From Candidatus Baltobacteraceae bacterium (lineage in GTDB: Bacteria > Vulcanimicrobiota > Vulcanimicrobiia > Vulcanimicrobiales > Vulcanimicrobiaceae), in assembly GCA_035502855.1 (NCBI GenBank), contig DATJTX010000035.1, positions 1-43,233 on the forward strand: a DNA stretch of 43,233 nucleotides, in the 5' to 3' direction. Below the pieces are notes generated by a model, which saw only the letters and a program-made list of their open reading frames with translations, did not search any database and was not told the origin of the DNA. This document shows positions 1 to 43,233 of this stretch, in pieces (within the stretch, counting starts at the first letter, position 1; each line of letters begins with the position of its first letter). The position numbers and the translations under genes are program-made.

Positions 1-114
1 CGCTGCGGGTTTTCGACCCATGCGGACGTCAACGCGGCGCTGGAGATCCGCCGGCGAGCGCAGTTGGCGCTCTCAAGACTCCCGGATACCGGTGCGGAGC
101 CGGTTGCAGCGTAG
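1..114 (+). CDS. tnpB: TnpB C-terminal fragment (cut by window start)
   Basis: The first 37 codons read in one frame to a TAG at 112-114 and carry the end of a TnpB RNA-guided nuclease: the last zinc-ribbon cysteine (RCGF), then HADVNAALEI. In TnpB/OrfB proteins the Asp of this D-x-N-A-A block is the third RuvC-type catalytic acid. The rest of the protein lies before the window. Another tnpB in the same orientation enters the window at its far end. The family is TnpB of IS200/IS605 or IS607 elements; which of the two cannot be told from this fragment. Confidence 0.85.
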   Translation, partial: RCGFSTHADVNAALEIRRRAQLALSRLPDTGAEPVAA

Positions 115-189
115 GATGCGTTGCAAGGCAGTCACAACGAATCCTAATATCGGTAGTTTTTTACCGGCGGAGATGAAGTGAAACGCAGG

Positions 190-239
190 CGGGGCCGTTA
201 AGGTTTTGTTTCGTGCGTTGCATGGGCCAAGCGGCCCCG
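190..239. other. Inverted repeat between tnpB end and the moaD-like gene
   Basis: Perfect 8-bp arms CGGGGCCG (190-197) and CGGCCCCG (232-239) flank a 34-nt loop. A smaller hairpin, CGGTA..TACCG around a T run, lies at about 151-166. The pair could be the right-end structure or omega-RNA region of the upstream TnpB element, or a terminator for the minus-strand operon that ends at 249. The sequence does not decide between these. Confidence 0.35.
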
Positions 240-248
240 TCCAGCGGG

Positions 249-545
249 TTAGCCGCCCGACATGGCGCCGATGATGAGCAGCGGTTCGGCGCCGCTCGCG
301 ACCCGCTCGGGCAGCGGCGTATCGGGCGGCTCGTGCGAGAGGTCGCGTTCGCAGGCGAAGAAGCGGATGAAGGGGCGGCGCGTGTGCGTCGCGCGATCGC
401 GAATCGTACCGAGCAGCATCGGATAGCGGCTTTCGATCGCCCCGAGCACGGAACCCAACGTCACGCCCTCGCCGAGATCGAACCGCACTTCGTCGTCGAC
501 CCGTGCGAGCGTACGCAGATGCGGCGGAAGCACGACGCGGATCAC
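249..545 (-). CDS. MoaD/ThiS-family ubiquitin-like protein
   Basis: A 98-residue protein, starting at a GTG that overlaps the stop of the preceding beta-propeller gene (GTGA). It begins [14 protein letters not shown] and ends GAMSGG. A short beta-grasp protein of 80-100 residues with a C-terminal Gly-Gly is the signature of the MoaD/ThiS family, whose C terminus is adenylated and thiocarboxylated by an E1-like enzyme to carry sulfur. No E1-like partner (MoeB/ThiF) or molybdopterin gene is in the window, so its target is unknown. It is probably translated together with the propeller protein, suggesting that the two act together. The family call is good; the function is open. Confidence 0.8.
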
Positions 546-1657
546 GGCAGCGTCTGTACCTCGACCGAGAGCACGGCCGGAAGATCGCGAACGATCGCGC
601 TCCAGTTCTCGCCGGCATCGGCTGAAGCGTACACCTGGCCGCCGGTCGTGCCGAAGTAGATACCGCACGAATCGAGCGAGTCGACCGCCATCGCATCGCG
701 CAGAACGTTGACGTAGCAATCGCGCTGCGGCAGGCCCGTGGTGAGCGCCTCCCACGCATCGCCGCCGGTGCGGCTGCGGTAGACACGCAGCTTCCCGTCG
801 AGCGGGAAGTGTTCGGTGTCGCTCTTGATCGGAACGACGTAGATCGTCTCGGGTTCGTGTGCGTGCACGTCGATCGGAAAGCCGAAATCGGTCGGCAGAT
901 TGCCGCTGATTTCGCGCCACGAGCCGCCCGCATCGTCGCTGCGCATCACGTCCCAATGCTTCTGCATGAAGAGCACGTCCGGGTGCGAGGGATGCATGGC
1001 GATGCGGTGCACACAGTGGCCGACCTCGGCATCGGGGTCGGGAATTTGGGCGGATTTCAATCCCCGGTTGATAGGACGCCAGGTTTCTCCGCCGTCGTCG
1101 CTGCGAAACGCGCCGGCCGCGGAGATCGCGGTGAAGATGCGCTGCGGATCTTTCGGATCGATCAGGATCGTATGCAGACACATGCCGCCCGCGCCGGGCT
1201 GCCAGCTCGCGCCGGTGTTGTGCGTGCGCAAGCCCGAGAGCTCGCTCCAGGTTTTTCCGCCGTCATTCGAACGGAAGAGTGCCGCGTCTTCGGCACCGGC
1301 GTAGACGGTGTCGGGATCGGCGAGCGAGGGTTCGAGATGCCAGATGCGCTTGAACTCCCACGGACGCGGCGTGCCGTCGTACCACAGGTGCGTACCGGCA
1401 ACGCCGTCGTACGCGAACGCGTTGCCGACCGTTTCCCAGGTCTTGCCGCCGTCATCCGAACGCTGCATCACCTGTCCGTGCCAGCCGGTGCTTTGCGAAG
1501 CGTAGACGCGGTTCGGATCGGCCGGCGACCCTTTTAGATGGTAGATCTCCCACCCGGCGAAGTGCGGGCCGTGGACGCTCCAGTTCTTGCGTTTGCCGTC
1601 GGCTTCGAGGACGAACGCGCCCTTGCGCGTCCCGACCAAAACACGCACGCCGCTCAT
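542..1657 (-). CDS. Asp-box (BNR/sialidase-like) beta-propeller protein
   Basis: A 371-residue protein with six Asp-box repeats, for example [36 protein letters not shown] and SADAGENW. These match the S-x-D-x-G-x-T-W loop of BNR/VPS10/sialidase-type propellers. No signal peptide is seen, so it is probably cytoplasmic. Catalytic residues of a true sialidase (Arg triad, Tyr/Glu pair) cannot be identified, so 'exo-alpha-sialidase' would be an over-call. The gene starts 6 nt after a small LuxR-type gene and overlaps a MoaD-like gene at its end, so the three form one minus-strand operon. Its role is unknown; a scaffold or stress-related function is possible. Confidence 0.8.
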
Positions 1658-1662
1658 CGGCG

Positions 1663-1896
1663 CTACGTCGTGCTAAAGCGGCGGCGAAGGGCACGCTCGC
1701 GCTGTTTGTATACCTTGATGGTCAGTTCCAGGCGCGACGTGGTGCCCGTTTTACGCAAAATGTGCGAGATATGGTTCTTGACGGTTTTGTCGGAAAGGCG
1801 TAGCTTCGAGGCGATCTCCTGATTGCGAAGACCGTTCAGCAGCTTCTGTAATACGTCGCGCTCAGCCGGGCTGAGCGACTCCTCGATTGTCGTCAT
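1663..1896 (-). CDS. Small LuxR-type (GerE) DNA-binding protein
   Basis: A 77-residue protein that is almost entirely a LuxR C-terminal helix-turn-helix: [44 protein letters not shown]. The canonical recognition segment ([14 protein letters not shown]) is intact. It has no receiver or ligand-binding domain, so it is a stand-alone effector domain, usually dimeric or dependent on a partner. It is the first gene of the operon with the propeller and MoaD-like genes and is a candidate local regulator. The ATG faces the divergent small gene at 1999 across about 100 bp. Confidence 0.85.
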
Positions 1897-1998
1897 GACA
1901 CGGGTATTCGCCCCGGATCGCCGTAATCATACCCGTTGGGCTAAAATGACCAGCTAGGCCAAAGTGACCAACCGCAACCGCGCGAGAGGAGAACCGCA

Positions 1999-2187
1999 AT
2001 GCTGAAACCGGGCGATAAGGTCTATATCGACGGAACGCAAGAAGAAGGCGTCGTCAAAGACGTGCATCCGCACGAGGTTACCGTACGCGTCGAGGTTGCC
2101 GGCGGTCACGAACTGCGCAAATACGCGCTGGAGGCGCTGCGCCTCGATCCGACGTTGGGCGAAGTCTCGAAGTTCGTCGACCACTAG
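1999..2187 (+). CDS. Small SH3/KOW-like hypothetical protein
   Basis: A 62-residue protein with a clear ribosome-binding site (GAGAGGAG, about 8 nt before the ATG). The N-terminal half (LKPGDKVYIDGTQEEGVVKDVHPHEVTVRVEV) looks like a small beta-barrel of the SH3/KOW kind: a turn after 'PGD.V' and alternating strands. No motif fixes a function. It stands alone, divergent from the LuxR-type gene and convergent with the toxin gene, whose stop is 4 nt away. Confidence 0.6.
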   Translation: MLKPGDKVYIDGTQEEGVVKDVHPHEVTVRVEVAGGHELRKYALEALRLDPTLGEVSKFVDH

Positions 2188-2191
2188 ACTT

Positions 2192-2584
2192 TCAGAGTGC
2201 TCGCTCCTTAGCCGTGTAATAGACGGAGTCCGGGAATTGGCGATCGCCGAACGCAAGGATTTGGATGCCGCCGTTTCCGGCTGCCCTGAAGATGAGGCGA
2301 AGGTCGGCGGTCTCGCGATTCTTCGACGGAAACTTGCTGCGCCGCCAAGAGTCCAGTTCGCGATCTAGTTCAATCCCAAAATCGCGCGGAGCCGCGAGTG
2401 CGCGTTGGATCTCGCTTGCAACCGCGATAATCGCGCGCGCATACTGCCCATCTTCAGGAAAGGCTCGCCGCAGATTCGCAAGATCCCTGGCAACGTACGC
2501 CGGAACAACGGCAACCCCGGTCGTCCGCAAAACGTCGTAGAAATTCTTCTTAGCATCTGCGGGTTTCGGCGACCTATTCGTCAC
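2192..2584 (-). CDS. RelE/ParE-like toxin of a type II toxin-antitoxin pair
   Basis: A 130-residue protein starting at a GTG that overlaps the end of the upstream gene by 11 bp. The C-terminal third (DLRLIFRAAGNGGIQILAFGDRQ...VYYTAKERL) resembles the last strands of RelE-type toxins, where a Phe-Arg strand, an 'I.ILAFG.R' strand and a terminal 'VY.tA..R' segment recur. The N-terminal half is less familiar. The arrangement of a small basic protein after a Phd-like protein, overlapping it, supports a toxin-antitoxin module. The family is known for mRNA cleavage or gyrase inhibition; which of these applies here is unknown. Confidence 0.6.
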   Translation of the reverse strand: MTNRSPKPADAKKNFYDVLRTTGVAVVPAYVARDLANLRRAFPEDGQYARAIIAVASEIQRALAAPRDFGIELDRELDSWRRSKFPSKNRETADLRLIFRAAGNGGIQILAFGDRQFPDSVYYTAKERAL

Positions 2585-2906
2585 GCGCCGTCAAGTCGTT
2601 ATACTGTCGCTCGATGTCATCGATTACAACCGGCGTAACAGGAACGAAATTCGCGTTAGGTGCCCGGTCTGCAACGATGGTGTGGGCGGCTTGTTCTTCG
2701 TAGCGCTCGATGACCTGTTCAAGTTCGCGCAAGTGCGACTCGATGGCACGCCACGCGTGCGCATCGACGAGCACGCCGATCACGTCACTGCGCCGGCGCA
2801 CCCGAAGCCGATGATGAGCCTCGAGCCGCTTGCGAAGAGTATCCTCCTCACGTAGCTCGCTCAGCGTAATATCTGCGTCTAAGTCGAAGCCCCCTAATGG
2901 TGTCAT
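2574..2906 (-). CDS. Putative antitoxin (Phd/RelB-like)
   Basis: A 110-residue acidic, helical protein placed first in the pair, with a strong ribosome-binding site (GGGAGGAC). The middle contains VRRRSDVIGVLVDAHAWRAI and a Glu/Arg-rich helix, resembling the Phd/YefM 'GVLVs...y..L' segment, where a DNA-binding N terminus is followed by a toxin-wrapping helix. The N terminus (MTPLGGFDLDADITLSELRE) does not match a classical Phd fold closely. The antitoxin call therefore rests partly on gene order, the 11-bp overlap with the toxin and the palindrome in its promoter. Confidence 0.55.
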   Translation of the reverse strand: MTPLGGFDLDADITLSELREEDTLRKRLEAHHRLRVRRRSDVIGVLVDAHAWRAIESHLRELEQVIERYEEQAAHTIVADRAPNANFVPVTPVVIDDIERQYNDLTARDE

Positions 2907-2926
2907 CCGCGTGTCCTCCCGTAAAC

Positions 2927-2955
2927 AGCCTATTCCATCGACAATAAACTGTCAA
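2927..2955 (-). promoter_or_regulatory. Putative promoter/operator of the toxin-antitoxin operon
   Basis: On the minus strand a perfect -35 hexamer TTGACA (2955-2950) is followed after 17 bp by TAGGCT (2932-2927, a weak -10). The -35 is half of a near-perfect inverted repeat TTGACA-6-TGTCGA (2955-2938). This is a likely site for autoregulation by the toxin-antitoxin complex, as is usual for such operons. Confidence 0.45.
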
Positions 2956-3012
2956 CATACCGCCAGGGCAAGTGCGTGAGAACTCGCCTACGCTGAGGGG
3001 GCAACGGTGGAT

Positions 3013-3083
3013 GCGGCCCCTCGACTCCGCGTAGCGGAGCCTGTCCTGAGCGAGCGCAGCGAGTCGAAGGGCTCGGGATGACA
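3013..3083. repeat. REP-like palindromic repeat (CCCTCGACTC..GAGTCGAAGGG)
   Basis: Outer arms CCCTCGACTC and GAGTCGAAGGG enclose a perfect small hairpin CTCCGC-GTA-GCGGAG and the segment CTGAGCGAGCGCAGC. The unit ends with GGGATGACA, and a second partial copy (GCTCGCGATGACA) follows. This is the most complete copy in the window of a short dispersed repeat. It lies between argB and the antitoxin promoter and could also act as a 3' structure for argB. Confidence 0.75.
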
Positions 3084-3088
3084 AAGCG

Positions 3089-3958
3089 CTACGCTCGCGA
3101 TGACAACGTAACGACGGTGGCGTTGCCGGCGAGGGCGGCGGCGAGCGGTTGCGGACCGCAGATGTAGGTCGCCGTGGCGCCGGATTCGACTGCGGCGATC
3201 GCGGCCTGCATTTTCGGAAGCATGCCGCCTTCGCAGGCGGGCGAGTTCACGAACGCGCGCGCCTCTTCGAGCGTGAGCCGATCGATGCCGCTAGCCGGAT
3301 CAGCCGCATCGCGGCGCACGCGTTCGACGTTGGTGATCACGACGAACGCGCGCGCGTGCAGTGCGCCTGCGAGCGCCGCAGCGGCGAGGTCGGCGTTGAC
3401 GTTGTAGGGATGCGCGTTGTCTTCGGCCGTGGCGAGCGGCGCGACGATCGGCAGATAGCCGGTCGCGAGCAAGGTATTGATGAGCGCGGGATCGCAGCCG
3501 GCAACTTCGCCGACGTAGCCGAGATCCTCACCGTGCGATCCATGCGCGCGCGTCGCGACGAGCGTTCCGGCGTCTTCTCCGCTGATGCCGACCGCGCGCG
3601 CGCCGAGCGCACTGCACGCGCGCACGAGCCGTTTGTTGATCGTCGCGCACAGCACCGCTTCGGTAATCTCGAGCGTCGCCGCGTCGGTGACCCGCAAGCC
3701 GTCGACCCGCCGGGTCGGCACCCCGCGTAGGTCGAGCCAGCGGTCGATCTCGGGACCGCCTCCGTGGACGAGCACGACCGGCGTGCCGCCTTGGTGGAGG
3801 GCGACGAGCTCGGCCAGGATGGGATCCCCCTTCGACAAGCTCAGGGTGACAGGGGGGGAGCTCGGGGTGACAGAGGCCCCCCCTACACCAAGAGCGTTGC
3901 CGCCGTACTTGACGACCACCGGACCAAAGGCCGAGGGGGTTGCATAATTATGCTCCAT
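3089..3958 (-). CDS. argB: Acetylglutamate kinase
   Basis: Phosphorylates N-acetylglutamate with ATP, the second step of arginine synthesis, in the cytoplasm. The 289-residue reading from ATG 3958 has the nucleotide-binding KYGGNALG, the substrate loop VLVHGGGPEID, the C-terminal NVNADLAAAALAGAL region and GGMLPKMQAA. Upstream in-frame ATGs would run through the argF promoter and are unlikely. The gene is divergent from argF with only 19 bp between start codons and no visible Shine-Dalgarno sequence, so a leaderless message is possible. Residues between KYGGNALG and ILAELVALH include VTLSLSKGD, the translation of a REP-like repeat inserted in frame. The loop is about 14 residues longer than in the E. 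coli enzyme. Confidence 0.95.
   Translation of the reverse strand: MEHNYATPSAFGPVVVKYGGNALGVGGASVTPSSPPVTLSLSKGDPILAELVALHQGGTPVVLVHGGGPEIDRWLDLRGVPTRRVDGLRVTDAATLEITEAVLCATINKRLVRACSALGARAVGISGEDAGTLVATRAHGSHGEDLGYVGEVAGCDPALINTLLATGYLPIVAPLATAEDNAHPYNVNADLAAAALAGALHARAFVVITNVERVRRDAADPASGIDRLTLEEARAFVNSPACEGGMLPKMQAAIAAVESGATATYICGPQPLAAALAGNATVVTLSSRA
3821..3889. repeat. REP-like repeat inside argB
   Basis: The stretch from GATCCCCC to CCCCCCTACACC contains CTTCGACAAGCTCAGGGTGACA followed by a second GCTCGGGGTGACA unit, matching the dispersed repeat family seen at 3013 and 36661. It keeps the argB frame open and encodes part of a surface-loop-like segment near the N terminus. Confidence 0.8.
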
Positions 3959-3977
3959 ATGTATAAATATACAAGCA
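3940..3977. promoter_or_regulatory. argB/argF divergent promoter with two ARG-box-like palindromes
   Basis: A perfect 12-bp palindrome GCATAATTATGC (3942-3953) and a second one, TGTATA-AA-TATACA (3960-3973), have centres 19 bp apart. ArgR/AhrC operators are AT-rich palindromes, often paired about two helical turns apart, and argR is the second gene downstream. The same AT-rich block is the only -10-like sequence for either gene and lies within a few bases of both start codons. Repression of both directions by ArgR with arginine is the natural inference. Confidence 0.65.
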
Positions 3978-4952
3978 ATGCCTTCCATCGCGCCAGCCCG
4001 CGGCAATACCCTGCGCGGGCGCAACATACTCGAGATCACGGACTTCTCGCCCGGCGAGTTGGCCGCGCTGCTCGCTCTGGCCCGCTACCTCAAGGCCGTT
4101 CCCGGCACCGAGGTGCGCACGCTCCTGCGCGGCCGCACCCTGATGCTGCTCTTCGAGAAGCCCAGCCTGCGCACGCGCGTATCCTTTGAAGTAGCGATGC
4201 AGCAGCTGGGCGGCCAGACGCTCTTTGCCGCCGGCAACGAGTTCATGATCGGGAGCCGCGAGACGCCCGAGGACGCGGCCCGCGTCCTCTCGCGCTACGT
4301 CGATGCGATCGTGGTGCGCACGCACGAGCACGCGCCGCTCACCCGTTTCGCCCATTCGGCCACGGTGCCGGTGATCAACGGCCTCTCGGCGGTTGCGCAT
4401 CCGGCGCAAGCACTGGCCGATCTGCTTACCATCGAAGAGCGCTTCGGCACCGTCGAAGGGCTGACCATCGCCTACGTGGGCGACGGCAAGAACAACGTCG
4501 CGACCTCGCTCGCGCAAGCTGCGGTGATGCTCGGCGCGGTCGTGCACTTCGGTGCGCCACCGACCCATCGTCCGACCGAAGCGACGCTGACGCTCCTCAA
4601 CAAACTGGGCGAAGCCGCCGGCGGGAACGCGCGCGCGTTCACCAATCCGATTCGCGCGGTGCGCGGCGCCGACGTGATCTATACCGACGTGTGGACGTCG
4701 ATGGGCGAGGAGCGCTATCGCGAACGCAACGATGCGATGCTGCGTCCCTATTCCGTGACCGAAGAGCTGCTTTCGTACGCGCAGCCGCATGCGGTGTTCA
4801 TGCACTGCCTGCCGGCGCATCGAGGCGAAGAAGTCAGCGCCGCCGTGATCGACGGTTTGCGCAGCGCCGTCTTCGATCAGGCCGAGAACCGTTTGCACGC
4901 GCAGAAGGCGCTGCTCGTGGCCTTGCTTACCGACGCCAAAGGAATGTTGTAG
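3978..4952 (+). CDS. argF: Ornithine carbamoyltransferase
   Basis: Transfers the carbamoyl group to ornithine to give citrulline. The 324-residue protein shows the carbamoyl-phosphate loop FEKPSLRTRVSFE (Leu in place of the commoner Thr of STRTR), HPAQALADL, TDVWTSMGEE and the ornithine-binding HCLPAHRGEEV. Together these separate it from aspartate carbamoyltransferase and from acetylornithine carbamoyltransferase. ATG 3978 is the first start after the AT-rich operator region and has no Shine-Dalgarno sequence. It opens the seven-gene plus-strand arginine operon; argR follows after 2 nt. Confidence 0.96.
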   Translation: MPSIAPARGNTLRGRNILEITDFSPGELAALLALARYLKAVPGTEVRTLLRGRTLMLLFEKPSLRTRVSFEVAMQQLGGQTLFAAGNEFMIGSRETPEDAARVLSRYVDAIVVRTHEHAPLTRFAHSATVPVINGLSAVAHPAQALADLLTIEERFGTVEGLTIAYVGDGKNNVATSLAQAAVMLGAVVHFGAPPTHRPTEATLTLLNKLGEAAGGNARAFTNPIRAVRGADVIYTDVWTSMGEERYRERNDAMLRPYSVTEELLSYAQPHAVFMHCLPAHRGEEVSAAVIDGLRSAVFDQAENRLHAQKALLVALLTDAKGML

Positions 4953-4954
4953 TC

Positions 4955-5437
4955 ATGAAAGATCGTCGCCAACGGGCGATTCTCACGCTGGTCGCGACGC
5001 GGCCGGTTCACTCGCAAGACGAACTGGTCGCGCTGCTCGAAGCGCAGGGCTTCGCCGCCACGCAAGCAACCGTCTCGCGCGACATCAAGGAACTGGGTCT
5101 GGTCAAGGTGCCGATCAAGGTCAACGGCAACGGCCATGAGGACGATGCGCTCTTCAAATACGTGGTGCCCAACGCAACCGTCAACTACGTGAGCCGCCTG
5201 CACCGTGTGATCGCCGAACTGGCGGTCAGCATCCAAGGCAGCGTCAACCTGATCGTGATCAAGGCGCCGCCGGGCAGCGCGATGATGGTTGCCTCGGCAG
5301 TCGACGAAGCCGGCTGGCCGGAAATCTTGGGTACGCTCGGGGGCGATGACACGGTGATGATCGTCGTGCGCAGCGCCGAAGAGATGCCCGTGATCAAACA
5401 ACGGTTCTTGGATTTGAAAGGAAGCAGCGCAGCGTGA
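4955..5437 (+). CDS. argR: Arginine repressor ArgR
   Basis: A 160-residue transcription factor. The N-terminal winged helix carries SQDELVALLEAQGFAATQATVSRDIKELGLVKV, with the hallmark A-T-V-S-R-D-I-K-E-L motif. The C-terminal oligomerisation and arginine-binding domain carries KAPPGSAMMVASAVDEAGWPEILGTLGGDDTVMIV, including the GDDT arginine site. Family members form hexamers that bind paired ARG boxes when arginine is present. The gene lies inside the operon it probably controls and overlaps the argG start (GTGA). Confidence 0.96.
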   Translation: MKDRRQRAILTLVATRPVHSQDELVALLEAQGFAATQATVSRDIKELGLVKVPIKVNGNGHEDDALFKYVVPNATVNYVSRLHRVIAELAVSIQGSVNLIVIKAPPGSAMMVASAVDEAGWPEILGTLGGDDTVMIVVRSAEEMPVIKQRFLDLKGSSAA

Positions 5438-6660
5438 GCCGCATCGTCCTCGCTTACTCCGGCGGTCTCGACACGTCGGTCCTCCTCAAGAAGTTGATCC
5501 TCGCCGGGAACGAGGTCGTCGCGATGACCGCGGATCTGGGTGAGTCGGACGGCGTCGCCGGCGCCGGCGCCGCCGCCGAACTCGAAAAGGTGCGCAAGAA
5601 AGCGCTCGCGCTGGGCGCGTACGACGCGGTGGTGATCGACGCGCGCGAGCGCTTCGTGAGCAACTACGTGCAGCCGGCGCTGGCGGCGAACGCGATGTAC
5701 GAAGGCGTCTACCCGCTCTCGGCCGCGCTCTCGCGGCCGTTGATCGGCGCGCTGCTGGTCGAAGTCGCGCATCAATTCAGTGCCGACGCGGTCGCGCACG
5801 GCTGTACCGGCAAGGGCAACGACCAGGTGCGCATCGAGCTGGCGGTGCGCGCGCTCGATCCGGCGCTGACGGTGCGCGCGCCGCTGCGAGAATCGCCGCT
5901 CTCGCGTCCCGACGCGATCGTGTTCGCGGCCGAACACGGCATTCCGATCGCGCACTCGGCGGCGAAACCATATTCGGTCGACGCCAATCTGTGGGGCCGC
6001 TCGATCGAAGCGGGCGTGCTCGAAGACCCGTGGACGGCGCCGCCCGAGGACGCATACGCGTGGACCGCGTCGGCCGCCGTTCAACCGGCGAAGCCCGACG
6101 AGATCGTCCTGCACTTCGACGACGGCGTGCCCGCGTTGGATGACACGCGCGGTGCGGCGCTGATCGCCAAGCTCAATGCGCTCGCCGGCGTGCACGGCAT
6201 CGGGCGCATCGATTTGGTCGAGGACCGGGTGATCGGTGTCAAGTCGCGCGAAGTTTACGAGGCGCCGGCGGCGACCGTGCTGCTGGCGGCGCACAAGGCG
6301 CTCGAGCGGCTGGTGCTCACGCGCGACGAGCTGCGGTTCAAGGCGAGCTGCGATCAGAAATACGCGGAGCTGGTCTACGACGGCTTGTGGATGTCGCCGC
6401 TGCGCGATGCGCTCGATGCTTTCAACGGCTCGTTCGCGGCGCGCGTAACCGGCGACGTACGCCTGTCGCTCTATCATGGCACCGTCACGACGGCGGGTGT
6501 GCGCTCGCCGTTCGCGCTCTACAACGAGTCGCTCGCGACCTACGGTGCAGGTGACACGTTCGACCATCGCGCCGCCGACGGGTTCATTCGCGTGTATGGG
6601 TTACCGCTGGATCAGTTGGCTGCGGTTCGGTCCCTCGACTCCGTTGCGCGGAGTCTGTGA
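5434..6660 (+). CDS. argG: Argininosuccinate synthase
   Basis: Condenses citrulline and aspartate with ATP. The 408-residue protein has the PP-loop AYSGGLDTS at residues 7-15, the citrulline/aspartate region GCTGKGNDQVRIE and the tetramerisation C-terminal domain, close to the usual length of about 400. It starts at a GTG overlapping the argR stop. Its last ten residues (RSLDSVARSL) are encoded by a copy of the dispersed repeat, which also provides the argG stop and the argH start, so the natural C terminus may have been replaced. Confidence 0.96.
   Translation: MSRIVLAYSGGLDTSVLLKKLILAGNEVVAMTADLGESDGVAGAGAAAELEKVRKKALALGAYDAVVIDARERFVSNYVQPALAANAMYEGVYPLSAALSRPLIGALLVEVAHQFSADAVAHGCTGKGNDQVRIELAVRALDPALTVRAPLRESPLSRPDAIVFAAEHGIPIAHSAAKPYSVDANLWGRSIEAGVLEDPWTAPPEDAYAWTASAAVQPAKPDEIVLHFDDGVPALDDTRGAALIAKLNALAGVHGIGRIDLVEDRVIGVKSREVYEAPAATVLLAAHKALERLVLTRDELRFKASCDQKYAELVYDGLWMSPLRDALDAFNGSFAARVTGDVRLSLYHGTVTTAGVRSPFALYNESLATYGAGDTFDHRAADGFIRVYGLPLDQLAAVRSLDSVARSL
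6630..6657. repeat. Partial REP-like repeat at the argG/argH junction
   Basis: CCCTCGACTCCG-TTGC-GCGGAGTCTGT matches the first half of the repeat at 3013-3083 (CCCTCGACTCCG-CGTA-GCGGAGCCTGT) with an intact CTCCG/CGGAG hairpin. It is read through as argG coding sequence and ends in the GTGA overlap. Confidence 0.7.
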
Positions 6661-8051
6661 CACATTTGCAGTGGGGCGGCAGGTTCGGCGCCGCGCCCGA
6701 TCCGGCGCTGCTCGCCTTCGGCTCGTCGCTGGAAGACGATCTCGTGCTCGCGCCGTTCGACGTGCAAACCTCGCAGGCGCACGTCGATGCGCTCGCGGGC
6801 GGCGGCATCATCGATCCCGCGGCGGCAGCCGCGCTGCACGGTGCGCTCGATGGCGTCGCAGCCGAGATCGAGAACGGAAGCTTCGATGCGTACGCGCGTG
6901 CGAGCGGCGCCGAGGACGTGCACGGTGCGATCGATGCGCGCGTGCGCGAGCTGCGCCCGCAGGCCGGTGCGCTCTTGCACGCCGGGCGCAGCCGTAACGA
7001 TCAGGTCGCAACCACGCTCGCGCTCTACGCGCACGACCGCGCGCGGGCGGGCGCGCGGCGCACGCAGTCGATCGCGCGGCATCTGCTCGCGCGCGCCGTG
7101 GAAGAACTCAACGCGCAGACGCTGCTCGCGGCGACGACGCACATGCAGCCGGCACAGCCGGTGCTGCTGGCCTTCTGGCTTCAGACGGCCGCCGAACCGT
7201 TCGTTCGCGACGCAAAACGTTTCGCGCGCGTGGCCGATTCGGCACTGCATTCGTGTCCGCTCGGCTCGGGGGCGGTGTCGGGCTCGACCCTTCCGCTCGA
7301 TCGCGAGGCGGCGTGCCGGCGCTTGGGATTCGAACGGCCCTCGCGCAATGCGATGGACGCGATCGGTACGCGTGAGAGCGCGCTCGACGTCGCGCACGCG
7401 TGCGCGCTTGCGCTCGTCAACGCTTCCCGCGTGAGCGCGGAGATCGTCGTGTGGGCGATGCCGGCGTTCGGGTACGTTCGCCTGGGCGACGCCAGTTCGA
7501 CCGGCTCGAGCCTGATGCCGCAGAAGCGCAATCCCGACGTCTTCGAATTGGTGCGCGGCAGCGCGAGCGAGATTACCGGAGCGTATTTCGGTGCGCTCGC
7601 TTCGACCATCGGGTTGCCGCTTTCCTATCATCGCGATCTGCAGGAGACCAAACGCCTGACGATCGCGGTTTGCGAACGCGCGCTCGCGGCGCTCGACGCG
7701 TTCGAGCGGGCGCTGCGCGACACGAACTTCGTGCGGGCGAACCTGAACGCGCGCGCCGGCGAGGGATACACGGTTGCGACCGACATCGCGGATGCGCTGA
7801 TTCAATCCGGTACGAGTGCGCGCGACGCGCACGCGTTCGTCGGCGCTGCGGTTCGCGCGGCGGAAGAAGCAGGGCGCGCGCTCGACGAGCGCGACCTCGA
7901 CGCGCTCGCTCGAGAAGCCGGCCTTAAGAATCTTCACGCGCCGTTAACGCCGCAGGCGAGCGTGGCGGCGAAAATGACGAGCGGATCCACCTCGCCGGGT
8001 GCGGTGCGCGCGGGTCTTGCTTCGCTCGCCGCGGAATTGGATCAGATATGA
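6657..8051 (+). CDS. argH: Argininosuccinate lyase
   Basis: Splits argininosuccinate into arginine and fumarate, the last step. The 464-residue protein shows WGGRF near the N terminus, the DVHGAIDARV and HAGRSRNDQVATT segments and the superfamily signature GSSLMPQKRNPD containing the catalytic Ser loop. The length is normal. It starts at a GTG overlapping the argG stop, and its TGA overlaps the ATG of argC. The upstream SD is replaced by repeat sequence, so translation probably depends on coupling. Confidence 0.96.
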   Translation: MTHLQWGGRFGAAPDPALLAFGSSLEDDLVLAPFDVQTSQAHVDALAGGGIIDPAAAAALHGALDGVAAEIENGSFDAYARASGAEDVHGAIDARVRELRPQAGALLHAGRSRNDQVATTLALYAHDRARAGARRTQSIARHLLARAVEELNAQTLLAATTHMQPAQPVLLAFWLQTAAEPFVRDAKRFARVADSALHSCPLGSGAVSGSTLPLDREAACRRLGFERPSRNAMDAIGTRESALDVAHACALALVNASRVSAEIVVWAMPAFGYVRLGDASSTGSSLMPQKRNPDVFELVRGSASEITGAYFGALASTIGLPLSYHRDLQETKRLTIAVCERALAALDAFERALRDTNFVRANLNARAGEGYTVATDIADALIQSGTSARDAHAFVGAAVRAAEEAGRALDERDLDALAREAGLKNLHAPLTPQASVAAKMTSGSTSPGAVRAGLASLAAELDQI

Positions 8052-9019
8052 CGCGTGTGCACGTGTGGGGCGCCAGCGGCTACGCGGCGGGCGAAGCGAT
8101 TCGATTGCTCGATCGGCACCCGTTCTTCGACGTGGGCGTGCTCGAAAGCCGCAGTCACGCGGGCGCCGCGCTCGCCGATCATTTTCCGCTCTTGCGCACG
8201 AGTGCGTACGTCTTTTCACCGGCGGGATCGGTTGCGTCGGCGCTGCAGGCCGGTGACGTGGTGATCGCCGCCGGCGGGCATGGGGAGGCGCAGACGCACG
8301 TCCCGGCGTTTCTCGACGCGGGCGCGCGCGTGGTCGATCTCTCGGCCGATTATCGCTTCGACGATCGCGCGGCGTACGGCTTGTGCGAATGGAACCGCGA
8401 AGTGATTGCGAGCGCGCCGTTGGTTGCCAACCCGGGCTGTTATCCGACGGCGAGTCTGCTCGGGCTGCTTCCGCTTCTGCAGCTCGCGACGCCGCTACAG
8501 CTCATCGTCGATGCAAAGAGCGGTATCACCGGCGCGGGGCGCAATCCGTCGGTCGGCTCGCTCTACGCCGAAGTTGCCGGCGATATTCGCGCCTACGGCA
8601 TCGCGGGGCACCGGCATCAACCCGAGATCGAACGGTTCTTGCGCGTTCACGGCAGTGCCGCGCCGTTGCTTTTCACGCCGCACGTCGTTCCGCTCGCGCG
8701 CGGGATGCTCGCCGATTCGTACGCAGTCTTCGACCGCGTGCTCGATGAAGGCGCGGTGCGCGCCGCGTTTGCGAAAGCGTACGTGAGCAGCCCGTTTGTA
8801 CGCATGCTCGAGGGCGAGCGCATCCCGAGCGTGGCCGCGGTGAACGGCACGAACGATGCGGAGCTGCGCGTCGACGTGGTCGGAAACACCGTGCGCGTGC
8901 TGTGCGCGATCGATAATCTCGGCAAAGGCGCAGCGGGTCAAGCCGTACAGAATCTCAACCTCATGCTGGGCTATCCCGAGGAGACCGGATTGCATGCTCG
9001 CGCCATTGTTGCAGGATGA
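8048..9019 (+). CDS. argC: N-acetyl-gamma-glutamyl-phosphate reductase
   Basis: Reduces acetylglutamyl phosphate to the semialdehyde with NADPH. The 323-residue protein begins with a dinucleotide loop VWGASGYAAGEAIRLL (G-A-S-G-Y-A) and has the active-site cysteine at about residue 131 in NPGCYPTAS, then KSGITGAGRNPS and the GHRHQPEI histidine segment. The start overlaps the argH stop (ATGA) and the end overlaps argJ by 26 bp. Confidence 0.96.
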   Translation: MTRVHVWGASGYAAGEAIRLLDRHPFFDVGVLESRSHAGAALADHFPLLRTSAYVFSPAGSVASALQAGDVVIAAGGHGEAQTHVPAFLDAGARVVDLSADYRFDDRAAYGLCEWNREVIASAPLVANPGCYPTASLLGLLPLLQLATPLQLIVDAKSGITGAGRNPSVGSLYAEVAGDIRAYGIAGHRHQPEIERFLRVHGSAAPLLFTPHVVPLARGMLADSYAVFDRVLDEGAVRAAFAKAYVSSPFVRMLEGERIPSVAAVNGTNDAELRVDVVGNTVRVLCAIDNLGKGAAGQAVQNLNLMLGYPEETGLHARAIVAG

Positions 9020-10217
9020 CGACGTCCGCCTCGTAGCCGTACGCGGCGGCATCGGCGCGGTGCCCGGCGTGCGTCTCGCCGGCGTGCACGCCGGCATCAA
9101 ACCGCGCAAGCGCGATCTCGCGCTGATCGTTTTCGATGTGCCGCAGGCCTGTGCGTCCGTCATCACGACCAACGAGATCAAGGCTGCGCCGCTGCTGGTG
9201 AGCGCCGAACACATCGGGCAATCGGGCGGCGCGATGCGCGCCGTCGTGTGCAATTCGGGCTGCGCCAACGCGTGCACGGGCGAGCGCGGCGAGCGCGATA
9301 GCCGCGCGACCGCGCGGCAGACCGGCGCGCTGCTGAAGATTCCGATGACGAGCATCGTGATCGCCTCCACCGGCGTGATCGGCGTGCCGCTGCCGATGGA
9401 TCGCGTGCAGCGCGGCCTCGAGCGCGCGATCGCCCAGCTCGAGAGCGGGATGAAGTCAAGCAACGACGCGGCAGAGGCGATTCTGACCACCGATCGCGTG
9501 CCGAAACTCGCAGCCTACGAGTTCTACGTCGGCGGGAAGAAATATACCGTCGGCGGGATCGCCAAAGGATCGGGGATGATCGCTCCCAACATGGCGACGA
9601 TGCTCGCCTTCGTGGCGACCAATCTGCCGATGAGCCGAGAGGCGCTGCAGCGGGAACTGCGCGAAGCGTGCGATGCGAGCTTCAACATGATTTCGGTTGA
9701 CGGCTGCATGTCGACCAACGACGCGGCCTATGCGTTCGCGCCCGCCGGCAAACAGGCACCGCCGGCGCCGTTTTCGCGCGCACTGCGCCAGGTTTGTTTG
9801 GACCTGGCGCTGGCGATGGTGGCCGACGGCGAGGGCGCGACCAAGACGCTCACCCTCCACGTGACCGGCGCGAAGGACGTCGCGCAAGCGCGCGCGATCG
9901 GGCGAGCCGCGATCAACAGCAATTTAGTTCGCACCGCGCTGTACGGTGAGGATCCGAACTGGGGACGCATCATCGCTGCGGCTGGTTCGGTCAACGCGGG
10001 ACTCGATCCCGAGAAATGGTCGCTCTTGCTCAACGGCAAGACCTGGGTGCAGGTCGGCGCGATCGAAGCGCTCAGCGAAGCCGAGGCGCATCACGAACTG
10101 GAGATCACCGATATCGTGGTGGAATTGCGTTTGGGGCTGGGCGACGCGGCCGCCACCGCCTGGGGGTGCGACCTGTCAAAGGACTATGTCCGCATCAACG
10201 CAAGTTACCGCACATAG
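8994..10217 (+). CDS. argJ: Bifunctional ornithine acetyltransferase/N-acetylglutamate synthase
   Basis: Recycles the acetyl group from acetylornithine to glutamate and, in the bifunctional forms, also makes acetylglutamate from acetyl-CoA. ATG 8994 gives 407 residues. The autocleavage nucleophile is Thr202 in NMATMLAF, preceded by the KGSGMIAPN loop; CNSGCANACTG and ASTGVIGVPLPM form the rest of the active site. Family proteins self-cleave into alpha and beta chains before this Thr. Its presence explains why the cluster needs no separate argA or argE. It overlaps argC by 26 bp, and argD starts 2 nt after it. Confidence 0.96.
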   Translation: MLAPLLQDDDVRLVAVRGGIGAVPGVRLAGVHAGIKPRKRDLALIVFDVPQACASVITTNEIKAAPLLVSAEHIGQSGGAMRAVVCNSGCANACTGERGERDSRATARQTGALLKIPMTSIVIASTGVIGVPLPMDRVQRGLERAIAQLESGMKSSNDAAEAILTTDRVPKLAAYEFYVGGKKYTVGGIAKGSGMIAPNMATMLAFVATNLPMSREALQRELREACDASFNMISVDGCMSTNDAAYAFAPAGKQAPPAPFSRALRQVCLDLALAMVADGEGATKTLTLHVTGAKDVAQARAIGRAAINSNLVRTALYGEDPNWGRIIAAAGSVNAGLDPEKWSLLLNGKTWVQVGAIEALSEAEAHHELEITDIVVELRLGLGDAAATAWGCDLSKDYVRINASYRT

Positions 10218-10219
10218 CC

Positions 10220-11419
10220 ATGGATGCTCTTTTAGGTAATTATAATCGGGCGCCGGTGACGTTCGTGCGCGGCGAGGGCTGCTATCTCTTCGACGATCAG
10301 GGGCGGCGCTATCTCGATTTCATCGCCGGTATTGCGGTGTGTGCGCTCGGTCACAGCCATCCGTGGATCGCACAGGCGGTTTCGGAGCAAGCGCGCACGC
10401 TCGTTCACGTGAGCAATCTCTACTATCAGGAGCCGGCCGGCACTCTCGCGCGCGAATTGGTCGATCGCAGCGGCCTCGCGCGCGTGTTCTTCTGCAATTC
10501 GGGCACCGAAGCGAACGAAGCCGCGATCAAGCTCGCGCGCAAACGGGCGTTCCGTCGCGACGAGAAGGATCGCATGACGATCCTGGCCTGCACGGGATCG
10601 TTTCACGGGCGTACGTACGGCGCGCTGGCCGCTACCGACAACGCGAAGTATCAAGAGGGTTTCGGACCGATGCCGGCGGGCTTCGCGTTCACGCCGTTCA
10701 ACGACGTCGCCGCGCTCGAGAAGAATTTGGACGAGCGCGTCGCCGCGTTCATCGTCGAGCCGGTGCAGGGAGAGAGCGGCGTCCACCCGGCGACGCCGGA
10801 ATTTTTGGCTGCGGCGCGGCGGCTGTGCGATGCGCGCGGCGCGCTGCTGATCTTCGATGAGATTCAGTGCGGCATGGGACGGCTCGGACCGCTCTTCGCC
10901 TTCCAGCGCTTCGAAGTCACACCCGACGTGGTGACGATGGCGAAGGCGCTCGCGAACGGTTTACCCATCGGCGCGATGCTGGTGGCGGAGTGCGCGGCCG
11001 ACGCGCTGCGTCCGGGCGATCACGGTTCGACGTTCGGCGGCTCGCCGATTCCGTGCGCGGCGGCGCTGGCGCATCTGCGCGTGCGCGATGCGATCGATCT
11101 CGCTTCGTACGTCGCGGTGCGCGAGGTACAGCTGATGGCGCGCCTGACCGATCTCGCGCTGGCGTTTCCCAACGCGATCGACGGGATGCGCGGAATAGGG
11201 CTTTTGGCCGCGCTGCAGTTGAAAGAGAAATATCCGGTTGGCGACGTCGTGACCGCGCTGCGCGAAGCCGGCGTGCTGGTCGGAAGCGCGGGCGGGAACT
11301 CACTGCGCTTCGCACCGCCGCTGGTGATCGGCGAAGAGGGCATCGACGAGGCCTACGACGCGCTCTACGACGTGCTCGCGAAGCTGGACGAACGCAAAGA
11401 ACCGATCTTGGCAGGCTGA
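10220..11419 (+). CDS. argD: Acetylornithine aminotransferase
   Basis: A class III PLP-dependent aminotransferase converting N-acetylglutamate semialdehyde to acetylornithine. The 399-residue protein shows CNSGTEANEAAIKLAR, FHGRTYGALAAT, the FDEIQCGMGR cofactor aspartate and the PLP lysine at about residue 242 in TMAKALANGLPIGAM, followed by HGSTFGG. It is the last gene of the arginine operon. No clear terminator hairpin follows before the first riboswitch 115 bp later, so read-through into the fluoride region cannot be excluded. Confidence 0.95.
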   Translation: MDALLGNYNRAPVTFVRGEGCYLFDDQGRRYLDFIAGIAVCALGHSHPWIAQAVSEQARTLVHVSNLYYQEPAGTLARELVDRSGLARVFFCNSGTEANEAAIKLARKRAFRRDEKDRMTILACTGSFHGRTYGALAATDNAKYQEGFGPMPAGFAFTPFNDVAALEKNLDERVAAFIVEPVQGESGVHPATPEFLAAARRLCDARGALLIFDEIQCGMGRLGPLFAFQRFEVTPDVVTMAKALANGLPIGAMLVAECAADALRPGDHGSTFGGSPIPCAAALAHLRVRDAIDLASYVAVREVQLMARLTDLALAFPNAIDGMRGIGLLAALQLKEKYPVGDVVTALREAGVLVGSAGGNSLRFAPPLVIGEEGIDEAYDALYDVLAKLDERKEPILAG

Positions 11420-11533
11420 GCCTTGGGGTACATGTAGTTTGGCCTGCTCACGCGGCTGCAAATAGCTACTCACGCTTGTGGCAGAATGCGGATAGATAGG
11501 AACGATCTCGTAATTCGGCTAAAGCGTAATCCA

Positions 11534-11617
11534 GCGGGATGGAGCTTCCGTCTAACCGCCGAAAACGGCTAATGGCTCCTATCAAGATGAGCACCGTAGT
11601 CTTGACAGGAGTTTTTT
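11534..11617 (+). promoter_or_regulatory. Fluoride (crcB-motif) riboswitch 1
   Basis: The aptamer (11534-11580) reads GGGATGGAGC..CCGTCTAACCGCC-GAAAA-CGGCTAATGGCTCCT. It has the GATG and ATGG-CTCC blocks, the GCCG/CGGC hairpin and the GGAGC/GCTCC P1 stem of crcB-motif RNAs; usual CTGATGG is CTAATGG here. The 3' strand CTCCT (11576-11580) can instead pair in a hairpin, CTCCTATCAAGA (11576-11587) with TCTTGACAGGAG (11600-11611), followed by six T: an intrinsic terminator. AGGAG in its 3' arm is also the ribosome-binding site of the gene at 11619. Fluoride binding should hold CTCCT in P1 and turn the gene on. Confidence 0.9.
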
Positions 11618-11618
11618 C

Positions 11619-11930
11619 ATGCGCAAGGCTTCATCGCGGTCCAAGATCGAGCATCCGAGACGGTCGGCCGTCGTCGCGGCCGTGCTCAGGCTGCTCCTCA
11701 CATTGTCCGGAATGGGCTGCGCGATTGTGTTTAAAGAAGGTTTCGTCGCCATCGTTTCGGTGCTCGCATCGTATTTAATCCCCGTCGGCGGCTATCGCGT
11801 TCTGCGGGTGCAGGCCGTTGCGCTGGCCGCTATGGGCGCCTACGTATATACCGCGGTATCGCACGGCAGCGGAGAAGTCTTTTTCATCGTGGGCGCCGGA
11901 TTATGTCTTGGCGCGATGGCGCAACGTTGA
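11619..11930 (+). CDS. Fluoride-riboswitch-controlled small membrane protein
   Basis: A 103-residue basic-start protein with three likely membrane helices (about residues 18-38, 42-58 and 63-100, the last possibly two short helices). The start ATG lies 7 nt after AGGAG, which is part of the riboswitch hairpin. It does not look like CrcB/Fluc, which has about 125 residues, four helices and conserved Asn and Phe-box residues, and it is far too short for CLC-F. The family is not recognised. Control by a fluoride riboswitch makes a role in fluoride export or membrane protection a reasonable inference, without proof. Confidence 0.8.
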   Translation: MRKASSRSKIEHPRRSAVVAAVLRLLLTLSGMGCAIVFKEGFVAIVSVLASYLIPVGGYRVLRVQAVALAAMGAYVYTAVSHGSGEVFFIVGAGLCLGAMAQR

Positions 11931-12019
11931 GCGTTCACTGAATCGATTGCGCGCGCCTTGGATCACCGGTGCAGGGCATGCGAAGGGCGCAGCGGTCGTC
12001 AGTAAGAACACGCTACCAA

Positions 12020-12098
12020 CGGGGATGGAGCACCCCCTCGAACCGCCAATAATCGGCTGATGGCTCCTGGCCGGATCCGCTAAGCCAGGAGCTTTTTT
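12020..12098 (+). promoter_or_regulatory. Fluoride (crcB-motif) riboswitch 2
   Basis: The aptamer (12020-12068) has GGGGATGGAGC..CCCC, then AACC-GCC-AATAATC-GGC-TGATGGCTCCT: the canonical CTGATGGCTCC block, the GGGG/CCCC pairing and the GGAGC/GCTCC P1 stem. The competing hairpin is CTCCTGGC (12064-12071) with GCCAGGAG (12084-12091), followed by C and six T, directly before the ATG at 12099. As in copy 1 the terminator's 3' arm carries the AGGAG ribosome-binding site. This is the closest of the three to the consensus. Confidence 0.93.
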
Positions 12099-12749
12099 AT
12101 GTCACAACGCTCGCCGATGGGCGATCTTTTCGACGACCTTTGTCACGCCGAGGAAGCGGCGCGTGAACGGCTCCTCGCGGGCTGCGCGGATGACGCGATA
12201 AAGATCGAGCGCTACTTTAACCGCCCGCTGGAAATCGCCAAACGCAGTGCTCGCAATACCATGGCCGGCATGGGATTCTTGGAGGATGTGGATCTCGCGG
12301 CGGGCCTGCGCCGGGAGGCGTTCGAGCGTATCGGAACAGTCTGCGCCGATTCCATCTGCTCGAAGGCCGCGTTGCGCGTGCGCGCGCGGTTCCGCATTTA
12401 CGCGGATGAGATTGCCAACGCCGAAGATCGCATCGCTGACGCCATTGCCGCGTCGCGTCTTGTTCACGTAGAGCGCATCTTTCCGCGCATGTTCTCGATT
12501 GGATGGATTGACTTCGACAATCTGCATATCCCTGATCCTCCGGGCGACGATGCCGCCATCGACGATTGGATCGAGCATCTGCGCCGCGCCGTCGGCGAAG
12601 AACTTGCCGCGAGTACGAAGCGTGCAGTCGGCGAGGTGCTCGAACAGGGATATGCTCGGCTCGGCGTGATCAAGTCGTGCATCGATGCCACGCTCCGAGC
12701 TCTACGTCGCACGGCGCAAGCGGAAATCTCCCACGTGGGACAGGTATGA
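12099..12749 (+). CDS. Fluoride-riboswitch-controlled protein of unknown function
   Basis: A 216-residue, soluble-looking, strongly alpha-helical protein with no signal peptide or membrane segment. It is rich in Ala, Arg, Asp and Glu, and its four cysteines are scattered (no metal-site spacing). A central segment IFPRMFSIGWIDFDNLHIPDPPGDD separates an N-terminal helical half from a C-terminal helical hairpin (EELAASTKRAVGEVLEQGYARLGVIKSCIDATLRALRR). I do not recognise the family. The start is fixed by riboswitch 2, whose hairpin ends at this ATG. The last codon overlaps a possible 24-codon ORF. Confidence 0.8.
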   Translation: MSQRSPMGDLFDDLCHAEEAARERLLAGCADDAIKIERYFNRPLEIAKRSARNTMAGMGFLEDVDLAAGLRREAFERIGTVCADSICSKAALRVRARFRIYADEIANAEDRIADAIAASRLVHVERIFPRMFSIGWIDFDNLHIPDPPGDDAAIDDWIEHLRRAVGEELAASTKRAVGEVLEQGYARLGVIKSCIDATLRALRRTAQAEISHVGQV

Positions 12750-12820
12750 ACCAGAAGGGGCCGGTAATTGTCGACGTCTGCGCGGCTCCGGTCGCCAGGA
12801 AGCCGAACCGCAGACCCTGA
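12746..12820 (+). CDS. Possible 24-residue leader ORF
   Basis: ATGA overlap with the preceding stop opens a short frame, MNQKGPVIVDVCAAPVARKPN... ending at TGA 12818-12820. Its DNA also forms a strong imperfect hairpin (GTCTGCG at about 12775 with CGCAGAC at about 12811, inner GGCTCC/GGAAGCC). It may simply be the terminator-like or structured 3' end of the preceding gene. There is no conservation evidence for the peptide. Confidence 0.2.
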   Translation: MNQKGPVIVDVCAAPVARKPNRRP

Positions 12821-12830
12821 AGGGGCTATT

Positions 12831-12923
12831 CGGGCGGTGGAGTTCGCCCGTGACGTACGTGTCGCAAACTGCCGTAGGGCCGATGACTCCTGACAATCAC
12901 GCGTATCGTATTGTCAGGAGCAT
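12831..12923 (+). promoter_or_regulatory. Fluoride (crcB-motif) riboswitch 3, translational type
   Basis: The aptamer begins at 12831 with GGGCGGTGGAGTTCGCCC, has an extra 16-nt segment, then AAACT-GCC-GTAG-GGC-CGATGACTCCT. The P1 stem is GGAGT/ACTCC where copies 1 and 2 have GGAGC/GCTCC, a compensatory change. GATG is GGTG here. The competing hairpin is a perfect CTCCTGACAAT (12887-12897) with ATTGTCAGGAG (12910-12920); no T-run follows. Its 3' arm contains AGGAG, the ribosome-binding site for the TTG start at 12924. Control is therefore more likely at translation initiation, for the first gene of the Hyf-like operon. Confidence 0.87.
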
Positions 12924-13883
12924 TTGTTGATCTTACACCCGATAGCGGTGCAGGCGGCCCAGGTATTGACTCTCCTGCTGCTCTCACCGCTGCTCACGGG
13001 ATGTATCGCGCGCGCCGAAGCCGTCATTGCCGGCAAGCGTGGCCCGTCGATTTTCCAGACGTACCGCGACATCCTGAAGTTTTTTCGGAAGCAACCGCTT
13101 ACACCGGAGCCCTCGTCGTGGGTTTTCCGAACGGCCCCGTATGTGGCGTGTGCGTGCTATGCGACGATCGCAACGCTGATCCCGGTCCTCACCACGTACC
13201 CGTTGCCCGGCGCCACCTTCGGCGACATTCTCGGCGGCGCGTTCCTCTTCGCTCTCGCGGGTTTCGCAACGGCGCTTGCCGGAATCGACTCGGGTTCGGA
13301 ATACGCGCAGATCGGCAGCAGCCGTGCGACGATGGTCGGCATCCTCGTCGAGCCTACGCTGATCTTCGTATTTTTCTCGGTTGCCTTTATCACAGGAACC
13401 GATCTGCCGTACGCGATGAACGCCGCGCTTCGCGACTCCGCGGCCAACGTGCTTCGCCCAGCGCACGTGCTCGCGACCGCGGCCTTTTTCATGATGATGC
13501 TAGTGGATACCGGACGCATACCGATCGAAAGTTCGTCAGCGACCATCGAATTCGGCATGATCGACGATGCGCGCACGTTTGAGCATTCCGGCCCGTGGAT
13601 GGCCCTCTTCAAGTGGAGCTCGTCCATGAAGCAATTTTTGCTCTATACAATTTTCGTCAACGTGTTGCTGTTGCCGATGGGTTTATCGTCAAGCGGTAGC
13701 GTCGGGTCAGTAGCGCTCGCGGTTGTGACGCTCTTCGGAAAGATGCTGATCGTCGGCGCGGTTGTGGCTGCTATCGAGACGACGTTCGCGAAATTGCGCT
13801 TGTACAAGATTACCGAATTCATCGCAACCGGTCTGCTCATCGCCATCCTGGCGGTCTTCGCCTATGCGGTGGGGTTCGGATGA
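12924..13883 (+). CDS. hyfC: HyfC/NuoH-like membrane subunit
   Basis: A 319-residue, roughly eight-helix protein of the HyfC/HycD/NuoH family, which anchors the peripheral arm of hydrogenase-4-type complexes and complex I. Family hallmarks are GKRGPSIFQTYRDILKFFRK, IGSSRATMVGILVEP, DTGRIPIESSSATIEFGMID and FEHSGPWMALFKWSSSMKQ. Two acidic positions usually seen in HyfC are changed: GSSRE is GSSRA, and ALxEW is ALFKW. The start is TTG at 12924 (12927 possible), 4-7 nt after the riboswitch hairpin's AGGAG. It is the first gene of a run in which each stop overlaps the next start. Confidence 0.88.
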   Translation: MLILHPIAVQAAQVLTLLLLSPLLTGCIARAEAVIAGKRGPSIFQTYRDILKFFRKQPLTPEPSSWVFRTAPYVACACYATIATLIPVLTTYPLPGATFGDILGGAFLFALAGFATALAGIDSGSEYAQIGSSRATMVGILVEPTLIFVFFSVAFITGTDLPYAMNAALRDSAANVLRPAHVLATAAFFMMMLVDTGRIPIESSSATIEFGMIDDARTFEHSGPWMALFKWSSSMKQFLLYTIFVNVLLLPMGLSSSGSVGSVALAVVTLFGKMLIVGAVVAAIETTFAKLRLYKITEFIATGLLIAILAVFAYAVGFG

Positions 13884-14551
13884 CGCTTCATCAACTCACT
13901 GTTCCTGAGGCGTTCGCCGGGACGATCGCGATGCTGCTGCTCGTCGTGCAACTCACGCTGTTCCGTTCCGTCGTGATCTCCGAGTTCATCCGAGTGTACG
14001 CTATCCAGGCTTGGCTCGTTGCCGCGATTTGCCTGGGGGTCGGCGTTACCGAGGGTGGCTGGGACCTCGTCGCCCTGGCTATGCTGACGCTGCTGTTCAA
14101 AGGCATCCTTTTGCCACGATACATGCAGCGGCTCGCTCGCGGTATCTCGGCGCGCATCGAGCTGCCGGCGCGTATAAACGTGCGGATTTCGTTGCTCATT
14201 GCCGGGGTGCTTATCGGCGTTTCGATCCTTACGTCGATTCAACTGCCGTTGCATCAAGGCGCTTTCTTACCCAAAGCGGATCTTGCAACCGCGCTATCGA
14301 TGGTTTTCATCGGTTTTCTCGTCGCGATTCTCCGACCAAATGCACTCGCGCAGGTCGTCGCGTTTCTCACACTGGAGGATGGTCTGTTCTTCGGAACCAT
14401 CACGCTCGCACCGGGGCTCCCGTTTATCATCGGTATCCTTCTCTTGATCGATGTGCTCGTTGCGGTGGTCGTATTCGCCGTTTTGGTCCGGGCCTTGGTC
14501 GGGCAGCGAGCCGCCGCCTCCGTGCACGTCTTCGAAACGCTCCGCGGATGA
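13880..14551 (+). CDS. hyfE: HyfE-like membrane subunit
   Basis: A 223-residue protein with about six to seven membrane helices, matching HyfE: an N-terminal NuoK-like part with FRSVVISEFIRVYAIQAWLVA, a basic loop RYMQRLARGISARIELPARINV, and the typical NALAQVVAFLTLEDGLFF segment near residue 165. HyfE sits between the HyfC anchor and antiporter-like subunits in the membrane arm. It starts at the ATGA overlap with the preceding gene and overlaps the next in the same way. Confidence 0.87.
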   Translation: MTLHQLTVPEAFAGTIAMLLLVVQLTLFRSVVISEFIRVYAIQAWLVAAICLGVGVTEGGWDLVALAMLTLLFKGILLPRYMQRLARGISARIELPARINVRISLLIAGVLIGVSILTSIQLPLHQGAFLPKADLATALSMVFIGFLVAILRPNALAQVVAFLTLEDGLFFGTITLAPGLPFIIGILLLIDVLVAVVVFAVLVRALVGQRAAASVHVFETLRG

Positions 14552-15993
14552 ACGCCCTACCGACGGCGATCATCGCCATTCCCGTTGCGGCCGTCATTTT
14601 TTCGCTCGTCCTACCGTCTCGGGTAGGCCGCGTGGTGACCGGCATCGCCGGCGTCGCGACCGCGGCCTGCATTGGTGCCGTCGTCTTTCTCACCGCGAAC
14701 GAAAACTCGCACATCGATGCGCTCTCCGCGCTTTTTCTAATCCCGGTTGGAATCGTCTACGGGGCGGTCGGTATCTACAGCACGTGGTACGTTCGTGCAG
14801 AATCCATTGGAGCGGACGGTGACGAACGCTACCGACGCGAATTCCTCGCGTTGACCAACGCCTTCGCTTGCGCGGAAGCGCTGGTGCCGCTCTTGACGAA
14901 CATGGCCGGGCTCTGGGTGACGCTCGAGGTGACGACGATCGTCGCCGCGCTTTTGGTTCGTTTGCAGGGTACGGACGCGTCGCTCGAAGCCGCGTGGAAG
15001 TACATTCTCATCGCTTCATGCGGCTTGGCCGTTGGTTTGATCGGCGTGGTCGTTCTCTACGCCTCGGGTACGAGCGTACTGGGTTCATACTACACACCCG
15101 ATTGGGCGAACTACATGTCCGTCGCCACGAAGCTAGACGTCGACGCGGTGCGTCTTGCGTTCCTGCTCGCGCTGATTGGATTCGGAACAAAGATGGGCCT
15201 TGCTCCGATGCACACCTGGCTGCCGGACGCACACGGCGCCGGCCCGACGCCGACCAGCGCAATGCTTTCGGGCGTGCTGCTTTCCGACGCGCTCTATATC
15301 ATCACCCGCTTCGCGTCGATCACGAACGCCGCTATCGGCCCCGGCATGACGCGACATCTCTTTTTTATCGTCGGACTGCTCTCGCTCTTCGTCGGCGCCT
15401 TCTTCCTCCTATATCAACGCGATATTAAGCGTATGCTCGCCTATTCGAGCATCGAGCACATGGGCATCGTGGCGTGCGGCCTCGCATTCGGAGCGCGTAT
15501 TGCGGTCATCGGGGCGCTGCTGCACGTCGTCAATCACGCGGCGACCAAAGCGCTCGCGTTCTTGGGCGCCGGGCGCCTCGCTGCGCGCTTCGAAACGCGC
15601 GATATCGCAGGTATCACCGGCGGCGTCGCCGTGCTCCCGATCTCCGGCACGCTGTTCGCGCTCGCGGGACTGGCACTCGCCGGCATGCCGCCCTTTGGTG
15701 TCTTTCGCAGCGAGTTGATGATTCTGAGCGGAGGATTCGGCGGCAGCACATGGCCGATCGCCGCAATCGTGCTCGGCCTACTATTGGTTGCGTTCGCCGG
15801 ACTTGTTCGCTGGACGACCGGTGTGACGGCAGGTATGCCGCCGGGGGGTGTGCGTCGCGGTGAGCGAGATATCGGTGCTATTGCGTCGATGCTGCTGGCG
15901 TTTGCCGTCGTCCTCGGTCTCGGTCTCTATGTACCAGCTCATCTCGGAGTTCTGCTCGATCGTGCAGGCGATATCGTCGGAGGTCATCCATGA
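14548..15993 (+). CDS. hyfF: HyfF-like antiporter-type membrane subunit
   Basis: A 481-residue, about 14-helix protein of the NuoL/M/N-MrpA/D superfamily, closest to HyfF. It keeps the TM5 glutamate (E127 in WVTLEVTTIVAALLV), AAWKYILIASCG, the LAPMHTWLPDAHG loop, YQRDIKRMLAYSSIEHMG and the helix-12 lysine HAATKALAFLGAG. These residues form the half-channels for proton translocation in the family. The TM8 position where related proteins often carry Lys reads GVLLSDALY. ATG 14548 overlaps the hyfE stop. The membrane path thus looks largely intact although the peripheral arm has lost its cofactor ligands. Confidence 0.88.
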   Translation: MNALPTAIIAIPVAAVIFSLVLPSRVGRVVTGIAGVATAACIGAVVFLTANENSHIDALSALFLIPVGIVYGAVGIYSTWYVRAESIGADGDERYRREFLALTNAFACAEALVPLLTNMAGLWVTLEVTTIVAALLVRLQGTDASLEAAWKYILIASCGLAVGLIGVVVLYASGTSVLGSYYTPDWANYMSVATKLDVDAVRLAFLLALIGFGTKMGLAPMHTWLPDAHGAGPTPTSAMLSGVLLSDALYIITRFASITNAAIGPGMTRHLFFIVGLLSLFVGAFFLLYQRDIKRMLAYSSIEHMGIVACGLAFGARIAVIGALLHVVNHAATKALAFLGAGRLAARFETRDIAGITGGVAVLPISGTLFALAGLALAGMPPFGVFRSELMILSGGFGGSTWPIAAIVLGLLLVAFAGLVRWTTGVTAGMPPGGVRRGERDIGAIASMLLAFAVVLGLGLYVPAHLGVLLDRAGDIVGGHP

Positions 15994-17381
15994 GCGGACC
16001 GATCGCACACAGCAGCATACAAACCGCGACGGAGCGACGTGTCCAAGAAGGTGCGCGCCTGGCATGGATCTTTGGCGACCGCGTCGGTTCGGACGTGGTA
16101 CTCCACTACGTCGTGGATCGCGATGGTAAACTGCATGACGAATCGTCAGCGGTATACGATTCCGTCCGTTCGATCAGCGGTCAAGTGCCTGCCGCCGATT
16201 GGTACGAGCGGGAAATCGCGGAGCGCTTCGGCGTCCGCTTCCAGGGCCTAACCGAAAACCGGCCGTTAGTGAAGGTAGTTCCTGCGGAACTTCTGATGCG
16301 GGTCGAGTCCCCCGAGGTGTCGACGGTATTATACGGACCGGTACGATCCGGCATCGTTGAGTCGGTCCGATGGATCGTGGAGACCGCGGGCGAGGACTTC
16401 ATCGACGTCTACCCGTCGATGTTCTTCAAACATCGCGGGCTCGAGGAGCGCTTCATTGGCGCACCGATCGAACTCGCACCGTTCGTGGCGGAGCATGCTT
16501 CCGGCGCGACGGCGTCGAGTCACGCGGCCGCGTTCGCCTGCGCAGCCGAAAGCGCGATGGGAATTGAGGTGCCGAGCCGCGCTCGTGCTACGCGAGCCGT
16601 CTTGGTAGAACTCGAGCGCGCCCACCAGCACCTCGATTCACTCGCCAAACTCGCCGAAGACGGCTCGTTGGCGGTCGGTTCCGCGCAGGTCTTTGCGGCG
16701 AAGGAACGCGTGCATCGGATCCTCTGCGACGCGACCGGCAACCGCTTTGCACGCGGGGTGATTTGCGTCGGTGGAACGCGCTTCGACGTGCTCGAGCGCC
16801 TGCGCGAGACCTGCGCACGAGACCTCGACGTCGCGGAGAATCACGCACGTACTGCGGTCGACCGGCTGATCAATACCCAGTCGTTCATGGACCGCCTCAT
16901 CGGCACCGGAAGGCTTTCGCGCGAGCTCGTGGTGCGGCATGGCGGGGTCGGCCCTGTTGCACGTGGCAGCGGCGTCCCGTGCGACGTACGTACGCTCGAT
17001 GGGTACCTATTCACTCCGCTCGCCGGCGAGGAAGCCTTGGAGGACAATGGCGACGCAGCGTCGCGGGCACTGGTACGCGTTGCCGAGCTTCAACGCTCGT
17101 ACCAACTCGTGCGTAACGCACTCGACGCCGATCCGGGTGGTCCTTACGCCGTTCCCGTGGAGCTGCGCGACGGCAGTGCCATCGCGCGCATCGAGTCGCC
17201 TCAGGGGGAGTTGCTCTACTTCGTGCGTATCTCGGACGGCGCGCTTGCGCGCGTGGCGGTCCGATCGGCGTCCTATGCGAATTGGCCGCTTTTCGTGCCA
17301 TCGCTTCCGGGAAACATCTTTACGGACTTCTCGTTCATCGAGCATTCCTTCGCTTCGTCACAGTCGGAAGTGGACCGATGA
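15990..17381 (+). CDS. NuoC-NuoD/HyfG-like large subunit without NiFe ligands
   Basis: A 463-residue fusion of a NuoC-like N-terminal domain (WYEREIAERFGVRFQG, about residues 68-85) and a NuoD/hydrogenase-large-subunit-like domain. In HycE/HyfG the first metal motif is E-R-x-C-G-x-C-x-x-x-H-S; here the aligned segment is EHASGATASSH (residues 168-178), so both cysteines are Ser171 and Thr174. The neighbouring AAFACAAESAMGIEVP and LVELERAHQHLDSLA confirm the alignment. The C terminus ends FSFIEHSFASSQSEVDR, with no DPCxxC motif, resembling the complex I-like ending GEVDR. It cannot bind a NiFe centre. This loss is known in Ehr complexes and complex I. Confidence 0.88.
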   Translation: MSGPIAHSSIQTATERRVQEGARLAWIFGDRVGSDVVLHYVVDRDGKLHDESSAVYDSVRSISGQVPAADWYEREIAERFGVRFQGLTENRPLVKVVPAELLMRVESPEVSTVLYGPVRSGIVESVRWIVETAGEDFIDVYPSMFFKHRGLEERFIGAPIELAPFVAEHASGATASSHAAAFACAAESAMGIEVPSRARATRAVLVELERAHQHLDSLAKLAEDGSLAVGSAQVFAAKERVHRILCDATGNRFARGVICVGGTRFDVLERLRETCARDLDVAENHARTAVDRLINTQSFMDRLIGTGRLSRELVVRHGGVGPVARGSGVPCDVRTLDGYLFTPLAGEEALEDNGDAASRALVRVAELQRSYQLVRNALDADPGGPYAVPVELRDGSAIARIESPQGELLYFVRISDGALARVAVRSASYANWPLFVPSLPGNIFTDFSFIEHSFASSQSEVDR

Positions 17382-18118
17382 GCTGGATCGGATACGGGTT
17401 GCGGCGGGGCGTATTGACGACGCGTTATCCACTAGGCGATGATACGATGCCGCCGGATTATCGGGGTGAAATCGAGACGCTGCAGGTTGGCCGCGAAGAG
17501 GCCGCCGCGGCGGCAGCAGGATGCCTGTCCAACGCCATTTCCGCCGACGAAAGGCCGCGGGTAGATGGACTGCGCTGCTTCCAATGCGGACAATGCACGC
17601 GTGTAGCGCCGCGCGCGTTCGTCGCGCGTAGCCATTTCGAACTCGCGCGGCTGGCGGAGCCGGCGGACCAGACGTTCCGCAGTCTCCGCGATCGCGCTCG
17701 CGCGTTCGGCCGCTCGGTGCACCTTCGACACGTCGACGCGGGAAGCGACGGATCCGAGGAACAGGAGTTGGCGGCCATCTTCAATCCGTTCTACGATGCC
17801 AATCGCCTCGGTATTTTCCTCACGGCGACGCCGCGCCACGCGGACGTGCTAATCGTGAGCGGCGTCGTGACCAAAGCGATGGCCGATCCGCTGCGGCGCA
17901 CATACGAAGCAATGCCGGACCCGAAGGTCGTCGTGGCGTTAGGTACCAGCGCCTGCTCCGGCGGCATCTTCGCAGATTCTCCACACGTCGTCGGGCCGGT
18001 CAGCACTCTGCTTCCGGTCGACGTGCTCATTCCGGGAGCGCCGCCCTCACCGCTGACGATTCTGCACGGCCTGTGGGTTGCGCTCGGGCACATGCTTGCG
18101 CGGGATGCGGCGTCATGA
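17378..18118 (+). CDS. HyfH-HyfI fusion (NuoI+NuoB-like) with ablated Fe-S sites
   Basis: A 246-residue protein. Residues 8-85 match HyfH/HycF: LRRGVLTTRYPLG, then a degenerate first ferredoxin motif (R39, A42, A45, C49, followed by SNAI) and a second one with C67, C70, C73 but Ala77 for the last Cys. Residues 115-240 match HyfI/NuoB: GSCNGCDIE of the family is GSDGSEEQE (Asp124, Glu127), GTC is GTS (Ser191, with Cys193 nearby), and PGCPP is PGAPP (Ala221). All four proximal [4Fe-4S] ligands are gone. Framework sequence (HADVLIVSGVVTKAM, PKVVVALGT, LPVDVLIPG) is well kept, so this is a maintained protein and no decaying pseudogene. Confidence 0.87.
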   Translation: MSWIGYGLRRGVLTTRYPLGDDTMPPDYRGEIETLQVGREEAAAAAAGCLSNAISADERPRVDGLRCFQCGQCTRVAPRAFVARSHFELARLAEPADQTFRSLRDRARAFGRSVHLRHVDAGSDGSEEQELAAIFNPFYDANRLGIFLTATPRHADVLIVSGVVTKAMADPLRRTYEAMPDPKVVVALGTSACSGGIFADSPHVVGPVSTLLPVDVLIPGAPPSPLTILHGLWVALGHMLARDAAS

Positions 18119-20094
18119 TGACATTGCTGGTTGCACTCGCGCTTTGTGCCCTCGGAACGCTATTCTCAGTCATCGTGCCGTCCGCATTCGGACGTCTTTG
18201 CGGCTTTTTGCTAATGGGTGCGGCCGGCGTCGCCGCGGTGCTCGCATCGCTTCAAGGTTTGAGCGCAGGAACGCAATCGATCGGCTTCGCGGCTGCACAA
18301 ACCCACCTATTGCTCAGGCTGGATCCAACGAGTGCCTTCTTCGTGGGCGTACTCGGCGTCGTCGCAATGCTCGTCTCGCTCTACGGTTTGGGTCCGCGTA
18401 CGACCGACGAGCGCCGCACCGGTCGTGCCGCATCCGCGACCGCGTGCGCAATCCTCTTCGCCTCCATCCTCGCCTGCGTCGCTGACGACGTGTTGCTCTT
18501 CATCTTTGCATGGGAACTGCTGGCCCTCACCTTCTACTGGGCTATCGCCTACTCGGGCACAGACCCAAAATCTCCGAAGGCGGCGTACGTGACCATCGTT
18601 GTGACCCACATCGCGGGCGCGTGCATCGTCGCTTCGCTACTGTTCCTCGCGCACGTTGCAGGCAGTTTCGAAGTGGAAGCGGTCGTTGCAGCGGGCGCAC
18701 GCACCACCGGCGTCGCGGCCGGAGTGCTTCTAATGCTGCTGCTGGTCGGCTTCGGCGCCAAGTTCGGGATGTTGCCGATGCAGGTATGGATGCCCTATGG
18801 CTATCGCTCGGCGCCGTCGGTCGTCGCGGCGCTGATGGCCGGCGGAGCGCTTAATGTCGGGTTCTACGGCGTCACGCGATTCATCGTCGGGTTTCCCGAC
18901 GCGCCTCTCTGGCTCGGCATCGTCGCCATCGGCGTAGGAGCGATCACCGCGTTCTTTGGTATTGCGTGGGCATCTTCACGGCGTGACATGCGCCGGCTTG
19001 CTGCGTACTCGAGCGTTGAAAACGGCGGCATTATCCTCGCCGCATTCGGCGTCGCGATCGCCGGCGGTGCGTTGCACGACCGCATGCTGGTCGGCTTCGC
19101 GATCGCTGCGGCGTTGGTACAGATCGCCGCGCATGCCGCCGCCAAGACGACGCTCTTCCTTTCGATCGCCTCGATCGGTGACGCGTGCTCCACGCTCAGC
19201 TTCGATGCACTCGGCGGCCTCTCGCGCCGCTTGCCGGTCGTATCGGTCGTTGTTCTCATTTGCGGCATGTCGCTCGCCGCGCTCCCGCCGCTTGCCGGAT
19301 TCGTCGGGGAGTGGCTGGTACTCGAATCGCTCATGCAGGCGTTCCGCACCGGAAACGTCACAAGCGAAGTCGCATTCGCGCTCGGAGGCGCCGTCATCGG
19401 CGTGGCGGCGGGCATTGCAGTTGTGACGTTCACGAAGTTCGTCGGCATCGGCGTCCTGGGCGCCGATCGTGCCGAACGAGTGCCATCGCATGGCGCGAAA
19501 TCCCCGTGGCGCCATGCCGGATTGGTCATCGGCGCCGCATGCGTCATCTGCATCGGCGTATTCGCGATCTCGTTGCTCCGATTGGTCGCGCCCTCGATCG
19601 ACGGGATCGCGGAGGTGCCGGCGACGCAGGCGATGATAGGTTCGTTTCCACTCGTGCAGCCGACGTTCGCGGGCTTCTCGTCCATATCACCTAGCGGACT
19701 CTGCATCGTGCTCTGCGGCTTCACCCTGATGTTCTGGATCATCGCTCGTTTGATCTCTCGTCCGCGCGGACGATACGCCTCGACCTGGACGTCGGGTGAG
19801 CCATACCGCCCGTGGACGCAGTACACCGGCACGGGTTACGCGAATCCGACCCGCGTGATTCTCGACGCCGCGGTGCGGACCGTACGGGACACGCAGGCGT
19901 CGGCGCGCGGATACGCGAGCGAAATACGCCCGTTCTTCGACCTACGGTTTTACGAGGTGCTGGCGAAGCCGTTTATCGCCGTCGGCGCATTGGTGCGAAC
20001 CACGCAATCCGGCGTTATCGCCGCGTATCTTTCGTACATCCTCGTCTTCACCATCCTCATGTTGGTGCTGTTTCCTTCCATCCGGCATTGGTAG
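18115..20094 (+). CDS. hyfB: HyfB-like antiporter-type membrane subunit
   Basis: A 659-residue protein, similar in size to E. coli HyfB, with about 16 membrane helices. Antiporter-superfamily motifs: FAWELLALTFYW (TM5 Glu), GFGAKFGMLPMQVWMPYGY (TM7 Lys), SSRRDMRRLAAYSSVENGG and HAAAKTTLFLSIAS (helix-12 Lys). The TM8 region MAGGALNVGFYG carries Asn where HyfB/NuoM usually have Lys, and WLPYAH is WMPYGY. The C terminus has the HyfB-type amphipathic tail (STWTSGEPYRPWTQYTGTGYANP...IRPFFDLRFYEVLAKPF). The start overlaps the preceding gene. The HyfA iron-sulfur protein and formate dehydrogenase gene of true formate hydrogenlyase operons are absent. Confidence 0.88.
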   Translation: MMTLLVALALCALGTLFSVIVPSAFGRLCGFLLMGAAGVAAVLASLQGLSAGTQSIGFAAAQTHLLLRLDPTSAFFVGVLGVVAMLVSLYGLGPRTTDERRTGRAASATACAILFASILACVADDVLLFIFAWELLALTFYWAIAYSGTDPKSPKAAYVTIVVTHIAGACIVASLLFLAHVAGSFEVEAVVAAGARTTGVAAGVLLMLLLVGFGAKFGMLPMQVWMPYGYRSAPSVVAALMAGGALNVGFYGVTRFIVGFPDAPLWLGIVAIGVGAITAFFGIAWASSRRDMRRLAAYSSVENGGIILAAFGVAIAGGALHDRMLVGFAIAAALVQIAAHAAAKTTLFLSIASIGDACSTLSFDALGGLSRRLPVVSVVVLICGMSLAALPPLAGFVGEWLVLESLMQAFRTGNVTSEVAFALGGAVIGVAAGIAVVTFTKFVGIGVLGADRAERVPSHGAKSPWRHAGLVIGAACVICIGVFAISLLRLVAPSIDGIAEVPATQAMIGSFPLVQPTFAGFSSISPSGLCIVLCGFTLMFWIIARLISRPRGRYASTWTSGEPYRPWTQYTGTGYANPTRVILDAAVRTVRDTQASARGYASEIRPFFDLRFYEVLAKPFIAVGALVRTTQSGVIAAYLSYILVFTILMLVLFPSIRHW

Positions 20095-20101
20095 GTGTCA
20101 T

Positions 20102-20542
20102 ATGTTCTCTCACATCATCATCGCTTGGGACGGATCCGATCACGCAAGGCGCGCATTCGAATACGGGGTCGGCATCTCCGAAAAGTTCGGAGCGCGATTG
20201 CAACTGGTCTCGGTTGCGCGTCACACCGAGCACGCGGAGACGCAAGACGAAAGGCAAGACTCCCGAAGAAAAGCACGACACTTCTACGAAGCGGCCGCCG
20301 CCGAGCTCATCGAGTCCGGAAAGAGACGCGGAGTCAAGGCGGAGTTGCTGATCGTCGAGGGCGGTCACCCGGCCGAAGCGATCGTGGATACGGCGCGCAA
20401 AGTCGGCGCTGACCTCATCATCGTTGGCCGGCGCGGACTCTCGGGCATGACGCGATTTCTGATGGGAAGCATCTCCGATCGCATCGCCCGTTACGCCCAC
20501 TGCCCGGTACTCGTAATCGATGGGTTTGCGACGCCGCCCTAA
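20102..20542 (+). CDS. Universal stress protein (UspA family)
   Basis: A 146-residue single-domain Usp. It begins FSHIIIAWDGSDHARRAFEYGVGIS and has the nucleotide-binding signature GRRGLSGMTRFLMGSIS (G-2x-G-9x-G-S), then ARYAHCPVLVI. Members with this motif bind ATP or AMP. It starts 7 nt after the hyfB-like stop with no promoter space, so it belongs to the fluoride-regulated operon. UspA genes have been noted elsewhere among genes behind crcB-motif RNAs, which supports the operon assignment. Confidence 0.93.
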   Translation: MFSHIIIAWDGSDHARRAFEYGVGISEKFGARLQLVSVARHTEHAETQDERQDSRRKARHFYEAAAAELIESGKRRGVKAELLIVEGGHPAEAIVDTARKVGADLIIVGRRGLSGMTRFLMGSISDRIARYAHCPVLVIDGFATPP

Positions 20543-20898
20543 CGATCGGTTCGGGCCGTAAACCGCCACCGGCCGATGGCCCTGGATCTCTTCTCGACGT
20601 CGCCGGTTCGAATCGCCTCGACGAGGGCGGGACGACCCGGTTTTCCGGTCCCGCTACTACGCTTTGCCGCGCGGGAATGCTACCTCCCCGCATAGCGCCG
20701 GGCTCAGGATGACAAGATACTGGCGCTCGCGATAACAAATGCATCCAAGCAAGCGGCCTTTTTCTGGGGCGTCCCAAGTCAATCTTTACAATGCTTTGAT
20801 GAGTATTTTGTCCTACTTTCCAAGGCAAAACATTATTAAGCCGACAAACTAGTGGTAGGCAACTTTTTCCATCGGGTCGGGAGAAGAGCGTCGCTATT
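20543..20898. other. 356-bp intergenic region: hairpins, repeat remnant, promoter
   Basis: After the stress-protein gene come a weak GGGCC/GGCCC inverted repeat (about 20552-20584) and a stronger hairpin, GCGGGAC (20627-20633) with GTCCCGC (20648-20654) around a TTTT loop, a possible operon terminator without a T-run. A remnant of the dispersed repeat (GGGCTCAGGATGACA) lies at about 20699-20713. From about 20760 the DNA becomes AT-rich. TTGTCC and CATTAT with a 17-bp spacer (about 20810-20840) are a plausible promoter for the kinase gene, whose ribosome-binding site is GGGAGAAGAG. Confidence 0.4.
20699..20713. repeat. Repeat remnant (GGGCTCAGGATGACA)
   Basis: The terminal half of the dispersed REP-like family lies here in the intergenic region, preceded by CCCGCATAGCGCC. 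Only the ATGACA-end half is recognisable. Confidence 0.5.
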
Positions 20899-23616
20899 AT
20901 GGGTTTCGGTCGTGGTTCGATCGCGCGTTCCATCATTGGTTTGAGCCTCATCCCGCTGGTGGTGCTGCTGCTGTTCGTCGCAATCGTCGCATCATTGCAG
21001 CATCAGACCGAGGCGGCGTACAACGCCGCGCAACAGGCGGACCGGGCCGATGCGATCGCGCTCAAACTGCAGAACGATCTCAACGATGCGGGGGCCGATG
21101 GTCGAGGCTACATCGCGACCGGAAGCCCCGCTTCGTACGCGGCGTATTTTCAGAAGATCGCGGCGGTTTCGTCCGATGCCGCGCAGCTGCGTGCGTCGGT
21201 CAAGGATTCGCCGGCGCAACTCGCACGCGCGACGAGCATCCAGACCCAAGTGCTCGCCGCAGCTGGCGAAGCCAGCGCGCTGATGCGTAAGATGCACGCC
21301 GGCAATCGGCGCGAGGTTTACGAAGCGCAGGCCGCGCAGTCGACGCACAGCACGAAAGCCGGGTCGAGCGGTAGCCATTTGGCGCAGGACTTCGCCGCTT
21401 TTCTCGCCGCGGGGCTGGCCGATCGCGAACGAGATCGGCAAGCGATCGAGCGGACCTGGTCTGAGTGGGGGCTCGTGTTGTTCGGCGGCGCGATCGCAGG
21501 TATTGCGGTCACCCTGGCACTGAGCCTGACGTTCGGGCGGCGTATCGTGTGGCGCTTACGTCAGTTGAGCCGCCAGGCCAATGATTTTGCGCTTCGGCGA
21601 ACGGTGGCGGAGCCGCTAACCGGCGAGGACGAGATCGCCAACCTCTCGCGCGCGCTTCACGGTGCCGCGCAGCAGGTGAAAGAGGCGGAGCGCGCGGAGC
21701 GCGAGGCGTTGAACCAGGCGGTCGAGGCCTCACGGCTCAAGAGCGAGTTCGTGGCGACGATGAGCCACGAGATACGCACGCCGATGAACGGCGTGATCGG
21801 CGCGACCGGGCTGCTTTTGGATACGCAGCTCACGCCGCAGCAACTCGAATACGCGTTGACGGCGCGCGACTCGGCCCATTCGCTGCTGGCCGTGATCAAC
21901 AACATTCTCGACTTCTCCAAGATCGAAGCCGGCAAGGTAGAGCTCGATATCGTCGAGTTCGATCTGGTTCCGCAAGTGGAAGGCGTCGGCAGCATGCTGG
22001 GCATGCAGGCCCACGCGAAGGGGATCTCGCTGATGACGTACGTCGAGCCGACGATTCCGGCACGCGTTACCGGCGATTCCACCCACCTGCGCCAAGTGCT
22101 GGTGAACCTCGTCGGAAACGCGATCAAATTCACCGAGCGGGGCGGCGTCGCGCTGCTGGTGGATTTGGTCTCGCGATCCGGCGACGCCGTTCGGGTCGCG
22201 TTCGCGGTTCGCGACACGGGAATCGGGATCGACCCGGAGACCTTGCCGAAGTTGTTCGGGGCGTTCACGCAAGCCGACGGCTCGACCACGCGCAAGTTCG
22301 GCGGCACCGGGCTCGGCCTCGCGATAACCAAACGTCTGGTGGAGCTGATGGGCGGGGAGATCGCGGTCGAGAGTTCGGCCGGGAACGGATCGACGTTTTC
22401 GTTCGACCTCGATTTTCGTGCGGTGAGCGATGCGCCGGTGCGGCCCATTCGTGAGGATTTGCGCAATATGCGCGCGCTGGTCGTCGACGACGACGTCATG
22501 TCGCGAGATATTCTCTCGCGCTACCTTTCGTCGTGGGGCATGCGCGTCTCGGCGGCGGCAACCGGCGAGGAAGGCCTGGACATGCTGCGCACGGGAGCGC
22601 TGCGGAAGGATCGCTTCGATCTCGCGGTGCTCGACTTACGGATGCCGCAGATCGACGGGCTGGAGGTGGGGCGACGGGTCCTGAGCGATCCGCTGCTGCG
22701 CGATACGAAATTGGTGCTGGTTACGGCGTTCGATGCCTTCGATCGGGGAAAAGAAGCAATCCAGATGGGATTCTCCGCCTACCTCACCAAGCCGGTTCGG
22801 CAGTCGCACCTCTACGACGCAATCGTCCAAGCGCGATATGGGTCGCAGGCGGTCGAACAGCCTGCGGCGGTGCCGGCCGGCAGCACCGCCGGCGCTGCGC
22901 ACGGCACGACCATCCTGTTGGTGGAAGACAATGAGGTCAATCGCCGCATCACGCTCCACCAGCTCGAAAAGTTGGGATATCGCGCCGAGTGCGCGGTGAA
23001 CGGACGTGACGCGTACGAGCGCGCGGAACGCGAGCAATTCGATCTCATTCTCATGGACTGTCAGATGCCGGTGATGGACGGCTTCGAGGCGACGCGTTTG
23101 ATCCGCCGGCGAGAGGGGCGAACGGGACTGCACGTTCCAATCGTTGCGATGACCGCGAACGCGCTCACCGGCGACCGCGACGCATGCTTTGCCGCCGGTA
23201 TGGACGATTACGTGAGCAAGCCGGTTGCAGTCGACGATCTGCGGACGGTGCTCGAACGCTGGACCGACCGATCCAACGCAGCCCACGTCATCGACTTTGG
23301 GCAATTGAGCGAAATCTTCGGCGATGATCGCGCGGCGATCGATGCCTTTCTCACCAGCGTCGTGCCGAACCTCACGAAGTTGTGCGGGCGGATCGAGGCC
23401 GAGCGCGACCACGCAGCACTTGCGGAGCTGGCCCACGAGCTCAAAGGAGCCGCCGGGAATCTCGGCGCGGTCGAATTGACGACCGCGGCACGATCGCTGG
23501 AGTCAACCCTGAAGAACGGCGCGGCTGGGGATCCACACGCGGTCGAAAGCGGGGTGCGGCACGTTCTGGACGCCTGCGCTCGATTCGCTGCAGCCGTCCG
23601 CGATGGCGGTGCATGA
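20899..23616 (+). CDS. Hybrid sensor histidine kinase with two receivers and Hpt domain
   Basis: A 905-residue inner-membrane kinase. In order: a first membrane helix (about 10-32), a periplasmic helical sensor of about 160 residues (CHASE3-like), a second helix (about 192-212), HAMP, HisKA with His290 in [15 protein letters not shown], HATPase ([30 protein letters not shown]), a first receiver with Asp579 ([11 protein letters not shown]), a second receiver with Asp720 ([18 protein letters not shown]), and Hpt with His846 ([13 protein letters not shown]). This is the BarA/ArcB-like phosphorelay layout. No output response regulator is adjacent; the PAS protein gene overlaps its stop (ATGA). 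The signal is unknown. Confidence 0.95.
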
Positions 23617-25079
23617 CTGCACAAACCCTCGCCCGCCGGGGCACGGTTCGGTTTGCAGAACTACTGGAATTCGCGATCGAGCATGCTAACGACGGCATCG
23701 CGATCATGAAATTCACCGGTGATCCCGGCGTTCCGATTCGCATCGTCTACGCGAATAAGACGATCGAGCAGTTTAGCGGCTTTACCCGCGAAGAGCTGCT
23801 CGACCCCTCGAACCCCTTCCTTCGGGCGCAGCCGCAGAACCGGGCGCGCTACGATGAGCTGCTCCGCGAGATCCGAGCGGGGAATCCCGTCCGGTTCGAG
23901 ATCGAGCTCGGCGGTAAGGACCGCGCGACGTGGACGGAGATTCGCTGGTCGCCGCTCCGATATAGCAAGGGCGTCGTCACGCACTACGTGGCGGTGCTGC
24001 GTGACATCAGCAAAGGGCGCGGGCATGGGGAACAGCTCGCGCTTTTTCAATCGATCCTCTCGGAAACGTCGGACTTCATCCTGACCGCGGACGGAACCCG
24101 GCCTTCGGAGGGAGGTCCGAGAATCACGTTTGCCAACCCGGCTTTTGCCGCGCTCGCGGGGCTCGAGCCCGAGCGCGTAGTCGGTCGATCGCTGGTAGAC
24201 TTCTTCAGCCCCCACAACCCCGAAAACGTTCTGCCGAACATCATCGCACGGCTGGAGCATCGTGAGGGGATCTCGCATGAGTTGAGAGTGCGTCATTTCG
24301 AAACCGATCGGGATATCTGGATCGAGCTTTCCGGGCATCACGTTCGCAATGAAGGCGGACGTTCGAGCTCATGGTTCTTCGTCGGGAAAGACATCAGCGT
24401 GCGCAAGCACGGTCATATGCAAACGGCGCAGCTCATAACCGCGCTGGATTTAGCCGAGGAACCGATCGTCATTTACGACGTGGTACGGCCGTTGGAGTTG
24501 GAGATGCAGCATATGAACGAACGCGCGGCGGATTACGAACGGCCGCTGCTCGAACAGATGCTGCTTGATCCCCGGCAGCGCGAGCGGATCGAAAGCGCGT
24601 GGCCGGCGCTCGAGGACGGGAAGAGCGTGAACCGGCTGGTCTACGTGGGTGAGAGCGACGTGCGCCGCTGGGTCACGCTGGAGATTCGACCGATGCGCTC
24701 GGGGAGAGGCCCGGTTGGTTCGATCATTGCGATCGAGCACGGTCTTCAAATCAACGCGCGAGACGGACTGCCGGACAGCGTCAGCGTGGCGCTCCTACTC
24801 GGTCGTGAAATCTTGCGTTACACCGAGCGATCCGCGCGGCGCGATGCATTTCTCGAAGTGTTGCGCAACGAGTGGGGCGCCAAGGGATCATTCAGCCCGA
24901 CTGCCGGCGAGGTGGACGTCGTTTTGCGGGTAAAGGACCGTAACGGCTATGCGGTCATGCCGCCCGGAGTGATCTTCGAGCGGCGAGGCGCGGTGAACTT
25001 CGGATGGTCGGACGTCATGTCACCGCGTCAGCTCACGTCGCTGCGAATCTTCTTGGAGACGTTAGCGCGCTCGGAATAA
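23613..25079 (+). CDS. PAS-domain protein without recognised output domain
   Basis: A 488-residue soluble protein. The first PAS (about residues 10-130) contains [20 protein letters not shown] and ends [12 protein letters not shown]. The second PAS (about 145-275) contains [28 protein letters not shown] and ends [13 protein letters not shown] third, more divergent PAS-like region (about 285-385) follows. The last 90 residues match no kinase, cyclase or phosphodiesterase motif. The start overlaps the hybrid kinase stop, so it probably works as a sensor partner of that kinase. The 3' end overlaps the convergent MFS gene by 52 bp. Confidence 0.85.
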
Positions 25080-26242
25080 TGTGGGTCACGGATGGTGGCC
25101 AGGGTGACGATGGTGGCGCCGGCGGCGACCGCGGCTGCGGCGAGCAGGGCGGGATCGTAGGAGTGCAAGCGTAGCGCGAGCTGCGTTGCGACCAGCGGCC
25201 CGACGATTTGACCGACGCTGTACAACGCGGTCAATCGGCTGACCGCGGCGCTCGTCTGAGCCGGAAAGATATCACGTCCGAGACCCGTCGCGAACAGCGT
25301 GATCGCGATGAACGTGCCGCCGAGCGCGATAGCCGCAAGGATGACCGCGAACGGGCTGCGCGAGAAGACCGGCGCCGCAATTCCGGCGGCCTGGATGCCG
25401 AAGGCCAACGCGAGCGCGCGTGCCTTACCCCACCGTTCTGCTGCGTGGATCCAGGGGAAGGTTGCGAAGGCGGCAGCTAAACCGACGAAAACCCATGCGA
25501 GCGCGGCGTAATGCGCAAGCGCGGGGATTCGAACGATGACGGCGACGAGAAACGTGGCCGGAATGATGTACGCGAACGCCTCAGCCGTATACACCGCCAA
25601 CAACCACGTGAAGATCGTGCGATGCCGTGGAAGAGCCGCATCGGCGCCGGCTTCGACGATGCTCGTTGCCGGTGCGTCGTCGGTGAACCAGGAAGCCGTC
25701 ATCAGCACGATCGCCGAAATGGCTGCCATGCCGATCCAGGCGGTGCGCGACCCGCCATGGGCGATCAGCGCGGGCACGGCGACGCCCGAGAACGCGATCC
25801 CCAATCCGATTCCGCAGAAGAAGAGCGGCGGCCACGACGGCGCGCGCGCCCGCGCGGCGCGCTCGAGCACGATGCTCGACGCGAAGACGAACACGAAACC
25901 GCTGCCCACTCCGGTCAGAAAGCGCAGTGAGAGCCATAACGGCGCGGGCCCGGCCATCAGCGCGGTCGTGATCACGATTCCCGCCAGGCTCCAGCGCACG
26001 ATCGCTAGGCGTTTGCGATGGGTGATGGGGTGCATCGCCAGCGATGCGCCCACGAGATACCCGAACAGATTTGCCGACGCGAGGGCGCCGGCCATGGCGA
26101 CGGAGAGGCCGGCGTCACGCTCCATGACCGGCAATAACGGCGTGTAGGCGAACCGGCCGACGCCCATCGCTACCGCGAGAATGATCGCACCGCTCGTAAC
26201 GAAGCGCGCGCTCGTGCAGCGAACGTTGGCGCCAACCGGCAT
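25028..26242 (-). CDS. MFS transporter (YbfB/YjiJ-like)
   Basis: A 404-residue, 12-helix major facilitator. The start is ATG 26242 (MPVGANVRCTSARFVTSG); earlier in-frame ATGs fall in repeat and aquaporin sequence. The first helix reads GAIILAVAMGVGRFAYTPLLPVM, typical of the YbfB/YjiJ family, whose substrates are mostly unknown. The loop after helix 2 has the shortened basic motif HPITHRKRLAI. The gene is divergent from the MIP channel, and its last codons ([15 protein letters not shown]) lie inside the 3' end of the PAS gene on the other strand. Confidence 0.9.
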   Translation of the reverse strand: MPVGANVRCTSARFVTSGAIILAVAMGVGRFAYTPLLPVMERDAGLSVAMAGALASANLFGYLVGASLAMHPITHRKRLAIVRWSLAGIVITTALMAGPAPLWLSLRFLTGVGSGFVFVFASSIVLERAARARAPSWPPLFFCGIGLGIAFSGVAVPALIAHGGSRTAWIGMAAISAIVLMTASWFTDDAPATSIVEAGADAALPRHRTIFTWLLAVYTAEAFAYIIPATFLVAVIVRIPALAHYAALAWVFVGLAAAFATFPWIHAAERWGKARALALAFGIQAAGIAAPVFSRSPFAVILAAIALGGTFIAITLFATGLGRDIFPAQTSAAVSRLTALYSVGQIVGPLVATQLALRLHSYDPALLAAAAVAAGATIVTLATIRDPHYSERANVSKKIRSDVS

Positions 26243-26267
26243 ACCGACGTCTTTCGATGTGCGCCCT

Positions 26268-26290
26268 CTTTGCACCTCAGGATGACAAAG
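26268..26290. repeat. Repeat remnant upstream of the MIP channel gene
   Basis: CTTTGCACCTCAGGATGACAAAG matches the terminal part of the dispersed repeat family (CTCAGGATGACA). It occupies most of the space between the divergent MFS and channel genes. Confidence 0.5.
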
Positions 26291-26351
26291 GCGGCAGGCT
26301 GCTTTCCCGTCGCGCGTTTTGGTCGTGGTTGCCCGGGGTATCGCAGCCATT

Positions 26352-27011
26352 GTGCAATGGCGTAAGTGGGCCGCCGAGTTGCTCGGAACGCTCCTGCTCG
26401 TATTTGTCGAAGCGGGCGCCAACACGGTCGACGGAATGACGCACGGCCAAATCGGCCACGTCGCGCGGTACTTTGCCGACGGACTGATGGTCACGGCGCT
26501 GATCTTCGCGCTGCAGGGCGTTTCCGGAGCGCACATCAATCCCGGCGTAACGCTGGCGTTTCTCCTGCGCGGCGAATCAACGTGGCTCAACGCGATTGCC
26601 TATTGGATCGCGCAATTCACCGGCGCCGCCGTTGCCGGACTGTTGCTTCTCGCGCTTTTCGGAAGCAACGTGCGCTTCGGCATCACGCAACCCGGGCCGG
26701 GCATTTCGTGGCTGGTGGCGTTGGTGATGGAGACCCTCCTGACGTTCATCTTGATCTTCGTGATCTTGAGCACGGTCGAAGAGCCGGCGACGGTTGGGAA
26801 GAACGCAGCGATTGCAATCGGCTTCACCGTCGCGTTGTGCGGGCTCTTCTCGAGCCCGGTGAGCGGGGCGTCGATGAATTCGGCGCGCTCCTTCGGGCCG
26901 GCACTGGCGAGCGGAGAGTGGAGCGGCCTGTGGATCTACTTCGCCGGTCCGATCCTAGGAGCGGTCGACCGGCGCGGCCGCGGTCATCCACCGCGGCGGT
27001 GGGTAGGATGA
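26352..27011 (+). CDS. MIP-family (aquaporin-like) channel, probable 3' frameshift
   Basis: About 219 residues, six membrane helices. The start is GTG 26352 (QWRKWAAELLGT); an in-frame GTG at 26325 and TTG at 26319 are alternatives. The first pore box is SGAHINPGVT (NPG for NPA) and the second SGASMNSARSFGPAL (NSA for NPA). The open frame ends oddly after YFAGPILGA with VDRRGRGHPPRRWVG. Skipping the G at 26967 continues instead as VTGAAAVIHRGGG to a TAG at 27004, a normal MIP sixth helix. This indicates a one-base insertion or a sequence error. Substrate (water, small neutral solutes or other) cannot be assigned. Confidence 0.85.
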   Translation: MQWRKWAAELLGTLLLVFVEAGANTVDGMTHGQIGHVARYFADGLMVTALIFALQGVSGAHINPGVTLAFLLRGESTWLNAIAYWIAQFTGAAVAGLLLLALFGSNVRFGITQPGPGISWLVALVMETLLTFILIFVILSTVEEPATVGKNAAIAIGFTVALCGLFSSPVSGASMNSARSFGPALASGEWSGLWIYFAGPILGAVDRRGRGHPPRRWVG

Positions 27012-27015
27012 GAGG

Positions 27016-27312
27016 ATGGATGACGACACATTTACCGTGCTCGACACGCAGGGCGACGTGCAGACCGCCGTCATGCGCTTGCGGCGCGCGGAAGCGAGCG
27101 GCCCCCTCGGTAACGAGCACGCGTCGAGCTCGCAGGTAATCGTAGTGATCCGGGGCACGATCGAGGCCGAGATCGGCGATCAAAAATTCCGCATGGGCGA
27201 GGGCGATTCGGCGATCGTGCCCAGGGGCGTCGCGCACCGTTTCGTCGGCGTTTCCAACGAGGCGGTGACGCTCAACGTGTACTCGCCCCCGGCCTACGGG
27301 CGACGAAGGTGA
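27016..27312 (+). CDS. Small single-domain cupin protein
   Basis: 98 residues with the cupin double-stranded beta-helix pattern: VIVVIRGTIEAEIGDQKFRMGEGDSAIVPRGVAHRF. The first metal motif keeps few ligands (G-N-E-H at about 33-36, then S-S-Q); the second keeps PRGVAHRF with one His. It has a ribosome-binding site (GAGAGG) next to the ATG and follows the channel gene by 4 nt. Its function is unknown; such proteins bind small molecules or isomerise sugars. Its stop overlaps the next gene. Confidence 0.85.
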   Translation: MDDDTFTVLDTQGDVQTAVMRLRRAEASGPLGNEHASSSQVIVVIRGTIEAEIGDQKFRMGEGDSAIVPRGVAHRFVGVSNEAVTLNVYSPPAYGRRR

Positions 27313-27701
27313 TAACCGGGCCCGCACCGAGCTGCCTGGTTAGCACGATCGCGAATCATCCGCCGGGGATGCGTGATCATTGCTCTGCATGCATGAAGAA
27401 GTTCGAGCGAGGATTTCCGGCGGGGACGCGGATCTACGCCTACGATGAGTATGTGGTTATCAACGGCCGCGCGACGCAACATTTCTCTCGACTCGCAAAA
27501 TTCTCATGCGTTCGCGCCGTACTGCACGTTGCCGACCCGGCCACCGGCGTCGCTCAGAGCTTCCCGCTGAGCGCCAAGATCGTATTGTGGAAAAACGCGA
27601 GGGAGGTCGCGGTGCAACCCGGCAAAGCGATGCCGGCGACGTTAGCGCGCGATCTTCGTCTTCACCTCGCTCATCTTGAGACGGTAGTCAACAAAACGTA
27701 A
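27309..27701 (+). CDS. Hypothetical protein
   Basis: 130 residues from the GTG that overlaps the cupin stop; ATG 27369 (MRDHCSACMKKFERGFPAG) would give 110. A CSAC pair near the start, followed by KKFERGFPAGTRIYAYDEYVVING, might bind zinc, but no second pair is present, so this is only a possibility. The rest mixes strands and helices without recognised motifs. It is placed last in the run channel-cupin-hypothetical and is probably cotranscribed. I do not recognise a family. Confidence 0.55.
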   Translation: MITGPAPSCLVSTIANHPPGMRDHCSACMKKFERGFPAGTRIYAYDEYVVINGRATQHFSRLAKFSCVRAVLHVADPATGVAQSFPLSAKIVLWKNAREVAVQPGKAMPATLARDLRLHLAHLETVVNKT

Positions 27702-27728
27702 GACGACGAAAGCAAACCGTTACGACGG

Positions 27729-27754
27729 TCCTTCGACTGCGCTCACGATGACAC
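27729..27754. repeat. Repeat remnant (CTTCGACTGCGCTCACGATGACA)
   Basis: GGTCCTTCGACTGCGCTCACGATGACACG is a short copy of the dispersed repeat. It contains an ATG (27748) that opens the frame of the next gene upstream of its true start. Confidence 0.6.
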
Positions 27755-27813
27755 GGAACGACCGTCTCAAAACGACCGGAATCGTGCGCCGGCGGCTCGA
27801 AAAGGACGGCCAT

Positions 27814-29649
27814 ATGAGGAACACCCGTTGGAAGTGGTTCCTGCTCGTTCTTTGCGGGCTGAGCTTGGTGGTGGTCGCCGCATATACGGCCGATGAGTTC
27901 GGCGTCGGCGGCCGGCCGTGGTACGGCTGGTGGGACAGCAACGTCGCGATGACCGCTCGCCCGTACGTCGTCTCGATCACCGGCACCGTTCCGGGCGGCG
28001 CCACGTTCCGCGCGGGTCTACGCAACGGCGATCTCGTCGATCTGCGCGAGCAACCGTTGAACGTTCGGGTCGCGCTCGTATCACAGTTGATGGCAACGCG
28101 CCCGACGAGAGTCATCGCGCACCGCGACGCGCAGCGCATCGTCGCGGACGTCACCGGCAGCACGATGTTCGAGGGCGACGTCGTTCCCAAGGTGCTCGCA
28201 AGGCTCACGCCGATCGTTTCGATGCTCTGGTTCATCGGTTGCGCCCTGGCGATTACGCTGCGGCGCTGGTCGGTGCGCGAAGGGCGCATCCTCGTCATCG
28301 TCCTTCTTTGGCCGGTCGCCTTTCAGTTGCAAGGCGGCAACATGGTTGTTCCCAGCGCCGCTCTAGCGGCATGTATCGACGTGTTCGCGGTGGCCGTCGA
28401 GGTGGTGGCGTTGCTGCTCCTGATGCAACTGGCGTCCGGCTTCGGAGTCCGGTACCCCTGGCGCGCACCGCTGGAATGGGCCGCACGATTCCTCGTCGTG
28501 CTCGAAGGAGCGCGCAACCTCATCGGTTTGCTGGGCGTGTCGACCCTTTGGTTCGATCCGCTACCCTATCTCGCGCCGGAGGTGTTGGCGCACGGTGCGT
28601 ACGCAACGGCCTGGACCGCCGTATTGGGTATCGCGTGCATCGCGGTCGCAGTCGTCGCGGGCGCCGCGGTCATCGCCTCGCCCACCACCGAACGCCCGCG
28701 AGTCGCGTGGCTGACGCTGCCGCTGAGCTGCGCGATCGCGGTGGTCGGCATCGCCCGCAGCCTCTTGGCGCTCGCGCCGTCGTGGCTGCTCTTCACCGGG
28801 TTGGTGGGATTCTACAACTTGGTTTGGCTGCTCGCAGCGCTCGTTACGACGTACGCGCTGCTCAAGCGGCGCGTGCTCGACTTCGAGTTCGTGCTCAGCA
28901 GAACGATCGTCGTTGGAACGCTCTCGCTGATCGTCGTCGCTGCCTTCGCGCTGCTGGAGTGGCTGCTCAGCAGCGTGCTCGTCGGCGTCGGCCACCTGAC
29001 CGGATTGATCGCCAACGCCGCTCTCGCGCTGGTCCTCGGCGTCTCGCTGAACTACCTGCACAAATCGATCGACGGGATCATCGAGGGTCTGCTCTTTCGT
29101 AAACGTCGCGACGACGAGCGCGCGCTGCGCGAGTTCGCAAAGGAAGCGACGTTCGTTACCGACGTCGGCGCGTTACTCGATCAGACGATCTTGCGCATCA
29201 AGCATCACACCGATGCCACGAGTGCCTCGGTTCTTCTCGACGACGAGGGATCGTTCACGCCGGTACGCAGCTTCGGCGAAAGCGTTCCGGAGGGGGTCAG
29301 CGAAAACGACGGCGCGATTCTCGCGCTGAAGTCGCGGCACGAACCGCTCGATCCGCATCACTGTGAGACGGCGCTCACGGGCGCTCTGGCCGTGCCGATG
29401 CTCGCGCACGGCAGGCTCCTCGGCTTGTTGCTCCTGGGCGAACGTTACCGGGGCGAAGCTTACACACCGGACGAAGTCGAGGCGCTCGCGCAGCTCGCAC
29501 AGGGCGTCGGTTCGGCGCTCGACGTCCTGTTCGTACACGAACACATGCGGGGTGCAACACTCTCCGATGAAATCAGCGCGTTGAGGGAAGCGATCGTCGG
29601 GCTTCCCGACGCTATCGCATTGCGCCTCGCTCGCGAACGAATACCCTGA
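27814..29649 (+). CDS. Membrane sensor protein: PDZ-like, multi-helix, GAF
   Basis: 611 residues from ATG 27814, which has AAGGA 8 nt upstream; the in-frame ATG at 27748 lies in repeat DNA and adds an unlikely charged tail. After a first membrane helix comes an extracytoplasmic PDZ-like stretch (TVPGGATFRAGLRNGDLVDLREQPLNV), then about eight helices, then a basic cytoplasmic stretch (LLFRKRRDDERALREFAKEATFV) and a GAF domain (about residues 455-590; SVLLDDEGSFTPVRSFG, LAVPMLAHGRLLGLLLLGER). A histidine kinase or GGDEF domain expected after GAF is absent. It may signal through a separate protein. Confidence 0.85.
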   Translation: MRNTRWKWFLLVLCGLSLVVVAAYTADEFGVGGRPWYGWWDSNVAMTARPYVVSITGTVPGGATFRAGLRNGDLVDLREQPLNVRVALVSQLMATRPTRVIAHRDAQRIVADVTGSTMFEGDVVPKVLARLTPIVSMLWFIGCALAITLRRWSVREGRILVIVLLWPVAFQLQGGNMVVPSAALAACIDVFAVAVEVVALLLLMQLASGFGVRYPWRAPLEWAARFLVVLEGARNLIGLLGVSTLWFDPLPYLAPEVLAHGAYATAWTAVLGIACIAVAVVAGAAVIASPTTERPRVAWLTLPLSCAIAVVGIARSLLALAPSWLLFTGLVGFYNLVWLLAALVTTYALLKRRVLDFEFVLSRTIVVGTLSLIVVAAFALLEWLLSSVLVGVGHLTGLIANAALALVLGVSLNYLHKSIDGIIEGLLFRKRRDDERALREFAKEATFVTDVGALLDQTILRIKHHTDATSASVLLDDEGSFTPVRSFGESVPEGVSENDGAILALKSRHEPLDPHHCETALTGALAVPMLAHGRLLGLLLLGERYRGEAYTPDEVEALAQLAQGVGSALDVLFVHEHMRGATLSDEISALREAIVGLPDAIALRLARERIP

Positions 29650-29709
29650 CCAATCGAGTGTTCCACGGCGGTGGCGTTTGGAGAACACGTGAGCGAGGTA
29701 TCAGCAAAT

Positions 29710-29961
29710 ATGGCTACACGCAAGAAATCGACGCGCAAGAAAACCAGCAGCCGCAAGAAAAAGTCGACCCGGAAATACGGCCCGAAGGCGCAGAAAAAGG
29801 TCAAGCGCAGCATGGAGGAGATGAAGGCGGGCAAATTGCGCTCGGGCCGATCGGGCAAGAAGGTCACCAGCCGCAAGCAGGCGATCGCAATCGGCTTGAG
29901 TGAGGCGAGGCGCGAAGGCGGCAAGGTGCCGGCGCGCAAGTCCGGCAAGAAATCCCGGTAG
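29710..29961 (+). CDS. Basic DUF6496-type (histone-like) protein
   Basis: 83 residues, about 40% Lys/Arg. A lysine-rich N terminus (ATRKKSTRKKTSSRKKKS) is followed by the conserved block MKAGKLRSGRSGKKVTSRKQ-AIAIGLSEARREGGKVP that typifies DUF6496. Such proteins are thought to bind nucleic acid because of their charge. ATG 29710 is preferred over the in-frame start at 29671 because GAGG lies 12 nt before it. It stands alone after the GAF sensor gene; 259 bp follow without a gene, with a likely promoter for the next one. Confidence 0.85.
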   Translation: MATRKKSTRKKTSSRKKKSTRKYGPKAQKKVKRSMEEMKAGKLRSGRSGKKVTSRKQAIAIGLSEARREGGKVPARKSGKKSR

Positions 29962-30220
29962 TCCGAAAACTAGCCGCTGGTATCGCTTGAGGGACCGCGC
30001 GATCGCCTTCGGGTCATTTTGAGAAAATATTGATGGTTCGAGATCGAGCGCATTGCTGTGCTCGGTCACGCTTTGGGACCATTTCCTCGTAGCCATGGTA
30101 TACGCTCTCATACCCAAAGCTTTACGCGAGCATGGGAATTTCTGACCATTATCGGAGGAGCATCCAAGAATCGCTCGGTAAAGTACCCGGTGCTATGGAG
30201 CCGTCATCTCCGGGTGGTAC

Positions 30221-31294
30221 ATGGTCGTTCTGACCGTTGATGATTCCGACATCAACCTCGCCGTCTACCGCAGCGTGCTCGCGCGCATCGACGGGGTGGA
30301 GATCGCCGGGTTTACCTCCCCGCTCGAAGCGCTCGACTGGACCAAGGAACACCCGGTCGACGTGGCCGTGGTCGACTACCATATGCCACAACTCGACGGC
30401 GTCGGCTTCATCGTTCGCTTACGAGAGATGCCCAGCGCGGAGCATACGCTCGCCGTCATGGTCACCAGCGACGCCGAGCCGGAAGTGCGCCGTGCCGCGC
30501 TGCTCGCGGGCGCGAATGATTTTCTGACCAAGCCGATCGATCAATTCGAGTTTACGGCGCGGATGCGCAACATGCTCGAAGTCGCCTCGAGCCGGCGTAA
30601 GCTCGCCGACCGCGCCGAATGGCTGCACACCGAGGTCGAACGCGCGACCGCCGTCATTCTCGACCGCGAGATCGAGACGATCGCGCGTCTGACGCGCACG
30701 GCGGAATTTCGCGACGACGTGACCGGCATGCACGTGGTTCGCGTCGGGCATATGTGCGCGGCGCTGGCACGCACGATCGGACTTCGAGACGAGGATTGCC
30801 GGCAGCTCTTGCTGGCGGCGCCGATGCACGACATCGGCAAGGTCTCCACGCCGGATGCGATTCTGCTCAAGCCGGCGCGGCTGGATGCGGATGAGATGGA
30901 GATCATGAAGCATCATACGACCGCCGGTTACGAGATCCTCAAGAACAGCAAATCGCCGATGCTGCAAACCGCCGCCGAAATCGCGCTTACCCACCACGAA
31001 CGCTACGACGGCGGGGGATATCCGCGCGGTTTGCGCGGTAGCGAGATCCCGCTCAGCGGCCGGCTGTGCAGCGTGGTCGACGTGTTCGACGCGCTCACTT
31101 CGGTGCGGCCGTACAAAGACGCGTGGCCGATCGAGGACGCGCTGGCCAATATTCGGGAGGGCGGGGGCAGCCAGTTCGATCCCGAGCTGGTGCAGATATT
31201 CGACCAAAGCCTCGACGACGTTTTGGCGATCAAACGGCGGTTTTCGGACGATAAGACGGGCGATTCGGCGTATCACGAATGGTGGCGCATGTAG
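30221..31294 (+). CDS. Response regulator with HD-GYP phosphodiesterase domain
   Basis: 357 residues. The receiver (1-120) has the phospho-acceptor Asp52 in VVDYHMPQLDG and Lys in FLTKPID. A coiled linker leads to HD-GYP (about 150-345): TAEFRDDVTGMHVVRVG, the HD pair His203-Asp204 in MHDIGK, HH at TTAGYEIL, and HHERYDGGGYPRGL containing the GYP motif. The family degrades cyclic di-GMP (RpfG-like). No partner kinase is adjacent; the hybrid kinase 7 kb upstream is one candidate. The start codon follows a weak GGGTGG site. Confidence 0.95.
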   Translation: MVVLTVDDSDINLAVYRSVLARIDGVEIAGFTSPLEALDWTKEHPVDVAVVDYHMPQLDGVGFIVRLREMPSAEHTLAVMVTSDAEPEVRRAALLAGANDFLTKPIDQFEFTARMRNMLEVASSRRKLADRAEWLHTEVERATAVILDREIETIARLTRTAEFRDDVTGMHVVRVGHMCAALARTIGLRDEDCRQLLLAAPMHDIGKVSTPDAILLKPARLDADEMEIMKHHTTAGYEILKNSKSPMLQTAAEIALTHHERYDGGGYPRGLRGSEIPLSGRLCSVVDVFDALTSVRPYKDAWPIEDALANIREGGGSQFDPELVQIFDQSLDDVLAIKRRFSDDKTGDSAYHEWWRM

Positions 31295-31348
31295 CGTCTT
31301 CCCGGGACCTTCGCAGCCCCTTCCCTCGCGCCCCGTACAATCAACCCC

Positions 31349-32116
31349 ATGGAACACCCGACGGCGGCTTTGGTGGCGCTGGATGACACATGGGATCTGC
31401 CTTCCAATCGTCTGCTGGAGTCACTTTCTTCCCGCGCCCGGGCCGAACTGCGCCCCTGCCTCGAACGCGTCGCCATGCATCGCGGGCAGGTGTTCAACCG
31501 CGTCAACACTCCGATCAAGCATCTCTATTTCATCGAGCGCGGCATGGTCTCGCAGGTCAAGATCATGCGCGACGGACGTACGGTGGAGATCGGCGCGGTC
31601 GGCATCGAGGGCGTCGCCGATCCGAGCGGTATCTTTCACATCGAGCACGCGATCCTCGAATCGATCGTGCAGATTCCCGGTACGGCGCTGCGCATCGAAC
31701 GCAGCCCGCTTCTTCAGAAGATGGCAACCAACGCGGAGATCGCGCGACTCATGCAGCGGTACGCTGCGGTGGCGCTCAATCACCTCATGCAAACCGCCGC
31801 CTGCAATTGCCTGCACGCGATCGAGCAGCGCTTCTGCCGGTGGCTGTTGATCGCTCACGACAACGCTCTCGGCGACAGCTTTCCTCTGACCCACGAGTTT
31901 CTGGCGATGATGCTGGGCGTCCAGCGGGCGAGCGTGTCGATTGCGGCGCGCGGATTGCAGCGCGCCGGGCTGATCGATTATGGGCGCGGCCGCGTTACGG
32001 TCGTCGACCGGCGGGCGCTCGAAAATGCCGCCTGTGAATGCTACGGCACGCTACGGGAGCAGTTCGACTCGCTCTACGAGCGTGTGGAATCGCACAGACG
32101 GCGAGGGACGCTCTAA
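31349..32116 (+). CDS. Crp/Fnr-family transcription regulator
   Basis: 255 residues: an N-terminal cyclic-nucleotide-binding fold (VAMHRGQVFNRVNTPIKHLYFIERGMVSQVKIMRDGRTVEIGAVGIEGV) without the Arg-Ser pair of the cAMP pocket or an Fe-S cysteine set, a dimer helix, and a C-terminal winged helix with FPLTHEFLAMMLGVQRASVSIAARGLQRAGLI. This sub-type ('ACNCLHAIEQRFCRWLL') is common in soil bacteria, and its ligand is unknown. It lies 41 bp before the cytochrome cluster in the same direction and is its most likely regulator. Confidence 0.93.
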   Translation: MEHPTAALVALDDTWDLPSNRLLESLSSRARAELRPCLERVAMHRGQVFNRVNTPIKHLYFIERGMVSQVKIMRDGRTVEIGAVGIEGVADPSGIFHIEHAILESIVQIPGTALRIERSPLLQKMATNAEIARLMQRYAAVALNHLMQTAACNCLHAIEQRFCRWLLIAHDNALGDSFPLTHEFLAMMLGVQRASVSIAARGLQRAGLIDYGRGRVTVVDRRALENAACECYGTLREQFDSLYERVESHRRRGTL

Positions 32117-32157
32117 CCGACCATTTAGGAAACGCCTGCGAATGGGGTGACCGTGTC

Positions 32158-33777
32158 ATGAAGCTACGTTCGAGTTTGGCGGCAGTTGCCGCCGCCGCCG
32201 TGATCTTCGGCGGATTGCTATGGTTCGCGCCGCCCGGCGGCGTGCAGCCGGCGCAGGCGTATCCGATCTTCTCGCAGGCGCTGGGCGTGAAGTGCTCGAT
32301 GTGCCACACGATGGTGCCCGAGCTCAACTCGTACGGACGGTATTTGCAGCGAACGTTCTACGCTCCGATCACGCAACCGGCGCTCAAGAAGACGCTTCCC
32401 GCTTTCCTCTGGTATCAGTTCGCGGGCAACAACGTGGGCAACGAACGGGGCGCCGTGAACCCCCATACGAAAGACTTTCTCACCAGCACCCTCTACCTCT
32501 ACTTCGTCGGTCTCATGGGTGCCGGATCCGATTTCAGTTATCGCGTCGAGAACCCGCTGGTGACCAACGACGTGGCGGTGAACCAGAGCACCGGCCCGGA
32601 GACGATGTGGGCGGCGTATAACGACCTCTTTCATGGTAAAGGGCACCTCCAAGCCGGCATGGACTATCCGGGACCCGTGCCCGCGTTTGTCGCGAACCCG
32701 TCGGATTACGAGAATTACTTCGAACTCCGGCATTTGACTATCGGCACCCATGGCTACAACCTGATCAACAAGCGCTTGACCTTCCGCTTCAACTACGAAG
32801 ATGGCCCGATCGACTTGGAAGTCGCCTGGCGCGGAGGAACCAACAACCCCATCGCCGGCGGCGCCTCGGATTTCGCGATCGCGCCGGGAGACGACAAGAC
32901 GTTTCCGCAGTGGAAGGTGGCGTACGCCCCGCCGGGCCAGCCGTTTGAAATCGGCGCCTTCGGCAGCGCGGGCACCTACTACACGAAGCTCAGATTCACG
33001 CCCGCCGATGCCTACTATAACTACGGGCCGTACTTCCAGCTCGATCCGGGGTGGATCGGGAAAAGTACGCCCGGCGTGATGTTCTTCTTCCAGCGCGGCC
33101 ACGACAGCAACCCGGGGACCACGACCTTCGGGATGATCGCACCGGGGGGACCCTACTATACGGACGGCGCCGTCGAGCTGATGGAGCCGGTCTTCAAAGG
33201 CGCGGCGGTCGTCACCGTACGCAATGAGTTCATCAGCAACGGGCTGGGAGTTTCGACGCAGTACTGGAGCACTGGAACCTCGTTCCAGCCTTTCCCCGAT
33301 ATGTTGCCGTGGATGTTCGGTCGTTTCGGCATCCTAATGGATGGCTACAGCAGCGCGCCGCACGGGCTTGGAACGTACCAGTGGGCGCTGCAGTTCGAAC
33401 CGCCGCTCTCCGGGCCGCTGACGTTTCCGTTCAAGCGCGTGAAGGCCGGCTCGTCGGCCGCCGTTGCGCAAGCGCAAGCTTCGCCTGCGCCTCCGCCATC
33501 CGGCGCATCCCTGTACGCCCAGAATTGCCAAGCGTGCCATCGATCCAACGGCGTGGGCACCCCGCCGATGTTCCCGAGCCTGGTGAACGATGCGATGGTG
33601 ACTCCGGATGACCCGACCGCGCTGATCATCGTGGTCAAGAAAGGCATCGGCGAGATGCCCGCCTACGCAGACCGTCTCTCCGACGCGCAGATCGCGGCGA
33701 TCTTGACGTACGTGCGCGGGAGTTGGGGTAACCACGCCGCTCCCGTGACGGCCGACCAGGTAAGCGCGATCAAATGA
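32158..33777 (+). CDS. Exported cytochrome c fused to a barrel-like domain
   Basis: 539 residues. The signal peptide (KLRSSLAAVAAAAVIFGGLL) ends near PAQAYP. A first heme motif CSMCH sits in SQALGVKCSMCHTMVPELNSYGR, a pattern seen at the N terminus of porin-like c-type cytochromes. About 380 residues rich in aromatic, Gly and Asn strands (YNYGPYFQLDPGW and similar) suggest an outer-membrane barrel. An Ala/Pro linker leads to a class I cytochrome c with CQACH, GEMPAY (Met ligand) and the tail TYVRGSWGN. It may move electrons across the outer membrane or process a copper- or nitrogen-compound substrate. ATG 32158 overlaps no other gene; its end overlaps the next start. Confidence 0.82.
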   Translation: MKLRSSLAAVAAAAVIFGGLLWFAPPGGVQPAQAYPIFSQALGVKCSMCHTMVPELNSYGRYLQRTFYAPITQPALKKTLPAFLWYQFAGNNVGNERGAVNPHTKDFLTSTLYLYFVGLMGAGSDFSYRVENPLVTNDVAVNQSTGPETMWAAYNDLFHGKGHLQAGMDYPGPVPAFVANPSDYENYFELRHLTIGTHGYNLINKRLTFRFNYEDGPIDLEVAWRGGTNNPIAGGASDFAIAPGDDKTFPQWKVAYAPPGQPFEIGAFGSAGTYYTKLRFTPADAYYNYGPYFQLDPGWIGKSTPGVMFFFQRGHDSNPGTTTFGMIAPGGPYYTDGAVELMEPVFKGAAVVTVRNEFISNGLGVSTQYWSTGTSFQPFPDMLPWMFGRFGILMDGYSSAPHGLGTYQWALQFEPPLSGPLTFPFKRVKAGSSAAVAQAQASPAPPPSGASLYAQNCQACHRSNGVGTPPMFPSLVNDAMVTPDDPTALIIVVKKGIGEMPAYADRLSDAQIAAILTYVRGSWGNHAAPVTADQVSAIK

Positions 33778-34373
33778 CGCTCACCGGCGTAGCGCGTCGT
33801 CAGCTGCTCATGCTGACGACGCTCTACTTCGCGATCCTGTTCCTCGAGAGCGAAGTGAGCCACATGCCGCTGCTTTCGGCGGGGATGAGTCTGGCGATTC
33901 TTCCGGTCGTGTGGCTGGCGGTTTCGCTGCTGGCGTTGATCGCCGTGCAGCTCTGGCCGTCGGCGGTGATGAGCCGCTTTCTGCAAGTCGCGATGATCGG
34001 CGCGGCGATCGTCGGAATCGTCGGCGTCTTTCCGCACCTTGCCGCGAACGGCGTGACCTGGAATCATCTGGGGGCGCTCGCGAGCCCGGCGCTGATGCAC
34101 GGCGAGCCGGGTCCGCAGTGGCCGCTCGCGATCGCGATGGGAGGCGTGCTCGGCTATCTTGCCGGCTACGGCGTCGAGCGCGATCAGGAGTTCATTCGGA
34201 CGGGCACGCGTTGGCCGACGTGGATTGCGTTCGCATTGGTGGTCATCGGCACCGCGCTCTCCGAATCGCTGACGACGCTCGGTTGGGGCTCGAGTGTGAT
34301 CGTCGTCGCATCGCTGCTGTTGCTCGTGATAACACTTGCCGAGATTATTGCCGCGGCGCGAGGTGAAGTATGA
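33774..34373 (+). CDS. Membrane protein of the cytochrome cluster
   Basis: 199 residues with five to six membrane helices, starting at the ATGA overlap with the cytochrome-barrel gene. The N terminus (RRQLLMLTTLYFAILFLESEVSHMPLL) is followed by paired helices and a loop with His residues (HLAANGVTWNHLGALASPALMHG). The His positions could ligate heme, but no b-type cytochrome pattern is clear. I do not recognise a family. It is cotranscribed with the cytochromes on both sides. Confidence 0.75.
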   Translation: MTLTGVARRQLLMLTTLYFAILFLESEVSHMPLLSAGMSLAILPVVWLAVSLLALIAVQLWPSAVMSRFLQVAMIGAAIVGIVGVFPHLAANGVTWNHLGALASPALMHGEPGPQWPLAIAMGGVLGYLAGYGVERDQEFIRTGTRWPTWIAFALVVIGTALSESLTTLGWGSSVIVVASLLLLVITLAEIIAAARGEV

Positions 34374-34945
34374 CGCTGCGCCGATTTTTGGTGGCGTTCA
34401 CGGCGGTCTTCGCGGGCGCGCTCGCCATCGAAACGTTGAACTATCATCAACTTTCCACGATCGCGAAAGATCGCTGGGCAATCGTTCCCGACCTCTCCGG
34501 CGCACTGCTGGTGTTCGCGGCGCTGCTCGTGCTGGCATGGCCGAAGCGCGCCGCGATCGGGTTGTTCGTGTTTTCCGCCAGCCTCTCAGTCCTCGTCGGG
34601 CTGGCCGGAACGGCGTTTCACTACGCGAGCCGCGGCTTGCCGCTCGCGAGCGCGGTCAGCGTCACGTCGTGGCTCGGCAATCCGCCGCCGCTCGCGCCGC
34701 TCGAATTTGCGGTGGTCGGATTGCTGGGGCTGCTCGTCGCGGTTTGGGTAGGCGGCGGTACGCTCGATGTTTCTCTTCCGCCGGTTTCGGCCGTATGCTA
34801 CGCGATCGGCGCACTGTCGGGCTTCGCCGCGCTGATCTTGGCGGTCGCGACGGCGCTTTTACCGGCGGTCGGCGCGATTACCGCCGCGCTTCTGATCGGT
34901 GCGCTCGGATTCGTCGTAGAGGTGAGCCGTGTTCGGGCCGTGTAG
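34370..34945 (+). CDS. Membrane protein of the cytochrome cluster
   Basis: 191 residues with about six membrane helices, overlapping the preceding stop (ATGA). It contains ETLNYHQLS in the first periplasmic loop and FHYASRGLPL in the second, with Trp and Pro-rich turns (WLGNPPPLAPLEF). It is similar in style to its upstream neighbour, though not an obvious duplicate. The family is not recognised. A ribosome-binding site for the following cytochrome lies just after its stop. Confidence 0.75.
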   Translation: MTLRRFLVAFTAVFAGALAIETLNYHQLSTIAKDRWAIVPDLSGALLVFAALLVLAWPKRAAIGLFVFSASLSVLVGLAGTAFHYASRGLPLASAVSVTSWLGNPPPLAPLEFAVVGLLGLLVAVWVGGGTLDVSLPPVSAVCYAIGALSGFAALILAVATALLPAVGAITAALLIGALGFVVEVSRVRAV

Positions 34946-34969
34946 CCCAATTCATCGGGAGGAACCAAG

Positions 34970-35353
34970 ATGAAAGCAGCAGGATCGATTCGACACGCGG
35001 TCGTTTGCGCGCTCGTCGTCGGCGTATTCGCATTCATTCGTCCGGCAGTAACGCCGCTTGCAGCGAGTGCAGCGTCCGACGGCGCGGCGACCTACGCGGC
35101 AAAGTGTTCGAGCTGTCATAAAGCCGACGGCAAAGGCGGCGGCCCGTTTCCGGCGCTCGCCGGCAACAAGAGCGTGACCGCGAAAGATCCGTCCGCGATC
35201 ATTGCGGAAACGCTCAACGGCAAAGGGCTGATGCCGGGATTCAAGTCGCAGCTCTCGGCCGCGGACATCGCCGCGGTCCTCACGTACGTCCGTACGTCGT
35301 GGGGCAACAAGGCGCCGGCCGTCACCGAAGCGCAAGTCGCGGCGGTGCACTGA
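34970..35353 (+). CDS. Class I c-type cytochrome (monoheme)
   Basis: 127 residues. The export signal (about residues 1-34, ending SAAS) is followed by YAAKCSSCHKADGKGGG with the CxxCH heme site, a distal Met in KGLMPGFKSQL, and the helix AADIAAVLTYVRTSWGNKA. It is a periplasmic electron carrier. The start has a strong GGGAGG site. The C-terminal tail RTSWGNKAPAVTEAQVAAVH is shared with the other cytochromes of the cluster, implying they descend from one module. Confidence 0.93.
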   Translation: MKAAGSIRHAVVCALVVGVFAFIRPAVTPLAASAASDGAATYAAKCSSCHKADGKGGGPFPALAGNKSVTAKDPSAIIAETLNGKGLMPGFKSQLSAADIAAVLTYVRTSWGNKAPAVTEAQVAAVH

Positions 35354-35355
35354 CG

Positions 35356-35787
35356 GTGCAACGACTCGTCGTGGGTCTTTTGGCCCTTATTCTCGCTGCC
35401 CCTCTGGCGGGCTGCAGCGGAGCAAAGAAGCCGGTTGCGAGCACGGCGGCGCAGGCGCCGTACAGCATCGACCTAACCTTTGATCCTACACCGCCGCAGG
35501 TCGGCACCGAGAAGTTCGTCGTGACGCTGCGCGATGCGACCGGCGCACCGGTGACCGGGGCAAAGGTGCAGATCTTCCCGAGTTACGAATCGGTTCCCGG
35601 CGGACATCTGGTCGCGAAGACCGGCATGGGCGGCGTTTCCGCGACGCTCGATGCAACCGACGCGGGCGACGGAACGTATGACGCGAGCATGGTGCTGGCA
35701 AAGCCGGTCTACTGGACCTTCAACGCGCAAGCGACGCTCGGGGATCGGATCGTGAGCGTCCAGCGCGGCGTGCAGGTTGGGCAGTAG
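35356..35787 (+). CDS. FixH/YtkA-like lipoprotein
   Basis: 143 residues starting at GTG, 2 nt after the cytochrome stop. The signal peptide ends in a lipobox LAGCSGA (Cys near residue 20). The mature part has the immunoglobulin-like pattern of FixH/YtkA proteins: DLTFDPTPPQVGTEKFVVTLRDATGAPVTGAKVQIF, then GGVSATLDATDAGDGTYDASMVL. FixH-like proteins are linked to oxidase assembly and copper handling, which fits the cytochrome cluster. The stop abuts the stop of the convergent diheme gene with no base between. Confidence 0.8.
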   Translation: MQRLVVGLLALILAAPLAGCSGAKKPVASTAAQAPYSIDLTFDPTPPQVGTEKFVVTLRDATGAPVTGAKVQIFPSYESVPGGHLVAKTGMGGVSATLDATDAGDGTYDASMVLAKPVYWTFNAQATLGDRIVSVQRGVQVGQ

Positions 35788-36579
35788 CTATTTGCTCGCG
35801 GCGACCTGCCCTTGGCTGACAGGCGAGGCTTTGTTGCCCCACGACGTGCGGATATAGGTGATCACCGCGGCGAGCTGCGCGTTCGAGAGCGTGCCCTTCC
35901 AGGGCGGCATCGCGCCGTTCCAGGTGACGCCGTGCTCTTTGAGCGCGCCGAGCCGGCCGTCGAGCACGATGCGGATGACCGCGTTCGGATTGCCGGTGAC
36001 CGAAGCGTTGTGCGCGAGCGGCGGCGCGATGTTGATCGCGCCTTGGCCGGCGACCCCGTGGCAGCCCGAACAGTTGGCGATGTAGACGACTTCCGCGCGG
36101 GGGTTCGCGGCCGGCGCGGCGGTGCTCGGATGCGCAGCTTGCGGTGACGCGGCGGCGGCTTGCGCAGCGACTTGGCTCGCGCTGACGGATTTCGCGCGGT
36201 TGCCCCACGACGTGCGGATGTAGCTGATCACTGAGGCGAGCTGCGCGTTCGAGAGTGTGCCTTGCCAGGGCGGCATCGAACCGTTCCACGTCGCGCCGCG
36301 TTCCTTCACCGGGCCGACCATGCCGGTCAGCATCGTTTGGATGACGTCCTTCGGATTGCCGGTTACATAGGGATTCTTCGCCAGCGGCGGCGCGATGTTC
36401 ACCGCGCCCTCGCCGGCGGCGCCATGGCAGCCCGAACAGTTTGCCAGATAGATCGACTGCGCGCCGCTATCGGTCGCAGCCAGCGTCGGCGTGCGCGGTG
36501 CGATCGCGAATACGAAGACGCCCAATGCGATAAGGCCAAACCAGAGAAGAACGGTCTTTCCCATGGTAGTGTGCTTCAA
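35788..36579 (-). CDS. Tandem diheme cytochrome c
   Basis: 263 residues from ATG 36579 (ATG 36564 also possible). A membrane-anchor or signal helix is followed by two very similar cytochrome domains, each NCSGCHG..G.G..NIAPPLA, then a Met-containing NG-S/A-MPPW site, then TLSNAQLA.VI.YIRTSWGN. The domains are joined by an Ala/Pro linker (AAPAANPRAE). The two copies are far more alike than to the other cytochromes here, so they come from a recent internal duplication. It is on the opposite strand to the cluster, sharing only its 3' end with it. Confidence 0.93.
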   Translation of the reverse strand: MKHTTMGKTVLLWFGLIALGVFVFAIAPRTPTLAATDSGAQSIYLANCSGCHGAAGEGAVNIAPPLAKNPYVTGNPKDVIQTMLTGMVGPVKERGATWNGSMPPWQGTLSNAQLASVISYIRTSWGNRAKSVSASQVAAQAAAASPQAAHPSTAAPAANPRAEVVYIANCSGCHGVAGQGAINIAPPLAHNASVTGNPNAVIRIVLDGRLGALKEHGVTWNGAMPPWKGTLSNAQLAAVITYIRTSWGNKASPVSQGQVAASK

Positions 36580-36660
36580 TCAAGTGCTCGCGCACCCTGC
36601 TCTGACCATTCGAATGGGAGATCCAGGTCAAACAGACGAACTCGAGCTGCGTGATGACAT

Positions 36661-36727
36661 GCGCCCTCCGACTTCGGCGCGGAGTTTATCCCGAGCGTTA
36701 GTCGAGGGGCGCTTACGCTCAGGGTGA
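36661..36727. repeat. REP-like repeat upstream of glpK
   Basis: GCGCCCTCCGACT (36661-36673) and AGTCGAGGGGCGC (36700-36712) form an imperfect inverted repeat, followed by GCTTACGCTCAGGGTGACA. It is the same family as the copy at 3013. It lies between the diheme cytochrome start and glpK, leaving little space for a glpK promoter. Confidence 0.7.
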
Positions 36728-36743
36728 CACTGCGGTAACGTGT

Positions 36744-38225
36744 ATGACGTATATCCTCGCACTCGATCAGGGAACGACCAGCTCCCGCGCGATCGTCTTC
36801 GATCACCAGGGCGCGATTCGCGGTGTCGATCAGCGCGAGTTTCCGCAGCACTTCCCGCAGCCGGGTTGGGTAGAACACGATCCCGATGACATCTGGCGCT
36901 CCCAACTCGAAACCGCGCAAGGCGCGCTGAAGAATGCGGGCGTCGCGGCGAGCGAACTCGTCGCCGTCGGCATCACCAACCAGCGCGAAACGACCACCCT
37001 GTGGGATCGCAAGACCGGCCGCCCGGTTTACCGCTCGATCGTTTGGCAAGATCGCCGCACTGCACCGATCTGCGAGAAGCTCAAGGCCGCGGGATACGGC
37101 GAGGTGGTGTCGGAGAAGACCGGGCTGCTGCTCGATCCGTATTTCTCCGGCACGAAGGTGGCGTGGATGCTCGACAACGTCGAAGGATTGCGGGCGCGCG
37201 CGGAACGCGGCGAGATCGCGTTCGGCACCGTCGATAGCTGGTTGATCTACAATCTGACCGGCGGCGCGGTTCACGCGACCGATTACACCAACGCCTCGCG
37301 CACGCTGCTGTTCAATCTGCGCACCTTGGATTGGGACGACGAACTGCTGAAAATCTTCAACGTTCCGCGGTCGCTGCTGCCCGAAGCGCGTCCGTGCGTG
37401 GCCGATTTCGGTGCGGTTTTGCCGCGCCTCTTCGGCGGCTCGATTCGAATCGCCGGCGTTGCCGGCGATCAACAGGCCGCGCTGATCGGACAGGCCGGCT
37501 TTGAGAAGGGCTTGGCCAAGAACACGTACGGCACGGGTTGTTTCCTGATGCTCAACACGGGAAGCGACATCGTGCGTAGTACATCAGGTTTGATCTCGAC
37601 GGTCGCGTTTTCGTCGCAGCGCGGCAAAGCGCTCTACGCGCTCGAGGGGTCGATCTTCGTGACCGGTTCGGCGGTGCAGTGGCTGCGCGACGGGCTGGGC
37701 ATCATCTCGACGTCGGCGGAAGTCGAGCAACTCGCCTCGCGCGTAGAGGACACGGGCGGCGTGTTCTTCGTGCCGGCCTTCGTGGGATTGGGCGCGCCGT
37801 ATTGGGACCCGTACGCGCGCGGAACGATCGTCGGCCTCACGCGCGGGAGCACGAAGGAACATTTGGCGCGTGCCGCGCTCGAATCCATCGCCTACCAAAG
37901 TTACGATGTGGTCAAGGCGATGGAGACCGACTCGAAGGTGAAGCTCGCCGAGTTGCGCGTGGACGGCGGAGCCGTCGTCGATAACCTGTTGATGCAGTTC
38001 CAGTCCGACGTCTTGGGCGTGGACGTCGTGCGTCCGCGCGTCACCGAGACGACGGCGCTCGGCGCGGCGTATTGCGCCGGGTTGCACGTCGGATTCTGGC
38101 GCGACGCGGAAGAGGTCTCGAAACAATGGCAGGAAGAGCACCGTTTCCGTACCGCACTGGCCGACGACCGGCGCGAAACGCTGCTCGCAGGTTGGCGGCA
38201 TGCGGTGACGCAAGCGCGTGCGTGA
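36744..38225 (+). CDS. glpK: Glycerol kinase
   Basis: Phosphorylates glycerol to glycerol 3-phosphate. The 493-residue FGGY-family protein has [16 protein letters not shown] at the N terminus, [12 protein letters not shown], the [14 protein letters not shown] motif, [27 protein letters not shown] and [16 protein letters not shown]. The length is typical. glpD overlaps its end by 8 bp. No glycerol facilitator gene is adjacent; the MIP channel 10 kb away is on the same strand but not linked. Confidence 0.97.
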
Positions 38226-39795
38226 TTTTGCCGCCCTCGACGACGCGTTCGACGTCGTGGTCGTGGGCGGCGGAGCCAGCGGGCTCGGTGCTGCGGTCGA
38301 TGCGGTTTCGCGCGGATACAAGACGGCGTTGGTGGAAGCGGTCGACTTCGCCAAAGCGACGTCGAGCCGATCGACTAAACTGGTTCACGGCGGCGTGCGA
38401 TACTTGGCCGAAGGCGACATCGGCCTCGTGCGCGAGGCGCTGCACGAACGCAGCGCCCTGCGAAGGAACGCGCCGCATCTGGTCAGCGATCTGGGATTCA
38501 TCACGCCCGCGTATCGCTGGTATGAAGCGCCGTATTATTTCACCGGGCTCACCGCGTACGACGTGCTGGCGGGCAGGTCGAATTTTGGACGCAGCCGGTT
38601 CTTGACCGCGCGAGGGACGCTCGAACGCGCGCCGGCGCTGTGCGCACGCGGGTTGCGCGGCTCGGTGCGGTATCACGATGGGCAGTTCGACGACGCGCGG
38701 CTTTCGATTGCGCTGGCGCGCACGGCGATCGATCGCGGCGCGGTGGTCGTCAACTACGCGCGCGTCGTCGGCTTCGAGCGCAACGGCGCGCGTCTGCGCG
38801 GCGTGCGTGTTCGCGATGAAGAGAGCGGCGGCGAGGCGAGCGTGCGGGCGCGCGTGGTGGTGAACGCGACCGGAATCTTCACCGACGAGCTGCGGCGAGC
38901 CGACGATGCGGCGGCGCGTCCGCTGCTCTCGCTCAGCCGCGGGTCGCACATCGTGCTTCCCGGCAAGATTTTTCCCGGCGACGACGCGCTGCTGATTCCG
39001 CGGACCGATGACGGGCGCGTGCTCTTCGTGATCCCGTGGCATGGCCGGGTGCTCATCGGCACGACCGACATCGCCGAGCCGCAACCCTCGCTCGACCCGG
39101 TTCCCCGAGTGGACGAGATCGAGTACATGCTCGCGCACACATCACGGTACCTCGAACGCCCGTTGGCGCGCTCCGACGTGACGGCGGCCTACTGCGGATT
39201 GCGACCGCTCGTCAACCGCGCGGCGACGACGACGGCAAAGCTCTCGCGCGAACACGTGGTCGAGACCTCCGCGTCGGGCCTGGTTACGATCGCCGGCGGG
39301 AAGTGGACGACCTACCGCAAGATGGCGCAGGATACGATCGACGCGGCGCGCGAGGTCGGCGGGTTGGCTGCGGCGCCGTCGCGGACGCTGAATCTGCCGC
39401 TGCACGGCAGCGACGGCAGCGGCGCAGCCGCCGGTCTGCCCGATCCGTTCGCGCTCTACGGCAGCGATCGAACCGTGATCCGCGCGCTGATCGCGCAAGA
39501 GCCGACGCTGGGGCAGCCGATTCACGACGCACTTCCGTACACACGCGCCGAGGTCGTGTTCGCGGCGCGTCACGAACTGGCTCGGACCGTCGACGATGTG
39601 CTCGCGCGGCGGACGCGGGCGTTTTTCGTCGATACCGCCGCCAGTGCGGCGGCGGCGCCGCTGGTGGCAGGATTGTTGGCTCGTGAATTAGGCCGCTCGG
39701 AGACGTGGGCGCAGCAAAGCGCCGATGCGTATGCGGCACTCGTGCAGCCGACGCTCGCCGTGCTCAGCAGTGACCGGGGATCGCTGCCCGGATAG
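38218..39795 (+). CDS. glpD: Glycerol-3-phosphate dehydrogenase (FAD)
   Basis: Oxidises glycerol 3-phosphate to dihydroxyacetone phosphate and passes electrons to the quinone pool at the membrane surface. The 525-residue protein has the FAD loop [51 protein letters not shown], the [11 protein letters not shown] segment and [13 protein letters not shown], then a C-terminal helical domain. The GTG start overlaps glpK. Its last 32 bp overlap the convergent gene on the minus strand. Confidence 0.96.
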
Positions 39796-40393
39796 CGCGC
39801 AAAAGCCGTGCGTCCGCGGCGTCGCGGGGCGGGAGCGAGAACATCTCGGGCGTTCGGATGTCGCTCAAGCTGTAGCACGAGGTCGCCGCAGGCTGCTCGT
39901 CCGGCGGCAGAGCGCGCAATGCGGCGAGCGTCGCGCCCGGAAAGCGAGCGGCGGCAACTCGCAGCGCGCCGGAAAGCGTTTCGGCCACGAAACCGTCGCT
40001 GTGGTTATGACTGAGAAAGAGCAGCCGGATCGAGGGAACGTCGCCGCGCCGCTTCACGAGCGTTTCGAGGGCGCGGACGGGCCCGGTATCGGTGAAGGCA
40101 ACGCAGATTTCCTGGATCTGCCGCCACGGATAGTTCCGGATGAAATCTTCGTCGTCGTTCTTCTTGCCGGCGAGAAAAAGCTCGACATGGTAAAGCCCGG
40201 AGAGCGCGGGCCAGTTCGCGGCAGCGACCTCGCTGCGCATCGCCTCGATGGCGCGCACGTCGTGTTTTGCCGCGAGCGATCGCAAGCGTACGGCGGTAGA
40301 AGAATTCGCGAGGCTCGGTTCGACCGCACCTGCGGTCAACACGAAAGCACCCGTCATAAATACGGCGAGCCCGAAAGCGGCAGTCTTGCCCAT
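39764..40393 (-). CDS. Exported hypothetical protein
   Basis: 209 residues from ATG 40393 (MGKTAAFGLAVFMTGAFVLTAGA), a signal peptide with likely cleavage after AGA. The mature part is mixed helix/strand with YHVELFLAGKKNDDEDFIRNYPWRQIQEICVAFTDTGPV and SIRLLFLSHNHSDGFVAETL. No family is recognised. It follows the sulfotransferase-fusion gene by 58 bp in the same direction and may be cotranscribed. The 3' end lies within the glpD 3' end. Confidence 0.65.
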   Translation of the reverse strand: MGKTAAFGLAVFMTGAFVLTAGAVEPSLANSSTAVRLRSLAAKHDVRAIEAMRSEVAAANWPALSGLYHVELFLAGKKNDDEDFIRNYPWRQIQEICVAFTDTGPVRALETLVKRRGDVPSIRLLFLSHNHSDGFVAETLSGALRVAAARFPGATLAALRALPPDEQPAATSCYSLSDIRTPEMFSLPPRDAADARLLRAIRAAIPGHC

Positions 40394-40451
40394 CGATCGG
40401 TGTTCGATGTACGCGGAGCCGATACATGCTCGCGCGTCGCGTCCGATCGGG

Positions 40452-42023
40452 TTACGCGCGCATCTGCCGGATGATACGGACGGTGGTGCACGCCCAAACG
40501 TGCAGTACCTTCGCCAGCGCGAACGTGACCGCGACACAGACGGCCGCGTGAACGCTCAAGCTGAACCAGATGGGGCCACCCAACCAAATCGTGCTGCCGA
40601 GGGAGTGGCCGTCAACCGCGATTTGTTCGAGCGTCTCCATCGTGGCCAGCAGAGCGAGTTGCATTGCGAAGATCGGCACGAGCAGGCGGCGCAGGTTCGT
40701 GTGCAGCGCATCGTTGGAGGCCTGCGAGAGATCGCGGCGCACGCGCAGCACCAAATAGAGGACGACGAGCAGCGCTCCCAACGCGAGCGTGGGTGCGACG
40801 GCGAGATACGAATGGTCGGTGTACGAGCCGGGCCCGAACCAACCGGCGTTCGACGCGCCTTCGACCAAAGGATCGGCAGTGGCGGCGGCGATGACCGCCG
40901 CAGCAATACAGAACCAGGAGCGGATCGAGGCGGGTTTGGCGGAATCGGTCCGCCGTGAGACGGCGGCGCTCCGACCGATGGGCATATCCGGGGTTTCGAC
41001 CAGTTTCGCGCAGATCGATGCGGAAGCGGCAGCATGATGCGCCTCCGAAACGGTCCGATCGATCTTGGCAAAGTCCGAGAGCGCCGAGAACGCTTCGGCG
41101 TGCCAACGCTCGATATCGGACCCCGATATTCCCGCAACGGACCCGACCGCGGGAAGCGTATGCGCATCGCTGAGGTCGATCGCCATTCCGCTGCGCAACT
41201 GAATCATCCCTTCGGTTTCGCGACGATAGGCTCGCGAGCTGCCCAGCCGATCCGAATCGATGACGTCTTCAACGTTCGAGAGCGTACGATAGCTCGTGCT
41301 AACCCAAAAAGCGAGGAAGGCACGGTAGAGCACGCCGGGTGAGGTCGCCGCCGGAATGCCGCGTCTCAATCCCGTTCGCGTCAGCGTTTTCACGGCGCCG
41401 TTCAAGAGTTCGGGCGAGAGGCGTAGCGCCTTCAACGCACAAGCGGCGAGCGGATGATCGTGATTCCGCGCGAGTATCTCTAAGGGCTTGGCAACGAAGT
41501 ACGCGTTACCGGAAGCTTTGTAGATACGCCATCCCGAGAGCCACTGGCCCCATGGAGAGCGGACGACCGCAATGTGACGCACGTTCGGAAAGTGCTTGCG
41601 CATCCACGCGACTCGTCCGATCGTGCGGCAATGCTTCATCACCGCCGTCTTTCCGTTCGCGTGCGCGAGCCGCACGAGCGAGTCGAGATAGCTCGCAAGG
41701 CCGGGGAGATCGGTCTGCGGTCCGGCGAGAAACCGATCGTAGGAAATACCGGCCGGATACCTGGGGACGCCGCGCCCCCGCGTTGGAATCAGCGCGGCGA
41801 ATTCCTCGTAGTAGGGACGATCCGGGTCGGGATGTCCGGAGTCGGTGGCGCCCGGGCGCATCATCTGAACGTCGCGAAGCGTTATTGCCGCGAGCGCTTC
41901 GTTGAGCGGCTCGTAGAAGGCCATCACGTCGGCTCGCGACCGGAACAGCGACCATATCCATGTTCCCGCCGTACGCCACCCGCAGTGAAGGAAAATTGAG
42001 CCTACGGCTTCGGGCTCGGGCAC
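40452..42023 (-). CDS. Sulfotransferase-like domain fused to a membrane domain
   Basis: 523 residues from a GTG with AGGAG 9 nt upstream. Residues 1-330 resemble sulfotransferases: a PAPS 5'-phosphosulfate loop IFLHCGWRTAGTWIWSLFRSR near the N terminus and a 3'-phosphate segment RHIAVVRSPWGQWLSGW around residue 150. After a linker of about 40 residues, the last 160 form about four membrane helices (IRSWFCIAAAVIAAATADPL, YLAVAPTLALGALLVVLYLV, LLVPIFAMQLALLATME, WFSLSVHAAVCVAVTFALAK). No in-frame break is seen, so the fusion seems real. It might sulfate a lipid or surface sugar at the membrane; this is inference. Confidence 0.7.
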   Translation of the reverse strand: MPEPEAVGSIFLHCGWRTAGTWIWSLFRSRADVMAFYEPLNEALAAITLRDVQMMRPGATDSGHPDPDRPYYEEFAALIPTRGRGVPRYPAGISYDRFLAGPQTDLPGLASYLDSLVRLAHANGKTAVMKHCRTIGRVAWMRKHFPNVRHIAVVRSPWGQWLSGWRIYKASGNAYFVAKPLEILARNHDHPLAACALKALRLSPELLNGAVKTLTRTGLRRGIPAATSPGVLYRAFLAFWVSTSYRTLSNVEDVIDSDRLGSSRAYRRETEGMIQLRSGMAIDLSDAHTLPAVGSVAGISGSDIERWHAEAFSALSDFAKIDRTVSEAHHAAASASICAKLVETPDMPIGRSAAVSRRTDSAKPASIRSWFCIAAAVIAAATADPLVEGASNAGWFGPGSYTDHSYLAVAPTLALGALLVVLYLVLRVRRDLSQASNDALHTNLRRLLVPIFAMQLALLATMETLEQIAVDGHSLGSTIWLGGPIWFSLSVHAAVCVAVTFALAKVLHVWACTTVRIIRQMRA

Positions 42024-42067
42024 TGCAGAAGCTCCTGTATAATTACTGAGAAATCACTGAGCGTCTC

Positions 42068-42337
42068 GTGGAACGTTTTGCTGGGATGCTCGCGATATGT
42101 TCGTTATTTTCGAGCAACTGCCGCGTGATTCCGTCGCCGTTCCGTCCGCGTTCCAGACCTTCCGTGCGTTCTCCGGATCCGATCCGATGGAGCGCCAGGA
42201 CGGCGTGTAACCGCCTGCACGAGCTCAGTGAGTTGTGGTGGCAAGGCGTAGCCGTGAAGGCACGAGCAGGCCGAACCTGCAACGAGGTGATTGCCAGGCG
42301 TATGGCATTGATAGTCGCTAGACTCGAGGAAGCGTGA
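42068..42337 (+). CDS. Small ORF translationally coupled to tnpB
   Basis: An 89-codon frame from GTG whose stop overlaps the tnpB start (GTGA). The C-terminal half (ACNRLHELSELWWQGVAVKARAGRTCNEVIARRMALIVARLEEA) looks like a real helical protein, the N-terminal half much less so. No match to TnpA (Y1 or serine recombinase) catalytic motifs is visible. It could be a TnpB-associated accessory protein, the remnant of a larger gene, or spurious. The element's left end would lie in or before this region. Confidence 0.35.
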   Translation: MERFAGMLAICSLFSSNCRVIPSPFRPRSRPSVRSPDPIRWSARTACNRLHELSELWWQGVAVKARAGRTCNEVIARRMALIVARLEEA

Positions 42338-43233
42338 AACGCATCGAACGCGTGCGGCTTTATCCCACGTTCCGTCAGGCGGAGCGCCTTCGCTTTGCGC
42401 TGAACGTCACGCGGGAACTGTACAACGCGCTGCTCCAAGAGCGTCGCGACGCATACCGTCTGCGTAAGGTGAAGATTTCTGCCAGGATGCAGTACGCGGA
42501 AATCACGGCACTGCGTAAGCCGATTGACCGTCTTGACGGCCGCCTTGCGGCAGTCTACCGGGAATGCGAAGACGCCGTACTGCATCGCCTCGACCTGGCG
42601 ATGCAGGCGTTCTTCCGACGCATCGAGCGAGGCAAGACCCCCGGCTTTCCGCGCTTCAAGCCGGCGGCCCGCTGGAAGCAGCTGACATTTCCACACGGCA
42701 ATCGCGCGCTCACGTTCGATGTGGCGCAACGCTCGGTGACGATTCCCGGCATCGGCCGCGTGAGGCTGCGTAAAGGCCGATCGGTCCCACCGTTCGGGCG
42801 GGCATGGATCCTGGAACGTAACGGCCGCTGGTACGCCTGTTTCGAATGCGAACGAGCCCAGGTGCAAGGGCCGGTCGATCTGCGGCGGATCGTCGGTGTC
42901 GACCGCGGCATTCGCGTACTGGCGGCAACCAGCGAAGGCCGACTACACGATAATCCCGCGCACGCCGAGCGCAATCGGCAGCGCATCGCCCATCATCAAC
43001 GCGCGCTCGAGGCAGTCACGCAGCGCGATGCACGCGGCCGCCCTCTGAATCGGCACGATCCCGCCCGCAAAAGCGCGGTACTGCGCTTAGCGCGCGCCAA
43101 GGAACGGGAAGCGAATCGTCGCCGGCAGACGCTGTATACGCTGGCGGGCAAGATCGTCGCCTGCACAGGCGTCATCGCGATCGAAGCGCTCAACGTGCGC
43201 AACATGACGCGCAGCGCAAAAGGCACGCTCCAG
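42334..43233 (+). CDS. tnpB: TnpB RNA-guided nuclease (cut by window end)
   Basis: The first 300 residues of a TnpB/OrfB. The N-terminal helical domain begins KRIERVRLYPTFRQAERLRFALNVTRELYNALL. The RuvC-like nuclease has its first catalytic Asp at about residue 190 (VGVDRGIRVLAATSEG) and the Glu at about 284 (IAIEALNVRNM). The zinc ribbon and last Asp lie beyond the window. No interruption is seen, so the protein may be active. It starts at a GTG coupled to the small upstream ORF. No Y1 transposase gene is visible, so it could be an IS200/IS605-family 'TnpB only' element or an IS607 one. Confidence 0.9.
   Translation, partial: MKRIERVRLYPTFRQAERLRFALNVTRELYNALLQERRDAYRLRKVKISARMQYAEITALRKPIDRLDGRLAAVYRECEDAVLHRLDLAMQAFFRRIERGKTPGFPRFKPAARWKQLTFPHGNRALTFDVAQRSVTIPGIGRVRLRKGRSVPPFGRAWILERNGRWYACFECERAQVQGPVDLRRIVGVDRGIRVLAATSEGRLHDNPAHAERNRQRIAHHQRALEAVTQRDARGRPLNRHDPARKSAVLRLARAKEREANRRRQTLYTLAGKIVACTGVIAIEALNVRNMTRSAKGTLQ

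Follow-up and report, generated by a model that had tools for sequence, protein, structure and literature searches.

A probable small membrane protein gene behind a fluoride riboswitch, in a Candidatus Baltobacteraceae genome that seems to lack known fluoride exporters

Riboswitches of the fluoride class turn their downstream gene on: bound fluoride stabilises the aptamer and blocks a terminator. The bacterial fluoride exporters named in the available sections of a review are Fluc and CLC-F only (PMC11139923). Singleton Flucs, as described in part of a study of that family, have balanced loop charges, four helices and dual topology, and the third Fluc transmembrane segment (TM3) carries a conserved GxxGGxTTFSTFxxE segment (PMC3755343), while fluoride CLCs carry sets such as GNNLI, GREGT and GEVTP according to one published table (PMC5100911). 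Excerpts of two further papers present Ehr complexes as group 4 hydrogenase relatives without metal ligands, with a function that one of them gives as unknown (PMC6349859, PMC10284858), and that fluoride switches control some genes named formate hydrogenlyase has already been published, as seen in portions of two sources (PMC11139923, PMC8752731).

The window analysed here, a stretch of 43,233 nt from the genome of a Candidatus Baltobacteraceae bacterium (G000), has a tandem of three + strand fluoride riboswitches, all above the Rfam gathering score. They follow a row of genes ending near 11419 that, from the translations, we take to be concerned with arginine biosynthesis. The features of the locus are as follows.

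11526-11588, + strand: aptamer of fluoride riboswitch 1, matched by cmscan over the whole RF01734 model (1-64) at 43.2 bits
11574-11617, + strand: terminator of switch 1, a hairpin (11574-11613) with a T run, folding at -16.8 kcal/mol (z -3.16)
11619-11930, + strand: P0001, predicted orphan small membrane protein, 103 aa, 3-4 predicted helices, K/R-rich N-terminus
12012-12076, + strand: fluoride riboswitch 2 aptamer (cmscan 44.0 bits)
ending at 12098, + strand: switch 2 terminator hairpin and T run (from folding)
12099-12749, + strand: P0002, a 216-aa helical protein, behind switch 2
12824-12899, + strand: fluoride riboswitch 3 aptamer (cmscan 35.7 bits)
12924-20094, + strand: Hyf-like operon with HyfC, HyfE, HyfF, HyfG-like, HyfI-like and a 659-aa membrane subunit (gene calls; Pfam/NCBIfam for the first five genes)
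20102-20542, + strand: universal stress protein (Usp; PF00582, 113 bits), directly 3′ of the Hyf-like operon

The first-pass annotation had given the coordinates and the 103-aa length of the P0001 frame correctly, and had rightly seen that switch 1 is directly followed by P0001 and by no other gene: the P0001 ATG lies 30 nt after the end of the aptamer, and riboswitch 2 (from 12012) is the next element. The element upstream of P0001 belongs to RF01734 by score (43.2 bits, where the gathering cut-off is 34), and the terminator hairpin overlaps a strand of the aptamer. By-eye assignment on the sequence placed the pseudoknot strands at GGAG (11541-11544) and CTCC (11576-11579), the latter contained in the 5′ arm of the terminator. 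Because CTCC is common to both structures, aptamer and terminator would be mutually exclusive. The 3′ arm of the terminator in turn holds the Shine-Dalgarno sequence AGGAG (11607-11611), 7 nt upstream of the P0001 ATG. As far as its sequence tells, switch 1 is intact and has the usual ON-switch layout, and we infer from the behaviour of the class that fluoride induces P0001. A search of the stretch for a sigma-70-like promoter came back empty, a point against the accessory reading given below.

Of 4000 dinucleotide shuffles, 627 contained an open frame of at least 103 codons starting in the first 60 nt, so ORF length alone is weak evidence for a gene. A same-length open frame with at least two hydrophobic segments arose in 4 of 4000 such shuffles. 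The codon score of P0001 was 0.155, against -0.34 to 0.01 for the five other frames of the same stretch; this score stands at the 38th percentile among real-gene windows, with 3.2% of wrong-frame windows scoring higher. The ORF is probably a gene, and codon statistics and hydrophobicity support a membrane protein of 3-4 helices. The earlier description of a roughly three-helix protein agrees with a single-sequence AlphaFold2 model of three helices, although of low confidence (pLDDT 59.9); in a 19-residue hydropathy scan two segments were clear and one or two weaker. Six K/R residues fall in the N-terminal loop and at most two in every other loop, a strong positive-inside bias from which a one-way, N-in topology is predicted.

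P0001 is an orphan, without relatives wherever sequences were searched. No Pfam family was matched at cut-off (one chance match, E 0.22), no NCBIfam or PHROGs family was matched, and PDB sequences yielded one chance match only (E 0.38). In 149 phylum genomes the query recovered, besides itself, five weak pieces in five other genomes (E 0.001-0.01), within frames of 227-985 aa. Weak matches in 18 of 60 genomes (E up to 0.1, its own genome included) were rejected as chance, and all weak matches, which covered the query partially and lay within open frames 227-1249 aa long, were judged likewise. Scanning 84,980 species gave 94 pattern matches and viral contigs gave eight; none was confirmed, both scans reaching close relatives only. 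P0001 was also a singleton among the 939 genes called by a custom script in fluoride loci, a set containing duplicates where the short loci L029-L057 overlap longer ones. The one Foldseek match obtained with the low-confidence model (E 5.8) was set aside.

Like Fluc/CrcB, P0001 is a small membrane protein of several predicted helices, encoded behind a fluoride riboswitch. Its lack of Fluc/CrcB features, noted in the first-pass annotation, was confirmed: the Fluc profile PF02537 gave no match, profile comparison with 11 Flucs gave a probability of 0.1%, and neither GxxGGxTTFSTFxxE nor GGYTTFSTF occurs in the sequence. At 103 residues it is shorter than Fluc (about 120-130 in the quoted part of PMC3755343), and its 3-4 predicted helices, with a charge strongly biased N-in, would differ from the balanced loops of singleton Flucs. 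CLC-F is likewise a riboswitch-controlled class of fluoride exporters, but CLC proteins are several times larger than P0001, in which the CLC family PF00654 found no match. The Na+/H+ antiporter linked to fluoride switches (PF00999) is, like P0001, a membrane protein directly behind the switch, yet has about 386 aa and about 10 hydrophobic segments. Finally, P0001 is not among the recognised Ehr complex subunits, and it has no Pfam match to the small Mrp subunits.

The source genome carries seven fluoride riboswitches, three in the window and four on contig C21, and no CrcB (PF02537) was found in the whole of it. Its single CLC has the filter letters GHGVP, GREGP and GVFAP, on which it was rejected as a disguised CLC-F, and no riboswitch was found near it. 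The fluoride-linked Na+/H+ antiporter (CPA) was not found by a query that did find the copies in three other genomes (G001, G026 and G015). On these searches G000 seems to be without any known fluoride exporter; as the assembly is 96.6% complete, a crcB could sit in a gap. With seven switches and no CrcB, CLC-F-type CLC or linked antiporter, the export question is a real one, and the earlier picture of a small membrane protein under a fluoride ON-type switch and sequence-unrelated to Fluc stands, here in a genome that yielded no Fluc, CLC-F or linked CPA. In G001, of the same genus, the gene order is DUF190, switch, DUF190, CrcB and antiporter. Contig C21 of G000 carries a DUF190 gene, with 80% identical DNA, upstream of a switch that is followed by a NUDIX gene.

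Our preferred reading, at a probability of about 0.5, is of P0001 as a genuine small membrane protein, specific to the lineage and induced by fluoride, that acts as an accessory of the fluoride/acid response and is not the main exporter. It is unlikely that switch 1 has lost its original cargo (for instance DUF190-CrcB) and that P0001 is a young, decaying or non-functional frame. Such an origin would fit the absence of relatives in the 149 genomes and the 84,980-species scan, since a total lack of relatives, which counts against an accessory role, is also expected for a young or non-functional ORF. It would also fit the frequency of frames of this length in shuffles, and the same-genus switch that drives DUF190-CrcB-CPA where the search of G000 found neither CrcB nor that CPA. 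However, the codon bias of P0001 is like that of real genes, its membrane character is rare among the shuffles, and the Shine-Dalgarno sequence and terminator are intact; moreover, when all six frames of 11420-12011 were compared with the gene calls from the fetched loci, no decayed CrcB or DUF190 emerged.

Fluoride switch matches were present in 63 of the 117 class genomes (above the family cut-off in 44 of the 117) and CrcB in 55 of the 117, with 34 of the 63 switch-bearing genomes lacking CrcB. Among the 29 of these 34 that were fetched (the remaining five were not), 14 had the antiporter, 12 had HyfC and three had neither; one of the 12, G015, has the antiporter elsewhere. A CLC occurred in eight of the 12 HyfC-bearing genomes, G000 included, and in none with the CLC-F filter. 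A motif scan of both strands found GHGVP in the CLCs of G000 and seven other genomes, accompanied by GREGP except in one short piece from G018, whose full copy has GREGP, while the CLC of G021 has GREGA and no GNN motif. By these searches, 11 of the 12 CrcB-less genomes with a fluoride-linked Ehr appear to have no known exporter. The candidates are G000, G006, G018, G021, G028, G071, G089, G106, G108, G110 and G121, some of which are incomplete (G121 74%, G108 89%), so that single absences may be gaps.

It is quite improbable that P0001 itself exports or conducts fluoride, having replaced Fluc in this lineage, even though no other small membrane protein lies directly behind a fluoride switch in the CrcB-less G000, the CLC letters there are not the CLC-F set, the fluoride-linked CPA was not found, and a same-genus genome carries switch-DUF190-CrcB-CPA. 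The protein has neither homologues nor the Fluc motif, its predicted one-way topology is unlike that of singleton Flucs, and a crcB could be hidden in a gap of the 96.6% complete assembly. Furthermore, P0001 was absent from the ten other exporter-gap genomes with Ehr islands. P0001 is therefore not the shared export solution of the clade, and since these relatives carry fluoride islands without it, fluoride export in the clade would be independent of the P0001 family. Of the two roles that the first-pass annotation had proposed, exporter or accessory, the first is unsupported in view of the lack of homologues, the gap relatives without P0001 and the N-in charge, and the accessory role is the better half.

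Other cargo of these switches was surveyed across the class. The PF00999 antiporter lies directly behind 23 of the 113 mapped switches (of 124 switch matches, the other 11 being in genomes without a fetched stretch). The custom caller placed no gene behind 15 of the 113, at least one of which does have a gene by hand check, a pyrophosphatase in locus L103. In G096 this inorganic pyrophosphatase, a known fluoride-linked enzyme, is encoded 3′ of a fluoride switch (L103 2591-3175, - strand). A second orphan, of 100 aa with two hydrophobic segments, is located behind a sub-threshold switch of 32 bits in G071 (L110 10711-11010, - strand); the other 116 class genomes gave two weak partial matches to it (E 0.003-0.004) and no credible relative. 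This protein, unrelated to P0001, suggests that lineage-specific small membrane cargo recurs behind these switches. A limited literature search brought up no paper on such islands in this clade.

The second cassette of the window encodes P0002, which belongs to a fluoride-linked family whose members, in some islands, adjoin a dynamin-like GTPase or lie close to one. The GTPase (PF00350 by a Pfam run on the L028 copy) adjoins in L028 (10125-12352) and L099 (8907-11197). The predicted fold of P0002 (pLDDT 89) ranked dynamin/Mx stalks first (best Z 11.4, rmsd 3.9, 186 aligned), which for a helical bundle is suggestive only, and on this modelling a fluoride-induced membrane-remodelling pair of P0002 family and dynamin is possible. 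On contig C21 the four further fluoride riboswitches lie at 85408-92690 (L028); their cargo consists of NUDIX, a coiled-coil protein with two MutS-V, P0002-family with dynamin, and a second Ehr operon.

In the third cassette of the window, the HyfG-like large subunit (15990-17381) contains no CxxC, and the same holds for both G000 copies. As the [NiFe] CxxC motifs are missing, the Hyf-like operon would fit an Ehr-type complex, and 'formate hydrogenlyase' would be a misnomer for it. We give little credence to P0001 being a fast-evolving structural subunit of this complex. The two share orientation and inducer and lie 1 kb apart, and Mrp/complex-I-type machines include small helical subunits; nevertheless, P0001 is encoded in a separate cassette, no counterpart was seen in other Ehr islands, and the small Mrp subunits gave no Pfam match.

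We keep an accessory role under fluoride and acid stress as the best and most economical reading of P0001. Fluoride binding would stabilise aptamer 1, block the terminator and switch P0001 on, and the protein would insert as a bundle of 3-4 helices, its K/R-rich N-terminus facing the cytoplasm. There it may support a co-induced membrane system, most plausibly the Ehr proton/cation complex 1 kb downstream under switch 3; alternatively, it may aid general envelope and pH homeostasis as HF carries protons inward. The intact switch, terminator and Shine-Dalgarno sequence, the coding statistics, the membrane character, the K/R bias, the same-direction tandem of three cassettes with Ehr as the third, the ten exporter-gap relatives without P0001 and the second orphan of G071 all argue for an accessory. 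Against a tie to Ehr in particular stand the separate switch, the lack of conserved pairing and of homologues, and the low-confidence model. That P0001 founds a new exporter class, or is an essential subunit of an Ehr-built exporter, after loss of Fluc in this lineage, the clade more widely exporting fluoride by an undescribed mechanism, seems very improbable.

G000, with its seven switches, and its ten Ehr-bearing relatives appear to be without Fluc or CLC-F. This apparent absence of both exporters makes it a concrete question what exports fluoride in these bacteria, or what replaces export, and the short list of candidates comprises P0001, the Ehr complexes and the remaining cargo of the switches. 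The clade-wide fluoride islands without a recognised exporter are a more valuable lead than P0001 itself.

Follow-up and report, generated by a model that had tools for sequence, protein, structure and literature searches.

In a 43,233-nt stretch of a Candidatus Baltobacteraceae genome (hereafter the window), a fluoride riboswitch precedes an operon for a membrane complex that belongs to the complex I/group-4 hydrogenase superfamily but is probably neither a hydrogenase nor a formate hydrogenlyase. The explanation we favor, with moderate confidence, is that of a fluoride-induced, ion-translocating complex without hydrogenase activity that would guard pH or the proton-motive force. The riboswitch and six Hyf-type subunits can be read directly from the DNA, as can the absence of NiFe ligands throughout the clade of the complex and the loss of the proximal iron-sulfur cluster in its own branch. 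A ferredoxin-type ligand set and the ion-path residues of the membrane arm have been retained under purifying selection. From these features we infer ion transport and the absence of a redox drive, and our choice of ion and of direction amounts to guesses.

A Fluoride-Regulated Operon for a Hyf-like Complex

The operon runs on the forward strand in the order hyfC-E-F-large-small-B (12924 to about 20094), with its genes joined through stop/start overlaps, and both order and overlaps had been part of the original prediction and are borne out by gene calls and family matches. It encodes a HyfC/HycD/NuoH-like membrane subunit (12924..13883, TTG start at 12924 or 12927; PF00146, E 1.8e-30), a HyfE-like membrane subunit (13880..14551; NF008556, E 3e-15), a HyfF-like antiporter subunit (14548..15993; PF00361, E 6.5e-51), a HycE/HyfG-like large subunit with 30-kDa and 49-kDa domains and no NiFe ligands (15990..17381; PF00346, E 3e-32), a fused HycF-HycG-like small subunit (17378..18118; PF01058, E 9e-24), and a HyfB-like antiporter subunit (about 18118..20094; PF00361, E 2e-43). 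Homologs of NuoH, an antiporter, NuoC/D and NuoB, together with a NuoK-like protein, are therefore present as a complex I superfamily set in one operon. The last gene encodes a universal stress protein (Usp; 20102..20542, forward strand; PF00582, E 2e-32), an order common to this operon and its two nearest relatives, and Usp genes occur near 14 of 77 clade loci compared with 0 of 47 controls. As had been claimed, neither the operon nor the flanking window genes examined include one for HyfA/HycB or for a formate dehydrogenase. The named relatives of the organism are Candidatus Eremiobacterota (Vulcanimicrobiota) bins. Arginine biosynthesis genes encoding argininosuccinate synthase, the lyase, a semialdehyde dehydrogenase, and an ArgD-like aminotransferase occupy positions 5434-11419, immediately ahead of the fluoride genes.

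The crcB-motif RNA predicted ahead of the operon is indeed a match to Rfam RF01734 (12824..12899, forward strand), scoring 35.7 bits where the gathering cut-off is 34 bits; with model R1, which was trained on a set that contains this aptamer, it reaches 44.1 bits. Aptamer and expression platform (12886..12923, forward strand) lie directly upstream of the operon, which places it in a fluoride-riboswitch regulon. The platform is a hairpin, CUCCUGACAAU/AUUGUCAGGAG (MFE -19.4 kcal/mol, z -4.3), that masks the AGGAG ribosome site (12916-12920) ahead of the TTG start, and from known fluoride-riboswitch logic this element would be a translational ON-switch. Two additional riboswitches, absent from the original prediction, lie upstream on the same strand and score higher, one before gene 12099 (12012..12076, 44 bits) and one before gene 11619 (11526..11588, 43.2 bits), each with a terminator made of a hairpin plus U6. 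The three (at 11526, 12012 and 12824) stand in series with one gene behind each. The gene at 12099..12749 (forward strand) encodes a 216-aa all-helical protein that had no match in Pfam, NCBIfam or the PDB and no significant match in a fold search; its relatives occur in 13 of 148 genomes of the phylum, several of them within the fluoride islands of the Hyf-like operon. The gene at 11619..11930 (forward strand) encodes a small hydrophobic protein of 103 aa with no family match and no homolog in the clade loci searched.

The genome has seven fluoride riboswitches in total, and another contig holds four of these next to a second Hyf-like operon. This second island (G000 C21, 85018-100622; L008, L009) includes DUF190, NUDIX and a MutS-like gene pair near riboswitches, as well as a paralog of the 216-aa protein, and its Hyf-like operon has kept the proximal Fe-S cysteines and lost the NiFe cysteines.

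The Large Subunit Lacks a NiFe Site

In an alignment with E. coli HycE and further relatives of solved structure, the large subunit shows S171-G-A-T174 where the first CxxC motif would be. The protein ends in ...SFASSQSEVDR, lacking a second CxxC and any residue past the terminal Arg, the position at which hydrogenase precursors undergo cleavage (HycE/HycI). The serine and threonine at the first NiFe cysteine pair and the missing C-terminal motif had both been predicted, and the alignment confirms them. The two NiFe-binding CxxC motifs that characterize [NiFe] group 4 enzymes (FHL/Hyf) are thus absent from the window, and they are gone from the whole clade, in which all of approximately 80 large subunits lack the NiFe cysteines. 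HypD is needed for building NiFe sites, and we found no match to it in the window genome (96.6% completeness; positive controls matched); it is also absent in 17 of 35 genomes that carry the complex, among them that of Acidithiobacillus sp. YTS05, a complete chromosome. The earlier claim that the complex is not a hydrogenase is supported by both observations, and on the same grounds we rejected a true hydrogenase at the sequence level.

The complex also differs from complex I, as the quinone His of NuoD and the N2 ligands are absent (with the Tyr position assessed by visual inspection), and the loop that holds this quinone-ligand His in complex I reads GPVRSG in the window large subunit. In the broad sense it is Ehr-like, combining Hyf/complex I-like subunits with a large subunit devoid of NiFe ligands, although the proximal [4Fe-4S] ligands expected in the NuoB-like subunit of an Ehr complex are replaced by D/E/S/A.

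One Predicted Cluster and a Conserved Membrane Arm

Alignments of the small subunit place D124, E127, S191 and A221 at the four proximal-cluster cysteine positions, exactly the substitutions that had been proposed. An AlphaFold model (mean pLDDT 91.7) retains the HycG/NuoB-like fold, with HycG (7z0s_G) as the top PDB fold match (E 1.7e-14). The N-terminal part of the same protein is a HycF-like ferredoxin domain with C49, C67, C70 and C73, which all 42 aligned sequences share, whether the proximal cluster is present or not. Based on eight-cysteine relatives in Acidithiobacillus and Burkholderia, C49 corresponds to cysteine four of the first motif, and C67, C70 and C73 to cysteines one to three of the second. 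In two-cluster ferredoxins the equivalent four cysteines bind a single cluster, in complex I the closest neighbor of the proximal cluster, and the set fits one predicted ferredoxin-type [4Fe-4S] cluster. Because these cysteines are invariant, the window complex is not cofactor-free, and we rejected that description. The view that it had been stripped of its redox cofactors is not supported in the window, nor is it for most of the clade, in which 47 of 49 members outside the window branch keep the proximal cluster too; the suggestion that it may not be redox-active at all was likewise too strong for a protein with four invariant N-terminal cysteines.

In the membrane arm, the original prediction that channel glutamates and most lysines are kept is confirmed by clade-wide conservation. 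HyfF conserves E127, K215 (74/74), E303 (73/73), K334 (73/73) and E389, HyfB conserves E133, K215, E301, K343 and E398, HyfC conserves E143, E209, E220 and K236, and HyfE has E166 in 65 of 65 clade members. All are invariant or near-invariant in the clade, and nearly all are kept in archaeal relatives, so that forms with the proximal Fe-S cluster, forms lacking it, and archaeal forms share the ion-path residues. The TM8 lysines of the antiporter subunits known from complex I, as read from the sequences, are not conserved here, which would count against an ion-translocating role.

A Fluoride-Linked Clade Across Many Phyla

We scanned 84,980 genomes and kept the best 80 relatives, all of which lack both CxxC motifs. 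A tree of 154 large subunits resolves four groups, each forming one side of a branch: the fluoride-linked forms (81 rows, SH-aLRT 99), other Ehr-like forms (31 rows, SH-aLRT 95), an archaeal/Dehalococcoidia group (21 rows, SH-aLRT 100), and intact NiFe forms (21 rows, SH-aLRT 94). The fluoride clade spans at least 10 phyla, and its hosts are Eremiobacterota, Actinomycetota, Acidithiobacillus, Burkholderia, Alphaproteobacteria, Thermodesulfobacteriota, Myxococcota, Acidobacteriota, Nitrospirota, Planctomycetota, Lentisphaerota, Chloroflexota and Bacillota.

Among operons with a visible 5' end, to which these counts are restricted, 61 of 63 in the fluoride clade carry a fluoride riboswitch on the same strand no more than 540 nt upstream of hyfC, whereas the 17 archaeal relatives and the 26 other Hyf/Ehr operons (about 20 of the latter with intact NiFe ligands) have none. 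The two clade operons without one are L065 and the second operon in L080; L057 is no exception, as its hyfC is frame-broken and an aptamer lies 74 nt upstream, and a search found the riboswitch in L147, L148 and L149. The training set of R1 was partly drawn from these loci, and the aptamer next to hyfC in several Eremiobacterota was detected by R1 only, falling below the Rfam cut-off. Outside that training set, the upstream aptamer was confirmed with the Rfam model itself in 15 of 16 loci, counting among the 16 L110, a close relative of the training locus L046. In 198 Thermodesulfobacteriota genomes, the riboswitch-adjacent large subunits among the matches listed (G172, G181, G249 and G277) all fall in the fluoride clade. 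Fluoride-linked genes flanking the clade loci include DUF190 (19/77), MutS-like genes (21/77), CrcB (9/77), enolase (7/77) and PPase (3/77), which at control loci are found in 0 of 47 apart from one MutS-like gene. The expectation that cysteine-less forms always sit behind crcB-motif RNAs fails in one direction, as the cysteine-free archaeal clade has no such RNA in any of the 17 operons counted.

Repeated Loss of the Proximal Cluster

All four proximal cysteines are kept in nearly every clade member outside a branch of Eremiobacterota and Actinomycetota, to which the window belongs, and the four-cysteine set is lost in 26 of 26 members of that branch. There, site 1 is Asp in 24 of 26, site 2 is Glu or Asp in 22 and Cys in 4, and Asp or Ser predominates at site 3. 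In the archaeal group the four sites read Asp, Thr, Asp and Asn, with Asp at site 1 in 21 of 21. The tree requires three losses (Eremiobacterota plus Actinomycetota, the archaeal clade, and a Meiothermus operon), and we rejected a single origin because well-supported branches of this tree force three changes. Judged from the alignments, the Cys-to-Asp changes across these independent losses are convergent, and the recurrence of Asp suggests that the former cluster site may have been given a new use, perhaps in binding a metal ion or in a proton path. The small subunits of L118 and L148, in which the fourth proximal cysteine alone is replaced (by Asn and Ser), and L061, L063, L067 and L075, which retain one Cys at site 2, are possible intermediates of stepwise cluster loss.

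The 21 archaeal/Dehalococcoidia loci (L108, L116, L126 and 18 others) hold a six-gene Hyf-like operon with apparently no Fe-S or NiFe ligand set and no fluoride riboswitch. Their small-subunit core has one or two cysteines, no ferredoxin motif was found near the operon in any of the 21, and these relatives appear to be free of any redox centre. In the Meiothermus operon (L049, Allomeiothermus silvanus plasmid pMESIL01, locus 2960-10135), the NiFe ligands and those of the proximal Fe-S cluster were lost independently (GNTGLDDTE, PGSPARP); it was considered as a clade member and rejected, as it has no riboswitch and groups with the other Ehr forms.

Comparison with Known Systems

Ehr complexes, whose function is unknown and which lack NiFe ligands, have been described in Sulfobacillus, Nitrospira and Margulisbacteria (PMC4378227, PMC10284858, PMC6349859). 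They share with the window complex Hyf/complex I-like subunits and a large subunit without NiFe CxxC motifs; the 31 Ehr-type rows sampled outside the fluoride clade make up a clade of their own, have GDTT.../NLSYCGHD-like motifs, and show no riboswitch in the loci examined, and the window branch has additionally lost the proximal [4Fe-4S] site. E. coli HycCDEFG (PDB 7z0s) is the best PDB match for the large subunit, but compared with E. coli FHL the window complex lacks the NiFe site, the proximal cluster, HycB/FdhF and the C-terminal peptide, and it has one ferredoxin cluster instead of two as well as two antiporter subunits. Multisubunit cation/proton antiporters of the Mrp type have homologous antiporter subunits and serve as our working model, although they lack the NuoD/NuoB-like peripheral subunits seen here. 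The archaeal six-subunit complex (e.g., L116, Methanosarcina sp.) likewise has no NiFe or proximal Fe-S site and has Asp at the same cluster position as the window branch, but it lacks a riboswitch and a ferredoxin-like domain and forms a separate clade.

Baker et al., as cited in PMC11139923, reportedly included a “formate hydrogen lyase” in the fluoride-riboswitch regulon in 2012, a genetic association identical to that of the window. The name implies formate oxidation, but no member sampled here can hold a NiFe site. Association of “formate hydrogenlyase” genes with fluoride riboswitches has been noted since (PMC11139923, PMC8752731). In the literature we searched, which mostly excluded subscription journals, we found no work linking these genes with Ehr and no report of a single NiFe-less fluoride clade, of a branch without the proximal cluster, or of an archaeal Fe-S-free form; all four are seemingly new, and priority is not certain.

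Possible Function of the Complex

HF passes through membranes and dissociates into H+ and F- in the cell, and the exit of F- through channels makes this a proton leak. In the mechanism we propose, HF entry would permit translation of the operon through its riboswitch, and the complex would then exchange H+ against cations in an Mrp-like manner via HyfB, HyfF, HyfC and HyfE, defending cytoplasmic pH and membrane potential against the leak caused by HF entry plus F- efflux. The peripheral arm of the window branch would probably no longer carry electrons to an active site and may instead be a structural or gating module with carboxylates replacing the cluster, and the single remaining cluster could be a structural or redox-sensing element. 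An Mrp-like complex induced by fluoride would suit such a load, and a role in ion homeostasis is also favored by Na+/H+ antiporters ranking second in abundance among fluoride-riboswitch classes (PMC11139923). We extend this tentatively, at somewhat less than even confidence, to a complex I-type machine that transports ions while no electrons pass through its core, in which the NiFe site would have been lost basally and the proximal cluster at least three times, with carboxylates in its place, one branch being used for fluoride defence, and an archaeal sister type apparently lacking any redox centre.

The invariant N-terminal cysteines suggest some electron-transfer or sensing role, which argues against an ion-only reading, and the proximal cluster kept in most clade members implies that the ancestral clade function may have been redox-coupled. 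Both are points for an Ehr-like redox-driven pump, in which electrons from ferredoxin or another donor would pass through the N-terminal [4Fe-4S] cluster to an unknown acceptor and drive ion pumping. The invariance of C49, C67, C70 and C73 is the main argument for such a pump, which we consider unlikely but the most serious of the rivals. In the branch that lacks the proximal cluster, the acceptor would need to sit near the one that remains, and against the pump stand the loss of the four-cysteine site throughout that branch, an operon with no ferredoxin or dehydrogenase partner gene, and the GPVRSG loop.

Direct fluoride export or its powering, by F-/H+ or F-/cation exchange, would fit the location of the complex in fluoride islands, near CrcB in nine loci, but CrcB is itself the known exporter at those loci and the conserved channel residues are of the H+/cation path type. 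No member of the complex I/group-4 hydrogenase superfamily is known to transport anions, which also counts against export, and we regard it as improbable.

Loss of the catalytic cysteines could also mark a decaying hydrogenase relic in this one genome, a possible refutation raised with the original prediction. The dN/dS values against the nearest relative (HyfC 0.04, large subunit 0.08, small subunit 0.18, HyfB 0.18) and the second relative (0.05-0.12 where computable), and that of Usp (0.07), are rough, with synonymous sites near saturation, but at 0.04-0.18 they speak against decay. Identical residues are lost across phyla, the reading frames are intact, and the riboswitch is retained, which makes a relic very improbable; single-copy decay was rejected on the clade-wide NiFe loss and dN/dS. 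Least credible of all, and close to negligible, is an ordinary hydrogenase-4 or formate hydrogenlyase of fermentative metabolism under fluoride stress, as in the reviews, for which subunit homology and the naming in the literature (PMC11139923, PMC8752731) would speak, but no member has NiFe ligands, the maturation gene HypD is absent from the genome, and formate dehydrogenase is absent from the operon.

In reviews, “formate hydrogen lyase” ranks with the most common fluoride-riboswitch genes, and formate metabolism is given as the explanation, but our results indicate that every sampled case is a monophyletic complex unable to be a NiFe hydrogenase. What is called “formate hydrogenlyase” in the fluoride response is probably a stress complex that moves ions, which would redirect the question of how cells survive fluoride to pH and ion homeostasis. 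As natural relatives of complex I in which the electron path has been lost stepwise and the ion path kept, these complexes may also offer a handle on how the two are coupled.

Follow-up and report, generated by a model that had tools for sequence, protein, structure and literature searches.

The fused HyfH-HyfI subunit encoded in the window, by which we mean the whole 43,233-nucleotide stretch analysed here, retains one complete [4Fe-4S] ligand set and has lost the ligands of a second ferredoxin cluster and of the proximal cluster. The large subunit encoded beside it has none of the four Ni-Fe cysteines. The fusion is the fifth gene of a six-gene operon, HyfC-E-F-G-HI-B (12924-20094), whose leader carries a fluoride riboswitch aptamer. 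Taken together, the cluster and metal losses, the intact pump arm and the fluoride switch suggest a transporter for fluoride survival, not a hydrogen enzyme.

Iron-sulfur ligands of the fused subunit

As the original prediction held, the HyfH-like and HyfI-like parts form one chain; it is 246 aa long (Table 1). The match of the N-terminal part to HycF/NuoI-type sequences is weak (E 5e-5), residues 129-232 are assigned by Pfam to PF01058 (E 6.6e-24), and the nearest relatives of the C-terminal part among solved structures are MbhJ (E 1.3e-32) and HycG (E 3.8e-30). The Pfam single-cluster model Fer4_13 stays below its cut-off in the window fusion; in the plasmid homologue L106, both Fer4_15 and Fer4_13 score above cut-off. 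AlphaFold2, run on the window fusion with eight orthologues, gave a mean pLDDT of 50.6, too low to interpret.

We compared the fusion with the fused proteins found in the phylum, 34 including the window's own: 13 of group A (the window's version and its orthologues), 15 of the sister group B, five of group F and one, X (L105), from another family of the phylum. Five plasmid homologues were also examined among 246 plasmid records with a match. A contig scan by only two short peptide patterns gave eight matches, which set no bound on the distribution and coincide with contigs from eight of the 13 A genomes.

The ferredoxin-part residues R39, A42, A45, C49, C67, C70, C73 and A77 read as originally given, but their grouping, with one of four ligands kept for cluster I and three of four for cluster II, is wrong. 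Each motif of a two-cluster ferredoxin lends its fourth Cys to the other cluster. By this crossed rule, C49, C67, C70 and C73 would all ligate one [4Fe-4S] cluster, and the lost positions would be the other cluster's four. By analogy with NuoI, we take the kept cysteines to be the N6b-type set and the positions of R39, A42, A45 and A77 to be the N6a-type set. In the alignment, all 34 fused relatives have the full N6b-type set, a family-wide retention of four cysteines as in a single-cluster [4Fe-4S] ferredoxin. The N6a-type set has no Cys at all in 28 of the 34 (A and B) and is complete in six (F and X), where the first Cys of the motif adjoins alignment column 39 and was taken from the motif itself. 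Among the 13 A orthologues, C49, C67, C70 and C73 are the only invariant Cys columns. The crossed-ligand assignment fits this all-or-none pattern, the 34 relatives being mutually related and hence not independent.

The proximal (N2-type) cluster has no canonical Cys in the window, in agreement with the original prediction, and its positions read D124, E127, S191 and A221. Acidic residues had been placed exactly at the CxxC; this stands for position 124, which is Asp in 13/13 A orthologues, but not throughout for position 127, which is Glu in nine and Cys in four. Nine of the 13 therefore have none of the four proximal ligands and four have one (Cys127). Position 191 drifts (S in seven, A in four, T in two), as does position 221 (A in five, T in four, S in two, M in two), and since both vary, we rejected a site mended by Asp/Glu. 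Cys193 was likewise rejected as a substitute ligand, being Cys in just 9 of 13. All four proximal ligands are present in the B and F fusions (20 of 20 proteins). L105 (G131:C9, about 1288-2328, minus strand), the X-type fusion, falls outside the fluoride-linked clade; both of its ferredoxin ligand sets are intact, but all four proximal ligands are gone, which reads as a further loss, independent of that in A.

The fused relatives L042 and L101-L104 retain all 12 cysteines, so the fusion predates the cluster losses and is ruled out as their cause. The gene is not decaying, as had been argued: the 13 orthologues keep frame and framework without stops, and the proposed dN/dS check indicates purifying selection, with values of 0.20, 0.28 and 0.21 for three close pairs of one genus and below 0.32 in each half (simple Nei-Gojobori counts; saturation is close in more distant pairs). 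We thus rejected a pseudogene or an artefact of sequencing. Two further parts of the original prediction are not supported, namely a cofactor-free scaffold, since every member has one full [4Fe-4S] ligand set, and replacement of ligands one by one, since entire clusters are what disappears along the tree. The complete N6b-type set, the purifying selection and the kept pump residues described below together argue against both decay and a cofactor-free scaffold.

Table 1 Features of the window and of related loci (positions refer to the window unless a locus is named)
Feature	Position	Strand	Remarks
Second fluoride riboswitch	11526..11588	+	43.2 bits; precedes 103-aa membrane-like ORF 11619-11930
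Third fluoride riboswitch	12012..12076	+	44.0 bits; precedes 216-aa ORF 12099-12749, family unassigned
Fluoride riboswitch aptamer RF01734	12824..12899	+	35.7 bits, gathering 34; operon leader
Leader hairpin CUCCUGACAAU / AUUGUCAGGAG	12886..12926	+	-18.7 kcal/mol, z -5.95
HyfC/NuoH-like subunit	12924..13883	+	TTG start at 12924 or 12927
HyfE-like membrane subunit	13880..14551	+	NF008556, E 3.2e-15
HyfF/NuoM-N-like antiporter-type subunit	14548..15993	+	TM5 Glu127, TM7 Lys215, TM12 Glu389 kept
HyfG/HycE-like large subunit (NuoC+NuoD-like)	15990..17381	+	Ni-Fe Cys positions are Ser171, Thr174, Ser457, Glu460
HyfH-HyfI fusion gene	17378..18118	+	single open frame, ATG 17378 to stop 18118, 246 aa
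Fusion parts	residues ~1-95; ~106-239		ferredoxin-like N-terminus; NuoB-like C-terminus
Kept Cys codons	C49 17522-17524, C67 17576-17578, C70 17585-17587, C73 17594-17596	+	full [4Fe-4S] set, taken as N6b-type
Former proximal ligand positions	D124 17747-17749, E127 17756-17758, S191 17948-17950, A221 18038-18040	+	
HyfB/NuoL-like antiporter-type subunit	18115..20094	+	TM5 Glu134, TM7 Lys216, TM12 Glu399 kept; TM8 Lys replaced by Asn247
Universal stress protein (PF00582)	20102..20542	+	directly after operon
EHFELQ-motif family	L036 4909-5343, L096 4774-5079, L111 2077-2415, L121 1169-1540	+	~100-144 aa
EHFELQ-motif family	L033 15100-15414, L098 5644-5949, L087 18899-19231, L041 16248-16610	-	~100-144 aa
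~190-220 aa family	window 12099-12749, L033 15845-16471, L115 4507-5157, L121 1537-2178, L114 2785-3354	+	
~190-220 aa family	L031 3780-4352, L087 18247-18909, L041 15591-16244	-	

Operon, membrane arm and former Ni-Fe site

From HyfE through HyfB, each start overlaps the preceding stop by 4 bases, and the whole six-gene operon is retained across A where contigs allow. HyfB and HyfF both match PF00361 (E 2e-43 and 6.5e-51, respectively). TM5 Glu, TM7 Lys, HxxxK and TM12 Glu, the pump residues examined, are present in A in 13/13 HyfB and in 12/12 readable HyfF sequences (13/13 for the TM12 Glu). In place of the TM8 Lys, HyfB has Asn in 13/13 A and Asn, Thr or Ser in 14/14 of the sister group B. 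Mean pairwise identity within A is 77% for HyfC, the most conserved of the five subunits compared, 67% for HyfF, 61% for HyfG, 60% for the fusion and 55% for HyfB. Pfam and profile annotation found no further recognised redox subunit in the operon. Homologous universal stress protein ORFs also lie downstream of the operon in L033, L036 and L039. L087 (G080:C148) carries the fusion and large-subunit genes of both types, A and B, arranged in tandem on one strand.

In the large subunit, none of the four Ni-Fe positions is Cys in A (13/13), F (5/5) or X (1/1). Among 14 B rows, 12 of them readable at all four positions, there is no complete set, and L093 has one Cys; the four plasmid homologues have no Ni-Fe Cys, or one (L106). 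Of the 31 large subunits aligned from the fluoride-linked clade, 29 of which could be read at all four positions, none carries the set, and none has more than a single cysteine of it. The pair of CxxC Ni-Fe motifs by which a group 4 [NiFe] hydrogenase is recognised is absent from the window's large subunit. The S-type large subunits from other operons (L043-L047) keep all four Ni-Fe cysteines in 5/5 (CGxC, NLCYAC); HypD was not found in three of their five genomes (G006, G011, G028).

The edge of the former active site is conserved in A, with Ser171, Gly172, His178 and Glu460 in 13/13 and Thr174 in 12/13. At the positions that we take to be those of the complex-I quinone residues, the His varies in A (H/R/K/Y) and the Tyr is Gly in 13/13. 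The window's genome also has a separate canonical NuoB and a canonical NuoD (L048), the latter with both quinone His and Tyr. The complex resembles complex I in its NuoB/C/D/H/L/M-like subunits and in the ExDR C-terminus of its large subunit, as in NuoD, and differs from it in having no N2 ligands, quinone Tyr or NADH-module subunits in the operon; the combination of N2 ligands and quinone-site His/Tyr that marks complex I is missing.

The closest solved relatives for most subunits are E. coli HycE/HycG/HycF (7z0s) and Pyrococcus MBH (6cfw). Unlike the A complex, both keep the Ni-Fe and proximal ligands, and HycF and HycG are separate chains. Passages of PMC6349859 describe Ehr complexes as group-4-hydrogenase-like; their membrane subunits resemble antiporters, and Ni-Fe ligands are lacking. 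The A complex is similar in that it lacks the Ni-Fe ligands (13/13) and has Mrp-like antiporter subunits in its operon. It is different in lacking the proximal and one ferredoxin cluster, in having HyfH and HyfI as one chain, and in the fluoride riboswitch upstream. Described Ehr members usually have a proximal (N2-like) cluster in their redox chain, and this cluster is absent in A. We regard the complex as a variant of Ehr-type complexes; group 4 hydrogenases and complex I are its wider relatives.

Fluoride riboswitches and the history of the losses

Rfam identifies three fluoride aptamers in the window, each upstream of a same-strand ORF. The RF01734 match in the operon leader scores above the gathering threshold, as in a fluoride regulon, and its 3' end lies 25 nt before the HyfC start codon. 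One arm of the hairpin CUCCUGACAAU / AUUGUCAGGAG is the aptamer 3' end, and the other contains the Shine-Dalgarno AGGAG (12916-12920). The same layout recurs in L037, L086 and L089 and is less clear in the other five leaders inspected. Such a design would fit a fluoride ON switch. The ORF behind the second aptamer (11619-11930, plus strand) has no Pfam match and could be an unrecognised exporter.

We then surveyed 147 genomes of the phylum, taking distances from Rfam matches in the genomes that hold the loci and counting an aptamer if it lay on the same strand and at most 600 nt upstream of HyfC. Loci with no usable HyfC start or upstream region were dropped (L090 in A; L092, L034 and L097 in B), and the L087 B operon was left out. 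An aptamer precedes 12/12 testable A operons, nine at 24-103 nt and three at 482-557 nt with a small ORF between, and 9/11 testable B operons, with none for L032 and L099 among the matches listed. Before the five F, one X and five S operons there is none (0/11 among the matches listed), giving Fisher p 2.7e-7 for A/B against the other hydrogenase-like operons, with kinship ignored. Seven of the 12 A aptamers (23.9-33.5 bits) and four of the nine B aptamers score below the Rfam gathering score, and the loci in G140, G147 and G131 have no aptamer match at the gathering threshold. The window's genome has seven aptamers among the matches listed, three in the window and four near its B operon. Aptamers are also present at all four of the long plasmid homologue loci (Burkholderia and Mycobacterium among their hosts); the Rhizobium plasmid homologue is unfused, has the N2 ligands and has no aptamer.

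The tree supports clades A (100/98), B (100/99) and A+B (97/91), with F and X outside. The Mycobacterium branderi plasmid homologue, which joins A (99/93), is aptamer-linked and has the N6b set but neither the N6a set nor any proximal Cys. Burkholderia and Caballeronia join A+B+Mycobacterium (91/92) and keep all Fe-S ligands, but not those of Ni-Fe. The N6a loss maps to the A+B part of the tree, and support is low (87/53) for the branch that would assign it to one common ancestor of A, Mycobacterium and B. Loss of the proximal set requires two changes, one in the A lineage and one independent of it. Per fusion, there are three Fe-S ligand sets in Burkholderia, two in B and one in A.

Additionally, we scanned 40 proteins from ORFs at most 600 nt behind other aptamers. 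These included NUDIX, DUF190, MutS-like, enolase and metallophosphoesterase proteins, together with dynamin-like proteins, cyclopropane synthase, universal stress protein and several unknowns. An operon of enolase, uspA, ppaC and crcB is described in part of PMC5533749 as a tested fluoride operon of Enterobacter cloacae. Two uncharacterised families also recur here (Table 1), each without a Pfam match in four members scanned. One is a small, coiled-coil-like family with an EHFELQ motif behind fluoride aptamers, which lies between aptamer and HyfC in L033, L036, L096 and L098; the other, of about 190-220 aa, includes a window ORF and has several members directly behind a fluoride aptamer. Upstream of the B operon of L096, a HyfB-type antiporter gene (2629-4671, plus strand) closely follows a separate fluoride aptamer and a NUDIX-like ORF, and in L039 a fluoride aptamer (13030-13091, plus strand) lies directly 5' of a Mutator-type transposase.

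Possible function of the complex

Our preferred reading, which we hold with slightly better than even confidence, is that the complex is an ion transporter, induced by fluoride and no longer coupled to redox, which defends pH and proton-motive force. The riboswitches are the strongest pointer to this function. According to passages of PMC11139923, HF uptake lowers both, and Na+/H+ antiporters are the second commonest class linked to fluoride riboswitches. Fluoride docking in the aptamer would let its 3' end free the ribosome site, and the complex would be made when fluoride enters the cell as HF. With no electron path to the old active site, the membrane arm would work as a proton or cation/proton transporter, restoring cytoplasmic pH and proton-motive force or expelling fluoride indirectly. 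The soluble arm would serve as a structural cap or gate, and the lone [4Fe-4S] cluster would be structural or a redox sensor, not a component of a wire. The chief argument is a comparison: the Burkholderia, B and A complexes are aptamer-linked and have a common gene set, yet differ in holding three, two and one Fe-S sets, so that a shared task should not need the wire; this argument presumes that fluoride control means one function. Beside the loss of the Ni-Fe set, the kept pump residues, the high conservation of HyfC and the fluoride-regulon genes near other aptamers, we also count for this reading that HypD was not found in 8/13 A genomes, the window's included (it is present in five). Against the transporter stand the large soluble arm and the one cluster kept under selection, which hints at an electron or sensing role. 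The loss of the HyfB TM8 Lys also weighs against it, as does the fact that most A leader aptamers score below gathering.

The complex might still be a redox pump, in which electrons enter the N6b-type cluster and pass to a quinone or small-molecule acceptor in the vacated proximal cavity. This is possible, but we consider it unlikely. The N6b set kept in every fused relative, the conserved edge of the former active site and the intact membrane arm are all compatible with it, but the complex-I quinone residues are not kept in A, the operon brings no other recognised redox subunit, and the electron jump from N6b to the old site is presumably long.

The CrcB family was not found in 8/13 A genomes, among them the window's, which is 96.6% complete, and the window genome's single CLC reads GREGP and has a long tail at its end, features that we take to be unlike a fluoride-type CLC. 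Both points, and the location of all seven aptamers of this genome (among the matches listed) near the A operon or its sister, would agree with a complex that itself moves fluoride, by F-/H+ exchange or HF extrusion, and replaces the usual exporters. We nevertheless judge this distinctly improbable. CrcB is present in the other five A genomes, the antiporter-type subunits, in which we know of no halide signature, retain their proton/cation residues, and some of the small ORFs that follow other aptamers could encode exporters not yet recognised as such. It is very improbable that the complex is a remnant kept only for assembly with another complex such as the same genome's B-type sister, because, despite the tandem A and B operons on one strand of L087 in G080 and B-type fusions in G000, G021, G028 and G080 among the matches listed, the other 9/13 A genomes have no B-type fusion among those matches, selection is purifying and every operon is whole as far as its contig permits.

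A stronger form of the transporter reading, a redox-free, fluoride-induced exporter or proton-coupled defence transporter that lost its cofactors one cluster at a time, kept its pump and serves as the main fluoride defence where CrcB is absent, is put forward tentatively and must be called doubtful.

Genes annotated as 'formate hydrogen lyase' occur in fluoride-riboswitch regulons (Baker et al. 2012, as cited by PMC11139923), and passages of PMC11139923 place them among the commonest fluoride-riboswitch genes and explain them by anaerobic fermentation. The link is thus already published; in open-licence PMC full text, we found no prior work tying these genes to missing Ni-Fe or Fe-S ligands. 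The operon described here shares their regulatory RNA and probably their gene set. Since the 31 large subunits of the fluoride-linked clade lack the Ni-Fe Cys set, a role in formate hydrogen lyase or fermentation is unlikely, and to judge from the sequences, the 'formate hydrogenlyase' genes of fluoride regulons are probably not hydrogenases. With one operon, the question of what they do becomes testable. In one branch, spanning two phyla, the clusters leading to the Ni-Fe site have been dropped too, and both losses point to a transporter. The complexes with three, two and one Fe-S ligand sets form a natural series for asking whether a complex I-type pumping arm can work without redox chemistry, and if the stronger, redox-free form of the transporter reading is true, this superfamily's membrane arm is capable of useful transport without redox drive.
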